Positions 1 through 64,000 of a DNA stretch of 64,000 bases are shown piece by piece (position 1 is the first letter of the stretch; each line of letters begins with the position of its first letter). The stretch covers positions 1 through 64,000 of the forward strand of contig NZ_JAGOBJ010000004.1 of NCBI RefSeq assembly GCF_017983445.1, written 5' to 3'. Source of the DNA: Halomonas sp. (GTDB lineage: Bacteria > Pseudomonadota > Gammaproteobacteria > Pseudomonadales > Halomonadaceae). The position numbers and the translations under genes were made by a program. The notes below the pieces were generated by a model, which searched no databases, was not told where the DNA came from, and saw only the letters and a program-made list of their open reading frames with translations.

Positions 1-140
1 CCTAACGCCTAACGCCTAACGCCTAACGCCTAACGCCTAACGCCTAACGCCTAACGCCTAACGCCTAACGCCTAACGCCTAACGCCTAACGCCTAACGCC
101 TAACGCCTAACGCCTAACGCCTAACGCTTAACGCCTAACG
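1..140. repeat. Heptamer tandem array (CCTAACG)20, open at left edge
   Basis: Twenty consecutive 7-bp units of CCTAACG fill the first 140 bases. All are identical except the unit at 127-133, which reads CTTAACG. The array begins at base 1, so its true length is unknown. It ends one base before the stop codon of the minus-strand Nramp-like gene (142-144), so it lies directly 3' of that gene. A 7-bp period without spacers fits a slipped-strand microsatellite. It is not a CRISPR array. Confidence 0.97.
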
Positions 141-141
141 A

Positions 142-1458
142 TCAGTAAATAAAGCGTACGTAAATATAGCCCAGCGAAAGCAGCGTCAAGGTGGCGATTG
201 CCAGCCAGCTCCATGCATTGATCAGGCGCGATGGACGCAGTGCCAACGGCACGGTAGAACCGTTTGCTGTCAGATGATTAAGCGTGGCAAGAACCGGGCT
301 TATTAGAAACGCCACCACCATCACGAAATCCATGAATAGGCGGAAACTGCCCATCAGGGTATACAGAATTACAATCGCCAACAGCGACAGGCCTACCATG
401 CATACCAGAAATGCCCGGCCGCCCTCGAGCGTGCGGGTTTCTTCCGTGTCGGCCTCGCGTGTAAACGTATAGTAAGAGGCGGTGATCATGCGCGGAAAGC
501 CGTCCAGCACGGTCAGCAGCGTGGTGAGCATGACGGTAAATGCCGAAATACCTACGACCACGCCGCTCCACTCACCCAGGGTGCTGGTATAAAGGCTGAT
601 TACCTGGCTTGCAAACCCCACGGCGCCATCGGCGGGCGTAATCCCCTGGCTGTGCATGACTCCCGCACCCATGATCACGAAACACGCAGCAAGAACGGCC
701 GCACCGATATAGCCAATGTTGAAGTCGATCTTCTCTGCGGCGGTATCGCTGCGCACTCCCTGGCTTTTATTGCGCGCTTCCGACCACAGCGAGTTCATGA
801 TCGCCAGCGTAATGTCCGAAGGCATCAGGCCCAATACGGCCACGAGGGTAATAAACGTGGCGGTGCTGAACAGCGGAGAAATCGCAGTTGCCGGATAAAG
901 CGTCCAGTCAACCAGAGGCACGGCGGCCAGGGCGGCGAATACGGTGGTAACGCTAAGAATGACGATAAAGACCTTATTGACCCAATCGAGCAGCTTATAA
1001 CCGCCCACAAAGGTGAGCACGCAGCACAGCGCAATCAATATCACGGCCACTGTGGGCGGGCTTAGCGTCAAGGGCACAATACTACCTGCGAGGCCCGCTG
1101 TGGTAATCGCAATGGCGGCAATGATGATCGCTGAGACAGGGATTTGTACCAGCGCAAACAGGGCCACCACGGATTTTCCGAACGTCTGACGGTAACCTTC
1201 CACCAGTGACTTACCTGTCACGCTGACATAAAACGGCCCAAAGAAGAAAGACGGATACTTAAGCAATACAGCCAGCAGGATAAAGCCTAAAAGTCCGATG
1301 CCATACTCAGCGCCAGCACGCGTTGATTGAACAACGTGGGAGGTACCAATGGCGGCACCTGCAAATAAAAAACCGGGCCCGAGAGCCGCTAGATACTTGG
1401 CATATACGGACTTGGCCGACGGGGAGACCGTCAGCGTACTGGATTCTTGTGGGGGCAT
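142..1458 (-). CDS. Divergent Nramp-family membrane transporter
   Basis: This 438-residue polytopic inner-membrane protein has about 11-12 hydrophobic segments and the Nramp-like opening GPGFLFAGAAIG in TM1. Classical Nramp proteins are proton-coupled Mn2+/Fe2+ importers that bind metal with a TM1 DPGN motif and a TM6 MPH motif. Here the TM1 site reads G38-T-S-H41 and the TM6 site reads M212-P-S-D215, so both canonical motifs are missing. It is therefore an Nramp-fold protein whose substrate cannot be assumed to be manganese. The start is supported by AAGGAG about 7 bases upstream of the ATG. The gene stands alone, and its stop codon abuts the heptamer array. Family assignment is fairly sure; substrate is unknown. 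Confidence 0.75.
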   Translation of the reverse strand: MPPQESSTLTVSPSAKSVYAKYLAALGPGFLFAGAAIGTSHVVQSTRAGAEYGIGLLGFILLAVLLKYPSFFFGPFYVSVTGKSLVEGYRQTFGKSVVALFALVQIPVSAIIIAAIAITTAGLAGSIVPLTLSPPTVAVILIALCCVLTFVGGYKLLDWVNKVFIVILSVTTVFAALAAVPLVDWTLYPATAISPLFSTATFITLVAVLGLMPSDITLAIMNSLWSEARNKSQGVRSDTAAEKIDFNIGYIGAAVLAACFVIMGAGVMHSQGITPADGAVGFASQVISLYTSTLGEWSGVVVGISAFTVMLTTLLTVLDGFPRMITASYYTFTREADTEETRTLEGGRAFLVCMVGLSLLAIVILYTLMGSFRLFMDFVMVVAFLISPVLATLNHLTANGSTVPLALRPSRLINAWSWLAIATLTLLSLGYIYVRFIY

Positions 1459-1624
1459 GGCAGGCTCCTTGTGAGCAGGATTTTGTTTAAATTTAATTAT
1501 TGTTTTGTCGCGAGTAGGCTCGTGGGGGCGCTATGTTAGCCTAGTCAGGGGGCGCTTTCCTATGCGCTGCGTTATCCACCTCGACTAAAATCCATTCAAA
1601 GGTCGTCAGACTACCAAGTCCTTG

Positions 1625-1683
1625 GCTGAAAGAAGTACTTAGCTGAAAGAAGTACTTAACTGAAAGGAGTACCTTGCTGAAAG
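1625..1683. repeat. 17-bp tandem repeat, about 3.5 copies
   Basis: Units start at 1625, 1642, 1659 and 1676 (the last partial). The first two units, GCTGAAAGAAGTACTTA, are identical. The third differs at a few bases and the fourth keeps only GCTGAAAG. Each full unit carries an AGTACT or AGTACC core. Confidence 0.9.
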
Positions 1684-1817
1684 CGCATTGCTTGTGCCAG
1701 ATCAGTCTCTAGACTGATATGTATTTATTGCGTCTTTCTGTGTCTGTACTGGGGAAGCCGGGCAAGGCATAGTCGTAGCGGCGTGGCTAAGTGCGCACCG
1801 TTAGCTCGCTGGGCCGC

Positions 1818-1865
1818 GCGGATAGGGTGATAAGCGGATAGGGTGATAAGCGAATAGGATGATAA
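1818..1865. repeat. 16-bp tandem repeat, 3 copies
   Basis: Units occupy 1818-1833, 1834-1849 and 1850-1865. The first two are identical (GCGGATAGGGTGATAA). The third has two substitutions. The array sits just upstream of the ribosome-binding site of the gene at 1885, so copy number would change the leader or promoter spacing of that gene. Confidence 0.9.
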
Positions 1866-1884
1866 AACGTTTAAGGGGCCGACA

Positions 1885-2535
1885 ATGTTGACTGTTTTTA
1901 TCTATTTCATGATTTTTGTGGGCGTTACGGTCGCTCTTTATCAGGTCTATGAAGTTAATTACAACATTAACTTCGCCAATGACTTGAAGCTTTCAAGCAT
2001 CGATAAAGAGCATTTGAGCGAGTTAACCCAGAAGGCCGGTGCCGTCAGACAAACCCATGACGCGAGCACCTTTAACCAGGCGGTCACGCGTATCTTTGGC
2101 CCCAGGCTTGACCCTGGACTGGCGCTGGTGGCCTTTACGGAAGAGAAGCCGGGTACTTACGCCATCCCTCTTTTGCGCCGCAGACAGCAGCTTTATTTCA
2201 ACGAAGAGATAAGCGTTCATCATCTTTCGTTCTGGAAAGCGCGATTGCCTAAATGGGATCCCCGTGTGCTGATGATCTCGCTGGTGATTATTAACAGTAT
2301 GCTGGCGCAGTTTCTGGGCGGCATGAGCATCTATACGCTGGTATATCCGTTCTCATCAGCAACGTTCGTCTGGCTAAACGAACCCGTGGTTCTGATGCTG
2401 TTGACCTTTGTATTGATCGTGATATCCCACGGCATTTTCCGGCTGGATATGTATCTGCATGACCTGTATCAAATTGGCAAGCTTGCCCGGCAGACACCGG
2501 CAGGCAATCATCGCCTGCATAGCCAAAACGCTTAA
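1885..2535 (+). CDS. Unknown membrane protein, 216 aa
   Basis: I do not recognise this protein. It has one N-terminal hydrophobic segment (about residues 2-19), a soluble region of about 100 residues, and two more hydrophobic segments (about 130-155 and 163-186) followed by a basic, His-rich tail. This predicts an inner-membrane protein with a sizeable soluble loop. An AAGGGG ribosome-binding site lies about 7 bases before the ATG. Its 3' end lies four bases from the stop codon of the convergent MocR-type regulator. A 16-bp minisatellite in its leader could affect expression, which is an inference. No catalytic motif is visible. Confidence 0.6.
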   Translation: MLTVFIYFMIFVGVTVALYQVYEVNYNINFANDLKLSSIDKEHLSELTQKAGAVRQTHDASTFNQAVTRIFGPRLDPGLALVAFTEEKPGTYAIPLLRRRQQLYFNEEISVHHLSFWKARLPKWDPRVLMISLVIINSMLAQFLGGMSIYTLVYPFSSATFVWLNEPVVLMLLTFVLIVISHGIFRLDMYLHDLYQIGKLARQTPAGNHRLHSQNA

Positions 2536-2539
2536 GCGC

Positions 2540-3958
2540 CTAAGACACCAGCATGTTGTTAAGCTGTTCCCCCAGCAATGCCATGGCCTCTTCGCTGCGC
2601 GGCGTCCACGGGTGGCCATAGCTCAAACGGGCACAGTGTTGATACCCCTGAGTGGCAGAAAAGATAGGCCCAGGGGCGATGCTGATCCCTTGCGTCAGAG
2701 CCATTTGAAACAGGCGCAGCGAGTCCACCTGCTTGGGAAACTCAAACCACAGAAAGTAGCCCCCTGAGGGGCGTGTTGCCCGGGTATCGGCTGGAAAATA
2801 ACGCGCCGCTGCCGCGAGCATCTGCCCTTGCTGGGTCTTGAGCGCCAGGCGCAGCTTGCGCAAGTGCCGGTCATAACCACCGTGCTGAAGGTAATCGGCG
2901 ATCGCGACCTGGGCCGGTACCGATGGTGAAATGGTCGTCATCAGCTTCAGGCGGGAAATGCTTTCGGCGTAGCGTCCTCCTGCTACCCAGCCCACCCGAT
3001 AACCGGGCGCCAGGCACTTTGAAAACGAACCGCAGTGAATTACCAGTCCATCATCGTCAAAGTGCTTAACCGGGGTGGGTGGCTTGTCACCAAAATACAG
3101 CTCTGCATACACATCATCTTCAATCAGCGGTACCTGATACTTTTTTAACAGCGTATAAAGCGCCTGCTTTTTAGTATCACTTAGGCTCGCACCCAGCGGA
3201 TTCTGCAAATGGCTCATCAGCCAGCAGGCCTTGATGGGATACTTGGCAAAGCTGTCCGCCAGCTTGTCCAGGTCGACCCCTTCCCGCGGGTGCACCGGAA
3301 TCTCGACCGCCCTTAATTTCAAACGCTCCAATACCTGAAGGCTGGCGTAAAAGGCCGGGGATTCGATCGCCACAAGATCGCCCGGCTGGGTCACGCACTG
3401 AAAACCGAGGTTCAGCGCTTCCATCGCCCCATTGGTAATCACCAGCTCCTGGGGTGGCAAATGCACGCCTGTCAACCGATAGCGCAGGGCAATCTGGCGG
3501 CGCAGCCCTGCATCGCCTGTGGTCATATCGGTGATGATGGCGTTGGGGGAGAGCTCCCGCAGCCCTTTGGTCATGCTGCGCGCCAAGCGCGGCAGCGGGA
3601 ACAGCTCCGGGCTTGGAAAAGCGGAGCCAAAGGGCACGGTTTCGACATTCTGCAACGAACCCAGCACCGAAAAAACCAGCTCGCTAACCGCGATATCTGC
3701 CGTTTCAGGGTGGCCTTGGGTCATTTCGGGTTCGTTGAGAAAAAGCTTTGCCTGTTCGCGGACAAAATAGCCAGAGCGCGGGCGGGCAACAATTAGCCCC
3801 TGCTTTTCGAGCAGATAATACGCTTGAAAAACGGTCGAAGGGCTAATGGCATAGTGGCGGCTTGCCTGACGAACGGAAGGCACACGCTCACCCGGCGTCA
3901 GGACGCCGCTGCGAATAAGCTCGGATATTTCCTCGGCAAACCGTTCGTAGCGCTTCAT
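2540..3958 (-). CDS. MocR-type GntR/aminotransferase transcription regulator
   Basis: This 472-residue protein joins an N-terminal GntR-family winged helix (about residues 1-70, with PSVRQASRHYAISPSTVF as the recognition region) to a fold-type I aminotransferase-like domain (about 105-470). The pyridoxal-phosphate lysine is K314 in GSFSKCLAPGYRVGW. The IEDDVYAEL segment and a C-terminal arginine in RLSYGHP also match the family. MocR proteins such as PdxR and GabR use PLP or a PLP-amino acid adduct as a signal, usually to control neighbouring genes. No aminotransferase, PLP-synthesis or GABA gene is adjacent here, so the target is unknown. It is convergent with the gene at 1885. Confidence 0.85.
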   Translation of the reverse strand: MKRYERFAEEISELIRSGVLTPGERVPSVRQASRHYAISPSTVFQAYYLLEKQGLIVARPRSGYFVREQAKLFLNEPEMTQGHPETADIAVSELVFSVLGSLQNVETVPFGSAFPSPELFPLPRLARSMTKGLRELSPNAIITDMTTGDAGLRRQIALRYRLTGVHLPPQELVITNGAMEALNLGFQCVTQPGDLVAIESPAFYASLQVLERLKLRAVEIPVHPREGVDLDKLADSFAKYPIKACWLMSHLQNPLGASLSDTKKQALYTLLKKYQVPLIEDDVYAELYFGDKPPTPVKHFDDDGLVIHCGSFSKCLAPGYRVGWVAGGRYAESISRLKLMTTISPSVPAQVAIADYLQHGGYDRHLRKLRLALKTQQGQMLAAAARYFPADTRATRPSGGYFLWFEFPKQVDSLRLFQMALTQGISIAPGPIFSATQGYQHCARLSYGHPWTPRSEEAMALLGEQLNNMLVS

Positions 3959-4006
3959 GTTTCCCAGTCGCTAAACAACAGGTTAAGAGGATACGCTAAC
4001 CGCAGA

Positions 4007-4045
4007 CAAAAACCGATTGGCAGGTGATCCTGATCCACCAATCGG
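4007..4045 (-). terminator. Rho-independent terminator of the fabF-type gene
   Basis: On the minus strand, just after the fabF stop codon, the arms CCGATTGG (4013-4020) and CCAATCGG (4038-4045) can pair, with further imperfect inner pairing. The minus strand then reads TTTTTG. Confidence 0.8.
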
Positions 4046-4066
4046 GGGTTGCAGAAAGGTGGGGTA

Positions 4067-5332
4067 TTACACGCGGCTGATAATCAGCGCCGCGTTGACG
4101 CCGCCAAAACCAAACCCGTTGCACAGCACATGTTGAGTGGGCTGGGTGCGTGATGTTAGCGGGATAAAATCCAGATCCTGCATATCTTCATCGCAGTGGG
4201 TCAGGTTGAGTGTGGGTGGCAGCTGGCCGGTGGTGGCCGAAAGCGCTGAAAAGATACTCTCGACGCCGCCAGCCGCGCCCAGCAGGTGGCCAGTGGACGA
4301 CTTGGTTGAAGAGATGGGCATGTTAGGCAGCGCACTACCAAATACGCGCCGTAACGCAGCAATTTCCGCCCGGTCGCCTACCGGCGTGGAGGTGGCGTGG
4401 GCATTGATATAGCCGATTTTCTCAGCGGAGAGCCCGGCCATTTTAAGCGCTGAATGAATCGCAGCAGCGGCGCCGTTACCATCTTCTGGCCCGGCAGTAA
4501 TATGGTGGGCATCGGCACTGGTACCGTACCCGCTGATCACTGCCAGCGGTGTGGCGCCACGCGCCAGGGCATGTTCCAGGGTTTCAATCACCATTAGCCC
4601 CGCGCCTTCGCCCATTACAAAGCCGTTACGGGTACGATCAAAAGGCCGCGATGCACTTTCAGGCTGCTCATGCTCGGTGGAAAGCGCTTTGAGCGCGTTG
4701 AAACTCGCTAAAGACAGCGGGTCGATACACGCCTCGGCGCCGCCCACCAGTGCCACATCGGCCTCACCGCTGCGAATTAAACGCATGCCGTCGCCAATCG
4801 CCTGAAGGCCCGCCGCACATGCCGTGACCGGACAGCCCAGCGGGCCCTGAAAACCGTAGCGAATCGACAGATTGCCGGCGGCCATATTGGCCAGAAAAGC
4901 CGGCACGGTAAACGGTGATACCCGACGATAACCTTTCTGCTGTAATGTTGTCTGAGCTTCGGTAATGGTTGGAAAACCGCCAATGCCTGAACCGACAATC
5001 GTGGCCGTGGCGCGCCGTTGGGCTTCATTTTGAGGTTGCCACCCCGCCTGTTCTAGCGCCTCTTTGGCGGCTGCCATGGCATAAAGGCTGAATAAATCCA
5101 GCTTGCGGCGCTCTTTGACGTCTGCGATATCATCCAGACGCAGGCCCGTTTCGGGATCATCTGTATAATGCGCAACGGCCCCGGCAATCTTGATGGGAAT
5201 GGCGTTGGTATCAAAGCGCGTGATCTGGCTAATGCCCGATTGGCCTTCGATCAAGCGCTGCCATGTTGTCTTGACGTCGCACCCTAAGGGGCTGACCATA
5301 CCCATGCCGGTGATAACAATAGGTGAATGCAT
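4067..5332 (-). CDS. fabF: Beta-ketoacyl-ACP synthase II (FabF-type)
   Basis: This 421-residue condensing enzyme should extend acyl-ACP with malonyl-ACP in the cytoplasm. The Cys-His-His active site is clear: C172 in VTACAAGLQ, H312 in NAHATSTPVGD and H349 in SSTGHLLGA, next to K344, with spacing like E. coli FabF. An in-frame ATG lies 29 codons upstream, but MHSPIVITGMGMVSPLG matches the usual FabF N-terminus and has a GAGAAG sequence upstream, so I chose position 5332. The gene stands outside any fab cluster, so it may be a second KAS II rather than the main one. It is divergent from a TetR-family gene, a common layout for a repressor and its target. Confidence 0.88.
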   Translation of the reverse strand: MHSPIVITGMGMVSPLGCDVKTTWQRLIEGQSGISQITRFDTNAIPIKIAGAVAHYTDDPETGLRLDDIADVKERRKLDLFSLYAMAAAKEALEQAGWQPQNEAQRRATATIVGSGIGGFPTITEAQTTLQQKGYRRVSPFTVPAFLANMAAGNLSIRYGFQGPLGCPVTACAAGLQAIGDGMRLIRSGEADVALVGGAEACIDPLSLASFNALKALSTEHEQPESASRPFDRTRNGFVMGEGAGLMVIETLEHALARGATPLAVISGYGTSADAHHITAGPEDGNGAAAAIHSALKMAGLSAEKIGYINAHATSTPVGDRAEIAALRRVFGSALPNMPISSTKSSTGHLLGAAGGVESIFSALSATTGQLPPTLNLTHCDEDMQDLDFIPLTSRTQPTQHVLCNGFGFGGVNAALIISRV

Positions 5333-5422
5333 AGCGGCTTCTCGTGCTTCAAATAAGCTAACGCTAGCATTGCGCACTATATGATCAAGATAATATTTTG
5401 CGGCACCATGTAGCGGCATTAT

Positions 5423-5468
5423 CTATGTATCGCAGTACCACCTAGCTATATATCGCAGTACTATCCAG
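5423..5468. repeat. 23-bp direct repeat in the fabF-tetR gap
   Basis: Two adjacent 23-bp units (5423-5445 and 5446-5468) share 19 of 23 positions, including the exact 10-mer ATCGCAGTAC at 5429 and 5452. They lie between the divergent fabF-type and TetR-family genes. They may be paired regulator sites or simply another minisatellite. The repeat is plainly visible; the role is inferred. Confidence 0.75.
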
Positions 5469-5489
5469 CGGTGCCATGACGAGGTAAAC

Positions 5490-6140
5490 ATGCCTTATCC
5501 CAAAAGCCACAAGGCGAAAACCCGGGAACGGATTCTTTCCTCAGCGACTGAGTTGTTTAGTCGGTACGGGTTCAACAAGGTGTCCATTGGTCAGGTAATG
5601 ACGCTGGCTAAAATGACCCACGGCGCTTTTTATGCCCATTTTGCCTCTAAAGAAGCGCTCTATGATGCCTCTGTGCGTAAAACCCTGGAGGGCAGTCGCG
5701 CAGCGCGGCTGGTCAAAGGGCCGCTCTCCTTGCAGCATCTCACTGAGCTTGTGTCCAACTACTGGAATCTGCAGGAGCTTGAGCGTAAGCAGCAGCCGGG
5801 GCCTGAAGCGGTGCTGTTTAACGAGATAGGCAGTGAGAAAGCCGAAATTCGCACCATGTTTGAAGCGTCGTACTTAAGCATGAAGAAAATGCTTGAAACG
5901 CGCCTGCTTGCGCTGAGTAAGCTTAAACAGCTGCCGTTTGCCAATGACCGCAATATCATTGCCGACAAGTCGCGGGTGATTTTGGCTTCATTGGTGGGCG
6001 CCGTTGCCATTGCCAAGAGCTTGCCGGGCGAAGAAGAGCGCCAGCATGTATTGATGGCCACCCAACGTCAGATTCTGCTAATGCTCGGCGTAAGTGAAGG
6101 CGACGCCGAAGAGATGTTAAAGAGCGTCATGGCGACCTGA
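5490..6140 (+). CDS. TetR-family transcriptional regulator
   Basis: This 216-residue protein has the TetR N-terminal helix-turn-helix, with RERILSSATELFSRYGFNKV followed by a recognition segment ending in THGAFYAHFASKEALYDA. The C-terminal ligand domain (about 60-210) is variable, as is usual in the family. A GAGG ribosome-binding site precedes the ATG. It is divergent from the fabF-type gene and shares a short intergenic region with a direct repeat, so local control of that gene and autoregulation are likely but not shown. The ligand is unknown. Confidence 0.9.
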   Translation: MPYPKSHKAKTRERILSSATELFSRYGFNKVSIGQVMTLAKMTHGAFYAHFASKEALYDASVRKTLEGSRAARLVKGPLSLQHLTELVSNYWNLQELERKQQPGPEAVLFNEIGSEKAEIRTMFEASYLSMKKMLETRLLALSKLKQLPFANDRNIIADKSRVILASLVGAVAIAKSLPGEEERQHVLMATQRQILLMLGVSEGDAEEMLKSVMAT

Positions 6141-6194
6141 AACACTGATAAATGAAACAGCATTATTTTATTACGTAACCTGTAATAATGAATT

Positions 6195-6231
6195 TATTTG
6201 GCTATTTGGCTATTTGGCTATTTGGCTATTT
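6195..6231. repeat. 8-bp tandem repeat TATTTGGC, 4.6 copies
   Basis: Units begin at 6195, 6203, 6211 and 6219, plus the partial TATTT at 6227-6231, all identical. The array lies between the TetR-family gene and the DUF2798 gene, about 110 bp before the latter. An 8-bp unit is not a multiple of the helical turn, so copy changes would rotate as well as shift any flanking promoter sites. Confidence 0.95.
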
Positions 6232-6339
6232 AGGTGTCTTTTAATGGTGAGATGCTGCGCGAAAACTTCTATACACTCCACGTGCATTGTAAAGTAGCTC
6301 GCTAGCTAACTATTTATAACCCTGCGACAGGTACTTTAT

Positions 6340-6612
6340 ATGGCACAACGACAATTTCCTGAACAGCGCATGCTGGCAGCGCGCAAGCTGCATCCCCGTT
6401 TTACTCCTGTCGTCTTTGCTTTTTACATGTCCACGGTGATGGCGTTTTTAATGACGCTGATTATTACCGCCGTTAATGCGGGTGTGAGTGACAGTTATTT
6501 TAGCCAAGTGTGGCACGCCTACCGTGTGGCCATGCCCAGCGCCTTTGTCTGCATTCTAATAGTGCGCCCGCTAGTGGCTCGCCTTGTTCAGCTAACCATC
6601 AGGTCGCATTGA
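6340..6612 (+). CDS. DUF2798 small membrane protein
   Basis: This 90-residue protein has two hydrophobic helices (about 23-47 and 60-82) and the DUF2798 pattern: HPRF near the start, FYMSTVMAFLMT in the first helix, a VNAGVSD turn, then W, an AMPSAFV segment and RPLVARLV. The family is widespread, short and uncharacterised. Length is typical. The gene stands alone between a TetR-family gene and pntA, with a terminator downstream. I assign no function beyond membrane location. Confidence 0.8.
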   Translation: MAQRQFPEQRMLAARKLHPRFTPVVFAFYMSTVMAFLMTLIITAVNAGVSDSYFSQVWHAYRVAMPSAFVCILIVRPLVARLVQLTIRSH

Positions 6613-6754
6613 GATAATTACCCCGCCTATTTTTTGCTCATACTGCTCTACCCGTGTAATGACTTTTGAGAAAGCTCATGCCATGCACCCATCAAAGGTT
6701 GAATGGCTTTTATTAAAAGCATCATGAGAATCTACAACGTTTGAAGAAAGGTGG

Positions 6755-6779
6755 GGCGGTGAGAATCAACCGCCTTTTT
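6755..6779 (+). terminator. Rho-independent terminator before pntA
   Basis: GGCGGT (6755-6760) and ACCGCC (6769-6774) form a 6-bp stem around an 8-nt loop and are followed at once by TTTTT. It separates the DUF2798 gene from pntAB. Confidence 0.75.
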
Positions 6780-6851
6780 AACGGGCTGTGCTTTAAATTA
6801 AAACAGACAATTAAGGCCATCGCCCACTTCTAAACCGTAGGGAGTACCCGT

Positions 6852-8432
6852 GTGAGAATAGGCGCACCTAAGGAAACGAGCCGGGGCGAAGCGCGTGTGG
6901 CGCTCACCCCTGAAAGTGCCAAGCAGATCCAGAAGCTAGGCCACGAGTGTCTGATTGAAACAGGCGCAGGCCTCGCGGCGGGCTTTAATGACGACACTTA
7001 CCGTGACGCTGGCGTGACCGTAGTGGATAGCGCGGACGCACTCTGGCAAGACGCTGAGGTAGTCATTAAAGTCCGTGAGCCCTCTGATAGTGAGGCCGCG
7101 CGATTACGCGAAGGGCAAACGCTGATCGCGTTTTTCTGGCCCGCGCAAAACGAAGCGCTGTTGGAAAAATGCAAGGCACAGGGCGCCAGCGTGATCGCCA
7201 TGGACATGGTGCCGCGTATCTCCCGGGCTCAGAAGATGGACGCGCTCTCCTCAATGGCCAATATCGCCGGTTACCGCGCGGTAATAGAGGCGGGTAATAA
7301 CTTTGGCCGTTTCTTTACCGGACAGGTAACCGCCGCCGGTAAAGTGCCCCCTGCTAAAGTGCTGGTGATTGGCGCAGGCGTTGCCGGGCTTGCGGCCATT
7401 GGCACCGCCACTAGCCTGGGTGCCGTGGTGCGCGCTTTTGATGTACGCCCCGAAGTCTCCGAGCAGATCGAGTCGATGGGCGCCGAGTTTTTGTTTCTGG
7501 ATTTTGAAGACAGCGAAGACAGCCAGGATGGATCGGAAAGCGGCGGTTATGCCTCGCCCTCCAGCCCCGAGTTTCGTGAAAAGCAGCTTGAGTGCTTCCG
7601 CGCACAGGCGCCCGACGTGGATATTGTCATCACCACCGCGCTGATTCCCGGGCGCCCGGCGCCCAAGCTGTGGCTTGAAGATATGGTCGCGGCCATGAAA
7701 CCCGGCTCGGTAATTGTCGATCTTGCCGCCGAGAAGGGCGGCAACTGCGATCTGACCCAGCCCGATGAGCGCATCGTCTCCGATAATGGTGTGATCGTGG
7801 TCGGCTATACCGACTTCCCTTCACGCATGGCGACCCAGTCATCCTTGCTTTATGCCACCAATATTCGCCATATGCTGACCGACCTGACGCCCGAGAAGGA
7901 TGGCGTGATCAATCACAATATGGACGATGACGTCATTCGTGGCGCGACGGTGGCCCACCAAGGCGAGGTAACCTTTCCGCCACCACCGCCCAAGGTAAAA
8001 GCGATTGCCGCGGCCAAGCCGAAGAAGAAAGAAAAACAGCCGACGCCTGAGGAGAAAAAAGCCACAGAAGCGGCGGCGTTCAAGGCCCAGACCAAACGCC
8101 AGGTCGGCATATTGGCTATCGGCGGTGCGCTGATGCTGTTGCTCGGTCAGGTCGCGCCCGCGTCCTTTATGCAGCACTTTATTGTCTTTGTGCTGGCGTG
8201 CTTCATCGGCTTCCAGGTGATCTGGAAAGTCAGCCACTCGCTGCATACGCCGCTGATGGCGGTGACCAATGCGATCTCCGGCATCATTATTTTGGGCGCG
8301 ATTTTGCAGATTGGCTCAGGCAGCGCAGTGGTTAGCGTGCTGGCGGCTATTTCGGTACTCATCGCAACAATCAATATTGTGGGTGGCTTCCTGGTGACAC
8401 GCCGGATGCTGGCCATGTTCCAGAAATCCTGA
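6852..8432 (+). CDS. pntA: NAD(P) transhydrogenase subunit alpha
   Basis: This 526-residue subunit of the proton-translocating transhydrogenase carries the NAD(H)-binding domain I (about 1-380) and a C-terminal membrane part with about four helices (about 415-520). With PntB it makes NADPH from NADH using the proton gradient. The [20 protein letters not shown] opening and the [20 protein letters not shown] dinucleotide-binding motif are diagnostic. It is the fused E. coli-type alpha subunit, with a Pro/Lys/Glu-rich linker between the two parts. The start is GTG, supported by GGGAG just upstream. A Ser/Asp/Glu-rich stretch around residues 217-235 looks longer than in E. coli. pntB follows after 16 bp. 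Confidence 0.97.
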
Positions 8433-8448
8433 GCGGCGGAGAGACGAT

Positions 8449-9891
8449 ATGTTAGGTCAAGGATTCGTATCTGCCGCGGCGATTGCGGCAAGTGTGCTGT
8501 TTATTTTATCGCTGGGCGGCCTGAGCAATCAGGAAAAAGCCAAGCGCGCCGTGTGGTACGGCATCGTGGGCATGGCGGTCGCGGTATTTTTTACCGCCTT
8601 CGGTCCGGGGATTGGCGGCTACTGGTGGCTGATCCCGATGATGATTATCGGGGCAGGCATCGGTACCTATATGGCGGGCAAGGTCGAAATGACCGAAATG
8701 CCCCAGCTGGTGGCCGCCCTGCACAGCTTTGTGGGGTTGGCGGCCGTGTTTGTTGCCTGTAGTGCGGATCTGGAGCGCCGCCGGGTGCTGGCGGCGCGCG
8801 CCGCCGATGGCGTCATGCATGAGTTTTCGGCGTTTGCCGCGCTGGTGGCTACCAAGGCGCCTGATGAACTGACCTTTCTGCAGGTTGAAGTGGTGCTGGG
8901 CATCTTTATCGGCGCGGTGACGTTTACCGGCTCGGTGGTGGCGTTTGGCAAGCTGGCAGGCAAGGTGGATGGCAAACCGCGTCAATTGCCTGGCGGGCAT
9001 CTGCTCAATGCCGGGGCGGCGGTGCTTTCACTGCTGCTGGCGATTCTCTATATCAACGGCGCAGGTTTCTGGACGCTGATCTTGCTAGCCGCACTTGCCT
9101 TCTTCATCGGCTATCACCTGATCATGGGGATTGGCGGTGCGGACATGCCGGTGGTGGTGTCGATGCTCAACAGCTATTCGGGCTGGGCGGCGGCGGCTAT
9201 CGGCTTCACGCTGGGAAACGATCTGTTGATCGTGACGGGCGCGCTGGTGGGCTCTTCCGGGGCAATTCTTTCCTACATCATGTGCAAGGCGATGAACCGC
9301 AACTTCGTTAATGTGATTCTGGGTGGCTTTGGCGGAAGCACTGGGCCAGCCGCAGAGATCGAAGGCGAGCAGGTAGCCATCGACGCCGGTGGCGTGGCCA
9401 GTGCCCTGAACGATGCCGATAGTGTAGTGATTGTGCCGGGTTACGGTATGGCAGTGGCGCAAGCTCAAAGTGCGGTAAGCGATTTGGTGCGCAAGCTGCG
9501 CGCCGCAGGCAAGACCGTGCGTTTCGGCATTCACCCGGTGGCGGGGCGCCTGCCCGGCCACATGAACGTGCTGTTGGCAGAAGCCAAGGTGCCTTACGAC
9601 ATCGTACTGGAGATGGATGAAATCAATGACGATTTCGCCAGTACCGATGTGGTGATCGTCATCGGCTCCAACGATATCGTCAACCCGGCGGCGCAGGAAG
9701 ACCCCAACAGCCCTATCGCCGGTATGCCGGTCCTCAAGGTGTGGGAGGCCAAACAGGTCTTCATCTGCAAGCGTGGCCAGGGCACCGGCTACTCCGGCAT
9801 CGAGAACCCGCTGTTCTTCAAGGAGAACAGCCGCATGTTCTACGGAGACGCCCGCGATAGCCTTAATGCATTGCTGCCACTGGTGGATTGA
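8449..9891 (+). CDS. pntB: NAD(P) transhydrogenase subunit beta
   Basis: This 480-residue membrane subunit has about nine N-terminal helices (about 5-265) forming the proton path and a C-terminal NADP(H)-binding domain III (about 300-480). The domain III signature [10 protein letters not shown] and the [10 protein letters not shown] segment, which contacts NADP, are intact. GGAGAG precedes the ATG. Length is close to E. coli PntB (about 462). It follows pntA by 16 bp and is followed by a strong hairpin, so pntAB appears to be a complete two-gene operon. Confidence 0.97.
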
Positions 9892-9914
9892 TTCTGCCAA
9901 GCACGTTGCCACTC

Positions 9915-9942
9915 CCCACAGGGCGCCTCGGCGCCCTGTGGG
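9915..9942 (+). terminator. Perfect 13-bp hairpin after pntB
   Basis: CCCACAGGGCGCC (9915-9927) pairs perfectly with GGCGCCCTGTGGG (9930-9942) around a 2-nt loop. Only a short CTTTC follows, so termination may be partial. The position just after pntB supports a terminator or mRNA-stabilising role. Confidence 0.65.
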
Positions 9943-10010
9943 CTTTCAAACGTCCTTTATTCCTTCCGCTTCCCCCTCCATAGATATTTTTTGGGATACC
10001 GATTCTCTTT

Positions 10011-10027
10011 GATTGTAAATTTCTATC
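10011..10027. promoter_or_regulatory. Possible OxyR half-site upstream of katG
   Basis: GATTG and CTATC, separated by 7 bases, match the GATAG-N7-CTATC half of an OxyR operator with one mismatch. A CTATC at 10055-10059 is not at the expected second-half spacing. The site lies in the AT-rich leader about 165 bp before katG. OxyR control of katG is well known in other bacteria; this site is only a candidate. Confidence 0.25.
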
Positions 10028-10123
10028 AATTTAGTCGGTAAATGCAAATTGTTGCTATCGCCAAAGTGCTTTAAAAATACGCCATGTCAGTGAGGCGTCA
10101 GCCTGCTCGCGTGCAGGTCTTGA

Positions 10124-12355
<2,232 letters not shown>

Positions 12356-12360
12356 CGCCA

Positions 12361-12380
12361 CGCGCCCCAGAAGGGGCGCG
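12361..12380 (+). terminator. GC-rich hairpin after katG
   Basis: CGCGCCCC (12361-12368) and GGGGCGCG (12373-12380) form a perfect 8-bp stem with an AGAA loop five bases after the katG stop codon. No T-run follows, so it is probably an mRNA 3'-end stabiliser ahead of the true terminator. Confidence 0.6.
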
Positions 12381-12413
12381 TAAGCAGTAAGTACTATTGA
12401 TGTACCCAGTCTT

Positions 12414-12442
12414 GCCCGCATCGAAAGATGCGGGCTTTTTTT
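12414..12442 (+). terminator. Rho-independent terminator of katG
   Basis: GCCCGCATC (12414-12422) and GATGCGGGC (12427-12435) form a 9-bp stem capped by a GAAA tetraloop and followed by seven T residues. Confidence 0.95.
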
Positions 12443-12459
12443 AGGGCATAAAGAAAGGT

Positions 12460-14445
12460 TTAGAACTCTTCCCACTCAGGCTCGGCGACAACTTTTCTAG
12501 CCTTGGGAGCTGAAGGCGCAGAAGAGGCTACCGGTAAGCGCGGGTGGCTGGCGGCAGACGGAGCAGTGCTGGTGGAAAGCGATAGCGGCTGCGTATCGCC
12601 CAGCACGAACTCACTCATCAACTGATCCAGGCGCTCGGCATTTTCACGCATTTTCGCGGCAAGAGAAGCATTCTGGCTGACCATGGAAGCATTCTGCTGC
12701 GTCATGGTATCCATCTCGGCAACCGCGGTATTGACCTGCTCGATACCTGCGGTCTGCTCGCGGGCGCCAGCGGTGATTTCACCAATCACGTCAGACACCT
12801 GCGTGATGCTGCGGTGAATTTCCTGCATCTGCTGGGCGGCGGATTTGACGATATGGTTACCTTCTTTGGCATGATTGACCGACACATCGATCAGCGCACG
12901 GATATCCTGAGCAGCGGTGGCCGAGCGGCTGGCCAGCGTACGTACCTCGTTGGCCACCACTGCAAACCCTCGGCCCTGCTCACCGGCTCTGGCGGCTTCG
13001 ACCGAGGCGTTAAGCGCCAGGATATTGGTTTGGAAAGCGATGGAGTCGATCAGGCCGATAATATCGCTGATCTTATTGGATGAGTCGCTGATCGCGCCCA
13101 TCTTGCTTTCCATCTGGGTCATGGATTCAGTGCCGCGCTTGGAGGCACCTGCGGCTTCAATCGCCAGGCCATTGGCCTGTTCGGACGCTTGCGACGTGTG
13201 CGCCACGGTTGAGTGAATCTCCTCCATGGAGGCGGAGGTTTCCTGAATATTGGCAGCGGCCTGATCGGTACGTGAGGAGAGCTCATGAGTGCCATCCGCC
13301 ATGTCGCTGGCACCGGCAAGTACCGTCTGAGCGTTATGGCGTACTTCCTGAAGGGTAGCCTGCATACGCTCGACGAACGCATTGAAACCGCGCGCCAGAT
13401 CACCGATCTCGTCTTGCGATTTAACTTCCAACCGGCGGGTCAGGTCGCCCTTGCCCTGAGCGATATCGGCCATGGCGTTAGCCGTATGCTTGATTGGCGC
13501 AAGCGAACGGCGGGCCGCGTAGGCGACTACCACCAGCAGCAATATCAACAGCAACCCGCCTGCCAGCAATAAGGACTTCAGCAAACTGTTGGTTACGGCG
13601 GTAAAGGCGGACATCGGGACGGTCATCCCAACAACCCAGGACGTGCCCTCCACAGGGCTCCACATAAGCCGAGTGCGCTCGCCGTTGGGCATGGTAATTT
13701 CACCAGAACCGGGGGCGCCGCTGAGCATCGACTGACTCAGCGCATCCAACCCCTGATACCCCTGAGTGCGGTCGGCGTCGGTATAGTTCAGCGACATACG
13801 GTACTCTTCCACCGGATGGGCGATAACCTGACCCTGGCTGTCAATAAGCCAGCCGTAGCTTCCTTCACCCACATTGATAGCTGAAGTGATATCGGATACT
13901 GCCGCCATGGAGACGGTGATACCTAGTAGTCCTGCGCGATTGCCGCGTTCATCGAAAACGGTATCGACCACTAATGCCGTCGGCAGTCCGCTGACCATAG
14001 AGATAACCGGGTCGACAAGCAGACTGTCCTGGCTGCCTTCAGAAATGAGTGTCTTGAAGTAGGAGCGTTCCGAGATGTCCAGCGGCACGCCAGCATGGGT
14101 TATCGTGTCACCCGAAGCATTTGAGAAGAACAGTGACTCGATGGTGCCGCCCGGCGGATAGCGTTTGGCGAGCCAAGCAAGATGCGAGGCGACAGGGACG
14201 TTCTCGGCGAGACGTTCGTCCTCGGCCAGCACCGCATTCCAGTTACGGTAGCCGTTGATCCAGCGGCCTATCTCGTCGGCGCGCGCCTCAACCTGCCGTG
14301 TGCCAGCATTGTCGATCAGATCAGGAATGGCTCGGTTGAGCTGCTGGTTGACAATAATGCCGAGAACGATGGCAACAACCAGTAAAGGAAGCGCGACTGC
14401 GCTCAGCAATTTTTGTGTTAACGACAGACGAGAGAACTTGCTCAT
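12460..14445 (-). CDS. Methyl-accepting chemotaxis protein, dCache-type sensor
   Basis: This 661-residue chemoreceptor has an N-terminal membrane helix (about 12-33), a periplasmic double-Cache-like domain (about 38-280), a second helix (about 290-312), a HAMP domain (about 313-365) and a long coiled-coil signalling domain. The signalling tip FQTNILALNASVEAARAGEQ contacts CheA and CheW. The last five residues, EWEEF, match the xWxxF tether that recruits CheR and CheB, so this receptor can probably assist methylation of others. dCache domains often bind amino acids or organic acids; the ligand here is unknown. No che gene is nearby. Confidence 0.95.
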   Translation of the reverse strand: MSKFSRLSLTQKLLSAVALPLLVVAIVLGIIVNQQLNRAIPDLIDNAGTRQVEARADEIGRWINGYRNWNAVLAEDERLAENVPVASHLAWLAKRYPPGGTIESLFFSNASGDTITHAGVPLDISERSYFKTLISEGSQDSLLVDPVISMVSGLPTALVVDTVFDERGNRAGLLGITVSMAAVSDITSAINVGEGSYGWLIDSQGQVIAHPVEEYRMSLNYTDADRTQGYQGLDALSQSMLSGAPGSGEITMPNGERTRLMWSPVEGTSWVVGMTVPMSAFTAVTNSLLKSLLLAGGLLLILLLVVVAYAARRSLAPIKHTANAMADIAQGKGDLTRRLEVKSQDEIGDLARGFNAFVERMQATLQEVRHNAQTVLAGASDMADGTHELSSRTDQAAANIQETSASMEEIHSTVAHTSQASEQANGLAIEAAGASKRGTESMTQMESKMGAISDSSNKISDIIGLIDSIAFQTNILALNASVEAARAGEQGRGFAVVANEVRTLASRSATAAQDIRALIDVSVNHAKEGNHIVKSAAQQMQEIHRSITQVSDVIGEITAGAREQTAGIEQVNTAVAEMDTMTQQNASMVSQNASLAAKMRENAERLDQLMSEFVLGDTQPLSLSTSTAPSAASHPRLPVASSAPSAPKARKVVAEPEWEEF

Positions 14446-14673
14446 TAAAAGCCTCGGTGAGTTAGAGGTTGGTCATCACTGACCGGTCATGATCCACGCA
14501 GTTTTTTTATGACGCAGAGATCGTTTTTATTGCTGGCGCAAAGGTTAATAACGACCGTTTTGCGATTAACTTAAGTGGAATTATCTTTGTTGTAGAACAA
14601 TAAATGCTCAGGATGCTTTCATTTAGTCTGTTGAATACCTTATTGACCACCGTTGTTATTACCGCTGGCCAAG

Positions 14674-15627
14674 TCACTTCCCTCGATAGATACGCAGGAT
14701 ATCGGCCATGGTCGCCAGCGCGATCTCTGCCGGTGTTTTGCTCCCCAGCTCCAGGCCGATCGGCATCACGATCCGCGCGATATCGATGTCGGACAAGCCG
14801 CCAGAGCGCCGTAAGCGTTCGGCACGTTGGGCTGAGGTCTTTTTTGAGCCCATGACGCCGATATAAAAAGCGTCAGTACGTACCGCCTCGATCATCGCCA
14901 GATCATCAATGCGCGGATCGTGGGTCAGGGCGACAATCGCCGTGGCTGCGTGGCAGGCTCCTGAAGCTATGAACTGCGAAGGCAGCACCGCCTGTACCTC
15001 GACACCCGGAACATCGAAGCCGCGCCGCATCTCCTCGCGTGGGTCGCAGGCAATGACTTCAAATCCCAGTGCCTGAGCGAACTGGGCACAAGGGGTAGCG
15101 ATGGCGGAAATGCCTGCGATTACCAGGCGCAGTGAGGGGCCAATACGAAGATAGGCGGCCTGCTCGTCGCGCCTAACGACAGGCCCTGGGCCTTCGGGCA
15201 CGATAAAGCGCTTACGCGAACCGTCCAGCATCACATGGCGTATCAATGGCTGACGCCCCATCAGCGTGGCATGCATGACTTCAAGATGAATCAGCGTGTC
15301 GGCGCTGGGCTCAAGCCGCTCTACCAGCACATCAAGACGTCCGCCGCAGGGCAGTCGAATGGTGTCATTGCCTTCCCCACCATAATGAATCAGTTGAACC
15401 GCTGAGGGCGAAAGAGCCCCTTGTTCCAGGCGTTCCAGAAAGTTCTCTTCAACGCACCCGCCGGATAGCGAACCAATGAACTGCTCTTTTGAGCACGCGG
15501 CCATGATGGCGCCAGGTTCTCTGGGTGACGAGCTAAAGGTCGACAGTACCGTGCACAGCCAGACCACATGGCGCTGGTTAGCCCACTGGAGCGCGCGCTT
15601 GATGACCTGAAGATCAAGATGCTGCAT
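14674..15627 (-). CDS. XdhC/CoxI-family maturation factor
   Basis: This 317-residue protein has the XdhC N-terminal domain with the SLSGGCVEEN motif (about 75-84) and a C-terminal Rossmann-like domain (about 165-300). XdhC proteins protect and sulfurate the molybdenum cofactor and insert it into xanthine-dehydrogenase-type enzymes. Its ATG overlaps the TAA stop of the molybdenum hydroxylase gene upstream by one base (TAATG), implying translational coupling. It most likely matures that enzyme. No other Mo-cofactor gene lies nearby, so cofactor synthesis must be encoded elsewhere. Confidence 0.88.
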   Translation of the reverse strand: MQHLDLQVIKRALQWANQRHVVWLCTVLSTFSSSPREPGAIMAACSKEQFIGSLSGGCVEENFLERLEQGALSPSAVQLIHYGGEGNDTIRLPCGGRLDVLVERLEPSADTLIHLEVMHATLMGRQPLIRHVMLDGSRKRFIVPEGPGPVVRRDEQAAYLRIGPSLRLVIAGISAIATPCAQFAQALGFEVIACDPREEMRRGFDVPGVEVQAVLPSQFIASGACHAATAIVALTHDPRIDDLAMIEAVRTDAFYIGVMGSKKTSAQRAERLRRSGGLSDIDIARIVMPIGLELGSKTPAEIALATMADILRIYRGK

Positions 15628-17906
15628 TACAACGCCACCTCGGCGCGTTTTGCTGTAGAAATATCGCTTTGCTGAAGCTTTTGACGAACGGTCTCGGCGG
15701 TAAACGGCGGGTGAGTAAAGCGCACCCCGGTCGCATCGAACAGCGCATTGGCAATGGCCGGAGCGCCGGGGAGCGACGTGGACTCACCCACACCTAGCGA
15801 CGGCTGATCCTTTCGGTCCAGCATTAGAAGCTGAATGTCCGGAAGTTCTGAAAAGCGCAGGATGGGGTAGCTGCCCCATTCGCGATTCATGGGTAAGCCC
15901 TTTTCGAAGCTCACCCGCTCTTTCAGGGTTCGGCTAAGCGTCTGAATGACATTGCCATGCACCTGATGACGTACGCCGTCGGGGTTGATCATGAGTCCGG
16001 CGTCTTGGCCCACGTACAGGCGCTCAATAATGATCCGCCCACTGGCGGGATGCACTTTCAATTCGACAACCCAGGCCGCCAGCGCGGCGCCGAACCCGGG
16101 GAATTTGCTATGCACGTACTGCGCGTAGGCAAATCCTCGCCCGTAATGCCAGTCCGCTTCGCTATGGGGAACAGAGCATGCTGAGCGAGTCTGCCAACTG
16201 GCGCGTGCTGCCAGGGCCTTGACGAGTTCTATGGCGCGCGTATCGGTTAAATGCCGAATTCGGAAGGCAATAGGGTCTTCCCTGGCCAAGTAAGCCAGCT
16301 CATCGATGGCACTTTCATGCGCAAACGCGTTCGGCATGGCGGAAACTCCGCGTAGCCATGAGGCGCGCACGAGTGTAGGCACATCATCACAGGCAATGCG
16401 CCGGTGCGGATAGCCATAGGGCGGAACGGATGTGCGATCCCCCATCTGGAAGGGCACGTCGCTGGGCTGCTGTGCGCCTGTCAATAAAAGCGCCAGAGTC
16501 GGTGCATTGTTGGAAGGGTAGCGCGCCACGAAACGGTAGCCTGTCAGATTACCGTCGGCATCGACCCCGGCATCGACGTCCATCCGCTGGGCGGCTCCCT
16601 TGGGCTCCCAGAGGTGTTCCTGCTCGCGGGTGAGCTGGACGCGCACGGGGCGACCCACTGCCCTTGATAACAACGCCGCATCAGCGCCCACATCATCGGC
16701 GCAGTTGCGGCCGTAACAGCCGGAGGCCTCCATGCGCGTAATGGTAATAGCGCTTTCATCCAGCAGCATCAGGCGTGACAGCTCGGCACGCAGGCTATGT
16801 GGGTTCTGCGTGCCTGACCAGACGTGCAGTTGGTCATCACGGTAGTGAGCCACCGAACATGAAGGCCCAATTGAGCCATGCAGTTGAAAAGGCCAGACAT
16901 AAGCGCGTTGAACACGATGTCGAGCATTCTTAAGGGCATCGTCGACCTGGCCTTCTTCAAGCAGCAGGCGCCTTTGCATCGGTAGTTCGTCCAGCGCCTG
17001 CTCTATGTTATGCATGGGAGGCAGAGTGTCGGGCTTACGCCAAACGACGTTGAGTTTACGGGCGATAGCGGCGGCTTGCTCTTCGCGTTCAGCCACAACG
17101 CCGATAAAATCGCCAATCGTCACGACGCTGACCAGCCCAGGCATGTCAGCGACCGAGCTTTCATCGACGGATATCAAGGAATTACCGACGAAGTCACCCC
17201 GGTCATAGCCACTGTAGGGAGGCCGTATCACGTGGCCATAGAGCATGTCCGGCAGGCGAAGGTCATGAACGAACGTCAGTGCCCCGATTACCTTGCCGGG
17301 GATATCCACGCGAGGTGCTGCCTTGCCCACCAGGCTGTATTGATGGGTAGGTTTAAGGGGCACATCGTCGGCAAGCTTCAGGGTATGCCGGGCGCCGGCG
17401 AGCAGTTCGCTATAGCTAATGCCCGGTAATGTGTCGTCTAACGGGGCAATATGCCCGGCGCGGCAACAGAGCCTGGATTGAGATAGACCAAAATGAAGAG
17501 CCGCGCGATACAGTAAGTATTCACGCGCCTGAGCGGCAGCACGACGAAGCGGCTCGGCCGTAATCTGGATAGTGGCGCTAGCAATCGTCGGCCCTTGATT
17601 TGGCACCTCGAACGGGTCACCCAGAACCATGGTGACGGATTCAAGCGCTACCTCAAGCTCTTCAGCCACGATCTGGGCAAGTGCTGTGCGTATGCCTGTG
17701 CCAAGATCCACATGACCGTTGAATGCCAGCACCTGGCCCGTACTCAGGATAGCAATGAATATTTCGGGCTCGGTAGGCACGAAATTAGAATGTGTACCCG
17801 GTTGTCCCGGCGCGGGCTTGGGAGGCGTAATCGGATCCCGATACACGATAAGAAGATCTGAATCATGTAGAAGGGCTTTTCGATCATAGACTTTGTTGCC
17901 GGTCAT
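15627..17906 (-). CDS. Mo hydroxylase large subunit, probable catalytic nicotinate dehydrogenase subunit
   Basis: This 759-residue member of the xanthine dehydrogenase/isoquinoline oxidoreductase family contains the full two-part Mo-pterin domain. GHVDLGTGIRTALAQI lies near residue 65, ASGCYGRNCADDVGADAALL is in the middle, and the catalytic-Glu motif GVGE is at 705-708. There is no signal peptide and no cytochrome part. It aligns along its last 550 or so residues with the N-terminal half of the NicB-like protein at 26264, ending in the same IANALFDATG segment. The setting, divergent from a NicR-like regulator and within a nicotinate pathway cluster, suggests it hydroxylates nicotinate to 6-hydroxynicotinate with NicA and NicB. 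AAGGAGG precedes the ATG. Another N-heteroaromatic substrate remains possible. Confidence 0.8.
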   Translation of the reverse strand: MTGNKVYDRKALLHDSDLLIVYRDPITPPKPAPGQPGTHSNFVPTEPEIFIAILSTGQVLAFNGHVDLGTGIRTALAQIVAEELEVALESVTMVLGDPFEVPNQGPTIASATIQITAEPLRRAAAQAREYLLYRAALHFGLSQSRLCCRAGHIAPLDDTLPGISYSELLAGARHTLKLADDVPLKPTHQYSLVGKAAPRVDIPGKVIGALTFVHDLRLPDMLYGHVIRPPYSGYDRGDFVGNSLISVDESSVADMPGLVSVVTIGDFIGVVAEREEQAAAIARKLNVVWRKPDTLPPMHNIEQALDELPMQRRLLLEEGQVDDALKNARHRVQRAYVWPFQLHGSIGPSCSVAHYRDDQLHVWSGTQNPHSLRAELSRLMLLDESAITITRMEASGCYGRNCADDVGADAALLSRAVGRPVRVQLTREQEHLWEPKGAAQRMDVDAGVDADGNLTGYRFVARYPSNNAPTLALLLTGAQQPSDVPFQMGDRTSVPPYGYPHRRIACDDVPTLVRASWLRGVSAMPNAFAHESAIDELAYLAREDPIAFRIRHLTDTRAIELVKALAARASWQTRSACSVPHSEADWHYGRGFAYAQYVHSKFPGFGAALAAWVVELKVHPASGRIIIERLYVGQDAGLMINPDGVRHQVHGNVIQTLSRTLKERVSFEKGLPMNREWGSYPILRFSELPDIQLLMLDRKDQPSLGVGESTSLPGAPAIANALFDATGVRFTHPPFTAETVRQKLQQSDISTAKRAEVAL

Positions 17907-17990
17907 GTGGCCTCCTTGGTTGTTTTTAGATGCTCAGGTCTTTCATGTATCGCGAGAGGTTGCTTGAGTTTAATATAAAATTATAATGTG

Positions 17991-18002
17991 TACGCCATAA
18001 AT
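17991..18002. promoter_or_regulatory. Candidate shared regulator site (NicR?)
   Basis: TACGCCATAAAT in the divergent Mo-subunit/nicR promoter region matches TACACCATTTAT at 25424-25435, in front of nicC and nicA, at 9 of 12 positions. Shared control by one regulator is inferred; I do not recall the true NicR consensus well enough to confirm it. Confidence 0.25.
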
Positions 18003-18108
18003 TGGCGGTAAATCAGGCGGTAATTCTCGCGTTATACGTAAAGTTCTCTCTAGCCTTTTTCCACTGCCATACTTCAGTAACATCACTTCGCATCAGCAAG
18101 GAGTTTGA

Positions 18109-18594
18109 ATGACATCGGATCGTTCCCTCGACGTCCAGAAAAACGCACACCCAACACCATCTGAGCAGGGGTACGATTTTTCAGAACAGGTAGGCCATCT
18201 GTTACGTAAGGCCTATCAGCGCCACATTGCCATTTTCCAGCGCCATGTCTGCGATAAGCAGCTGACGGCCATTCAGTTTGTTGCGCTGTGCACAGTGATG
18301 GAGCGTGGGGCCAGCTCCTTGACCGATATCGTTAACGCCACGGCCATTGATCCTGCCACTGTTCGGGGAGTGATCAAGCGCCTCAAGGCCCGTGAATGGG
18401 TAACGCTGACCACCGACCCCAACGATCAACGCAAGGTGATGGTGGTGATTACCGAAGCCGGGGCCGCCATCGTTGAAGCGATGGTGCCTAATGCCCAGCA
18501 GATCAGCGATGCCACCATGCAAAACCTCAATCCCGCCGAGCGCGTCGCGCTGATGCACCTGCTGGAAAAAATGAATGCAGACCCCGTGCCATAG
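18109..18594 (+). CDS. nicR: NicR-like MarR-family regulator
   Basis: This 161-residue MarR-type protein has a winged helix-turn-helix (about 55-125: SSLTDIVNATAIDPATVRGV followed by IKRLKAREWVTLTTDPNDQR). In Pseudomonas putida the MarR-type repressor NicR controls the nic genes and is relieved by 6-hydroxynicotinate. Size, family and position next to the nicotinate genes support the same role here. It is divergent from the molybdenum subunit gene and convergent with the TTT transporter operon. A terminator hairpin includes its stop codon. Confidence 0.75.
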   Translation: MTSDRSLDVQKNAHPTPSEQGYDFSEQVGHLLRKAYQRHIAIFQRHVCDKQLTAIQFVALCTVMERGASSLTDIVNATAIDPATVRGVIKRLKAREWVTLTTDPNDQRKVMVVITEAGAAIVEAMVPNAQQISDATMQNLNPAERVALMHLLEKMNADPVP

Positions 18595-18609
18595 CACGGG
18601 AGATTTTTT
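18583..18609 (+). terminator. Rho-independent terminator of nicR
   Basis: CCCGTGC (18583-18589) and GCACGGG (18594-18600) form a 7-bp stem with a CATA loop. The stem contains the nicR stop codon and is followed by AGATTTTTT. Confidence 0.85.
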
Positions 18610-18629
18610 CCGTTTAGTGATTGCGACGG

Positions 18630-20147
18630 TCAACGCATCCTTACTCGTTTGACGTCGTTACTAAGTCGCACCCAAAGGGGTGCCAGCAGCGGCAGCACGA
18701 TGGCTAGAAGTGACAGTCCGAACAAACTCATGGCAATGGGGCTTTGTAGAAAAACCTCCCAGGATCCACGGCCCAGCAACAGGCTGCGACGCAGATTCTC
18801 CTCAAGCAGCGGCCCTAGGATCAAGCCGAAGGCCAGAGGGGCAGCGGGTAGCGACAAGAGATATAAGACGTACCCCACAGCGCCAAAGAAGAGCATGATG
18901 TAGACATCTGCCATGCTGCTGCGAATAGCATAGGCGCCCACCATGCAGAGCAGCGCAATGCCGATGAGCAGCGTGTGGGAAGGAATGCGCAGTACCCAAG
19001 GCAACCAGCGCATCAGTAAAAGACCGATGACCAGTGTGAGCACCAGCGCGAGAAAGAATCCGGCGTAGAGGCTCGAGACGAAACCTGGGTTTTCGGCGAA
19101 AAGCATTGGCCCTGGCCGCAGCCCATGAATCAGCAGCGACCCCATCAATACTGCCGTGATAGCGTCCCCCGGTACGCCCAGCGTAATCATCGGTATCAGC
19201 GTGCCACCGATGCTCGAACTGTTAGCGGCCTCTGGCCCCACCACACCTTCTACGGCGCCGTGTCCGAAACGCTCTGGGTGTTTGGAAAAGCGCATCTCCT
19301 GAGCGTAGGCGATAGCTACCGCGATAGCCGATCCGGCGGCGGGTATAGCGCCAACAAACGCTCCGATAAAGGAGCCGCGTAGCATTGACGCCCAGCGTCC
19401 AGCGAATGTGCGTAAATTCGGTAGGGGCGACTGAGTAGATTGCATGTCGAACTCAGGAGTGACGCGGTGAGAGCCGTGCAGATTTCTAAGTACTTCAGCG
19501 AGCCCGAACAGTCCCACGCACAGCGGTACCAGCTCGATACCACCTTGCAAGCCGCGCGTCTCGAAGGTGAAGCGTGAGACGTCAGTTAGAGCATCGAATC
19601 CCACCATCCCGCAAAGTAGACCGACGGCGCCGACCAGCAATCCGCGTACCGTTGAACCGGGCGAGGCGTAGGCAAGTAGCACCAAGCCGAACACCGCAAT
19701 AGCCGTGAACTCGGGGCTTTTGAAGCGCATCGCGATCGAGGCCAGCATGGGAGCAGTGACCACCAGAAGCACTAGACCAATGACGCCTCCCACACTTGAG
19801 GCGATCAGCGCATAGGTCAACGCTTCCTTGGCTCGGCCTGCACGGGCAAGAGGATGACCATCCAACTGAGTGACAATTGCACCCGGTGTGCCTGGAATGT
19901 TGATAAGGATGGCGGAGATTGAGCCGCCGTAGACGCTGGCAACGAACACGCAGAGTAGAAAGAGGATGGCAAATGCGGGATCCATACCGAAACTTAGCGG
20001 TAGCAGAATAGCTAGAGCCATGGTGGAGCTAACGCCCGGCAGGGCGCCGAGCACGATGCCAAGCAGAGTGCCTAGCACGGCAAGCATCAACCCCCATGGC
20101 GACGCGAGCGTTGCCAGGAGCGAGGTAAAGAAACTGTCGATCAGCAT
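18630..20147 (-). CDS. TTT transporter large permease (TctA family)
   Basis: This 505-residue membrane protein with about 12 helices is the large permease of a tripartite tricarboxylate transporter. The TctA signatures GALPGVSSTMALAILLP near the start and VEGVVGPEAANSSSIGGTLI in the middle are clear. The ATG at 20147 has AGGAGA upstream and matches the TctA N-terminus (MLIDSFFTSLL); an in-frame ATG 12 codons earlier lacks this. It ends the tctCBA-type operon. In this position the system probably imports nicotinate or a related pyridine carboxylate, but that is inferred from context only. Confidence 0.92.
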   Translation of the reverse strand: MLIDSFFTSLLATLASPWGLMLAVLGTLLGIVLGALPGVSSTMALAILLPLSFGMDPAFAILFLLCVFVASVYGGSISAILINIPGTPGAIVTQLDGHPLARAGRAKEALTYALIASSVGGVIGLVLLVVTAPMLASIAMRFKSPEFTAIAVFGLVLLAYASPGSTVRGLLVGAVGLLCGMVGFDALTDVSRFTFETRGLQGGIELVPLCVGLFGLAEVLRNLHGSHRVTPEFDMQSTQSPLPNLRTFAGRWASMLRGSFIGAFVGAIPAAGSAIAVAIAYAQEMRFSKHPERFGHGAVEGVVGPEAANSSSIGGTLIPMITLGVPGDAITAVLMGSLLIHGLRPGPMLFAENPGFVSSLYAGFFLALVLTLVIGLLLMRWLPWVLRIPSHTLLIGIALLCMVGAYAIRSSMADVYIMLFFGAVGYVLYLLSLPAAPLAFGLILGPLLEENLRRSLLLGRGSWEVFLQSPIAMSLFGLSLLAIVLPLLAPLWVRLSNDVKRVRMR

Positions 20148-20169
20148 GGTCGTCTCCTGACCGTGGGCG

Positions 20170-20694
20170 TCATAGTGCGACACCCAGCAGAGTGATGAAG
20201 ATTAGTTGCAGCGCAAGGCCCAGCAGCGCGGCGGTCACGATGCCGAGCAGTAGGGCACGACGCAGGCGATGGCAGCGACGATACTCCAGCCAGACGAGCC
20301 AGGGAGCGGCGAAAAGCCAAGTCGCTGGCAAGAAACCAAGCGATGTCACCATACTCGGCAGCAACAGAAGAGAAGCAAGCAGGGCTACCGCGTGCATGTG
20401 ACGGCTGAAAGGAGCATCACTTTGGGGCGGCGTCTGCTCGGTTGTCTTGCGCGAGTGCAGTGCCCAACTGGCCAGCCCCTTGATAAGGAGAATACCTCCT
20501 CCCAATAACATGAAGCTTAGAACGGTCAGCGGCAGCAGCGCGGGCCCCGGATCAGGGCTCCGGCCCAGCGTGTTCATCAGCATCGTATTGCCGCTTACAT
20601 CGATGAACCCGATAAGGGCGATGCCACTGAAAAGAAGTCCACAGAGGAGATCGCGCCCGGTGGCGCGATCTAGATGAGTGTTAAACGAACGCAT
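20170..20694 (-). CDS. TTT transporter small permease (TctB family)
   Basis: This 174-residue protein has four hydrophobic segments (about 15-33, 50-73, 100-125 and 145-172) in the TctB pattern: a first pair, a variable loop, then a second pair. It pairs with the large TctA permease, 22 bp downstream, to form the membrane unit. AGGAG lies upstream of the ATG and can pair with an upstream CTCCTA, so a small hairpin may limit its translation. Sequence conservation in this family is low, so the call rests on topology and gene order. Confidence 0.85.
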   Translation of the reverse strand: MRSFNTHLDRATGRDLLCGLLFSGIALIGFIDVSGNTMLMNTLGRSPDPGPALLPLTVLSFMLLGGGILLIKGLASWALHSRKTTEQTPPQSDAPFSRHMHAVALLASLLLLPSMVTSLGFLPATWLFAAPWLVWLEYRRCHRLRRALLLGIVTAALLGLALQLIFITLLGVAL

Positions 20695-20701
20695 GGCGTT
20701 T

Positions 20702-20722
20702 CTCCTAAGGCGTGAGTAGGAG
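20702..20722 (-). promoter_or_regulatory. Possible RBS-sequestering hairpin before tctB
   Basis: On the minus strand CTCCTA (20717-20722) can pair with TAGGAG (20702-20707), which holds the tctB Shine-Dalgarno sequence, around a 9-nt loop. This could lower permease translation relative to the binding protein. The stem is short, so confidence is modest. Confidence 0.35.
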
Positions 20723-20725
20723 CTG

Positions 20726-21700
20726 TCAGCGCGTCAGCGCGATGTCCACCAAATTGGCGGAAGAAAGGATCTCGTAGACCTCATCGGCGCGCTGGGTAAG
20801 GTACTCCGAGCTTGCCTCCTTGGGTTGCGGAGCTATCACTAAGCCCATCTCGCTTGCTGCCGACTGAAACGCCTCGTCTTCGAGAAGGGCGTAGAACGCC
20901 GACTCCAACGTATCGCGGCGCTCATCGGGTACGCCTTTTGGCAGATAAAGCATAAAGAAGTCCTCCGCCGTGAAGTCATAACCTTGCTCCTTGAAGGTAG
21001 GGACATCCGGTGCAAAGGGATGGCGCGCATCCGAGGCCACGCCCAGTAGCTTGAGTTGCCCCGAGGAGTGCTGGTCGGCTAGCAGCGGTATTGGCAGCAG
21101 GGCGGACATGACCTCGCCAGAAAGCAGTGCCGAGAGGGTGGGAGCGTAACCCTGGTAGGGGATCTTCGTCAGCGTAACGTCGAACTGCGACTCGAGCATG
21201 CTGGCTGCGATATAGGAAAAGCCGCCGGGCGAGTCGTTACCGTTGATGATCGCCCCGGGTGCGTCCTGAAGCGTTTCCAGGTAGGCATCAATATCCTTGA
21301 TACCCGTATCGCTGCCCACTGCGAGTGCGGCCGGCTCGGGGCCGATGAAGACCAGCGCCTCAAGCTCGTCCAACGGCGTGGCGTTAGGGTTCATATAGCT
21401 TTGGGCGATAGCGTGGGTGCCCATCATGCCCAGTGTATAGCCATCTGGATCGGACTCAGCTACGTGGCGAATACCCGTGGATCCGGCTGCCCCCGTCACG
21501 TTCTGTACGACTATGGGGACAGAGAGTACCGTGCCAGCATGCTCGGCCATAAGACGGGCCGTCAGGTCATAGGCGCCGCCGGCGGGCCAGGGAACGACGA
21601 GTGTGAGCGCACGCTCGGGAAAGTCATCGGCGAGAAGCCCAGAGCTTAGGGGTAGGGTGAGGCCCAAAACGGACGCTATCATCAAACGGCGAAGTATCAT
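20726..21700 (-). CDS. TTT periplasmic binding protein (TctC family)
   Basis: This 324-residue protein has an N-terminal signal peptide (about residues 1-24, cleaved near LLA-DD) and the TctC/Bug fold. The opening FPERALTLVVPWPAGGAYD is the family signature, followed by VVQNVTGAAGS. Bug-type proteins bind small carboxylates, including nicotinate in some Bordetella members. It is the first gene of a three-gene TTT operon located just after the nicCDEF unit. Nicotinate or a pathway intermediate is the likely ligand, by context. It is not preceded by a membrane gene, so the operon has its own promoter or reads through a weak hairpin. Confidence 0.9.
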   Translation of the reverse strand: MILRRLMIASVLGLTLPLSSGLLADDFPERALTLVVPWPAGGAYDLTARLMAEHAGTVLSVPIVVQNVTGAAGSTGIRHVAESDPDGYTLGMMGTHAIAQSYMNPNATPLDELEALVFIGPEPAALAVGSDTGIKDIDAYLETLQDAPGAIINGNDSPGGFSYIAASMLESQFDVTLTKIPYQGYAPTLSALLSGEVMSALLPIPLLADQHSSGQLKLLGVASDARHPFAPDVPTFKEQGYDFTAEDFFMLYLPKGVPDERRDTLESAFYALLEDEAFQSAASEMGLVIAPQPKEASSEYLTQRADEVYEILSSANLVDIALTR

Positions 21701-21831
21701 GTCGGTTACCTATTGTGATGTCAGTAGAATCAACGCGAAGCGTTTTTGTATTTTGTTGATGGGTGCTGGCGTGCGTTGAGTCGGTCCTCCTTTTAGTAAA
21801 TCGTGAATGGTTATGCGTGCGTGATGAAACA

Positions 21832-21859
21832 CCGAAAGGCCGGGTGGGCGGCCTTTCGG
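21832..21859 (-). terminator. Hairpin after nicF
   Basis: CCGAAAGGCC (21832-21841) and GGCCTTTCGG (21850-21859) form a perfect 10-bp stem with an 8-nt loop, just past the nicF stop codon on the minus strand. The T-run is weak (TGTTTC), so some readthrough into the TTT operon is possible. Confidence 0.7.
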
Positions 21860-21867
21860 ATTTGTAG

Positions 21868-22548
21868 TCAGTTTCCCAGCAAATGATCGATCGCTGCCTG
21901 ACGGTCGATGACATCGCCGTACTTGCTGTCGATGTCGAACAGGTTCGCCTCGTGCGGATCAGGGTGGCGATCGCCCACACAGTCGCGTACCACCATCACG
22001 CGAAAACCGTACTGCAGGCCATCGACGGCGGTGGCGCGGATGCAGCCGCTGGTCGAGCAACCGGTAACGATAATCGTGTCCACATCCATCGCCACCAGCA
22101 TGGAAGCGAGCGAGGTGCCAAAGAAGGCACTCGCGTACTGCTTGGTGATAACTGGCTCCGTTGAGTCCGGCACCACTTCAGCACAGAACTCGGCGAAGGG
22201 GTTGCCTGCCACCATGGCGCGCATGACCGGCGATTTCTTCACCCAGATGCCACCGTCGACCTGATCCGGGGCGTGGTAAAGAATATTGGTATGGATGACC
22301 GGGGTGCCACTCTGCCGGGCGGCCTCCAGAAGCGGCGGCATATTGGCCACGGCCTCGACCACGCCGGGGGCATAAAGCGGTGACTCCTCAAGCACGTAGC
22401 CCTGCATGAAGTCGACCACTAAAAGCGCCGCCTTGCGCCCAAAGCCGATGCGCCCGTCCCAGACGCCCCGATAGTTGTCTTGAACCGAGTTGTCTTGAGC
22501 TGAATTGCCTTGAAGCGGGTTGTCAGAAATTGTGTCGTGGGTTGCCAT
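21868..22548 (-). CDS. nicF: Maleamate amidohydrolase NicF
   Basis: This 226-residue cysteine hydrolase of the isochorismatase-like family converts maleamate to maleate and ammonia in the late part of nicotinate degradation. The catalytic triad appears as D46 (in LLVVDFMQGY), K136 (in VITKQY) and C169 (in CSTSGCIRAT). The ATG at 22548 has AGGAG upstream, which excludes the earlier in-frame ATG that would overlap nicE. It is the last gene of the nicCDEF unit, 10 bp after nicE, with a hairpin downstream. Its N-terminus has a Gln/Asn/Asp-rich stretch of about 20 residues that looks extra and dispensable. Confidence 0.9.
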   Translation of the reverse strand: MATHDTISDNPLQGNSAQDNSVQDNYRGVWDGRIGFGRKAALLVVDFMQGYVLEESPLYAPGVVEAVANMPPLLEAARQSGTPVIHTNILYHAPDQVDGGIWVKKSPVMRAMVAGNPFAEFCAEVVPDSTEPVITKQYASAFFGTSLASMLVAMDVDTIIVTGCSTSGCIRATAVDGLQYGFRVMVVRDCVGDRHPDPHEANLFDIDSKYGDVIDRQAAIDHLLGN

Positions 22549-22558
22549 GGGCGTACTC

Positions 22559-23320
22559 CTAGTAGGCGCCGGAGAGCAAAGCACCCGCGCCGGGTACTAC
22601 CGGCTCCAGATCCAGCGCCTTGAGCATGGCGTAGGTAGTGGCGATGGCAGCAGTGACCACGGGCTTTCCGGTCAGCGCTTCGACCTTGGCGACGGCCGGA
22701 AGTGAAGGCATCTGCACGCAGGCCGAGAGCACGATGGCGTCGATATCGCTCAAGTCTAGACTGGCCACGATCTCGGGCAGCTTGGCCGGATCATGACGCG
22801 CCACATCAAGGTTGTTGGGAATTTCCAGCGCCCGATAGTCGACCACCTCAACCCCTTCCTGGCGGATATAGTCCACCACCATTTCGGTCAGTGGCTTCAT
22901 GTAGGGAGCAACCACCACGACGCGCTTGGCCTTCATGACGTGCAGGGCGTCTACCAAGGCGCCTGCGCTGGTAACTACTGGCGTGTCGCAGCCGTTCTCT
23001 TCAGTGCGGCGACGCAGACGCTTCTGTGATTCACGATGATAGCCCGGGCCCATCGACATGATGGCCACCAGGCAGGCGTATCCCATCACGTCCACGGCGG
23101 CATCGGAAAGCTCCAGCGCGCAGCGGTCTGACTCTCCGTCCATGGCGGCCAGCTCGTCTTTACTTACCGTTTTCATGCGCATGCGGCTTGAGTGAAAGGT
23201 GAAGCGCTCAGGACGAATTAGCTGCCGCGCGGTGAGCATGGCGGGGATTTCCGTCTCCATGGTGATATTGGAGCTCGGCACGATTTGGCCGATACGATAG
23301 GTCTTGGTTTCAAGTGTCAT
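22559..23320 (-). CDS. nicE: Maleate isomerase NicE
   Basis: This 253-residue Asp/Glu-racemase-fold enzyme converts maleate to fumarate, the entry point to the citric acid cycle. The two catalytic cysteines are C83 (in YACLVAIMSMG) and C201 (in LSACVQMPSLPAV). The N-terminus YRIGQIVPSSN and the C-terminal LEPVVPGAGALLSGAY closely resemble Pseudomonas NicE. A longer in-frame ORF overlaps nicD, but the ATG at 23320 has GAGAGG upstream and matches the known N-terminus. It starts 13 bp after the nicD stop codon. Confidence 0.96.
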   Translation of the reverse strand: MTLETKTYRIGQIVPSSNITMETEIPAMLTARQLIRPERFTFHSSRMRMKTVSKDELAAMDGESDRCALELSDAAVDVMGYACLVAIMSMGPGYHRESQKRLRRRTEENGCDTPVVTSAGALVDALHVMKAKRVVVVAPYMKPLTEMVVDYIRQEGVEVVDYRALEIPNNLDVARHDPAKLPEIVASLDLSDIDAIVLSACVQMPSLPAVAKVEALTGKPVVTAAIATTYAMLKALDLEPVVPGAGALLSGAY

Positions 23321-23333
23321 GGCAATCGGCCTC

Positions 23334-25785
<2,452 letters not shown>

Positions 25786-26271
25786 ATGACGCTGAAGCTA
25801 AAAGTGAATGGACAGAACGTTGAGCTGGCCATTCCGCCCACAACACCCCTGCTCAACGCACTGCGTAATGACCTGGCGCTAAATGGCCCGAAGTATGGCT
25901 GTGGGCTGGGCGAATGCGGTGCGTGCAGTGTGCTGGTGGATGGCATGGCTGCCAGAGCTTGCGTGCTGACTGTCGCCTCGGTGGTTGGACGAGAAATCAC
26001 GACGCTGGACGGGCTGTCCGCTACTGGCCGCCTAGACCCCGTCCAACAGGCGTTTATCGATGCGCAGGCCGCACAGTGCGGCTATTGCCTGAATGGCATG
26101 GTCATCAGCATTCGTTCGTTGTTGAATCACACCTCTACACCTTCATCCGAACAGATTGGGGCGGCGCTGGAGCATCATCTTTGCCGTTGTGGCACGCACC
26201 TGGAAATCCTGGAGGCCGCCCATCGCGCTGTCGTTCTCAACGCTGTAGCGTTGGGAGGCATTGATGACTGA
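25786..26271 (+). CDS. nicA: Nicotinate dehydrogenase 2Fe-2S subunit NicA
   Basis: This 161-residue protein carries two [2Fe-2S] clusters. The plant-ferredoxin-like cluster is set by CGLGECGACSVLVDG plus a later Cys (ARACVL). The C-terminal cluster is set by CGYCLNGM and HLCRCGTH. It passes electrons from the molybdenum site to the cytochrome subunit during hydroxylation of nicotinate to 6-hydroxynicotinate. Size matches Pseudomonas NicA (about 157). The ribosome-binding site is weak. Its 3' end overlaps nicB by 8 bp. Confidence 0.95.
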   Translation: MTLKLKVNGQNVELAIPPTTPLLNALRNDLALNGPKYGCGLGECGACSVLVDGMAARACVLTVASVVGREITTLDGLSATGRLDPVQQAFIDAQAAQCGYCLNGMVISIRSLLNHTSTPSSEQIGAALEHHLCRCGTHLEILEAAHRAVVLNAVALGGIDD

Positions 26272-29200
26272 GCCCCACTCTATGGTGCAGCCCTATCAGG
26301 CTGCCTTGCCCGCCGGTTTCGAGAACCTGCACTACGGTGTAGTAGTACGCCCGCCTCACTACCGCTGGAACGGCGAACAATTTACGTGTGACCAGTTGGT
26401 GCATGTTGATACCTCGGCGTTGAAAACGTTGTCATATGATGCCAAAGCGGTGATTGAGGGTAATTTTGTAGGAGTTGTGGCAAACAGTGTCGAAAATGCC
26501 CGCGATGCCGCAAAGCGTCTGATCCTGAGCTGGCAGCCATATGGCCCGCTATCGGCTACATCAGCACAGCAAGCACGCGTAAACGAAGAAAGCCACAAGC
26601 CTCCGGTGCACCAAAAAACCGGCGTAGCTGATATCGAAGGCGACCACGCTGACAGGTATGAACGCGACTACGGCTGGCCCAGCCGCATGCGCTGGGGGGA
26701 AGCCGAAGGCTGGGTGGTTGCCGGTTATCGAAGCGACCGCCTTGAAGTCTGGACACAAACCACAACGCCACAAGCACTGCGTCAGGATCTGAGCGCGCTG
26801 ACAAAGCTGGATGTGGACCAGATAGCGCTTTACACCAGCGAGGGAGCCGAGCGGCACGTAGCCTCCGGGCTTGGCCGCCACTGCGGTGACGATGCGGCCG
26901 CGGATGCTGCACTGATGGCGCGCGCGCTGGGTCATCCGGTCGCTGTTTGGCTGGATGCGCAATACGGCGCTGATGTGAAGGCGCTAGGACAAGCACAGCG
27001 CCTGTCAGTCAGTGCCGCTTTTGATGAAGGGGGCCGTATAGAGCGTTATGGCTATCGGCAAGCGTATGCCGGTGGAGAAGTAGCGGTTGTCGGGCTGTTT
27101 CTAAGCGGGCGAGTCCTTGCACAGAGGACTTCAGAGGACGCGGATAAGCCGCTGTATTCTCCATATACCTTCCAGTATGCGCACCTGTCGGCCAACACTG
27201 AGCGCCCCTTCGGGCAGCCGTTGAACGATACTTTGCTGGGTATTCAGCAGACCTTCGCCCGTGAATCATTTCTCGATGAAGTCGCCCGTGCGCGGGGCCA
27301 GGACCCGCTAGCGTTACGCCTGCACTATCTTGACGACGCGCGCGGTCGCGAGCTTATTGAATCGGTTGCCAAGCGAGCCGACTGGCAGATAGACCTTCCT
27401 TCTCGTTCAGCAACGAGTGATGTATTGCAGGGCCGTGGTCTGGCGTATGCACAGTTACCCGACCGTCAACAGCGCCTGGAAAGTGACGTACGTTCTGCCT
27501 GGATTGCCGATGTCGAGGTCAATCGAATCACGGGGAGCGTACAGTTGACGCGCTTGGTCGTGGGCCAGGATTCGGGCGTTGAGGTTGATACAGCACGTTT
27601 GCAACACACGCTTCAAGCGCGTGTATTAGGCGAAGCGCGGCCGCTGCTTGGCAGTGAGCCTGCTTTCGATGAGTGGGGCGATGGCAGTTTAGACGCCAAA
27701 AAAGAGTCATTACTGGTTAGGCGTCAGCCTTCGTTTGCAAGGCAGGTGGTAACATCAGACGAAGCATCCGTCGCGTTGCCAGTCACCCTGGAGGATACCG
27801 AGTTTTCGCCGGGTGTCGCCGTTATCGCCAATGCGCTGTTCGATGCCACCGGCATACGTTTTCGCCAGCCGCCTTTCACGGCCAACCGGGTTAGGCAGGC
27901 GCTACAAGAGCAGGATCTGGAAGCATCCCAAGGTCGCAATAGCCTGTTTTTACCTCGCAAAAGTAAATCGCCGCGACGCCGGTGGTTGGCCGCTGCTGCT
28001 TTCATGACGGTTGCCGGTAGCGCGGCCATGGCCTGGCCCTGGAAAGGCGCCATTGCGCCTGTCTCCCGGCCAGCAGCCAATCTCTATTCCGCCGAGACGA
28101 TCGAGCGCGGGCGGCTTGTGGCGGCGGCGGGCGACTGCGCGGCCTGTCACACCGTGGGCGGCGGGGCCATCAATACCGGCGGTCACGCTTTTGAGACGCC
28201 ATTCGGTACGCTTTACAGCACCAACATCACGCCCGACGAGGCGACCGGTATTGGTAGCTGGTCCTATGCCGCTTTCGAGCGTGCGATGCGCCACGGCATT
28301 GGTCGTGATGGTCGACATCTGTATCCGGCGTTTCCGTATACGGCGTTTGCCAAGACCAGCGATACCGACCTTCAGGCACTCTATGCTTACCTGATGTCTC
28401 AGCCTGCCGTATCGGCGCCAGCGCCTCAGAACGCTTTATCCTTCCCTTTCAATGTGCGTGCGCTAATGGCGCCCTGGAATGCGCTTTATCATGACCCAAA
28501 GCCATTTCAGCCAGACCCTGCGCAAAGCGAGCTCTACAATCGTGGCGCTTATCTTGCCGAAGGGCTGGGGCATTGCAGTGCCTGCCATAGCCCGCGCAAT
28601 GCGATGGGCGCGGAAAAGAATGGTAAGGACTACTTTGCCGGTGCCGTCGTAGATGGGTGGGAGGCGCCTGCCTTGAATACACTTTCGCGCTCCCCCGTTG
28701 GCTGGAGCGAAAGCTCGCTATACGACTATTTACGTCACGGTGAATCGGCCCTGCATGGTGTTGCATCAGGGCCAATGGCGCCCGTGGTCGCCGGGTTGAG
28801 CGAACTGCCCGAGTATGATGTTCGCGCCATTGCCCATTATGTAGCGCAGCAGATGCAGGCGCCGTCTGGGGACAGTGAGGCACAGCAAGCCGAGGCTAAC
28901 CGCCGCTTGGCCGCAGCGGCGGTTAGCCCCAGTGGTATGGAGGAGGGCGAGCGCCTGTTTGAAGGTGCCTGCGCGGCCTGCCATCTGGATAACGGCTTGC
29001 CATCGTTTACCCGAGCCAGAACGTCGCTTGCGTTGAATACCAATCTTTACAGCGAGCGCCCCGATAACGTCATTCAATCGATTTTAGGCGGTGTACATGC
29101 TGACACCGTCCCTGATGTAGGTAATATGCCCGGTTTTGCCGACAGCTTCAGCGATACGCAAGTCGCCACCCTGGCCACCTATCTACGGGCGCGCTTCGCG

Positions 29201-29287
29201 CCCGACGCACCTCCCTGGCAACAACTTGAACAACGCGTTGCCGCAATACGCCAGCCTCATCACAACAATACGCACTCTTCTCTCTGA
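26264..29287 (+). CDS. nicB: NicB-like protein: degenerate Mo domain fused to triheme cytochrome c
   Basis: This 1007-residue protein has an N-terminal Mo-hydroxylase-like region (about 1-560), a membrane helix (about 574-592) after the basic RRR at 571-573, and three cytochrome c domains with CAACH at 625, CSACH at 771 and CAACH at 903. Positive-inside logic puts the first part in the cytoplasm and the haems in the periplasm, making an electron path to the respiratory chain. P. putida NicB is about 1187 residues. Here roughly the first 200 residues of the Mo domain are absent, and the GVGE catalytic motif is replaced by TLED (508-511) just before the conserved IANALFDATG. It may therefore be an electron-transfer subunit partnered with the 759-residue protein at 15627. 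The ATG at 26264 follows GGGAGG; a TTG one codon earlier is less likely. Confidence 0.88.
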   Translation: MTEPHSMVQPYQAALPAGFENLHYGVVVRPPHYRWNGEQFTCDQLVHVDTSALKTLSYDAKAVIEGNFVGVVANSVENARDAAKRLILSWQPYGPLSATSAQQARVNEESHKPPVHQKTGVADIEGDHADRYERDYGWPSRMRWGEAEGWVVAGYRSDRLEVWTQTTTPQALRQDLSALTKLDVDQIALYTSEGAERHVASGLGRHCGDDAAADAALMARALGHPVAVWLDAQYGADVKALGQAQRLSVSAAFDEGGRIERYGYRQAYAGGEVAVVGLFLSGRVLAQRTSEDADKPLYSPYTFQYAHLSANTERPFGQPLNDTLLGIQQTFARESFLDEVARARGQDPLALRLHYLDDARGRELIESVAKRADWQIDLPSRSATSDVLQGRGLAYAQLPDRQQRLESDVRSAWIADVEVNRITGSVQLTRLVVGQDSGVEVDTARLQHTLQARVLGEARPLLGSEPAFDEWGDGSLDAKKESLLVRRQPSFARQVVTSDEASVALPVTLEDTEFSPGVAVIANALFDATGIRFRQPPFTANRVRQALQEQDLEASQGRNSLFLPRKSKSPRRRWLAAAAFMTVAGSAAMAWPWKGAIAPVSRPAANLYSAETIERGRLVAAAGDCAACHTVGGGAINTGGHAFETPFGTLYSTNITPDEATGIGSWSYAAFERAMRHGIGRDGRHLYPAFPYTAFAKTSDTDLQALYAYLMSQPAVSAPAPQNALSFPFNVRALMAPWNALYHDPKPFQPDPAQSELYNRGAYLAEGLGHCSACHSPRNAMGAEKNGKDYFAGAVVDGWEAPALNTLSRSPVGWSESSLYDYLRHGESALHGVASGPMAPVVAGLSELPEYDVRAIAHYVAQQMQAPSGDSEAQQAEANRRLAAAAVSPSGMEEGERLFEGACAACHLDNGLPSFTRARTSLALNTNLYSERPDNVIQSILGGVHADTVPDVGNMPGFADSFSDTQVATLATYLRARFAPDAPPWQQLEQRVAAIRQPHHNNTHSSL

Positions 29288-29308
29288 CAATACAAAACGA
29301 GGTGGATC

Positions 29309-29497
29309 ATGAAACGCAGCAAGTGGATATGGGTAGTCTGGGTAGTGGTTCTTTTGAGCTGTCTTGTGCCCTATACCCTGTTAACGAATGTCGCGGCCTG
29401 GTACGGCAGTTTCCTTTTCTGGACCTGCACAGGGCTTGTAGTAATCGCACTGAATATCTTCATTACTAAGGATTTCGAGGAGCACGACCATGACTGA
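29309..29497 (+). CDS. Small symporter-associated membrane protein (DUF3311-like)
   Basis: This 62-residue protein has two hydrophobic helices (about 7-26 and 33-52) and an acidic, His-containing tail (FEEHDHD). Short two-helix proteins of the DUF3311 type are commonly encoded just before sodium:solute symporters, and this one overlaps the next symporter gene by 8 bp. It probably assists that transporter, as YhdT is thought to do beside PanF; this is inferred from position and size. A GAGG sequence precedes the ATG. Confidence 0.7.
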   Translation: MKRSKWIWVVWVVVLLSCLVPYTLLTNVAAWYGSFLFWTCTGLVVIALNIFITKDFEEHDHD

Positions 29498-31001
29498 GTC
29501 AATGATCTGGTGGTCAATTGCCATCTATCTGCTGATCGCGGTCGGTATTGCCTTCCTCTCCCGCCAGGGGCCGGCGGAAAGCATGTCAGGCTACTTCCTG
29601 GGTAACCGACAGATGAACGGGTTCGTGTCGGCGCTAAGCTACAGCGCAACCACCTACAGTGCTTTCATGATGGTGGGCTTGGCCGGGCTGACCTATGCTG
29701 GCGGCGTCGGCGCGTTAGGCTTTGAGATCATCTATTTTGCTGGCGTTTCGCTGGTGGCCGTTTTCGGCCCGCGTTTCTGGGCGGTCGGCAAGAAGTTTGG
29801 TTTTGTCACGCCCAGTGAAATGCTGGGGCATCGCTATAACAGCAAGCATGTCGCAATGGCTGTTTCGATTGCCAGCTGCATCTTTTTGATCCCTTACTCT
29901 GCCGTTCAGCTCGCCGGGGTGGGTTACCTGCTCGAAGGCATGACCGATGGCGCCATCACGTTTACTACTGGAGTGGTAATGGCCACGGCGATAGCGGTTT
30001 TCTTCTCCTATATCGCCGGTATTCGCTCGGTGATGTGGACCGACTCGCTGCAAGCGTTGATGATGATCGTTGCCTCGACGCTGGTGGCCTTTCTGGTCAT
30101 CCAGGGCCTGGGCGGCTTTAGCGGTCTGTTCGGCACGCTTGCAACCGAGCACCCTGCCTCGCTCAGCGTGCCGGGGCCGGGACTTTTCAGCCTGGTTACC
30201 TTCCTAGGCTTGAGCATTCCCTGGTTCTTCTTCAGCCTGTCCAACCCGCAGGTGAGCCAGCGTCTTTTCATGCCGTCTTCCCTGCGCGCCATGCGTCAGA
30301 TGCTGATCGGTTTTCTGGTGTTCGGCTTCATTTATACGCTGGTATCCGTGCTGTGGGGCTTCTCGGCGCTGGCGGCGTTCCCCGAGCTTGCACGTGCCGA
30401 CCTTGCGACACCCGCACTGCTGGCGTCTGACTTTATCCCGCCGGTGCTGGGTGTCATCGTCATGATCGGCATCATGGCTGCTGCCGTCTCAACGATCGAT
30501 TCGATCATGCTGACCCTGGCCTCCATGCTGTCCCGGGATGTCTACGCCAACGCCAAATCGGGTGTGGATGAAAAGCGCCAGCTGCTGATGGGCAAGATCG
30601 TCGTACCGGTGATTGCGCTGTTGGCATTGGGTTTTGCTGAGCTGCAGCTGGATTTGATCGCCGTACTTTCAGTAGCGGCGTCATCAGGCCTGGTCGCCAT
30701 GGTGCCTGCCATTATCGGCGCCTTCTACTGGAAACGTGGCACCGCCACCGGTGCGCTGGCAAGCGTCGTGGGTACCAGCGTGTTCGTCCTGGTGATGTAT
30801 GCCACGGGTAACTCCCTGCTGGGCTTACCTGCCGGTATATGGGGCATCTTTGTTTCAACGTTCCTATTTGTGGGCGTAAGCCTTGCCACTAAACCGCATA
30901 AAGCCTCCGCCGATGCCTTCTTGAGCGCCATTTCTGAAGAGCTGGGACGTAAAAAGCGCGCGCCCGTCAGTGCGCCGGCATCTCAGAAAGCGGCTGTGTA
31001 G
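29490..31001 (+). CDS. Sodium:solute symporter (SSS family)
   Basis: This 503-residue membrane protein has about 13 helices in the LeuT-type SSS arrangement. Family marks include GYFLGNRQM after TM1, SATTYSAFMMVGLAG in TM2, and GIRSVMWTDSLQALMMI. The C-terminal tail is basic and Ala-rich. GAGGAG precedes the ATG inside the upstream small gene, so the two are translationally coupled. It sits between nicAB and nicX on the same strand, so Na+-driven uptake of nicotinate or a related pyridine acid is the best guess. The substrate cannot be read from sequence. Confidence 0.9.
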   Translation: MTESMIWWSIAIYLLIAVGIAFLSRQGPAESMSGYFLGNRQMNGFVSALSYSATTYSAFMMVGLAGLTYAGGVGALGFEIIYFAGVSLVAVFGPRFWAVGKKFGFVTPSEMLGHRYNSKHVAMAVSIASCIFLIPYSAVQLAGVGYLLEGMTDGAITFTTGVVMATAIAVFFSYIAGIRSVMWTDSLQALMMIVASTLVAFLVIQGLGGFSGLFGTLATEHPASLSVPGPGLFSLVTFLGLSIPWFFFSLSNPQVSQRLFMPSSLRAMRQMLIGFLVFGFIYTLVSVLWGFSALAAFPELARADLATPALLASDFIPPVLGVIVMIGIMAAAVSTIDSIMLTLASMLSRDVYANAKSGVDEKRQLLMGKIVVPVIALLALGFAELQLDLIAVLSVAASSGLVAMVPAIIGAFYWKRGTATGALASVVGTSVFVLVMYATGNSLLGLPAGIWGIFVSTFLFVGVSLATKPHKASADAFLSAISEELGRKKRAPVSAPASQKAAV

Positions 31002-31125
31002 GGCTTTTTCTACCAACGCTATCTCTCGGTAACCGTCTGCCTTGAGGCTGGGCTGGTAAATCCAGCTAGCATCAGGGCAGCGGTCATCGCCTTCAACGTC
31101 ATGCTGACGATATGCAGGAGTGGTT

Positions 31126-32157
31126 ATGGATCACGCAAGCTTTACGGAAATCTGTCTTCATCAGTTGAAAATGTCCGGCGTCCAGTCCGATGAAAGGCTC
31201 ATCGTGCTGACTCAAGGTAACGATCGGCTCGATTATGCCGATGCCTTCATGGCTGCCGGGCAACGTCTGGGCGCCAATATGTACCATATGCGCCTGCCGC
31301 CACCGCCTCTTGTGGGTGGTTGGAACGTCGGCACTACCGGACTTGCTGCAATGCCCGAGGCGGTGGAGGCGCTCAAGAACTGCGATATGCTCATCGACTG
31401 TATCTTCCTGCTGTTCTCCCCTGAACAGATGGCCATTCAGGCGGCAGGCACCCGGATTCTTACCGCGGTGGAGCCGCCTGAGCTGCTGGCGCGCATGCTG
31501 CCAACCCAGGAACTCAGAGAGAAGGTCGAGATTGCCGCCGAGCTTTTGGCTAAGGCCAAGGTAATGCGCATCACTTCCGCCCATGGCACCAACGTAACTT
31601 ACCAGCTCAATACCTACCCGACAGTCGCTGAGTATGCGTGTACCGATGAGCCGGGCCGCTGGGATCATTGGCCGTCCGGCTTCGTGTTTACTGGTGGTGA
31701 TGACGATGGTGTGGACGGCACCATCGTTGTGGCGCCCGGTGATATCCTGCTGCCCCAGAACATGTATGTCCGCGAGCCGATCACTTACACCATCGAGAAG
31801 GGCTGGATTACCGATATTCGGGGTGGTCTGGATGCCGAACTGGTCAAGTCCTACATGGACAGTTTCAACGACAAACGCGGCCTGGGCATGAGCCATGTTG
31901 GCTGGGGCATGAACCCGGATGCCAAGTGGCATCGTATGGTACCCGGCGAGTTCCCTGGCGGGATGGGCATGGAGCCACGCAGCTTTTATGGCAACGTGAT
32001 GTTCTCCACCGGCCCCAATAACGAACTGGGCGGGCCCAATGATACGGCGTGCCATCTGGATATCCCCATGCGCAATTGCTCGCTATTTTTGGATGACGAG
32101 CCTGTCGTGGTCGATGGTGATATCGTTGTAAAAGAGATCCAGATGCTTCGCAACTGA
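31126..32157 (+). CDS. nicX: 2,5-dihydroxypyridine 5,6-dioxygenase NicX
   Basis: This 343-residue Fe(II) extradiol-type dioxygenase opens the ring of 2,5-dihydroxypyridine to give N-formylmaleamate. The metal ligands fit H257 (in GMSHVGWGM), H310 and D312 (in ACHLDIPMRNC), with the same 53- and 2-residue spacing as the H265/H318/D320 set I recall for P. putida NicX. DEPGRWDHWPSGFVFT is another strong match. I prefer the ATG at 31126 because AGGAG lies five bases upstream; a GTG at 31120 overlaps that site. It follows the symporter by about 120 bp and ends at a terminator. Confidence 0.96.
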   Translation: MDHASFTEICLHQLKMSGVQSDERLIVLTQGNDRLDYADAFMAAGQRLGANMYHMRLPPPPLVGGWNVGTTGLAAMPEAVEALKNCDMLIDCIFLLFSPEQMAIQAAGTRILTAVEPPELLARMLPTQELREKVEIAAELLAKAKVMRITSAHGTNVTYQLNTYPTVAEYACTDEPGRWDHWPSGFVFTGGDDDGVDGTIVVAPGDILLPQNMYVREPITYTIEKGWITDIRGGLDAELVKSYMDSFNDKRGLGMSHVGWGMNPDAKWHRMVPGEFPGGMGMEPRSFYGNVMFSTGPNNELGGPNDTACHLDIPMRNCSLFLDDEPVVVDGDIVVKEIQMLRN

Positions 32158-32177
32158 CCGTTTGCTGCATTCAACGC

Positions 32178-32203
32178 AAAAGGCACCCGCTTGGGTGCCT
32201 TTT
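32178..32203. terminator. Bidirectional terminator between nicX and pxpC
   Basis: AAAAGGCACCC (32178-32188) and GGGTGCCTTTT (32193-32203) form a perfect 11-bp stem with a GCTT loop. A/T tracts lie at both ends, so it can stop the rightward nicX transcript and the leftward pxp transcript. Confidence 0.9.
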
Positions 32204-32227
32204 GACGTTAGTGCCTTTCTTAACGGC

Positions 32228-33157
32228 TCACTTCCATACGGCCAGCTGGCGGCGGTGAGTAACCTGAGCCTGAGTAGCACTCACTGGCTGCAGCCAGACC
32301 TCGGTGCCGGGCAGGCACTGGGAGAGCATCGCGCAGGCGCTCGGCGTGAGCGCGCCGATACGGGGGTAGCCGCCAATCGTCTGGCGGTCATTCATCAGGA
32401 CGATCGGCTGGCCATCGGGGGGGATCTGTACTGCACCCAAGGGAATGCCTTCTGAAATCACGCCTTCCAATTTGCTGTTAAGTGCCTGTCCGGTCAATCG
32501 AATGCCCATACGGTCGGCGCGTTGGTCGACCGTCCAGGGTTGGTTGAACGCCTGATAAAGGCTACGCCCGGCAAAGTGGGCTACCTGCGAGCCCAACACC
32601 ACTGGAAGCTGGCAGCGCTTTTGTGGCATGGGCAAACCGGCGTTATCAGGCAGTTGGCGGGGCGATGGTGCATCGCCTTGCCAGCTTAACTGATCGCCGG
32701 TTTGCAACGGTTTGCCGTCTTCATGCAGGCCACCGATCATTTCCCGCGCGGTGCAGGCACGGCTACCGAGTACCTCGGGTGCCTGGAGCCCGCCGGGAAA
32801 GGCCAGATAGGTGCGTAGCCCCAAACGCGGCTGACGAAACACCAGGCACTGCCCGGCCTTGAGGGTAAAGCATGCGTTAGGGGCGAGCGGCTCGCCGTCG
32901 ATGCGGGCATCGAGATCGGCGCCGGTCAGCGCAAGGCAGACGTCGCTGTCGGCTTCTAGCGTCAGGTTGCCGCCCATGACGATTTCCAGCGCCGCGCTAT
33001 TGGCCGGGTTGCCTAGCAACCAGTTCGCCCAGTGATAGGAGATCCAGTCGGCAGCGCCACTCTGAGTAACGCCCAGGTGGCCCACGCCGAAGCGCCCCGC
33101 ATCCTGAATCAGGGCCAGTGGCCCAGCCTGTTTGACGATCATGCTGCCCTGGCTCAT
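32228..33157 (-). CDS. pxpC: 5-oxoprolinase subunit C
   Basis: This 309-residue member of the biotin-dependent carboxyltransferase-like family (AHS2 type) is one of three subunits of bacterial 5-oxoprolinase, which hydrolyses pyroglutamate to glutamate with ATP. Family marks are GRFGVGHLGVTQSGAAD near the N-terminus, LALTGADLDA, and the late RADRMGIRLTG. Its ATG overlaps the pxpB stop codon by 4 bp. It ends the long minus-strand operon, just before a bidirectional terminator. Confidence 0.93.
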   Translation of the reverse strand: MSQGSMIVKQAGPLALIQDAGRFGVGHLGVTQSGAADWISYHWANWLLGNPANSAALEIVMGGNLTLEADSDVCLALTGADLDARIDGEPLAPNACFTLKAGQCLVFRQPRLGLRTYLAFPGGLQAPEVLGSRACTAREMIGGLHEDGKPLQTGDQLSWQGDAPSPRQLPDNAGLPMPQKRCQLPVVLGSQVAHFAGRSLYQAFNQPWTVDQRADRMGIRLTGQALNSKLEGVISEGIPLGAVQIPPDGQPIVLMNDRQTIGGYPRIGALTPSACAMLSQCLPGTEVWLQPVSATQAQVTHRRQLAVWK

Positions 33158-33858
33158 GCGCGCTCCTCCAACGGGGTGGTATCGCCGCCCGTGGCTTCGA
33201 ACTCAGCCTTGGAGATGGACATGAAGCGTACCTTGTCACCGGGGCGAAATAGCGGTTCACCGCGCCGGGCGTACTCGAACAGGGGAACCGCCGTGCGGCC
33301 CAGAATATTCCAGCCACCGGGTGAGAGCAGCGGATAGATGGCCGTCTGGCGGTCGGCGATACCCACGCTTCCGGCCGCTACGCGCCGTCGCGGTGTTTTC
33401 AGGCGTGGCGTGGAAATATCTTCATCCACCAGCCCCATGAACCCATAGCCAGGCGCAAAGCCGAGAGCAAATACGCAGTAGTCGTGACTGCAGTGACGCT
33501 TGATCAACTGCTCAACGCTTAGCCCCGCGCGCTTGGCCACCTGTGGCAGCTCAGGACCAACGCTCTCGTCGTACCACACCGGAATCTCATGCAGCTGGCC
33601 GTTTTGGGTATCGGCGGGCTGCAAGTCGTTAAGCGCTTCGCGGGCGAGGGATGTAGCCTCGACAAAGGTCATTACCTGGCAGTCATAATGAATCAACAGC
33701 GTTGTGTACGAGGGAACGAGGTCGATCAGCGCATCGCCGAAAGCATGACGCAGGGCGGTATCGGCCGCCATGATCCAGGCCATATTGCGCTCGTCGATGG
33801 CATCGAACAAGCGTACTGTCAGCGCATCCATGGCAGCGGTTTCAAGACGCAGTTTCAC
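33154..33858 (-). CDS. pxpB: 5-oxoprolinase subunit B
   Basis: This 234-residue AHS1-type (KipI-like) protein is the second 5-oxoprolinase subunit. The [14 protein letters not shown] segment, the [20 protein letters not shown] region and [11 protein letters not shown] are characteristic. KipI, a Bacillus homologue, also inhibits a sporulation kinase, but pairing with PxpA and PxpC here points to the metabolic role. Start and stop codons overlap both neighbours by 4 bp, implying coupled, stoichiometric translation. Confidence 0.93.
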
Positions 33859-34616
33859 GCGGACTCCAACGCTTTGAAGGCATCACGGATGGCACGCACG
33901 GCCGCGATTGATTCGGGATTGTCGCCATGCACGCAGAGCGTGTCGCAGGGCAGGTGAAGTGGGGTGCCGTCACGGGCAGTCAAGGCTTCCCCCTTGGCCA
34001 GCGCAATGGCCTGGGCAACGATAGTCGCCTGGTCGTGATGCACCGCACCTTCCAAGCGGCGCGACGCCAAGTGACCGTTGGCTTCATAAGCGCGGTCGGC
34101 AAAGGTCTCGAACCAGAGCGTGATGCCCATTCTTGCAGCCAGTTCGCGATGCGGCTCGGCATCGGCGGTTGCCATCACCATCAGGGGAAGGCTTGCATCA
34201 AAAGCGCGTACGGCCCGCATCGCGCCTTCAAGCAGTTCAAGGTTGGCAGCCATATCGTTATACATGGCGCCGTGCGGCTTGATGTAGCTAAGCTCGGCAC
34301 CCTCGGCGCGGCAGATGCCGGAAAGCGCGCCCGCCTGATAAAGCATCATATCTTCGACTTCGGCCGCCGAGCAGGCCATGGAGCGTCGCCCAAAGCCCAT
34401 CAGGTCCGGATAACCCGGATGAGCGCCGATACGCACACCATACTTGACCGCCAATGCCACGGTGCGGCGCATGACGTGGGGGTCAGAGGCGTGGTAGCCA
34501 CAGGCGATATTGGCACAGTCAACGTAAGGCATGACCTCTGCATCAAGTCCAAGGGTCCAGTTGCCGAAGCTTTCGCCCATATCGCAGTTGAGTAGAGGGA
34601 GTTTTTTGTCGGTCAT
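33855..34616 (-). CDS. pxpA: 5-oxoprolinase subunit A (LamB/YcsF family)
   Basis: This 253-residue protein has the LamB/YcsF signatures [13 protein letters not shown] at the N-terminus, [26 protein letters not shown] and [12 protein letters not shown]. PxpA is the subunit that binds pyroglutamate in the ATP-dependent PxpABC enzyme. AGGAGAG lies upstream of the ATG. It follows the M14 peptidase gene by 79 bp and is overlapped by pxpB, so the enzyme is encoded as a pxpABC unit at the end of a peptide-uptake operon. Confidence 0.95.
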
Positions 34617-34695
34617 TATGTACTCTCCTGGTGATCGACGTCATTGATATATGCAGGCGATCGGCAGCGAATGCCAAGCGTTTCGGGTTGCCTGC

Positions 34696-36453
34696 CTATT
34701 GGGGCAGCGTCATCGCCTGGTAATACCGATAAGCACTCATGATGGTTTCGTACTGCACCTGATGCGCCATGATGAAATCGGCATCGTAGATCGTTTCATC
34801 CGGATATTCGGTAATCAGCTGCAACGGTGTCAACTGATCGTCATCGCGTGTCAGCAGGTAAGGAATCCCGTGGCTTATATTAAATTCTAGACGACCTGCA
34901 TGGGCTTCAAAGGTATCAATTTGGCCACGGTTGTAATCAACCAGGCCTGGCACCGTGGCGAGATGCTGGGTAACGCTGGTAAGCAGTGCTTTGGCTTGAC
35001 TCTCCCACGCTTGGTGATAGCGCATGATCAGAAAAAAGCCCTTGGGGATGGACCATAACTCGAAGTTGCGCGGCACATAGCCGGTCAGCGGGCGTGTCCA
35101 TTCATGGGCGGGGTAGCCATGCAGGTTGATATGCAGATCGGCGCCGCTCAGCGCTTTGGCGCGCTCGCGAATCGCAAGCTCGAAACCGCCGTTAGCTGGT
35201 TGGGCCTGAAGGTCGTTACCAAACGCTGTATAGCGCGCCGCATGATGCATGTGGGTTGGCTGTTCGGCGACGAGACGCTGCTGTAGATGATAGCCGTCAG
35301 GGTTTTCCAGTGGCGAGAGCACAAAGTGCGACGTGGGTCGCGAGGCCAGTTCACGTCCGGCACGCAGCGCGCCGACGATGCCCGAGGTTTCGTTGGCATG
35401 CTGGGCCGCACTGATCATTACCGCACGGTCACTGCCCTTGCGATAGCGAGCCGATAATATTCGCCCGCTACGGCTCTTGGCGGTGATAGCGTCACCGTCA
35501 ATCGCCTCTAACAGGTTGGTTATCTGTTGCACACCCGGCGCACGCGGCGCCTTGATAAGCGCAATATCGGCTGCCGCTGGGGCCTGAGCAGTACACAGCG
35601 GGCGCAGCGTAATCGAAATGGACGGCGGTGCATCGATACGGGTACGTATCTCGGGGACAATTTGCCCCGGCTGGATCGAGCGGTCGCCCAGAGGCAAGCC
35701 TGCAAGATGCTGGTAATACTCCAGCAGCGAAAAGTAGATATCTTCGTGCAGCCCTTCGGCAAGGCTGATGTGCTCCTTGCCGAAGGGTAATAATGTATCC
35801 TGGCAGGGCAAGTTGACGCTGATATTCAACTCTTCGAACAAGGGCTGCTGGGCAGGCCAGGAGGCTTTAGTGACCGTTTGCATCGCCAGCTCGAACAGCT
35901 GAGCGTAGTCGCAGGCATAAAAAGCGCTTTCGCTCTCTCCCTGAGCAGTACGCCACTGCACCCAGCCACAGGGTGAAAGCTGCTGGGTATCGGCATGATC
36001 GATATGGCAACGATTGGGCGCGGCTACCTCGATGTGCTCAAGCTTACCGTCAGTGTGGGTGAGCGTCAGCTCATAGTAATAGAGTGCGGTTTGCGATTCA
36101 CAAGCTACCGCCTCCCAGGTAAGCGTCACGGCGTCTTTAACAAGTCCTGCCAGTGGGTAAGCTTCCAGCAGAAAGCGCTGAGGCGCTTCTTGGGGGGCAG
36201 GGTAGCGGATATGAATCGCGCGAAGTGGACGCTCGCCCAGCGTTTCGATAAAGAAGTGTACCAACGGTTTGTAGGCACTCAGAAAGCGCGCCTGGATTCC
36301 GTGAGTCGCCAATGCCTGTTCAGCTGCCTGCCGGGCAGCTAAATCATCGAATACCCAGGCGCTTAAGTGATCACCCGCGAAAAGTTGCTGCTGATACTGT
36401 GCTACGAGCGTATCGACGCTGCGCTCTAGCGTGGTTTCCAGGAGTGTCTTCAT
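34696..36453 (-). CDS. M14-family zinc metallocarboxypeptidase
   Basis: This 585-residue protein has a long N-terminal region (about 1-330) of unclear fold and a C-terminal M14 peptidase domain. Zinc ligands fit the H-x-x-E pair in AAQHANETSG plus the later His in LHINLHGYPAHEW; a candidate catalytic Glu lies in GRLEFNISHG. There is no signal peptide, so it should act on imported peptides in the cytoplasm. Its ATG overlaps the stop codon of the ABC permease gene (ATGA), and pxpABC follows. Release of terminal residues from imported peptides, feeding 5-oxoproline to PxpABC, is an inference from gene order. Confidence 0.85.
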   Translation of the reverse strand: MKTLLETTLERSVDTLVAQYQQQLFAGDHLSAWVFDDLAARQAAEQALATHGIQARFLSAYKPLVHFFIETLGERPLRAIHIRYPAPQEAPQRFLLEAYPLAGLVKDAVTLTWEAVACESQTALYYYELTLTHTDGKLEHIEVAAPNRCHIDHADTQQLSPCGWVQWRTAQGESESAFYACDYAQLFELAMQTVTKASWPAQQPLFEELNISVNLPCQDTLLPFGKEHISLAEGLHEDIYFSLLEYYQHLAGLPLGDRSIQPGQIVPEIRTRIDAPPSISITLRPLCTAQAPAAADIALIKAPRAPGVQQITNLLEAIDGDAITAKSRSGRILSARYRKGSDRAVMISAAQHANETSGIVGALRAGRELASRPTSHFVLSPLENPDGYHLQQRLVAEQPTHMHHAARYTAFGNDLQAQPANGGFELAIRERAKALSGADLHINLHGYPAHEWTRPLTGYVPRNFELWSIPKGFFLIMRYHQAWESQAKALLTSVTQHLATVPGLVDYNRGQIDTFEAHAGRLEFNISHGIPYLLTRDDDQLTPLQLITEYPDETIYDADFIMAHQVQYETIMSAYRYYQAMTLPQ

Positions 36454-37298
36454 CGTGAGGTCCGCCCTGTTGGATCAAGGGCATCGCGCAGCCAGTCGCC
36501 CAATAAGTTGAGGCCCAAAACGGTAAGCAGAATCGCAAGTCCAGGGAAAACGCTGACCCACCAGGCTGTTTGCAGATAGTTGCGGCCTTCGGCCAGCATG
36601 CCGCCCCAGCTTGGAATAACCGGATCGATTCCCAGGCCCAGAAAGGTCAGGCTGCTTTCGAGCAGAATATTGTTCGCCACGTTGAGTGTCATCAGGACGA
36701 CGACGGGGCCAAGCAGGTTGGGCAGCAGGTGCTGGAACAGAATCCGCCAGTCGCGCACGCCGATCGCCTTGGCCGATAAAATGAACTCCCGATCCTTGAG
36801 CGACATCACAGACCCTCTGACCAGGCGAGCGTACTGCACCCACTGGGAGATAATCAGCAGGATGATCATGTTATTCAGACCACCCCCGATCACCGCAATG
36901 AACGTGATCGCGAGCAGTATGAAGGGCAGGGCGAGCTGAACGTCGGCAAAGCGCATGACAATCATGTCGACAAAACCGCCGTAGTAGCCTGATAAAAGCC
37001 CCATGATAATACCGATCACGACCGCGCCGAGTGCCGAGTAGAACCCGACTTTCAGCGAAATTTCGCCACCGATGATGACACGTGCCAGCACATCACGGCC
37101 CAGCGGGTCGGTACCGAACGGAAAGCTTGCCTCAGTCATGGGCGGCGTCAGGCGCATGGCGAGGTTTACCTCGCTACCGCCACCCGGAAACAGCCAGTGG
37201 GAAAACAGCACGGCAAACGCGATACCGCCCACCAGCACGGCGCCCATGATGAATTCGATACTTTTGAAGCGTCCCAGATCAAGCGAATTTACGGACAT
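36450..37298 (-). CDS. Peptide ABC transporter permease (DppC/OppC type)
   Basis: This 282-residue permease has an N-terminal helix, a periplasmic loop with FPFGTDPLGRDVLARVIIGG (the OppC-family mark) and five further helices. The cytoplasmic coupling loop is near AKAIGVRDWRILFQHLLPN. It forms the pore with the DppB-type protein, whose gene ends 9 bp upstream. Peptide, nickel and related substrates are all possible for this family; the downstream peptidase favours peptides. Confidence 0.92.
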   Translation of the reverse strand: MSVNSLDLGRFKSIEFIMGAVLVGGIAFAVLFSHWLFPGGGSEVNLAMRLTPPMTEASFPFGTDPLGRDVLARVIIGGEISLKVGFYSALGAVVIGIIMGLLSGYYGGFVDMIVMRFADVQLALPFILLAITFIAVIGGGLNNMIILLIISQWVQYARLVRGSVMSLKDREFILSAKAIGVRDWRILFQHLLPNLLGPVVVLMTLNVANNILLESSLTFLGLGIDPVIPSWGGMLAEGRNYLQTAWWVSVFPGLAILLTVLGLNLLGDWLRDALDPTGRTSR

Positions 37299-37307
37299 GA
37301 TGGCACC

Positions 37308-38231
37308 CTAGCTCTTCCGGACGCGAGGATCGACGAACCCATAGGCGACGTCGACCAGCAGATTGATGGAGATGATCATTAGCGACAAAATGGTAATGAC
37401 ACCCTGCAGTACGGGGTAATCACGGGCGGCTACGGCGTCAAAGGCCAGCGTACCCAGCCCCGGCCAGTTGAACACCCGTTCGACGACCACAATGCCACCC
37501 AGCAAGCCGCCGAACTGCAGGCCGAAGTAGGTGATCAGCGGGATCGAGCAATTGCGCAGCGCATGCTTGTAAAGCACTGCAGAATTGGAGAGGCCTTTCG
37601 CGCGTGCAACCATGATGTACTGTGAGCGCAGCGTCTCGAGCATGGTGGTTCTCACCAGCCGAACGTTCGTCGCCGTCAAGATGATGCCCATGGTGGCTGC
37701 TGGCATGATAAAGCTCTGCCATCCTTCCATGCCGCTGGGTGGCAGCAGGTTAAAGGTGATCGAGAATAGCAGCACCAGCATGATCGCCAGCCAGAAATTA
37801 GGAAAGGAAAGGCCTACCAGCGACAGGATTCGAATCATCTGATCCGGCCATTTTCCACGCGAAACCGCGGCCTTGATGCCCAATGGAATCGAGACAACGA
37901 TAGATATCAGCAATGATGCGAAAGCCAGCGCCAGCGTTGCCGGAAGTGCACGGCCAATCAGTTCGCTTACCGAGGTGCCGCCCATAAAGCTGCGCCCCAT
38001 GTCACCGGTAACCAGGCCTTTTAAAAATTCCAGATACTGCACCAGAAACGGCTGGTTCAAGCCGAGCGCTTCGCGAATACGCTCAAGGTCTGCCTCGGTA
38101 ATGCTACCGGCGCCCTGTGCAAGCATTATTGCCGGGTCACCCGTCAGGCGAATCGCAAATGATACGATCAACGTTACTGCTACCAGCACGAACAGTGCTT
38201 GTAGCACGCGATAGAATAAAAACTTGGCCAC
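37308..38231 (-). CDS. Peptide ABC transporter permease (DppB/OppB type)
   Basis: This 307-residue permease has six helices, the RLTGDPAIMLAQG periplasmic segment and the coupling loop ARAKGLSNSAVLYKHALRN. I chose the GTG at 38231 (giving MAKFLFYRVLQALFVL-like N-terminus) because GGGGAGG lies just before it; an in-frame TTG five codons earlier has no ribosome-binding site. A strong hairpin separates it from the binding-protein gene, which likely lowers permease output. Confidence 0.9.
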   Translation of the reverse strand: MAKFLFYRVLQALFVLVAVTLIVSFAIRLTGDPAIMLAQGAGSITEADLERIREALGLNQPFLVQYLEFLKGLVTGDMGRSFMGGTSVSELIGRALPATLALAFASLLISIVVSIPLGIKAAVSRGKWPDQMIRILSLVGLSFPNFWLAIMLVLLFSITFNLLPPSGMEGWQSFIMPAATMGIILTATNVRLVRTTMLETLRSQYIMVARAKGLSNSAVLYKHALRNCSIPLITYFGLQFGGLLGGIVVVERVFNWPGLGTLAFDAVAARDYPVLQGVITILSLMIISINLLVDVAYGFVDPRVRKS

Positions 38232-38254
38232 GTGGCCTCCCCTCAATGAAGAAA

Positions 38255-38280
38255 TGACCGTTGCCCAGGGGCAACGGTCA
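38255..38280 (-). terminator. 12-bp hairpin between binding protein and permease
   Basis: TGACCGTTGCCC (38255-38266) and GGGCAACGGTCA (38269-38280) pair perfectly around 2 nt, a few bases after the substrate-binding-protein stop codon. No T-run follows on the minus strand, so it is more likely an mRNA stabiliser or attenuator than a full stop. Confidence 0.7.
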
Positions 38281-38287
38281 ATCGGGA

Positions 38288-39811
38288 TTACTCAGAAACG
38301 TCGACGTCGGTCAGGCGCACACGGTTATCGGGCGCTGGTTCGAAGTTTTGTACCCGGTTGCTGACGCCATATAGCGCATTCAGGCTATAGAGTGGCATTT
38401 CAAGCGCACGCTCCTTGGTGTAGCGGGCGACGAACTGCAGCAGGGTTTCCCGTTCTTCGCGGTTGGTGATACTGCGCTGTGAATCGAGCATTTCGTCCAG
38501 CGTGGCATCGCTGTCATAGGGGTTCCAGCGCTCGCCGGAGTGGTACATCAGGTAGGCAGTGTTGTCGAAGTCAAAGGTCCAGCCGCCCCACTTCTGTTGG
38601 AACATCTCGCCGGTACGCCCTGCGGGGATAATATCGTTGAGCAGTACGTTCGTTTCGTAAGGCTGGATGGAGGCGTTGATGCCCACCCCTTGTAGGTAGG
38701 CCGCGACGACCTGAGCGACTTCACCAAAGGTAGCGTCGTTGCCGCGTACATCGATTTGTACCGAAGCGCCCGGTTCAACACCGGCTTCTTTGAGCAGTGC
38801 CTGAGCGCGCTGCGGGTCGTAAGGGTAGGGCTCAAGTTCTGAATCGAAACCAAAAGACTGGGAGCCCTGGAAACTGGCAATGACTTGACCTTCGCCACCC
38901 AGAATGGAATCAACGATCGCTTGTCGATCGACGGCCATGATCATCGCCTGACGCACGCGCTCATCGGCGGTAATGCCCGACTGGGTATTGAACCGCAGCG
39001 CTTCGACGGTTGGCGAGGGAACGCTGACCACCTGAGAATTAGGGTGATTATTGATCGAGCCGATCATGCCGATCGGAATGGTCGGCGGTAGAACGATATC
39101 CACCCGACCAGACTGCAGCTCAGCCACGGCGGTTGAGGGCTCGGAGATAAAACGGTAGGTGACGCTATCAAGCTTGGGTGCACCGCCCCAGTGGTCGGCA
39201 AACGCTTCAAGCTTCACATCGGAGCGCGGCGTGTAGTCGACCACCTTGAAAGGGCCGGTACCCACGGGGTGAGTATTGAAGTAATCATCGCCGTGCTCTT
39301 CGATATAGCCGGGTGGCACGATCATAGCGCCGTAACCGGCAAGCTTGGTCAGCAATACCGGATCCGAGTTATATAGGAAAAAGTCGACGGTGTAGTCATC
39401 AATGACTTCCACATGAGAAATCGCCGTGTAGTTGGAGCGCTGCGGCCCGCGGGAGCCCTCTTCACCCAGCAGACGGTCAAAGGTGAATTTTACCGCATCG
39501 GCATTGAAGGGCTCGCCGTTATGGAACACTACGCCTTCGCGCAGGGTAAAGCGGATACGCTTACCGTCGTCCAGCTCTTCCCAGCTGGTCGCCAGCCCGG
39601 GTACCAGTTCAAGGTCGGGGCCACGATACGTCAGGCCATCGAAAATATTGGTGGCGACGGACGCCCAGTTAACCAAAAAAGTGTCGATGGGATCCCAGCT
39701 ACCGGGGTCCTGGGGTGAAGCGATGGTCAGCGAACCGGCATAGCTTGCAGACGTGGCAAGCATGGCCGCGGTGAGGGTGCAGACTTTAAATAGCGTTGTC
39801 GTTTTTTTCAT
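38288..39811 (-). CDS. ABC transporter periplasmic peptide-binding protein
   Basis: This 507-residue family-5 extracellular solute-binding protein has a signal peptide (about 1-26, cleaved after SASYA) and the DppA/OppA pattern: SWDPIDTFLVNWASVATNIF, then LATSWEELDDGKRIRFTLR and VVFHNGEPFNADAVKFTFDR. There is no lipobox, so it is soluble in the periplasm. The ATG at 39811 follows GGAGAAAC; a TTG five codons earlier overlaps that site. Ligand class is peptides or similar, not resolvable further. It is the second gene of the operon. Confidence 0.92.
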   Translation of the reverse strand: MKKTTTLFKVCTLTAAMLATSASYAGSLTIASPQDPGSWDPIDTFLVNWASVATNIFDGLTYRGPDLELVPGLATSWEELDDGKRIRFTLREGVVFHNGEPFNADAVKFTFDRLLGEEGSRGPQRSNYTAISHVEVIDDYTVDFFLYNSDPVLLTKLAGYGAMIVPPGYIEEHGDDYFNTHPVGTGPFKVVDYTPRSDVKLEAFADHWGGAPKLDSVTYRFISEPSTAVAELQSGRVDIVLPPTIPIGMIGSINNHPNSQVVSVPSPTVEALRFNTQSGITADERVRQAMIMAVDRQAIVDSILGGEGQVIASFQGSQSFGFDSELEPYPYDPQRAQALLKEAGVEPGASVQIDVRGNDATFGEVAQVVAAYLQGVGINASIQPYETNVLLNDIIPAGRTGEMFQQKWGGWTFDFDNTAYLMYHSGERWNPYDSDATLDEMLDSQRSITNREERETLLQFVARYTKERALEMPLYSLNALYGVSNRVQNFEPAPDNRVRLTDVDVSE

Positions 39812-39855
39812 TTTTTGTTTCTCCAAACCTTTATTATTTAAATCAGGATGCTCAC

Positions 39856-41709
39856 TTACAGGGGGGCGGAAGCTTCACTGTGTGATACGTAGTGGCCAGG
39901 CTGAACTTCGTTCAAGGGATTAACGATGGGTTCATCACCTACTTTTCTAATCGGGCTGGGAATATCGCCGTCCAACAGTAAATGCTGGCGCTGATGTTTG
40001 GGGTCGGCGACCGGCACGGCTGACAGCAGTTTTTGGGTATAGGCATGTTGAGGCGTATCGAAGACGAGCTGACGAGGCCCCATCTCGACAATCTGCCCAA
40101 GGTGCAGAACGGCGACCCGGTGGCTCATCTTCTCCACCACGGCCATATCGTGGCTGATAAAGAGATAGGCCAATCCCTCTTCACGCTGAAGCTGCATCAT
40201 CAGGTGGATAATCTGCGCCTGAATGGAGACATCCAGAGCAGAGAGAGCTTCGTCGGCAATGATGAGCTTGGGTTTGGAGGCGAGCGCGCGGGCGATACAG
40301 ATACGCTGGCGCTGGCCACCTGAAAACTCATGTGGATAGCGTTTGGCGTGTTCGGGCTTGAGGCCGACCCGTTCCAGTAACTCATTTACTCGCTGGCTGA
40401 CGTTTTGACGGCCATTGAGCAACTGATGGGTATGGATGGGCTCGGCGATAGAGAAGCCCACGGTCTTGCGTGGATCAAGCGAGGCAAAGGGGTCCTGAAA
40501 GATATACTGCACCTGCTGGCGCAGTGTCATTTTTTCACTACGCGACATCTGTGAGACAGGTTTGCCGGAAAAGATGATTTCACCGCTAGTGCTTTCCTGC
40601 AGCTGTTGGATCGTCCGTCCGATCGTCGATTTTCCCGAGCCGGACTCACCTACCAGGGCGAGCGTTTCTCCCGGATAGATATCAAAACTGACATTCTCTA
40701 CTGCATGCACGCGGTGGCTCACACCACCCCAAAAACCTTTATTGATATCGAAACGCGTGACGAGATTTTCGACGCGAACGATCGGTTCCTCCTGAACACG
40801 GACCGTATCCTGAACGGTGGCTTCACCACGGGTAACGACGTCAGCGCCGTCAAAAATCACCAGCGGATCTGAGCAGGGCAGAGTTTGGCCTTTCATGCTG
40901 CCAAGGGTAGGTACGGCGGCTAATAGAGCGCGGGTATAAGCCTTTTGCGGCTGCTCGAAAAGCGGCTCCACCGCGGCTTCTTCTACCTTTTCACCCTCCC
41001 GCATCACCACCACATGGTCGGCTATCTCGGCGACGACACCCATGTCGTGTGTAATGAAGATGACCGCCATGCCCAGCTCTTTTTGCAGGTCGCGTATAAT
41101 CGTGAGGATTTGTGCCTGAATCGTGACGTCCAGCGCGGTCGTCGGCTCATCGGCAACCAGTACCTTGGGCTTGCAGGCAAGTGCCATGGCGATCATGACG
41201 CGTTGACGCATACCCCCCGAGAGCTGGTGGGGATAGCGCTTTAACAGAGACTCCGCATCGGCTAGACGCACCAGCCGCAACAGGCGAAGCGCCTCATCAC
41301 GCGCGGATGCTCGCGTATAGTCGCCGTGCAGCAACAGCACTTCGGTAATTTGATCGCCCACCGTGTAAACCGGATTGAGCGAGGTCATCGGCTCTTGAAA
41401 GATCATGGAGATATCTTTTCCCCTGATCTTGCGCATCTGGCGGTCGGTGAGCTGCGTAAGATCGACAGGCGCGCTGTCCGTGCTGCGTCGAAAAAGAATA
41501 TTACCGCCAGCGATAGTGGCATTGAGGTAATGAACCAGCCCCATGATGGCAAGCGATGTCATTGACTTGCCCGACCCTGACTCTCCAACTATTGCCAGTG
41601 TTTGGCCGGGATACAGGTCGAAAGAAAGACCCTTGACGACTCGGTTGGAGCCGAAAGCGATATCAAGCGAATTGACGGACAGCAGCGGTAGGGGAGGTTG
41701 TAAAGACAC
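39856..41709 (-). CDS. Tandem peptide ABC transporter ATPase (DppD-DppF fusion type)
   Basis: This 617-residue protein contains two complete ABC ATPase domains, as in GsiA. The first has Walker A GESGSGKSMTS, signature LSGGMRQR and Walker B VLVADEPTTALD. The second has GESGSGKSTIG, FSGGQRQR and LIIADEALSALD. Each ends in an oligopeptide-transporter C-terminal extension (YTRALLAAVP and YTQKLLSAVP). One gene thus replaces separate DppD and DppF. The start is GTG with only a weak ribosome-binding site. It is the first gene of the operon, and the region upstream holds a dyad and a divergent MarR-type gene. Confidence 0.95.
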   Translation of the reverse strand: MSLQPPLPLLSVNSLDIAFGSNRVVKGLSFDLYPGQTLAIVGESGSGKSMTSLAIMGLVHYLNATIAGGNILFRRSTDSAPVDLTQLTDRQMRKIRGKDISMIFQEPMTSLNPVYTVGDQITEVLLLHGDYTRASARDEALRLLRLVRLADAESLLKRYPHQLSGGMRQRVMIAMALACKPKVLVADEPTTALDVTIQAQILTIIRDLQKELGMAVIFITHDMGVVAEIADHVVVMREGEKVEEAAVEPLFEQPQKAYTRALLAAVPTLGSMKGQTLPCSDPLVIFDGADVVTRGEATVQDTVRVQEEPIVRVENLVTRFDINKGFWGGVSHRVHAVENVSFDIYPGETLALVGESGSGKSTIGRTIQQLQESTSGEIIFSGKPVSQMSRSEKMTLRQQVQYIFQDPFASLDPRKTVGFSIAEPIHTHQLLNGRQNVSQRVNELLERVGLKPEHAKRYPHEFSGGQRQRICIARALASKPKLIIADEALSALDVSIQAQIIHLMMQLQREEGLAYLFISHDMAVVEKMSHRVAVLHLGQIVEMGPRQLVFDTPQHAYTQKLLSAVPVADPKHQRQHLLLDGDIPSPIRKVGDEPIVNPLNEVQPGHYVSHSEASAPL

Positions 41710-41789
41710 AGAACATATACCTGTATTTTTTATGTAATTTATCTAGAAATTATCTGTATGGTGTTCGTATGTCAATCACGCAATGCCTA

Positions 41790-41809
41790 TTACATAGCTG
41801 TCTATGCAA
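41790..41809. promoter_or_regulatory. Dyad in the ABC operon/MarR divergent promoter
   Basis: TTACATAG (41790-41797) and CTATGCAA (41802-41809) form an 8-bp inverted repeat with one mismatch and a 4-nt centre. Size and position between a MarR-type gene and the transporter operon suit a MarR operator. Role is inferred. Confidence 0.4.
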
Positions 41810-41930
41810 AAAATACGCTCACGTGAACAAGTTGCCAAACACCCTTGAAAACAGGGACTATGAGCTTTCAGGAACGTCAGCACGCCACGCAAGATGCTTT
41901 TACAATCAAAGATAAATAGATGAGTCACTG

Positions 41931-42461
41931 ATGACAGAACCCAGCCAGACCGCGCCCAAAGAGCGAGAGCCGATTGTCTCATCGGAGCATTTATCACATA
42001 CGGCACACGAATTATCAGAGTTCGAGTTCGGCGTGATTATTCAAAGCCACGCGTTTAACCGCTGGATGGTGCGCTGCATGACGGCAACCGGTTACCCAGA
42101 GTTGGGTGCACTGGACGTTTTGGTACTTCACCGGGTTAATCATCGGGCACGACCCAAGCGCCAGTCCGATATTTGTCTGGTACTCAACGTCGAAGACACG
42201 CATACCGTCACTTATGCATTACGAAAACTCGCCAAACTTGATCTGGTCGTTGGTGAGAAGCAGGGGAAGGAGACCTTTTTCAGTACCACTGAAAAAGGTA
42301 GGGACGCGTGCAGCCGTTACGCGGAAATACGCGAGGCCTGTCTGATCGATTCGCTATCTTCGATGGGTATCGAGCGTGCTGAAATCAGCAAAGTGGCGGG
42401 TATTTTGCGTGCCATGTCAGGGCTTTATGATCAAGCGGCCCGAGCCGCCGCATCACTATAA
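41931..42461 (+). CDS. MarR-type winged-helix regulator
   Basis: This 176-residue protein has a winged-helix domain (about 50-130): DVLVLHRVNHRARPKRQSDI, then CLVLNVEDTHTVTYALRKL as the likely recognition region, followed by a wing near GKETFFSTTEKG. Flanking helices for dimerisation match the MarR fold. It is divergent from the peptide ABC/M14/pxp operon with a shared 221-bp promoter region containing a dyad, so it probably controls that operon. The effector is unknown; pyroglutamate or a peptide would be a natural candidate. Confidence 0.8.
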   Translation: MTEPSQTAPKEREPIVSSEHLSHTAHELSEFEFGVIIQSHAFNRWMVRCMTATGYPELGALDVLVLHRVNHRARPKRQSDICLVLNVEDTHTVTYALRKLAKLDLVVGEKQGKETFFSTTEKGRDACSRYAEIREACLIDSLSSMGIERAEISKVAGILRAMSGLYDQAARAAASL

Positions 42462-42869
42462 ATACGCTTTGCTATCCGATACTGATAGTTCATTCCAGCA
42501 AACTATCGCTTTTGCCGATAATCGGTATCGGGCGTTTCTATCGTATTGTTATTTCTTAGAAAAATAGTTGACGATGGGGAGAGATACGATTATCAAATAA
42601 TAAAAGCACTCGATAAAAAATAAAGAAAAACGCCCCTTTGGCCCAGGCTACTCACAATAATAGGTCAATAAAAAAGCGTTTTATGGAGTGAATCATGCGC
42701 TTGCCAGCCACGCACCATCAACGGGGCGCTTTACTGCCACCGTTGGACTTGAAATTACATTGCAGCGATAACTCGCCCTGCGGGCCAAACGACTGCTCTG
42801 TGAGTCGACGCGCCTCAATAGGCAGCGCCGATATCTTTTGGTCATTGCACGCGTGGATTAGGCAACATT
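42462..42869. other. Intergenic region, AT-rich, no supported gene
   Basis: This 408-bp gap separates the MarR-type gene from the LysR-family gene. It is AT-rich around 42550-42680 and has a distant inverted pair CCGATAC/GTATCGG (about 42477 and 42524). An open frame of 65 codons (42695-42892) exists but has an unlikely composition and overlaps the LysR start. I see no RNA gene. Confidence 0.5.
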
Positions 42870-43859
42870 ATGCTCGATTTCAAAGAACTTGAAGCCTTTG
42901 TTTGGGCCGTCAAATTGGGGTCCTTTCGCAAGGCGGCCGCACGCCTGCATTTGACTCAACCCTCGGTCTCAGAACGTATTTCGCGCCTGGAAGCGACGGT
43001 AGGCGAACTGCTGCTGGAGCGCTCGGCCCGCCCCGTGCAACCTACGATGCGAGGGCGGGAGTTTTTCCTGCATGCCGAGCGTATGCTCAACCAGCGCGAC
43101 GAAGCCATGAAACTCTTCGACAGCGAAGAGGACTACTCGGCCCCCCTTCGGCTCGGCACTATCGAAACCATTGCCCACAGCTGGTTCCCCGAGTTCATGC
43201 GCCAACTCACCGAACGTTATCCGCGTTTAACTATTGAACTTACGGTGGATTACTCGCCAGCGCTCAATGAGCGGCTGATGAGTAATGAGCTGGATATCTT
43301 ACTGGCCATGAATGGCTACCTACCGCCCAAGCAGATCGATTACGAAGCGTTAAGCCCTTACGAAATGGGCATGTTCGTATCTCCACGCCATGCCGAGATG
43401 CTTAGTGAAAACGCTGAGGCCTGGCGTCAAAAGCTACCGTTTATTTCGTTTGGCAAATTGGCCCGGCCTTACGAAGAGCTAGTTCAGTACCTAGCCGAGC
43501 AAGGTGTCACTAGCCCGCGTATCCATAGCGTTAGCACTCTGATGACGATTGTACGCATGACGATGGAAGGCTTGGGTATCGGTGCTCTGCCGGTGGCCAC
43601 GGTGCTTGATGAGTGGCGGCGTGGCGAGCTTTTGCGCTTGGCATTACCGGTACCGATACCGGCGATGAACTATGATGTGATATGGCGTCGCGCCAATCAT
43701 CCCCGCTTTTGTAGAGGCGTTGGCCGTTTAGCCCAAAAAACGGCCTGCGCCTACGCACAGGAACGCCGTGTCGAGATGACCAGTGCGTTTTTTTCAGGGC
43801 GCTGGGTTCAGCCGGGTGCCTCTGTAACCACCTCCAACGCAGCACCTCCACTAATATGA
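42870..43859 (+). CDS. LysR-family transcriptional regulator
   Basis: This 329-residue protein has the LysR helix-turn-helix (FVWAVKLGSFRKAAARLHLT then QPSVSERISRLEATVG) and a substrate-binding-like effector domain (about 90-295). It is somewhat long because of a tail of about 30 residues (ERRVEMTSAFFSGRW onward). The TRAP transporter genes follow on the same strand after 17 bp. This is unusual, because LysR genes are mostly divergent from their targets. It probably controls the TRAP transporter and itself. The ribosome-binding site is weak. Confidence 0.92.
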   Translation: MLDFKELEAFVWAVKLGSFRKAAARLHLTQPSVSERISRLEATVGELLLERSARPVQPTMRGREFFLHAERMLNQRDEAMKLFDSEEDYSAPLRLGTIETIAHSWFPEFMRQLTERYPRLTIELTVDYSPALNERLMSNELDILLAMNGYLPPKQIDYEALSPYEMGMFVSPRHAEMLSENAEAWRQKLPFISFGKLARPYEELVQYLAEQGVTSPRIHSVSTLMTIVRMTMEGLGIGALPVATVLDEWRRGELLRLALPVPIPAMNYDVIWRRANHPRFCRGVGRLAQKTACAYAQERRVEMTSAFFSGRWVQPGASVTTSNAAPPLI

Positions 43860-43876
43860 ATAAGAGGAATTACCCC

Positions 43877-44866
43877 ATGCGTATGCGCATTGCGACCCCC
43901 CTACTGTTTGCCACAGCTTATGGCTTGGCAGCGACAGCTTCTGTCCAAGCCGCTGAATGGAACATGGCGACACCCTACGGTGACGCCAGCTTCCACACCA
44001 AAAATACCAAGCAGTTTGCTGAAGATGTTGCTGACGCGACCGATGGCGAACTGACCATCACCGTGCATAGCGGTGGCTCGCTCGTCTCCCACGGTGAAAT
44101 CAAACCATCGGTACGCCGCGGCACGATCGATGCTGGTGAAGTATTCATGTCGGTGCTATCCAACGATGATCCGATTTTTGAAGTGGATACGCTGCCCGGT
44201 GTAGCCGGTAGCTACGATGATGCTTACGCGTTATGGCAAGCCACCAAGCCTATGATTACTGAGCTCTTTGCCGAGGAAGGCTTGATTCCGCTGTACGCTG
44301 TCGCGTGGCCTGCGCAGGGGATTTATACCGCCAATGAGCTGACCGATCCTGCACAGTTTGAAGGTTTGCGGGTGCGAGCCCCTAATATCAATACCCAGCG
44401 GTTTGTGGATAACCTCGGCGGTAGTCCCACCGAAACCGAAGAGTCGGATATCCCTACTGCGTTCAGTACTGGCCGTGTAGACGCCATGATTACCTCAAGC
44501 TCTACCGGTAATTCAATGACGGCATGGGACTATGTGTCCTATTACACCGATGCCAACCTGTGGCTTCCGAAAAATATCGTGTTTATCAGTCAGCGCAGTT
44601 TTGATCGTCTGGATGAGGCGACTCAGGAGGCTCTGATGGAAGCGGCTGAACGCGCTGAAGAGCGTGGTTGGCAGATGAGCCGTGATGATAACGATGCGAG
44701 CCTCGCTACGCTTGAAGAGAACGGAATCACCGTATCGACCCCGAATGAAGAAGTCGCCGCGGCTCTTCAGGACGCGGGTGACAAGCTCTTCCAGGATTGG
44801 CTGAGCCGTGCTGATGATGAAGCCGAAGCTGCCTTGGAAGATTACCGGGAGCAGCAAGGTAGCTAA
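43877..44866 (+). CDS. TRAP transporter periplasmic binding protein (DctP family)
   Basis: This 329-residue DctP-type protein has a signal peptide (about 1-25, cleaved after SVQA) and the family segments KNTKQFAEDVADATDGELTI, then LRVRAPNINTQRFVDNLG. The conserved Arg of LRVRAPN usually pairs with a ligand carboxylate. I chose the ATG at 43877 because GAGGAA lies nine bases upstream; an earlier ATG overlapping the LysR stop would add seven residues. Ligand is unknown, probably an organic acid. A hairpin with a T-run follows. Confidence 0.92.
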   Translation: MRMRIATPLLFATAYGLAATASVQAAEWNMATPYGDASFHTKNTKQFAEDVADATDGELTITVHSGGSLVSHGEIKPSVRRGTIDAGEVFMSVLSNDDPIFEVDTLPGVAGSYDDAYALWQATKPMITELFAEEGLIPLYAVAWPAQGIYTANELTDPAQFEGLRVRAPNINTQRFVDNLGGSPTETEESDIPTAFSTGRVDAMITSSSTGNSMTAWDYVSYYTDANLWLPKNIVFISQRSFDRLDEATQEALMEAAERAEERGWQMSRDDNDASLATLEENGITVSTPNEEVAAALQDAGDKLFQDWLSRADDEAEAALEDYREQQGS

Positions 44867-44885
44867 ACGACATAAGACCTGTACG

Positions 44886-44909
44886 GAGGCGGCGCTGGCC
44901 GCCTCTTTT
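44886..44909 (+). terminator. Attenuator-like terminator after the first dctP
   Basis: GAGGCGGC (44886-44893) and GCCGCCTC (44898-44905) form a perfect 8-bp stem with a GCTG loop and are followed by TTTT. It lies between the binding-protein and small-permease genes, so it probably ends most transcripts and lets some continue. Confidence 0.8.
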
Positions 44910-44937
44910 CACCCACGCGCTCGGTGAGATAACGAAC

Positions 44938-45501
44938 ATGACGTTTAAATTCGACAGACTCTACCGTCTAGGTGCTTGGGGTGCCGCGGTGTGCATGATC
45001 GCGATTTGTGCCCTCATTGCTTTGCAGGTGGCTTTTCGTGCCATCGATGCGCTGTTGATGCTGGTGGGGCTAAACCGCCTGGGCATCAGTATTACAGGCG
45101 TTTCCGAGATGGCGGCCTATTTATTGGTGGGCGCCACCTTCCTTGGCCTGGCGTATACCTTTGTGCATCACGCCCATATTCGCGTGACGCTTCTGATTTC
45201 ACGCCTGCCTTCTGCCATTCGGGTGTGGTTTGAAGTAGCCGGCCTGCTGATTGCTTTAGCGATTAGCGTGATACTCGGTTATGGCCTGATTGGGTTGGCA
45301 AGAGAAAGTCTTCAATACAACGATGTGTCATCGGGTTTTTTATCCATCCCGCTGTGGATACCCCAAAGCGTTCTGGTCATCAGCGTAGGGCTACTCAGCC
45401 TTGCATTGATAGAGGCGCTGATTATCGCATTGCGGATAGCAAAGCGTGACCCATCCAGTTTTCGCGAAGCGACATCCACCGATGACAGCGAAATGCACTA
45501 G
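44938..45501 (+). CDS. TRAP transporter small permease (DctQ family)
   Basis: This 187-residue protein has four hydrophobic helices (about 13-33, 55-78, 95-118 and 137-160) in DctQ arrangement, with FLGLAYTFVHHAHIRVTLL as the typical conserved stretch after TM2. It forms the membrane complex with the DctM-type protein. The DctM gene normally follows within a few bases, but here a 203-bp gap with a palindromic element lies between them. Confidence 0.9.
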   Translation: MTFKFDRLYRLGAWGAAVCMIAICALIALQVAFRAIDALLMLVGLNRLGISITGVSEMAAYLLVGATFLGLAYTFVHHAHIRVTLLISRLPSAIRVWFEVAGLLIALAISVILGYGLIGLARESLQYNDVSSGFLSIPLWIPQSVLVISVGLLSLALIEALIIALRIAKRDPSSFREATSTDDSEMH

Positions 45502-45504
45502 GCC

Positions 45505-45652
45505 CTGTCTGAAAAGTGCCTGCGCTCGATAATACGGCGTTAAAAATCGGCTCGCGCGCGAGTCCGATCATAATACTCATTTACACGAGTAAACTCCGTT
45601 TCTTCGCCGATTTTTGCCTTGTCTTATCATCGCTCGTCGACTTTTCAGGCAG
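45505..45652. repeat. MITE-like palindromic element splitting dctQ and dctM
   Basis: About 148 bp starting just after the dctQ stop codon has imperfect terminal inverted repeats. CTGTCTGAAAAGT (45505-45517) mirrors ACTTTTCAGGCAG (45640-45652), and inside these AAAAATCGGC (45542-45551) mirrors GCCGATTTTT (45606-45615). The RNA would fold into one long hairpin. It has no ORF. It resembles a non-autonomous miniature element or large REP-type repeat. No second copy is in this window. Confidence 0.7.
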
Positions 45653-45704
45653 AACCTAACTCTCTGCCAGCACTGCTTGGCCACGTTATGTTGGAGAAGA
45701 CCTT

Positions 45705-47009
45705 GTGTTAACACTCAGTTTGGCAACGATTTTTACGTTACTGCTTTTGCTGGGCGGAGGCGTATGGATCGCTTTTGCCCTAATCGGTACCGCGTGGGTG
45801 GTATTGGCGTTCTTCAGCTCGTTTGACCCGGGGCCGATTCTTGCCTCTGATTTTTGGGGTGCGAGCTATGGGTGGGATTTGACGGCGTTGCCGATGTTTA
45901 TCTGGATGGGCGAGATCCTATTCCGCTCAGGGCTTGCAGATAATATGTTTCGCGGCCTTTCACCCTGGCTCAACCGTCTCCCCGGGCGTTTGCTGCATAC
46001 CAATATTATCGGCAGCGGCATGTTTGCAGCGGTGTGTGGTTCATCTGCCGCTACCTGCGCTACCGTGGGCAAAATGACCCTGCCTGAGCTTGAGCGGCGC
46101 GGCTACGACAGCAATATGGCTATCGGCACATTAGCGAGTGCCTCGACATTAGGCCTGCTGATTCCGCCCTCCATCATGCTGATTGTTTACGGTGTGGTGA
46201 CAGAGCAATCCATTTCACGGCTATTTATGGCAGGCGTTGGCCCAGGCCTGATGATTCTGGCGCTGTTTATGGCATACCTCATATTTTGGGCACTTATTAA
46301 AGGGAATCGGGAAGGCCTTACCGGTGAAGATGAGTCCGACATGAGCTTCGCTGAGAAGCTGCGTAATACCTGGGCCTTGATGCCAATTCTGCTGTTGATT
46401 GGCGGGATCATTACCTCGATCTACGGCGGGCTGGCGTCACCCACGGAAGCTGCCGCGGTCGGGGTCGTGCTATCCATGGCGATTGCCCGCTGGAACGGCC
46501 ATTTTACGGCTCAGATATTTAAAAGCTCGCTATTCGCGGCCATTCGTACGGCGTGTATGATCGCGTTTATTATTGCAGGCGCCTCGTTTCTTACCTCGGC
46601 CATGGGCTTTACCCAAGTGCCCATGCAGTTAGCGCGCGCGATTAGCGAGATGGGGTTATCACCCACCATGCTGCTCATCGCCCTGACAGTACTCTTGCTG
46701 ATCATGGGCTGCTTTTTAGACGGCATCTCGCTTATCCTGCTGGTAACCGCGATTATCATGCCGGTGGTCAGTGCCGCGGGGTTTGACCTTATCTGGTTTG
46801 GTATTTATCTGGTGGTCGTGGTGGAAATGTCACAAATCACCCCGCCTGTGGGCTTTAACCTGTTTGTCATTCAGGGACTGACCGGCAAGGATATTTTCAC
46901 TATCACCCGAGCAACGCTGCCTTTCTTCCTATTGATGCTGCTGGCGATTGCCTTGATGCATGTTTTCCCCGCGATAGCGCTTTATCTGCCTTATGCGATG
47001 AATAGTTGA
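45705..47009 (+). CDS. TRAP transporter large permease (DctM family)
   Basis: This 434-residue membrane protein has about 12 helices and DctM landmarks: GSGMFAAVCGSSAATCATVG, then GYDSNMAIGTLASASTLGLL followed by IPPSIMLIVYG, and the late QITPPVGFNLFVIQGLTG. It carries the sodium-driven transport step for the substrate delivered by the DctP protein. The start is GTG with GGAG eight bases upstream. The palindromic element in front may uncouple it from dctQ. Confidence 0.94.
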   Translation: MLTLSLATIFTLLLLLGGGVWIAFALIGTAWVVLAFFSSFDPGPILASDFWGASYGWDLTALPMFIWMGEILFRSGLADNMFRGLSPWLNRLPGRLLHTNIIGSGMFAAVCGSSAATCATVGKMTLPELERRGYDSNMAIGTLASASTLGLLIPPSIMLIVYGVVTEQSISRLFMAGVGPGLMILALFMAYLIFWALIKGNREGLTGEDESDMSFAEKLRNTWALMPILLLIGGIITSIYGGLASPTEAAAVGVVLSMAIARWNGHFTAQIFKSSLFAAIRTACMIAFIIAGASFLTSAMGFTQVPMQLARAISEMGLSPTMLLIALTVLLLIMGCFLDGISLILLVTAIIMPVVSAAGFDLIWFGIYLVVVVEMSQITPPVGFNLFVIQGLTGKDIFTITRATLPFFLLMLLAIALMHVFPAIALYLPYAMNS

Positions 47010-47013
47010 GATT

Positions 47014-47039
47014 AATCAGGCCGTGAAAGCGGCCTGGTT
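47014..47039. terminator. Hairpin between convergent dctM and HDOD genes
   Basis: AATCAGGCCG (47014-47023) and CGGCCTGGTT (47030-47039) form a stem with one G-T pair around a 6-nt loop. A/T-rich flanks on both sides suit a bidirectional terminator between convergent genes. Confidence 0.65.
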
Positions 47040-47057
47040 ATTAATGAAAACGAATAA

Positions 47058-48248
47058 TTAAACTACGCTTTTTTTACTGGTTCGCATAAGCCTTGCGCGG
47101 CTTACATTGATGGAGGCATCAAGGCGGCTATCCTCTTTGTGAACAGCATCAGGGTAGCGTAAAGAAGTTAATGCCTGCTGCTGCTCATCCAACTGCACAC
47201 CTAGCGTAAGCGTATGTTCAAACAGTATTTGCTGGGCTTCGGCTAATAAAATGTCACTACCCACCTCAATGGGCGCCGTCATTTTCAATGCACTGGCGAG
47301 CACGTCGGTCTGCTGCTGGACATGCTCGAGTACATCCTTTAACTCTAGTGTGCGTGTCCGCCCAAATGCTTTTAACTGATGCAGCAGCGCTGCCAGCATA
47401 GGAGCAGGGTTGGCCGATAGCCAGGCATCGGTAATAGGGCCTGATAAACGAATGCACAGTACTTCTTTATCACTCACCAGAAAGCTTTCATGACTTTGAT
47501 GGATCGCATTTACTATGTTGTCCGGAACTCCCCACTTAGCGGCTAACCATGCCCCGACTAACGTATGGTCGCAGCCAAAATAGCGTTGCTCTGCACGGGC
47601 TAGTTGTGTGTGCGAGCATTCTGTATTGCTTGTTTTCGTATGGCCCAGACCTGTAAAAGACAGCCCAGAGTGAGAGTCATTTACATGGGGTGGTTGTGTG
47701 CATGACGGATGAGGGTCGGCGTATAGCGATTTCGCTTCCTCAGGGTAGGTCGATTGAAAGGCTAATATGCCAATATCCTGCAATAAAGCCGTAGTAAATA
47801 CACTCCCGCTTTGCTTGGGACATAGCTGCTCTGCAAGATAGCGAGCTACTAAGGCGGCGATAATCACACGTTGCCACGTTCGTTTGCGCGCGCTTTCTCC
47901 TTGGGCATGTTGAAATAAACTGAATCCTAATATGACCGTCAGTGTCGTATCCAAGCCTAGACGCTGCATGGCTTCAAGGCAGGTTTGAACGGGTAATGAT
48001 GGGCGTGAGTAATACGCACTGTTGGCAAGCGCAATCAGGCGCAGGGTAAGAGCGGGATCATGTTCAATGGCGTTGGCGTAATCGTTTAGGGTTGACCGGG
48101 AGGAACGGGCAATTTCAAGTACCTTAAGCGCCACAGAAGGTAGTGCAGGCAAGTTCTTGCACTGTAAAAGCGAATGGCTTAGAAACGCCGGTAGGGCGCG
48201 AGTAAGCGTCATGTAGAGCGTATCGTCTGATGCTAAAGAGCCCGTCAT
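47058..48248 (-). CDS. HDOD-domain protein
   Basis: This 396-residue protein has an HDOD domain (about 28-240) beginning LPALPSVALKVLEIARSS and including HDPALTLRLIALANSAYYS. It has the HD-like fold but lacks the metal-binding HD pair of true phosphohydrolases. Many longer relatives end in a GGDEF or other output domain. Here about 150 residues follow the HDOD region with no recognisable output domain. A Ser/His/Thr-rich insert (about 180-215) interrupts the HDOD region. The protein is probably a signalling adaptor. GAGGAG precedes the ATG. No neighbour suggests its pathway. Confidence 0.85.
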   Translation of the reverse strand: MTGSLASDDTLYMTLTRALPAFLSHSLLQCKNLPALPSVALKVLEIARSSRSTLNDYANAIEHDPALTLRLIALANSAYYSRPSLPVQTCLEAMQRLGLDTTLTVILGFSLFQHAQGESARKRTWQRVIIAALVARYLAEQLCPKQSGSVFTTALLQDIGILAFQSTYPEEAKSLYADPHPSCTQPPHVNDSHSGLSFTGLGHTKTSNTECSHTQLARAEQRYFGCDHTLVGAWLAAKWGVPDNIVNAIHQSHESFLVSDKEVLCIRLSGPITDAWLSANPAPMLAALLHQLKAFGRTRTLELKDVLEHVQQQTDVLASALKMTAPIEVGSDILLAEAQQILFEHTLTLGVQLDEQQQALTSLRYPDAVHKEDSRLDASINVSRARLMRTSKKSVV

Positions 48249-48488
48249 GTGATGATCTCCTCATGCCTTGTCAGCTTAGCGGGCAAGTGCTGGGGTATGC
48301 ATTTTTATCATATACCCAGGGGGCGTTAACGTCTTCTACGGTGTAATTCAAAGCCCTTTACAACCGATGACTAATCAACCCGTCGTGCTTAGGACAAAGA
48401 GAAGGTCTTCTGATCATGTAGGTTGGCTTTACCCTGCGCGCCGTCACTCGCTACGCAAGGGTTGTGACATGCAGTTTCCTGTTTGGTC

Positions 48489-49235
48489 TTAAGGCGTTAA
48501 GGCTTGCCAGATTAAATTAATGCCCACCAAAAACATCGCAAGAATTACCAGTCGATAAAATAGCCTTTCATTGACGCGGCTTTGCAGCCAGAAACCGTTG
48601 CGTACGCCGATCCAGGCGATAGGCACCAGCAGCAGCGATGCCCAGGCGCTGGTCATGTTAACCTCTCCCAGCCAAAGATAAGGACCTAGTTTGATCGCGT
48701 TAACTACCGCAAACGAGACGGCGCAGGTGGCAATAAAGGTCTCTTTGGATAGCTTGCGTGGCAGCAGGTAAAGGTTAAGCGGTGGAGCGCCCGCATGGGC
48801 GATGAAACTGGTAAAGCCACATACGCTGGCAGCAGGCAGCGCCCAACGGGTGGAGATGGGCTTTTTGGCCACTGGCTTGAATAGCATGTAGGTGGCAAAC
48901 AAAAGCGATATCCCACCCAGCACCAGGCGTATCCCCTGTTCGCTCAGACGATCAAATAACAGCGTGCCCACCACCACCCCAACCAGTAGCCCCGGTAAAA
49001 AGCGCCATACTTCGGCCATATCATGCTTACCCCACCATGCCTTTACCGCAAATACATCCATCACCAAGAGCAGTGGCAACAACAGGCCCGCCGCCTGAGT
49101 AGGACTAATCGCCAGCGCCATGAGCGGTACCGACAGTGTGCCGAACCCACCGGCAAAACCTCCCTTGGAAACTCCTGTCAGGTAAACGGAAAATACGATT
49201 AATAGCCAAGCGATGGTGGAGTAATCAGGAAGCAC
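48489..49235 (-). CDS. TauE/SafE-family membrane exporter
   Basis: This 248-residue protein has about eight helices and the two-part TauE/SafE pattern: SKGGFAGGFGTLSVPLMAL near the N-terminus and its counterpart VCGFTSFIAHAGAPPLNLYL in the second half. The family moves sulfite, sulfoacetate or other organosulfur anions across the inner membrane, but substrates vary widely. The start is GTG with AAGGAA upstream. It lies downstream of the lacI gene on the same strand but a terminator separates them, so a link to sugar-acid metabolism is doubtful. Confidence 0.88.
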   Translation of the reverse strand: MLPDYSTIAWLLIVFSVYLTGVSKGGFAGGFGTLSVPLMALAISPTQAAGLLLPLLLVMDVFAVKAWWGKHDMAEVWRFLPGLLVGVVVGTLLFDRLSEQGIRLVLGGISLLFATYMLFKPVAKKPISTRWALPAASVCGFTSFIAHAGAPPLNLYLLPRKLSKETFIATCAVSFAVVNAIKLGPYLWLGEVNMTSAWASLLLVPIAWIGVRNGFWLQSRVNERLFYRLVILAMFLVGINLIWQALTP

Positions 49236-49275
49236 GTCAATTCCTTGGCAGCCAGTCGTGGAAAAACCTAACGCG

Positions 49276-49297
49276 AAAAGCCCCGTGTAAGCGGGGC
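49276..49297 (-). terminator. Terminator after lacI-family gene (minus strand)
   Basis: On the minus strand GCCCCG (49292-49297) and CGGGGC (49280-49285) form a 6-bp stem with a 6-nt loop followed by TTTT. It separates the LacI-family gene from the TauE gene. Confidence 0.75.
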
Positions 49298-49414
49298 ATA
49301 TTCCAAACCGCCATGGTAAGTGTTCAGCACCGCATCGTCACTCTTGGTGCTGCATGCAGGTCTCTTTAATCATCAGGAAAGGGGCAAAGCTGGATAAAGA
49401 CGGCTGGGCATATG

Positions 49415-50449
49415 TTAGGTGCTCTCACCGACCTGAAGCGTAAAGCCCACATCATGCTGGCGGCGATAGACGTTTTTACCGCTTAGCCGACGGATTAACT
49501 CTTTGGCGGCCAGGCGCCCCATTTCTTCTCTGGGAGATAGGATGGTGGTGAGCTGAGGCGTAACGTGCTGGCCAAGAGAAAGCCCGTTAAACCCGGCAAT
49601 CGCGATATCATTGGGCACGTTCAGGCCCTGACGTTGAGCTGCTAGCAAAGCACCAGCCGCTAAATCATCATTGGCAAAGTGAATGGCCTGGGTTTGCGGA
49701 TACTGTTTCAATACCTGGGCTAAGCCTTCGGCGCCCGCCTGCAGGCTGCCCAAGGTGCCGAGTTCTAGCAATGGCGCTTCGATTTTTTTGGACTGCAGCA
49801 CCGCTTTATGGCCTTCATAGCGCATTTCCGCGCGATAATCGTGTGAGAGCCGCGCGCCAACATAAACTATTCGCTGATAGCCTCTCTCGACAAGGTGGCT
49901 GGCCATGCAGCGGCCAGCAGCCACATGATCCAGCCCAACGTTGAGATCAACGCCTTTACCTAGTTCCATCACTTCCATAATCGGATGGCCCCAGCTGGCC
50001 AAGAGCGTATTGCACGCATCATTATGGCGTAGCCCGGCAGTGACCAGAGCCGAACAGGACCAGCCTAGAAATGTACGCACCAGCTGATACTCACGATCCA
50101 GGTCGTAATCGGTATTGCCGAGCAGTATCTGATATCCCTGCGCTTCTAATGTTTCCTGCAGACCCTTGATGACTTCCACAAACACGCTGTTGATCAGTGA
50201 AGGCACGATGACTGCAACCAGCCGGGAGCGAGAAGATGCCAGGCTTCCTGCTATCAGATTGGGTACATAGCCCAGGCGTTCTACGCTTTCCAAAACGCTT
50301 TGGCGGGTACTATCGCTCACCTTGTCGGGGTGGTTCAGTGCCCGCGACGCTGTTATCGGGGAAACCCCCGCGGCTTGCGCTACCTGGCTGAGCGTAATTT
50401 GGTCGGAGCGACGGCGTGACTTGGTAGCGGCCGGGAGGTCTTTAGACAT
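49415..50449 (-). CDS. LacI-family regulator of the sugar-acid regulon
   Basis: This 344-residue protein has the LacI helix-turn-helix and hinge (ITLSQVAQAAGVSPITASRA with the hinge near YVPNLIAGSLASSRS) and a periplasmic-binding-type effector domain (about 75-340). It resembles GntR/KdgR-like gluconate regulators. The gene is divergent from ltnD, and the shared gap contains two abutting LacI-type operators forming a perfect palindrome. It probably represses itself and the L-threonate/D-erythronate genes, with a sugar acid as inducer. GAGG precedes the ATG. Confidence 0.92.
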   Translation of the reverse strand: MSKDLPAATKSRRRSDQITLSQVAQAAGVSPITASRALNHPDKVSDSTRQSVLESVERLGYVPNLIAGSLASSRSRLVAVIVPSLINSVFVEVIKGLQETLEAQGYQILLGNTDYDLDREYQLVRTFLGWSCSALVTAGLRHNDACNTLLASWGHPIMEVMELGKGVDLNVGLDHVAAGRCMASHLVERGYQRIVYVGARLSHDYRAEMRYEGHKAVLQSKKIEAPLLELGTLGSLQAGAEGLAQVLKQYPQTQAIHFANDDLAAGALLAAQRQGLNVPNDIAIAGFNGLSLGQHVTPQLTTILSPREEMGRLAAKELIRRLSGKNVYRRQHDVGFTLQVGEST

Positions 50450-50504
50450 TAGTCACACGTCCTCGATGTTCAACTTGTCGATACGCTGAGAGTAATCTAG
50501 AAGT

Positions 50505-50536
50505 AATGGTAGCGCTATCATGATAGCGCTACCATT
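50505..50536. promoter_or_regulatory. Perfect 32-bp palindrome: two abutting LacI-type operators
   Basis: Bases 50505-50520 and 50521-50536 are exact reverse complements with no spacer. Each half contains a 14-bp near-palindrome of LacI-family type: TGGTAGCGCTATCA (50507-50520) and TGATAGCGCTACCA (50521-50534), centred on GCGC. The palindrome lies 56 bp before the lacI start and 95 bp before the ltnD start. Control of both genes by the adjacent LacI-family protein is the natural reading. Confidence 0.85.
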
Positions 50537-50630
50537 TTTCATGTAACGGCCAACAATCAGACAAGATCCAAGGGTAAATTAAAGCATCGCAACGCCAGCA
50601 ATCCATACAACAACAGCGGGGTGTCAGCTG

Positions 50631-51557
50631 GTGAGTCAACACGATAAGCAATCACTTCAAGTAGGCGTCATTGGTCTGGGTGCCATGGGGTTGGGCACCG
50701 CTACCGCTTTATACCATCAGGGATTTAACGTGACGGGGTGTGATATTGCCGCCGGGTCACGCGATGCCTTTATAGCGGAAGGGGGCACGAGTGTCGCAAC
50801 GCCGATGGAGCTCGCTCACTGTCACATTGTGCTGATAGTGGTGGTCAACGGTAGTCAGGTTGAGCAGGTGCTGTTTGGTGAGCAGGGCGTCGTTGGGCAT
50901 CTAGCGCCAGGCAGCCTGATCATACAGTGCGCCACGGTGGCGCCCAGCCAGGCGAAACAGCTTGGCGAGCGCTTGGCGGCAGAGGGCTTGATGATGCTGG
51001 ACGCGCCGATTAGCGGCGGTGCTGCTAAAGCCAAAAGTGGTGAGTTATCGGTCATGGCGTCGGGCACCGCGGAGGCATTTAGCTACGCAAGTGACGTGCT
51101 CGATGGCATGGCTGCCAAGGTTTATCGCCTTGGCGATGATCCCGGCGTAGGCTCCAGTATGAAGCTGGTCAATCAGCTGTTGGCAGGCGTGCATATTGCG
51201 ACCGCCGCTGAAGCCATGGCGCTGGGTATCCGGATGGGACTTGACCCCGAGGTTATCTTTGAGGTGATTACCCACTCGGCGGGCAATTCCTGGATGTTTG
51301 AAAATCGTGTACCCCATATTCTCAAGGGTGACTACACGCCGCTTTCGGCGGTGGATATCTTTATTAAAGATCTCAATATCGTGCACCAGACCGGGCGCGA
51401 GCTTTCCATGGCAACGCCGGTTGCCGCCAGCGCGCTACAGCAGTTCACCTCGGCCAGTGGGGCAGGTTTTGGCCGGGAAGATGATTCCGCCGTTATCAAA
51501 GTCTATCAGCGGCTATCAGGCATCGCGTTGCCAGAAGCGGCTAACGATACGCCATGA
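50631..51557 (+). CDS. ltnD: L-threonate dehydrogenase LtnD
   Basis: This 308-residue beta-hydroxyacid dehydrogenase has an N-terminal NAD(P)-binding GLGAMGLGTA motif, the substrate segment DAPISGGAAKAKSGELSVMA and the catalytic lysine in GVGSSMKLVNQLLAGVHIA. In the known pathway LtnD oxidises L-threonate to 2-oxo-tetronate. Neighbouring otnI, denD, otnK and otnC support that role over general 3-hydroxyisobutyrate activity. The start is GTG with a weak GCGGGG upstream. Its end overlaps otnI by 4 bp. Confidence 0.88.
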   Translation: MSQHDKQSLQVGVIGLGAMGLGTATALYHQGFNVTGCDIAAGSRDAFIAEGGTSVATPMELAHCHIVLIVVVNGSQVEQVLFGEQGVVGHLAPGSLIIQCATVAPSQAKQLGERLAAEGLMMLDAPISGGAAKAKSGELSVMASGTAEAFSYASDVLDGMAAKVYRLGDDPGVGSSMKLVNQLLAGVHIATAAEAMALGIRMGLDPEVIFEVITHSAGNSWMFENRVPHILKGDYTPLSAVDIFIKDLNIVHQTGRELSMATPVAASALQQFTSASGAGFGREDDSAVIKVYQRLSGIALPEAANDTP

Positions 51558-52348
51558 TTCGATTAGCCGCCAACCTCAGCATGCTGTTTAACGAGCACGA
51601 CTTCATGAACCGTTTTTCGGCGGCGGCTGATGCAGGGTTTAAAGGGGTCGAGTACCTGTTTCCCTACGCCTACACAGCTTTAGAACTGCGTCAGGCGCTT
51701 GACGAAACGCACTTGGAGCAAGTGCTGTTCAACTTACCACCGGGGGATTGGGATGCCGGTGAAAGAGGCCTCGCCAGCCTGCCTGGGCGCGAAGCCGAAT
51801 TTCGTGATTCGGTCATCGAGGCGCTACGTTATGCCGAGACGCTCAACTGCCCCCGCGTTCACACCATGGCGGGCGTGCTACCTGAAGGTGCCGATGCCAC
51901 GACCCAAATCGATTATCAGGCTACTTACCTGCGTAACCTGCGCTACGCCACTGATGAGGCCGCCAAACTGGGCAAGGACATATTGATAGAGCCCATCAAT
52001 ACTCGTGATATGCCCAACTACTTTCTGTCGAGACAGGCGCAAGCCATGGCGGTATTGAAAGAGGTAGGGGCGAACAATTTGAAGCTACAGTTTGATCTTT
52101 ACCATTGCCAGATAATGGAAGGAGACCTCATTCGCCATCTTGAACGGCAGTTTAGCGCGATCGGTCATGTTCAGGTGGCGGGGGTGCCTGAACGGCACGA
52201 GCCTGATGTTGGCGAGGTCAGCTATCCGGCGCTGTTTGCCAGGCTCGAAGCGCTGGGCTATAGCGGTTGGGTGGGCTGCGAATACAGGCCCGCTGGCGAT
52301 ACGCGCCAAGGTCTGGGCTGGGGTCGACATTACGGGCTTAACTCATGA
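51554..52348 (+). CDS. otnI: 2-oxo-tetronate isomerase OtnI
   Basis: This 264-residue hydroxypyruvate-isomerase-like TIM barrel has AANLSMLFNEHDFMNRF at the N-terminus, NLPPGDWDAGERG, LIEPINTRDMPNYF (metal-binding Glu) and LKLQFDLYHCQIMEGD. OtnI interconverts 2-oxo-tetronate and 3-oxo-tetronate, linking the dehydrogenases to OtnK. It overlaps ltnD by 4 bp (ATGA type) and denD follows after 62 bp. Hydroxypyruvate isomerase is the alternative, but operon content favours OtnI. Confidence 0.9.
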   Translation: MIRLAANLSMLFNEHDFMNRFSAAADAGFKGVEYLFPYAYTALELRQALDETHLEQVLFNLPPGDWDAGERGLASLPGREAEFRDSVIEALRYAETLNCPRVHTMAGVLPEGADATTQIDYQATYLRNLRYATDEAAKLGKDILIEPINTRDMPNYFLSRQAQAMAVLKEVGANNLKLQFDLYHCQIMEGDLIRHLERQFSAIGHVQVAGVPERHEPDVGEVSYPALFARLEALGYSGWVGCEYRPAGDTRQGLGWGRHYGLNS

Positions 52349-52410
52349 GCGAGTAATGGAAAATGGTCTCAAACGCTAACAACCTACAATAAAGCGAGGA
52401 CACCTTAATC

Positions 52411-53373
52411 ATGCATATCTTGATAACGGGCGCCGCCGGTTTTCTGGGTCAGCGTCTTTTACATAGATTGATTAGCCGTAAAGCGCTGTGCGGTCAGCCG
52501 ATCACGCACTTTACCCTGGTCGATCAAACGAAGGCCCTCGTGCCCGAGGCGCCTGATCTGACGATCCACAACGAGGCCGTGGATATTACGTTACCAAGCG
52601 CGCTCGACGGTGCGCTTGATCGAAAACCCGATGTCATCTTCCATCTGGCCGCGGTCGTAAGCTCTGCCGCTGAGGCCGATCTGGACCTGGGCATGGCGGT
52701 CAATTTTGATGCTACTCGCGCCCTGCTGGAAAGCTGTCGTACCCGGCAGTTGAGTAAGACGCGCCTGGTGATGGCAAGCTCCGTGGCAGCCTACGGTGGG
52801 GATCTGCCTGATGTGCTGGATGACATGACGGCCTTGCAGCCGCAAACGTCCTATGGCACGCAAAAAGCAATGTGCGAGCTTCTCATCAACGACTACAGCC
52901 GACGCGGCCTGATTGACGGCAGGGTACTGCGTTTGCCGACTATCGTGATTCGCCCTGGGCGGCCCAATGCCGCGGCGTCGAGCTTTGCCTCCAGCATTCT
53001 GCGTGAGCCCTTGAACGGCGAGGAGGCCATTTGCCCCGTGCCGTTGGATCAGGCGCTGTTCGTGATGTCGCCGGATAAAGTGATCGAAGCGTTGATACAT
53101 GGCGCCGAAGTGCCGGAAGAGGCGCTCGGCAAGTTTCGCGCGTTCATACTGCCGGGCATCACCACCGATGTGTCCGAAATGCTCGAGGCGTTGCATGAGG
53201 TGGCAGGCGCCGACGCCGTGGCGCGTGTACGTCATGAGCCCGACTCGCGCATCGAACCGCTGGTGGCTAGCTGGCCTGCGCGTTTTGAAACCGCTAAAGC
53301 TAATCAGCTGGGCTTTGTCGGGGACCGGGACTTCAAGCAGATTATTGATGCCTATGTGGCAGAGCATCGCTAA
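52411..53373 (+). CDS. denD: D-erythronate dehydrogenase DenD
   Basis: This 320-residue extended short-chain dehydrogenase has the Rossmann motif GAAGFLGQRLL, the active-site SSVAAYGG serine and the Tyr-x-x-x-Lys pair in SYGTQKAMCELLINDY. DenD oxidises D-erythronate to 2-oxo-tetronate, so together with LtnD it gives the pathway two entry substrates. VLRLPTIVIRPGRPNAAASS is a typical DenD-like stretch. A TRAP transporter follows in the same direction. Confidence 0.9.
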   Translation: MHILITGAAGFLGQRLLHRLISRKALCGQPITHFTLVDQTKALVPEAPDLTIHNEAVDITLPSALDGALDRKPDVIFHLAAVVSSAAEADLDLGMAVNFDATRALLESCRTRQLSKTRLVMASSVAAYGGDLPDVLDDMTALQPQTSYGTQKAMCELLINDYSRRGLIDGRVLRLPTIVIRPGRPNAAASSFASSILREPLNGEEAICPVPLDQALFVMSPDKVIEALIHGAEVPEEALGKFRAFILPGITTDVSEMLEALHEVAGADAVARVRHEPDSRIEPLVASWPARFETAKANQLGFVGDRDFKQIIDAYVAEHR

Positions 53374-53459
53374 TGAATCTTCGCCTGCTTGGCGGGCGAG
53401 CAAGAAGGGGCTACTACTCCCCGTCGTTCTTACTAATAAATACAATCAGGAGTATTACC

Positions 53460-54461
53460 ATGACCACTCGTTTCGCTCGACGTACGCTTGCGACCGCCAT
53501 CGGCACCGCTACCACGCTGGCCCTGGCGAGCCTGGCATTTCAGGCTCAGGCCGCGACAGAAGTCAGCGTGGGCTACGCCATCTCCAGCAATTCTCACTAC
53601 GGCGCCGGTTCCAAGGCCTTCAAAGAGACGCTCGAACGCCTCTCTGACGGGGCCTTTACCGTGACGGATCATCCCAGTGGCTCGCTCGGTGGGGAACGGG
53701 CCATGATCGAAGGGCTGCAGATCGGTACTGTCGATGTAGTGATTACCTCTACCGGGCCGCTGGGTAACTTTGTCCCGGAGACCTATGTCCTCGACTTGCC
53801 GTTCCTGTTCACCAGTTACGAACAGGCCCGCTGCGTGCTTGATGGCGAGATCGGCCAGGAGCTGCTCGATAAGATGAGCGATCACGACCTGGTTGGCCTG
53901 TCCTGGTCGGAAAATGGCTTTCGCCATATCACCAATAGCCAAAAAGCCATTGAAAAGCCCGAGGATGTTAGTGGCCTGAAAATCCGCACCATGGAGAACC
54001 GTATTCACCAGCAGGCCTTTGAAGAGTTAGGGGCAAGCCCGACGCCCATGGCCATGCCGGAACTGTTTACCGCCCTGCAGCAGGGTACGGTGGACGGCCA
54101 GGAAAACCCCATTGCGGTGATTGTGGCCGCGAACCTCTACGAAGTTCAGGACCAGCTATCGCTGACCGGCCACGTTTATTCGCCGGCCATTCTGCTCGGC
54201 TCGCCGGTTCTGATCGATGGGCTGAGCGAGGAGGAGCGCGCCTGGTTTGATGAAGCAGCCCAAGCCGCTACCGAAGCGACCCGTGCTGAGGTGTCACGCT
54301 TGGAAGAGGAGGGCGTGGCGTTCCTGCAAGAGCAGGGTATGACAGTCACCGATAACATTGATCCTGCACCATTCCAGGAGGCGGTAGAGGCCATTCACAC
54401 TAATTTTATTGAGCAGTATGGCGATGAGATGCTAGAGCGTATTCGCAACAGCAGCTGCTGA
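53460..54461 (+). CDS. TRAP binding protein of the sugar-acid operon (DctP family)
   Basis: This 333-residue DctP protein has a signal peptide (about 1-34, cleaved near AQA-AT) and the family segments SKAFKETLERLSDGAFTV and LKIRTMENRIHQQAFEELG, whose Arg normally binds a carboxylate. The longer in-frame ORF overlaps denD, but AGGAG upstream of the ATG at 53460 and the fitting signal peptide fix the start. By context its ligand is probably L-threonate, D-erythronate or a related acid. A hairpin follows the stop codon. Confidence 0.92.
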   Translation: MTTRFARRTLATAIGTATTLALASLAFQAQAATEVSVGYAISSNSHYGAGSKAFKETLERLSDGAFTVTDHPSGSLGGERAMIEGLQIGTVDVVITSTGPLGNFVPETYVLDLPFLFTSYEQARCVLDGEIGQELLDKMSDHDLVGLSWSENGFRHITNSQKAIEKPEDVSGLKIRTMENRIHQQAFEELGASPTPMAMPELFTALQQGTVDGQENPIAVIVAANLYEVQDQLSLTGHVYSPAILLGSPVLIDGLSEEERAWFDEAAQAATEATRAEVSRLEEEGVAFLQEQGMTVTDNIDPAPFQEAVEAIHTNFIEQYGDEMLERIRNSSC

Positions 54462-54470
54462 GCGCATCCC

Positions 54471-54490
54471 GTGGCGCCCCTGGGCGCCAC
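54471..54490 (+). terminator. 9-bp hairpin between second dctP and dctQ
   Basis: GTGGCGCCC (54471-54479) and GGGCGCCAC (54482-54490) pair perfectly around 2 nt, nine bases past the binding-protein stop codon. Only CTTCC follows, so it looks like an mRNA-stabilising or attenuating hairpin rather than a full terminator. Confidence 0.65.
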
Positions 54491-54520
54491 CTTCCTATTA
54501 CCTGGCGGATGAGGTGACTC

Positions 54521-55117
54521 ATGGTGTCCTGGTTTCTGCGTGTCGAACATGTATTGACTCGGTTGGCACTTACGATTGCTATTTTGATGTTAATCGTTTC
54601 AGTGTCGCTGGGGTTCTATCAAGTGCTCACGCGATTTATTTTCAACGCACCCTCGACCTGGTCGGAGACGCTATCACGGGCGACGATGATCTGGTGTGTG
54701 TTTATGGCAGCTGCCGCCACGTTTCGCGGTGGCTTTATGATGGCCGTGGAGGTGATCTACAAGCTCGTGCCCAAGCCCACCTTGCTGGCGCTTGAGTGGT
54801 TTATCGGGCTGTGCTGCCTGCTGGTGCTGACCGTACTGGTTTACTATGGCATTCAAATGACTCAGCGTGTCAGTAACCAGACGCTGTCAGCCCTGGAGGT
54901 ATCGATGTCCTGGGCGTATGCGGCGATTCCTGTAGGCAGTGCTTTTGCAATGCTAGCCGTTATCGCGCGGCTGCTGGCCCAGAGCTGTGGCCTGGAAACC
55001 CTGGGGCCGATGCACGATGAGGCAGCTGAACCCGAGGTGGTCGCTATGCCTGCTATGCCATCCTCAGGAAGCTCACCCGAGGTTCCTGTTACTACTCATA
55101 AAGAGTCTCGCTTATGA
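54521..55117 (+). CDS. TRAP small permease of the sugar-acid operon (DctQ family)
   Basis: This 198-residue protein has four helices (about 12-36, 48-70, 88-110 and 128-152) and the DctQ-like TWSETLSRATMIWCVFMAAA stretch. Its C-terminal 40 residues are Pro/Ser/Glu-rich and probably cytoplasmic. Its last bases overlap the dctM start by 4 bp, the usual coupled arrangement, in contrast to the interrupted pair at 44.9-47.0 kb. Confidence 0.9.
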   Translation: MVSWFLRVEHVLTRLALTIAILMLIVSVSLGFYQVLTRFIFNAPSTWSETLSRATMIWCVFMAAAATFRGGFMMAVEVIYKLVPKPTLLALEWFIGLCCLLVLTVLVYYGIQMTQRVSNQTLSALEVSMSWAYAAIPVGSAFAMLAVIARLLAQSCGLETLGPMHDEAAEPEVVAMPAMPSSGSSPEVPVTTHKESRL

Positions 55118-56388
55118 ACCTCGCCATTGGTCTTTCGCTATTGATTCTGTTCGCCACTGGCGTGCCGATCGCGATCTCCATTCTGTTGGCATCGATCATC
55201 GGCATTGAGTTTTTCTCACGTTTTCCCTTGGTGATGGTGCCCCAGCAGTTGTTTGTGGGGCTGGATAATTTCCCGCTGATGGCGATTCCTTTCTTTATCC
55301 TGGCGGGAAACCTGATGGCGGCTGGCGGTATCTCCAACCGACTGGTTGATCTGGCCAAGTCGATTGTGGGTGGCGTCCAGGGCGGGCTGGCGATGACCTG
55401 TGTACTTACCTGCATGATGTTCGCGGCAGTGTCAGGCTCCAGCGTAGCAACCACTTTCGCTATCGGGGCGATCCTGATTCCGGCAATGGTTAAGCATGGC
55501 TACCCCAAGCCCCTGGCGGCATCCATTCAGGCCTCCTCGGCGGAACTTGGGGTGCTGATCCCTCCCTCCATCCCGCTGATTCTGTTTGGGGTGAGCACCG
55601 ATACCTCGATTGGTCAGCTGTTCATTGCGGGCATTGGACCCGGGTTTCTGATCGGTTTCGCATTGCTGGTTTTTCTGTACATCTTCTGCAAGCTACGTGG
55701 TTTCGGCCTTCAGGACAGCCAGGACCGCACGCGTTTCACGACAGCCTTCCAGCGTGCCTGGGCAGCGATGCTAATGCCGGTGGTGGTAATTGGCGGTATC
55801 TATGGCGGTATTTTTACCCCTACTGAGGCCTCTGCAGTGGCGGTGTTTTATGCCCTGATCGTCGGTGCTTGCTATCGCGAGCTGAAGCTTGCCGAGCTGA
55901 TGCCCGTGTTACGCCAAAGCGTTATCTCAACCGCCGCGGTGATGCTGATTATCTCGGCCGCGGCACTATTCAGCTTCTTGATCAGCCGCTCCGGGCTTCC
56001 GGCCCACGTCGCCGCCGGAGTCACGGCCATGTTCGAGAGCCCCTGGGCTTTTTTGCTGGCCGTTAATGCGCTTCTTCTTGTGGTGGGGATGTTTATTGAG
56101 ACCGGCGCGGCCATCTTGGTACTGGCCCCGATCCTCACCCCGATTGCTATCCAGTTCGGGGTTCATCCGGTGCATTTTGGGCTGATCATGGTGGTCAACT
56201 TGGCACTTGGAATGATCACCCCGCCGCTGGGCGTAAACCTGTTTGCCGCGTGTGCAGTGGCGAAGATTTCCATTGATCAGATGCTGCCCTGGCTAATGCG
56301 GTTTGTGCTGGTGGTGCTGGTGTGTCTGATGGCGATTACCTATATGCCCTGGATCTCCATGGGCTTGGTTAACCTGCTGTATGGCTAA
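55114..56388 (+). CDS. TRAP large permease of the sugar-acid operon (DctM family)
   Basis: This 424-residue membrane protein has about 12 helices with the DctM landmarks LDNFPLMAIPFFILAGNLMA, MFAAVSGSSVATTFAIGAI, QASSAELGVLIPPSIPLILF and GMITPPLGVNLFAACAVAK. It is the transport subunit for the acid bound by the preceding DctP. Its ATG overlaps dctQ by 4 bp, and the aldehyde dehydrogenase gene follows within 12 bp. Confidence 0.94.
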   Translation: MNLAIGLSLLILFATGVPIAISILLASIIGIEFFSRFPLVMVPQQLFVGLDNFPLMAIPFFILAGNLMAAGGISNRLVDLAKSIVGGVQGGLAMTCVLTCMMFAAVSGSSVATTFAIGAILIPAMVKHGYPKPLAASIQASSAELGVLIPPSIPLILFGVSTDTSIGQLFIAGIGPGFLIGFALLVFLYIFCKLRGFGLQDSQDRTRFTTAFQRAWAAMLMPVVVIGGIYGGIFTPTEASAVAVFYALIVGACYRELKLAELMPVLRQSVISTAAVMLIISAAALFSFLISRSGLPAHVAAGVTAMFESPWAFLLAVNALLLVVGMFIETGAAILVLAPILTPIAIQFGVHPVHFGLIMVVNLALGMITPPLGVNLFAACAVAKISIDQMLPWLMRFVLVVLVCLMAITYMPWISMGLVNLLYG

Positions 56389-56399
56389 GGAGCATGTTG

Positions 56400-57860
56400 A
56401 TGATTGATTTGCCCGACTTTCCGCCCCAGGCGGCGCTGATCGGCAATGTCTGGGTCGATACCGATGCGACGCTACCGGTAGAGGCGCCCGCCCGTGGCGA
56501 AGTCGTCACGCACATTGCCCGCTGCACGCCCGAGCACGTTAATGATGCCGTTACCACAGCGCGGCGCGCCTTTTCTGGCGAGCTGGGGGAGTGGGCTCAG
56601 TGGAGCGCGCGGCAGCGCAGCGCCTGGCTATTGGGTTTTGCCGATGCCATCGAGGCCAACCATGAACATTTATCGGCCCTTGAGTGCCTGGATACGGGTA
56701 AACCCTTAACTCAGGCGCGCGCGGACATTAAAGCCTGCGCGCATTACTTCCGCTTTTACGGCGGAGGCGCCGATAAATTACATGGCGAGACCTTGCCCTA
56801 TGAAGAGGGCTACACCGTCATGACGCTACGCGAGCCGTATGGTGTTTGCGCCCAGATCATTCCCTGGAACTACCCGGCCCAGATTTTCGGCCGTTGCGTG
56901 GCAGCCGCCCTGGCTGTCGGCAATACCGTAGTCCTCAAGCCTGCCGAAGATGCCTGTTTGAGCGTTTTGAGCCTAGCAAAGCTGGCGGTATCCAGCGGCC
57001 TGCCGGCGGGGGTGCTCAACGTGGTGCCTGGGCTTGGGCGTGAAGCCGGTGCTGCCCTGGCCGCGCATCCAGGGATTGATCATCTCTCATTCACCGGATC
57101 GCCTGAAACCGGCACCCAGGTAACGCAGGCGGCGGCAAAGCATCACGTGCCCGTCACGCTAGAGCTGGGTGGCAAGTCGCCGCAGATTGTCTTTGCAGAT
57201 GCCGATCTGGAGGCGGCTTTCGAAGCGGTGGTGCGTGGGATTATCCAGAACGCGGGGCAAACCTGCTCGGCGGGCAGTCGCCTGTTGATACAGCGCGATA
57301 TATCGAAAGCGTTTACGGATCGCCTGATAGAGCGCTTTTCAATGCTGCAGTGTGCCTCGGGCGAGGAGGACGCTGACTGCGGTCCGCTGATCAATGCCCG
57401 TCAAAAGTCTCAGCTTGATAAGCGGCTAGCCGCGGCCGAAGCTGACGGTATTCGAGTTGCGGCGAGAGGAACGTTAGCTAAAAACGCCTCATCGGCCGGG
57501 CATTTCGTCGTCCCGCATCTGCTGACCGATATTCCCGATAATCACGACGTGCTGCGCGAAGAGCTGTTTGGGCCCGTACTGGCCGTGCAGATATTTGACG
57601 ATGAAGCGCAAGCGCTGCGCCTGGCCAATGCAACCGACTTCGGGCTGTGTGCCGGTGTCTGGACGCGTGACGGTGGCCGCCAATTGCGCTTGGCAAGAGG
57701 CATCCGCAGCGGCCAGGTATTTATCAATAACTACGGTGCGGGCGGCGGTATTGAGCTGCCTTTCGGCGGTGTGGGGCGCTCGGGCTTCGGGCGGGAAAAG
57801 GGCTTCGAGGGGCTGCGCAGCTATACCCGGATAAAAACGGTCGCCATTCGCCATGGCTAG
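56400..57860 (+). CDS. NAD(P)-dependent aldehyde dehydrogenase
   Basis: This 486-residue enzyme has the ALDH superfamily marks IIPWNYPAQIFGRCVAAALA, VTLELGGKSPQIVFADADLE (general-base Glu) and GQTCSAGSRLLIQ (nucleophile Cys), plus the C-terminal LPFGGVGRSGFGREKG. It is closest in style to betaine- or semialdehyde-type enzymes, but the substrate is not readable. I prefer the ATG at 56400 because AAGGAG lies seven bases upstream; an ATG at 56394 is too close to it. In a sugar-acid operon it might oxidise a four-carbon aldose or glycolaldehyde to an acid, which is inference. Confidence 0.9.
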   Translation: MIDLPDFPPQAALIGNVWVDTDATLPVEAPARGEVVTHIARCTPEHVNDAVTTARRAFSGELGEWAQWSARQRSAWLLGFADAIEANHEHLSALECLDTGKPLTQARADIKACAHYFRFYGGGADKLHGETLPYEEGYTVMTLREPYGVCAQIIPWNYPAQIFGRCVAAALAVGNTVVLKPAEDACLSVLSLAKLAVSSGLPAGVLNVVPGLGREAGAALAAHPGIDHLSFTGSPETGTQVTQAAAKHHVPVTLELGGKSPQIVFADADLEAAFEAVVRGIIQNAGQTCSAGSRLLIQRDISKAFTDRLIERFSMLQCASGEEDADCGPLINARQKSQLDKRLAAAEADGIRVAARGTLAKNASSAGHFVVPHLLTDIPDNHDVLREELFGPVLAVQIFDDEAQALRLANATDFGLCAGVWTRDGGRQLRLARGIRSGQVFINNYGAGGGIELPFGGVGRSGFGREKGFEGLRSYTRIKTVAIRHG

Positions 57861-57897
57861 CACAAAATCATAACTACCTTAGGTTAGGAGCTTATTC

Positions 57898-58791
57898 ATG
57901 AATCAATCCGTTCGCACAGAGCATCGCATCGGCATGGTGGGTGTAGGCTTGATGGGTCACGGCATTGCCAAGAACATTCTCAATGCGGGATATTCCCTGG
58001 CCTTTCTTGATCACCCTGGCAACCAGGGCGTGGACGATCTACTGATGGCGGGCGCCGTGCCGTGTTCCAGCGCGCGGGAAGTGGCCGAAAAAGCCGATGT
58101 GATACTGCTGTGCGTAACGGGGTCACCCCAGGTAGAGGCCGTGCTTTTTGAGCCTGATGGCGTGCTGGAAGGGCTCGCCCAGGGCACCATCGTGGTGGAC
58201 TGCTCTACCTCGTTACCAAGCTCCACGGCTAAGGTCGCTGCCCGGGTAGAAGAAGCAGGCGGCCATCTGGTCGATGCGGCGATGACACGTACGCCCAAAG
58301 AAGCCGAGGAGGGGCGCTTGAACCTTATCGTCGGGGCACATGAGACACTGTTCGAGGAGCTGCATCCGCTACTCGCAAGCTTCGCTGAGGTGATTACCCA
58401 CGCAGGAGACGTAGGCGCAGGGCATACTCTTAAGCTTTTGCACAACTATGTGTCGCTGGGCTTTTCAGCGGTATTGGCCGAGGCGACCGCGGCTTCCCGG
58501 CGGGCGGGTATCGATGACCACGCTTTTCTGGAGGTGTTGACCAAGGGCGGTGGGGGCGGCGTAGTGCTGGAGCGGTTGCGTCCCTTTATCGAATCAGGCG
58601 ATGCTTCGGGGTTTCGCTTTAGCGTGGCGAACGCACATAAAGACCTCGGTTATTACCACACCATGACTGATGAGCTTAATACGACAAGAGGCGTGGCTGG
58701 CGCGGTGGCGGCGCTGTATGCCAGTGTTGAGGATCAAACTATCGCGGTGCCGGAGCTGATTCGCCTGCTTGAGACACGCACTGACTCCTGA
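57898..58791 (+). CDS. Second beta-hydroxyacid dehydrogenase of the operon
   Basis: This 297-residue protein has the NAD(P)-binding GVGLMGHGIAKNIL motif and the catalytic lysine in GAGHTLKLLHNYVSLGFS. The usual DAPxSGG substrate loop is replaced by DAAMTRTPKEAEEGRLNLIV, so it differs from LtnD upstream and may act on another hydroxy acid. A glycine run (KGGGGGVV) occurs near residue 220. It ends the rightward operon, just before a bidirectional terminator. Family is certain; substrate is unknown. Confidence 0.85.
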   Translation: MNQSVRTEHRIGMVGVGLMGHGIAKNILNAGYSLAFLDHPGNQGVDDLLMAGAVPCSSAREVAEKADVILLCVTGSPQVEAVLFEPDGVLEGLAQGTIVVDCSTSLPSSTAKVAARVEEAGGHLVDAAMTRTPKEAEEGRLNLIVGAHETLFEELHPLLASFAEVITHAGDVGAGHTLKLLHNYVSLGFSAVLAEATAASRRAGIDDHAFLEVLTKGGGGGVVLERLRPFIESGDASGFRFSVANAHKDLGYYHTMTDELNTTRGVAGAVAALYASVEDQTIAVPELIRLLETRTDS

Positions 58792-58856
58792 TGCCCCATT
58801 CTGACAAGCGCAGCTTGGCAGAATAGACGTATCCGCTATCGGCAGCCGTAATCAAT

Positions 58857-58894
58857 AAGGGCAACGCTCAATGAGCGTTGCCCTTATGTTTTTT
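58857..58894. terminator. Bidirectional terminator between convergent sugar-acid operons
   Basis: AAGGGCAACGCTC (58857-58869) and GAGCGTTGCCCTT (58873-58885) form a perfect 13-bp stem with an AAT loop, followed by ATGTTTTTT. It lies between the rightward ltnD operon and the leftward otnC gene. Confidence 0.92.
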
Positions 58895-58927
58895 GCTCTT
58901 ATGTTTAAAATGCGCTTACTGAATAGC

Positions 58928-59575
58928 TTAATCCCTTGGGAACCGGGCTTCCAATTCAGCAACCTGTTCAGGCGTCAGCGCGCGCGGGTTTTCGCCGCGC
59001 AGCAGCAGAAACAGCTTCGCCGTTTCCTCGAGCTCTTCGGTAGCATACACCGCCGCTTCGAGATTCTTACCGGCGACGACCGGGCCGTGGTTGGCGAGCA
59101 GCACCGCACTGTGCTTGCCTGCCAGGCCGCGTACCGCTTCGCCTAGCTGTTGGTCGCCCGGGATATGGTAAGGCACCAGGGGAAGCTTGCCCACACGCAT
59201 GGCGTAATAAGCGGTGAGGGGGGGAATACAGTCGCAGGGATTGATACCCGGCAGGCAGGAAACCGCCACCGAATGCGTGGAGTGCAGGTGAACGATCGCG
59301 CCGGACTGAGGGCGCTCATCGTACATGGCCATATGCAGAAACTGCTCTTTGGTGGGCTTATCACCACTGATCAGCTGGCCCTGGGTATCCAGATGCGAGA
59401 TGCGAGCAGGGTCCAGGCGCCCAAGGCAGGCGTTGGTAGGCGTCATCAGCCAGCCACCGTCATCCAGGCGCACGCTGATATTGCCGCTCGAACCCATGGT
59501 CAAGCCACGATCAAACAGTGATTTCCCCAGCGTGCTGATCTGTTCGCGTAGGCGGTTCTGGTCGTGAGTGCTCAT
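58928..59575 (-). CDS. otnC: 3-oxo-tetronate 4-phosphate decarboxylase OtnC
   Basis: This 215-residue class II aldolase/adducin-family protein has the GSSGNISVRLDDGG N-terminal motif, metal-binding His residues in VHLHSTHSVAVSCL, and LLANHGPVVAGKNL. OtnC splits 3-oxo-tetronate 4-phosphate to dihydroxyacetone phosphate and CO2, ending the pathway. Its ATG overlaps the otnK stop codon by 4 bp. Fuculose-phosphate-type aldolases look similar, but pairing with otnK settles the assignment. Confidence 0.92.
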   Translation of the reverse strand: MSTHDQNRLREQISTLGKSLFDRGLTMGSSGNISVRLDDGGWLMTPTNACLGRLDPARISHLDTQGQLISGDKPTKEQFLHMAMYDERPQSGAIVHLHSTHSVAVSCLPGINPCDCIPPLTAYYAMRVGKLPLVPYHIPGDQQLGEAVRGLAGKHSAVLLANHGPVVAGKNLEAAVYATEELEETAKLFLLLRGENPRALTPEQVAELEARFPRD

Positions 59576-60858
59576 GCTAATACCTCAAACGCCCGAGTGA
59601 AGAAATCAACGCCTCCAAAGTTGCCTGACTTGAGCGCCAGTGAAAGCGGCGCCTCGCGGCTGGCCAGTGTCGCTTGTGTCCAAGGCACACCAGGGTCTAT
59701 CTGCTCGCCAATACGCAGTGCCGAAATGCCCAGGGCCGACACCACCGCGCCCGAGGTTTCGCCACCGGCAACCACCAATCGGCCTATGCCTTCATTGACC
59801 AGGGTAACGGCAAGCTGGCTTAACGCTTCCTCGACCAGAAGTCCCGCTTTATCGACGCCCAGCTCGGCCTGAGCGGCCTTGACCTGTTCAGGATCGGCAG
59901 AAGCATAGATCAGGGCAGGTGCATCTTGTTCAAGACGCTCGAATGCGAAGGCCAGCGCCTGCTCCCACTGTTTGTCGCCCTTGGCCAGCGCCTGCGGGTC
60001 AAGTGCAAAGCCAGCACCGGGATGACGGGCCAAAAAGTCAGCAACCTGAGCAAGCGTTGCCCGCGAGCAGCTGCCTGACAATATCAGCGTATTGCCAGAA
60101 GCGGGCTGAAGGCGTCCGGGCTCGGCAATCTCGGCAAGCCAGCCCTGCTTGCGGTACTGGGCAGGCAAGGCCTGGCCTAGCCCCGAGCCGCCAGTTACCA
60201 AGGGCATCGTTACCGTTGCCTCCGCCAATACGTCAAGGTCGCTGTCATCGACGGTGTCGCAAATGACGTGACGTACGTTGTCAGCCGCCAGGGTCTCAAG
60301 GTGTTGCCGAGTGGCTTCAGCCCCTTGGGCTAGCGTGGCCCGGCTGGCCAAGCCTACGGTGTGCGAGGTCTGGCGTGAAAGCACACGGACCAGATCCGCA
60401 TCGGTCATGGGTGTCAGCGGATGATGCTGCATGCCACTATCGTTAAGCAGGCGATCGCCAACGAATAGATGTCCTTGATATACCGTCCGGCCATTAATCG
60501 GGAACGCAGGCACCATCACAGTTTGAGGTGCACCCAACGCTTCCAGCAAAGCATCGACGACCGGGCCAATGTTGCCCTTATCGGTTGAATCAAAGGTCGA
60601 GCAGTATTTAAAAAATATCTGCCGGGCACCCTGTTCACGCAACCACTCAAGGGCCGCCAGTGAATCGGTGACGGCTTCATCAACCGGACAGGAGCGCGAC
60701 TTGAGCGCCACGATCACGGCATCCACGTTGCTTAAGTCGAGCGGGGTGGTCGGCACGCCGATAACCTGAACGCAGCGCATACCGCCGCGTACCAGATTGT
60801 TGGCAAGGTCAGTGGCACCGGTAAAATCGTCGGCGATAGCGCCCAGTACGATGGTCAT
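59572..60858 (-). CDS. otnK: 3-oxo-tetronate kinase OtnK
   Basis: This 428-residue four-carbon acid sugar kinase (formerly DUF1537) has the N-terminal substrate domain with AIADDFTGATDLANNLVRGG and the C-terminal nucleotide-binding domain with RLVVAGGETSGAVVSAL. It phosphorylates 3-oxo-tetronate with ATP before OtnC acts. GGAG lies seven bases upstream of the ATG. It follows the TTT large permease gene by 22 bp, so transport and kinase are co-transcribed. Confidence 0.93.
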   Translation of the reverse strand: MTIVLGAIADDFTGATDLANNLVRGGMRCVQVIGVPTTPLDLSNVDAVIVALKSRSCPVDEAVTDSLAALEWLREQGARQIFFKYCSTFDSTDKGNIGPVVDALLEALGAPQTVMVPAFPINGRTVYQGHLFVGDRLLNDSGMQHHPLTPMTDADLVRVLSRQTSHTVGLASRATLAQGAEATRQHLETLAADNVRHVICDTVDDSDLDVLAEATVTMPLVTGGSGLGQALPAQYRKQGWLAEIAEPGRLQPASGNTLILSGSCSRATLAQVADFLARHPGAGFALDPQALAKGDKQWEQALAFAFERLEQDAPALIYASADPEQVKAAQAELGVDKAGLLVEEALSQLAVTLVNEGIGRLVVAGGETSGAVVSALGISALRIGEQIDPGVPWTQATLASREAPLSLALKSGNFGGVDFFTRAFEVLA

Positions 60859-60880
60859 AGCATTCTCCAGGATACGGGCT

Positions 60881-62371
60881 TCAGGTAGCGGCGGTTTTGC
60901 GGCGTACGCGCTTGATCAGGGGCGTGATCAGCGTTGCTGCCAGCAGCAGGAAAGCGATGGCCAGCAAGGTGGCGCTGATGGGACGCTCAAGGAAGATGCT
61001 GAAGTCACCCTGAGACATGGATAGCGCCCGGCGTAGTTCGCTTTCTGCAATGGGGCCCAATACCAACCCTAAAATGATGGATACCAGGGGGAAATTGATC
61101 TTCTCAAGCAGATACCCCAGTACGCCAAAGCCAAGCATCAGCCATACATCAAACATCGAGTTGCGCACCGAGTAGGTACCTACGATGCAGCACATGATGA
61201 TGATAGGACCCAGCGCTGAATAAGGCACGTTCAGCAACTTGGTGAACAGCATGATGAACGGTTTCGAGAACAGCAGAATCATGAAGTTGACGATAAACAG
61301 CCCGGCAAACACCGCGTAGATCAAATCGCTGCTGGTCAGCATGAACATGGGCCCAGGCTGCAGGCCATGCATGATAAACGCGCCCAGAATAACGGCCGTG
61401 GTGCCACTACCTGGGATGCCCAGTGCAAAAAGCGGCACCAAGGCGCCCATGGCCGCTGCGTTATTGGCTGATTCCGGTGCAGCAATACCTTCCGGCGCGC
61501 CCTTGCCGAATTTTTCGGGATCTTTGGACCAGCGGACCGTTTCACTGTAGCTCACCATGGCCGCAGTGCTGGCACCGATGCCCGGCAAAATGCCGATGAT
61601 GACACCAATGATCGATGAGCGCGACAGCGTCATGCCGATCTTGCGCAGGATGGGAAGATCAAAAATCTTCACCTTCACTTTCGTCAACGGCTGGTGGTTT
61701 TCATGATCCAGCGTGCGTTTCATTACCTCTGAAATGGCAAACAGGCCGACAATGACGGGAATCAGGCCAACCCCTTCGGCGAGGTTAAGATTATCGAAGG
61801 TGTAGCGACTGGTGCCGGTTAAAGGATCGATACCGATAGTGGCGATAAAGAGGCCTAACGCTGCGCCTATCAAACCATAAATAAGGCGCCCGCCTAGTGA
61901 AGCAACAACGGTTAAGCCAAGCACGGCCAGGGCAAAGAACTCGGGCGACGAAAACTTTATGGCCATCTTGGCAAGCATGGGCGTAAAGATAATCAGCGCA
62001 ATCGTACCTACGAGCCCACCAATCGCTGAGCTTAAAACGCCAATGCCCAGCGCCTTGCCAGCTTCACCCTGCTGGGTCATGGGGTAGCCGTCAAGCGCCG
62101 TCATTACCGCTTCTGGCGTGCCGGGGGCGCGGTACAGAATAGCCGTAATCAGGCCTGAAAAGACCGTGGCGCCATAAATGGCGGTCAGCACCATAAAGGC
62201 CGTGGTCGGCTCCATGCCATACGTAACCGGCAGCAGGATAACCACCAGAATAACGCCGCTAATGCCGGGCAGTGCGCCGCCGATAAAGCCGATAAATACG
62301 GCAGAGGTCAAGAGCAGCAGGTTGAGTGGCTGCATCACCACGGCTAACCCGCCCAAAAAATGTTCTAGCAT
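60881..62371 (-). CDS. TTT large permease of the sugar-acid operon (TctA family)
   Basis: This 496-residue membrane protein with about 12 helices has the TctA marks FIGGALPGISGVILVVILLP and PEGIAAPESANNAAAMGALV. AGGGAG precedes the ATG. It shares family and layout with the TctA-type protein at 18630 but belongs to the otnKC operon. Its substrate is probably a four-carbon sugar acid or its lactone, inferred from operon content. Confidence 0.92.
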   Translation of the reverse strand: MLEHFLGGLAVVMQPLNLLLLTSAVFIGFIGGALPGISGVILVVILLPVTYGMEPTTAFMVLTAIYGATVFSGLITAILYRAPGTPEAVMTALDGYPMTQQGEAGKALGIGVLSSAIGGLVGTIALIIFTPMLAKMAIKFSSPEFFALAVLGLTVVASLGGRLIYGLIGAALGLFIATIGIDPLTGTSRYTFDNLNLAEGVGLIPVIVGLFAISEVMKRTLDHENHQPLTKVKVKIFDLPILRKIGMTLSRSSIIGVIIGILPGIGASTAAMVSYSETVRWSKDPEKFGKGAPEGIAAPESANNAAAMGALVPLFALGIPGSGTTAVILGAFIMHGLQPGPMFMLTSSDLIYAVFAGLFIVNFMILLFSKPFIMLFTKLLNVPYSALGPIIIMCCIVGTYSVRNSMFDVWLMLGFGVLGYLLEKINFPLVSIILGLVLGPIAESELRRALSMSQGDFSIFLERPISATLLAIAFLLLAATLITPLIKRVRRKTAAT

Positions 62372-62411
62372 GGTCGACTCCCTAGAAAGTTGGGTCTGTT
62401 ATGGGTCAGCC

Positions 62412-62900
62412 TTACGGCATGGGGATACCGAGCAGCGACACGAAAACGCCCTGCATCAGTACGCCAGCAACCACTAACGTAATGGCAATGGTCACCCACG
62501 AACGGGCGCCCAGCAGCAACGTGCCGATAAACGTAAAGATCAGGCTGGCGATTAAAAAGCCCACGCTCTGCATCAATAGCGTGTAGGCAACAGCCGCCGC
62601 CATGAACCACCAGTGGCGGGTGCGGCCAAGGGAGAAGCGTGATGAAGATGGCGCTGTTTCAACGGAGGTATCCGGGGTCGCCTGAGGCTCGGTGACCAGT
62701 GCCTGTTTGCGGTCACGCCACGTGATGGCGATCAGTACAATGCCCAGCGTAAACAGAATGATCAGCAGGGTCAGCGGCCAAACGCGCGGGCCGATAAACG
62801 TGGAGACTTGCGCAGAGCTTGGGAATTGCAGCGTGGGATAAAGACTCACCACCGCGAGTGACACGACCCCCAGCGCAAAAAGAGTGATCCTGGCGTGCAT
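62412..62900 (-). CDS. TTT small permease of the sugar-acid operon (TctB family)
   Basis: This 162-residue protein has four hydrophobic segments (about 4-23, 40-60, 92-112 and 120-150) with a variable loop between pairs, the TctB topology. The longer in-frame ORF begins inside hairpins after tctC, so I chose the ATG at 62900, which gives normal TctB length and has AGGG upstream. It is flanked by tctC- and tctA-type genes in the canonical order. Confidence 0.85.
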   Translation of the reverse strand: MHARITLFALGVVSLAVVSLYPTLQFPSSAQVSTFIGPRVWPLTLLIILFTLGIVLIAITWRDRKQALVTEPQATPDTSVETAPSSSRFSLGRTRHWWFMAAAVAYTLLMQSVGFLIASLIFTFIGTLLLGARSWVTIAITLVVAGVLMQGVFVSLLGIPMP

Positions 62901-62963
62901 GGTAAACCCTGAAGGGGACAGTGAAAGACCGGCCCCGCAAGACCGATATTTCAAATGGATATA

Positions 62964-62982
62964 GGAGGGGACATGCCCCTCC
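62964..62982 (-). terminator. Hairpin after second tctC
   Basis: GGAGGGG (62964-62970) and CCCCTCC (62976-62982) pair perfectly around a 5-nt loop in the gap between tctC and tctB. A second stem, AACCAGCA (62986-62993) with TGCTGGTT (62996-63003), touches the tctC stop codon. Together they can stabilise the tctC mRNA or attenuate transcription into the permease genes. Confidence 0.65.
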
Positions 62983-63002
62983 CCCAACCAGCAACTGCTG
63001 GT

Positions 63003-63968
63003 TTAGTCGTTTTGCAGCAAGCGTGAGTAAAGCTCGTAGTTGTTCTCAAGACGCTGACGGTACTCGTCGCTACCCATCCAGCCATCACGGTAGGTAAGGT
63101 TCACGCGCTCAGCGTAGCTCTGGTAGTCCTCGGAGTCGTATACGTCCTTGAAGGCATCTTCCAGGCGTTGCACGATCGGCGCAGGAGTATCAGCGTGTAC
63201 GAAAATGGCGCGGTCATTGCCATCGGTAAGATCCCAGTCATGCTCAACAGTGGTGTGAGCGTCTGGATAGTCTTCCAGACGCTCATCGCTGAAGATCAGA
63301 ATCGGGATCATCTGACCGGCTTCAATGTAGCTTAACAGCGGGCTTAGCGAGGTGGTGGTGGCATCGATGTTGCCGCCCAGCACGTTCGCCGTTGCGTTGC
63401 CGGTGCTATCGTAAGGGATAAAGTTCATATCCAGGCCAGACGCATCAAGCAACGAAAGAAAAGCCACGTGGTCAGGGCTTGCGGTATGGGTACCACCAAC
63501 CGTTACCTTACCGGGATTTTCTTGTGCGTATTCCATGAACGCATCGAAATCTTCAAAACGATCAGGGTTAACGAACAGGGCCATTACGTCAGACTGCATG
63601 CGTGCAATAGGTGTCAACTGATCCAGGCCGACCGGGTTTTGGCCCGCTGCCAGCGAAGTAACCAGTGTGGTGGAGGCAAAGTCCAGCGTGTGACCATCAG
63701 CTGCGCTTGTTGCGGTACGCTGGTGGGCTAAAGCGCCGGACGCGGCTGGCAGGTTAACTACCGTAATGCGCGCACCGCCAATGGCTTCTTCAAACATCGG
63801 GCGAACGACCCGAGCAAAGTTATCGGTACCACCGCCAGCACCCGCCGCTACCAGAAACTGGATCGGCTTGCTGGGGAAGTTGTCGGCATCGCTGGCGCTT
63901 GCGCCGGTAGCAGCGCCGAGCATGGCAAGACCTAGAGCGGCGTATTTAACACTATATTTGGTAAGCAT
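63003..63968 (-). CDS. TTT binding protein of the sugar-acid operon (TctC family)
   Basis: This 321-residue periplasmic protein has a signal peptide (about 1-25, cleaved near ASA-SD) and the TctC/Bug signatures FPSKPIQFLVAAGAGGGTDN and VVNLPAASGALAHQ. The ATG at 63968 has GGAG eight bases upstream; an in-frame GTG four codons earlier overlaps that site. It is the first gene of the tctCBA-otnKC operon. Only 32 bases of upstream sequence are visible, so its promoter lies outside the window. Confidence 0.9.
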   Translation of the reverse strand: MLTKYSVKYAALGLAMLGAATGASASDADNFPSKPIQFLVAAGAGGGTDNFARVVRPMFEEAIGGARITVVNLPAASGALAHQRTATSAADGHTLDFASTTLVTSLAAGQNPVGLDQLTPIARMQSDVMALFVNPDRFEDFDAFMEYAQENPGKVTVGGTHTASPDHVAFLSLLDASGLDMNFIPYDSTGNATANVLGGNIDATTTSLSPLLSYIEAGQMIPILIFSDERLEDYPDAHTTVEHDWDLTDGNDRAIFVHADTPAPIVQRLEDAFKDVYDSEDYQSYAERVNLTYRDGWMGSDEYRQRLENNYELYSRLLQND

Positions 63969-64000
63969 AATTTTCTCCACAGTGATTGTTGTTGCTTTTA

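Follow-up and report, generated by a model that had tools for sequence, protein, structure and literature searches.

Why should a single nicotinate (nic) gene cluster encode two proteins of the NicB type? The window analyzed here, i.e., the whole 64,000-nucleotide stretch of a Halomonas sp. contig, contains two such proteins, A and B, together with one small subunit, NicA. A first-pass annotation of this DNA had proposed that one nicB was duplicated and that the two copies then divided the labour. Support for this proposal comes from the domain anatomy, the phylogenetic trees, the residues lost, the neighbouring genes, and the co-occurrence described below. We consider it probable (roughly 0.78) that the sequences describe a three-gene nicotinate hydroxylase (NicA, A, and B) derived from a duplicated single-chain NicB, in which A would be catalytic and B would serve for docking and electron export.

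Organization of the nic locus and pairing of A with B

The features of the locus are given in Table 1. A lies about 8 kb from NicA and B, on the opposite strand. The NicC, NicD, and NicE proteins are 63-79% identical to those of the Pseudomonas sp. BYT-5 cluster. The cluster also includes a tripartite tricarboxylate-type transporter set (18630-21700, minus strand), in which TctC was recognized by Pfam and TctA and TctB are presumed from their position and look. This set is a candidate nicotinate uptake system that would replace the types named for other genera. Directly after B there is a sodium:solute symporter gene (Pfam SSF, 29490-31001, plus strand), homologues of which occupy the corresponding position in L104, L105, L110, L111, and L112. 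Further along, a 585-residue protein (34696-36453, minus strand) had no Pfam match at E 0.001 and resembles, as an impression only, a zinc carboxypeptidase.

Table 1. Genes, domains, and motifs of the nic locus, in window coordinates.
Feature	Position	Strand	Remarks
XdhC-family protein (Mo-cofactor chaperone family)	14674..15627	-	abuts A; Pfam XdhC_C, XdhC_CoxI; adjacency in relatives
A (NicB1-type), molybdenum hydroxylase large subunit	15627..17906	-	759 aa, complete, without cytochrome
GVGE of A, residues 705-708	15783..15794	-	
Gln367 of A	16806..16808	-	in 80/80 active-type rows and 2/58 B rows
N-terminal MoCoBD_2 stretch of A, residues 48-191	17334..17765	-	with GHVDLGTG; absent from B
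MarR-family regulator	18109..18594	+	
nicF, nicE, nicD, nicC homologues (nicotinate pathway)	21868..25384	-	between A and NicA-B
NicA, [2Fe-2S] small subunit	25786..26271	+	overlaps start of B
B (NicB2-type)	26264..29287	+	1007 aa; degenerate Mo-like domain, probable membrane helix, tri-haem cytochrome c
Pseudo-Mo domain of B, about residues 20-556	26321..27931	+	
TLED of B, residues 508-511	27785..27796	+	where A has GVGE; within low-confidence model stretch 471-513
Probable membrane helix / signal anchor of B, residues 572-589	27977..28030	+	RRR before; low model confidence
Tri-haem cytochrome c part of B, about residues 606-997	28079..29254	+	
Haem motif CAACH, B residue 625	28136..28150	+	
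Haem motif CSACH, B residue 771	28574..28588	+	
Haem motif CAACH, B residue 903	28970..28984	+	
nicX homologue	31120..32157	+	45% identical to BYT-5 annotated 2,5-dihydroxypyridine 5,6-dioxygenase

B-type genes, called by reading among the matches listed, were found in at least 45 of 275 Halomonadaceae genomes (that of the window included), and the locus of each of these 45 also has an A-type gene. The hosts include Vreelandella venusta, V. olivaria, V. zhanjiangensis, and V. sedimenti. The nearest named relative seen was V. zhanjiangensis, whose A is 93% identical to that of the window. The pair was also detected in Burkholderiales (Cupriavidus pinatubonensis, Alcaligenes sp., Pusillimonas caeni, and Caballeronia), where A accompanies B in 7/7 B-bearing genomes (at least 7 of the 399 sampled from the order of Cupriavidus). 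Since five candidates were scored per genome in the Halomonadaceae search and three in the Burkholderiales search (threshold 1e-20), absences make these figures lower bounds on presence.

Within 44 halomonad loci, A was intact in 43, the exception being the split copy of L060, and B formed one frame in 41, being broken in L042 and L073 and cut by the contig end in L067. B was one open frame in each of the ten Burkholderiales pairs. Internal stops or split frames break a copy of A or B in L060, L073, L042, and L090, which may reflect sequencing error or real decay. An apparent NicA-B fusion in L079 (a B of 1136 residues) was discarded as an over-long frame because its extra N-terminus comes from a different reading frame of the strand that encodes nicA, with which it overlaps. 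Separately, a NicA-like protein and a Mo subunit are joined in one 866-residue frame in L103 (6349-8949).

The gene neighbours of the two proteins differ. NicA overlaps B or lies within 90 bases of it in 42/44 halomonad loci, the two exceptions having a broken or cut B, and it has the same position relative to the cytochrome-bearing gene in 10/10 Burkholderiales pairs and in 11/11 fused loci examined, i.e., those with a single-chain NicB. XdhC, where present, is at least 7 kb from B, and it lies within 60 bases of A in 30/44 halomonad loci. One more halomonad locus has XdhC and a broken A, and in 13 of the 44 stretches no XdhC match was found, two of these stopping directly after A. In Burkholderiales, XdhC stands beside A in one of ten pairs. 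According to the accessible part of one source, XdhC-family chaperones act in the maturation of this Mo enzyme family (PMC2997495), so the adjacency of XdhC agrees with a Mo-bearing role of A in the pair.

The distance and strand of A, and the XdhC of its own that adjoins it, would also agree with two different enzymes sharing a locus, in which A would work with another small subunit on another substrate and NicA-B would serve a different reaction. Indeed, besides the one NicA at the locus, the genome of the window has two NicA homologues. However, both are located on other contigs, each of which carries another Mo-subunit match, and each paired locus has a single NicA match. Moreover, wherever B was found A was present too, and the fused NicB proteins checked, several of them from nic clusters, share 54-61% identity with A in their Mo part. 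Two separate enzymes are thus very improbable.

A complete molybdenum subunit and a degenerate copy

Both Mo-cofactor-binding domains were identified by Pfam in A, i.e., MoCoBD_1 and MoCoBD_2, the latter in two stretches of which the N-terminal one is the best. A also has the Glu of the GxGE motif and the cofactor-site Gln. We take this Glu to be catalytic, and Gln residues of the Q367 type to belong to the cofactor site, in Mo subunits of the Xanthine-oxidase family, and the GVGE of A would accordingly be the catalytic-Glu motif. The best solved sequence match of A was chain C of 8gy3, a membrane aldehyde dehydrogenase of Gluconobacter. The AlphaFold2 model of A (mean pLDDT 86.1, pTM 0.88) compares with this chain at TM 0.81/0.84. 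Judged from its sequence, A is a complete NicB-type (NicB/IorB-type) molybdenum subunit. Pfam and the alignment thus agree with the full Mo domain, bearing GVGE and no cytochrome, that the first-pass annotation had described, to which the minus strand is added here.

B was claimed to align with the last 550 or so residues of A, which is what BLASTP returned: A 220-753 matches B 21-556 with 176/565 identical positions (31%, E 7e-60), far above chance. The missing N-terminal stretch, put at about 200 residues, is indeed absent, with its size corrected to about 219 residues. The alignment likewise places TLED of B where A has GVGE. Pfam gave a weak MoCoBD_1 and cytochrome c domains in B, and MoCoBD_2 was not found there. 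Of the membrane helix and three CxxCH motifs ascribed to B, the haem motifs are present, and the helix is probable, being a hydrophobic segment modeled with pLDDT below 50.

The AlphaFold2 model of B is weaker than that of A (mean pLDDT 75.0, pTM 0.53). Parts of the Mo-like core are confident, with block means of 83-96 over residues 21-90 and 90-93 over 331-370, and so is much of the cytochrome. pLDDT falls below 50 over 471-513, the site of the would-be GVGE, and over 557-592, which holds the helix. Residues 578-996 have the cytochrome subunit of 8gy3 (chain A) as their best solved sequence match. The same chain is the best structural match of the model (TM 0.83 on target), and the front part of B is weakly like chain C (TM 0.44).

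Taken together, the two proteins correspond to one fused NicB. The single-chain NicB of Pseudomonas sp. BYT-5 has 1195 residues, of which 1-751 are matched by A (55%) and 767-1186 by the cytochrome part of B (52%), confirming the early remark that A plus this cytochrome sums to about the length of a NicB. Across fused NicB from BYT-5, Pantoea, Azospirillum, Mesorhizobium, and Paraburkholderia, the cytochrome of B is 52-54% identical, with A in the range given above, and an internal hydrophobic anchor similar to that of B is present. Fused NicB thus holds the Mo site and the haems in one chain of about 1190 residues, whereas in the window they are on separate chains. No second, degenerate Mo copy was seen near fused NicB in the stretches fetched. 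Besides the genera named, fused NicB was identified in Neorhizobium, Roseomonas, Methylobacterium, and four further genomes, and separate Mo-subunit and cytochrome genes in Erwinia, Pigmentiphaga, and one further genome.

The truncation of B is shared by its relatives. Homology with A starts at A residue 205-223 or so in most rows of both groups, the earlier starts being 172 (L079) and 193 (L078). The B proteins of Caballeronia are shorter, with 929 (L183, 707-3496) and 896 residues (L225, 12490-15180), and their front parts align over 432 and 365 residues, respectively. They possibly represent an independent reduction.

Loss of the cofactor site in B

Next we compared 80 active-type rows with 58 B rows (47 halomonad and 11 Burkholderiales). 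The active-type rows were 45 halomonad A, 11 Burkholderiales A, 3 NicB-like proteins with separate cytochrome, 12 fused NicB, and 9 of the 69 outgroup-class sequences. G64, G69, G71, Q367, R519, G651, Q655, G705, and E708 are present in 80/80 active-type rows. Among the B rows, the N-terminal motif is missing in 58/58, and the active-type residue is kept in none at R519 and G651, in one at Q655, in two at Q367, and in three at G705. B therefore lacks the complete cofactor site and catalytic Glu of a Xanthine-oxidase-family Mo subunit.

The earlier annotation had pointed to an acidic residue beside the lost motif, which could act as the base of a second catalytic Mo subunit with an altered active site. 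The residue does exist in TLED, and Glu occupies column 708 in 8/58 B rows. Nevertheless, it is unconserved among relatives, since those eight rows never have the GxGE context: their surroundings are gapped and unrelated, and across the B rows the column drifts among G, D, E, A, and others. Together with the missing N-terminal pterin-binding stretch, R519, and Q367, this makes a catalytic B extremely improbable, and we infer that B is without catalysis.

There are 541 columns with a residue in both A and B of the window. Of these, 54 have, in at least 90% of the halomonad B rows, a conserved residue differing from that of A, 72 keep the residue of A, and 102 A-conserved columns were lost. Among the halomonad B residues are W144, W150, W229, and Y234, which correspond to mostly Gly (or Ala), Cys, Gln, and Gln, respectively, in A and fused NicB. 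These bulky side chains may fill the emptied cofactor site of halomonad B. They are unconserved in Burkholderiales B, which counts against site filling as a general rule, and the other halomonad B-specific residues are likewise mostly not common to the two groups.

Descent of the pair

In a tree of the Mo domains (74 rows, 531 columns), all A sequences of both lineages formed one clade (99/94), as did all B sequences (94/97). A, B, and fused NicB were split from the outgroup with support of 100/100, and from the main separate-cytochrome group with moderate support (80/90). A tree of the cytochromes (50 rows) placed those of B among those of fused NicB (94/79). Two Caballeronia rows stood beside fused NicB rows, and B may have had a second origin in this genus. 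Tree tests rejected neither A and B as sisters (p 0.19) nor B outside fused NicB plus A (p 0.184), and neither a single B-cytochrome clade (p 0.128) nor a single fused-cytochrome clade (p 0.375). The exact placement of B is unsure because its branches are long and several Burkholderiales B rows have an odd letter make-up in the Mo tree, where the B of L115 and L117 join as long branches and that of L219 is less than half filled.

The presence of the pair in both Halomonadaceae and Burkholderiales, together with the trees, indicates that the duplication is old; a recent local duplication was ruled out on the same grounds. In the simplest history, a fused nicB would have been duplicated once, and the pair would later have been inherited or passed between the two orders. 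An old duplication of a fused nicB and the subsequent division of labour are well supported.

Selection on the Mo-like domain of B

If the Mo-like domain of B has no catalytic role, it could be a jobless remnant in slow decay, with the anchor and cytochrome being all that matters. To place a measure on constraint we used simple Nei-Gojobori dN/dS for 156 halomonad pairs chosen by an A dS under 1.2. The medians were 0.090 for A, 0.220 for the pseudo-Mo domain of B, and 0.094 for the B cytochrome, values that are descriptive because the dS of B is higher than that of A and near saturation in some pairs, and because the pairs share history. The pseudo-Mo median is thus about 2.5 times that of A, and the maximum over the 156 pairs was 0.55, i.e., all were below 1.

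On the one hand, this relaxed constraint is what a remnant would display, and so are the long B branches in the Mo tree, the disordered model stretch 471-513, the halomonad-specific residues mostly missing from Burkholderiales B, and the shortened proteins of Caballeronia. The latter, together with the higher dN/dS, suggest that part of the domain may be dispensable. On the other hand, dN/dS stays below 1 throughout, the frame of B is intact in nearly all loci of both groups (41/44 and 10/10), the columns conserved in halomonad B comprise both its own residues and those kept from A, and parts of the domain core are confidently modeled. We consequently see a pure remnant as unlikely. The Mo-like domain of B is under relaxed but real purifying selection, which suggests that it is probably a working pseudo-subunit instead of a mere leftover, and most likely it would act as a cytoplasmic dock.

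Proposed membrane sidedness and working of the enzyme

A simple pattern test for twin-arginine (Tat) signals was positive in 61/69 outgroup-class Mo subunits. It was also positive in the three separate-cytochrome rows classed with A (L113, L114, and L119; L100 was counted with the outgroup). These three are NicB-like Mo subunits that perhaps represent a pre-fusion state. By the same test, no Tat-like signal was found in 60 paired-type A rows, and the one positive among 12 fused NicB looks spurious. In the listed B and fused NicB, a hydrophobic segment, usually with basic residues before it, precedes the first haem motif and sits where separate cytochromes have their signal peptide.

The missing Tat signal in paired A and fused NicB, along with the internal anchor, points to the Mo domain inside and the haems outside. 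The natural reading is therefore that the Mo site would be cytoplasmic and the haems periplasmic, which would explain why the cytochrome-bearing B has a cytoplasmic Mo-like domain. A single helix would give no evident path for electrons from the cytoplasmic [2Fe-2S] clusters to the periplasmic haems.

The following sequence of events would account for these observations, with substrate, docking, membrane sidedness, and electron path being its conjectural parts. The ancestor would have been a single-chain NicB with Mo domain, signal anchor, and tri-haem cytochrome, the gene of which was duplicated. A would have retained the Mo site and dropped the cytochrome, and B would have retained the anchor and cytochrome, whereas its Mo domain would have been deprived of the catalytic residues and of the pterin-binding half at the N-terminus. 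The neighbouring XdhC would help to load A with sulfurated Mo cofactor. A would then hydroxylate nicotinate at C6 in the cytoplasm, using water, and pass two electrons to the [2Fe-2S] clusters of NicA. The cofactor-free Mo-like domain of B would dock A together with NicA on the cytoplasmic side of the membrane, and the periplasmic haems of B would hand the electrons to the respiratory chain.

A more specific version of this scheme is offered tentatively. The NicB lineage may have lost its Tat signal and gained a fused cytochrome, the signal peptide of which became the internal anchor, and the emptied cofactor site of B, filled in halomonads with the bulky residues given above, may have become a cytoplasmic platform that keeps A and NicA at the membrane. 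Mo and Fe-S centres would then lie inside and haems outside, with electrons possibly crossing the membrane by an as yet unexplained route. We regard this version as somewhat doubtful because the site-filling residues are not conserved in Burkholderiales B and the helix was modeled with low confidence.

Relation to known systems

Other arrangements of this enzyme family are known. Nicotinate dehydrogenase of P. putida KT2440 (NicAB) is of the two-component type with a fused NicB. The NdhSLM enzyme of Comamonas testosteroni JA1 is reportedly a three-subunit nicotinate dehydrogenase, and its cytochrome subunit is said to be of about 46 kDa and to have no Mo-like domain. Enzymes with separate cytochrome, such as 8gy3 of Gluconobacter and the Erwinia-type NicA-Mo-cytochrome operons, have folds like those of A and of the B cytochrome, but their cytochrome subunit has no Mo-like domain, unlike B. 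In addition, the Mo subunits of Erwinia and Pigmentiphaga have Tat-like signals, which paired A proteins do not.

Closest to the window are tripartite systems of NicA, NicB1, and NicB2, reported in Burkholderia gladioli and Bordetella in the portion of PMC10269826 that was available. The accessible text on Delftia acidovorans Cs1-4 describes a nicB2-nicA ... nicB1 cluster, with nicB2 adjoining nicA; nicB1, called an aldehyde dehydrogenase, stands at the other end of the nic genes (PMC4572682). The window and the Burkholderiales loci are alike in this respect: three genes lie in the nic cluster, with NicA beside the NicB2-type gene and the NicB1-type gene apart, a likeness of gene layout and names. 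The NicB1/NicB2 split has thus already been named in print, and the window is another case. Within the parts available, the tripartite reports describe no cofactor-less NicB2, no Halomonadaceae, and no Tat signal or topology (PMC10269826, PMC4572682). In the literature searched, we found no statement on a degenerate Mo domain of NicB2, which may nonetheless be in print.

The results presented here give the names NicB1 and NicB2 a physical meaning, i.e., the active and the retired copy of the same Mo subunit. They also raise the question of how electrons from a hydroxylase with Mo and [2Fe-2S] centres in the cytoplasm would reach c-type haems in the periplasm. To our knowledge, few enzymes of this class have a conserved pseudo-enzyme subunit of this kind. 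Nicotinate dehydrogenase is treated, in the accessible part of a review, as a biocatalyst with difficult expression (PMC10331938), and knowing which subunits are required would help in expressing it for that use.
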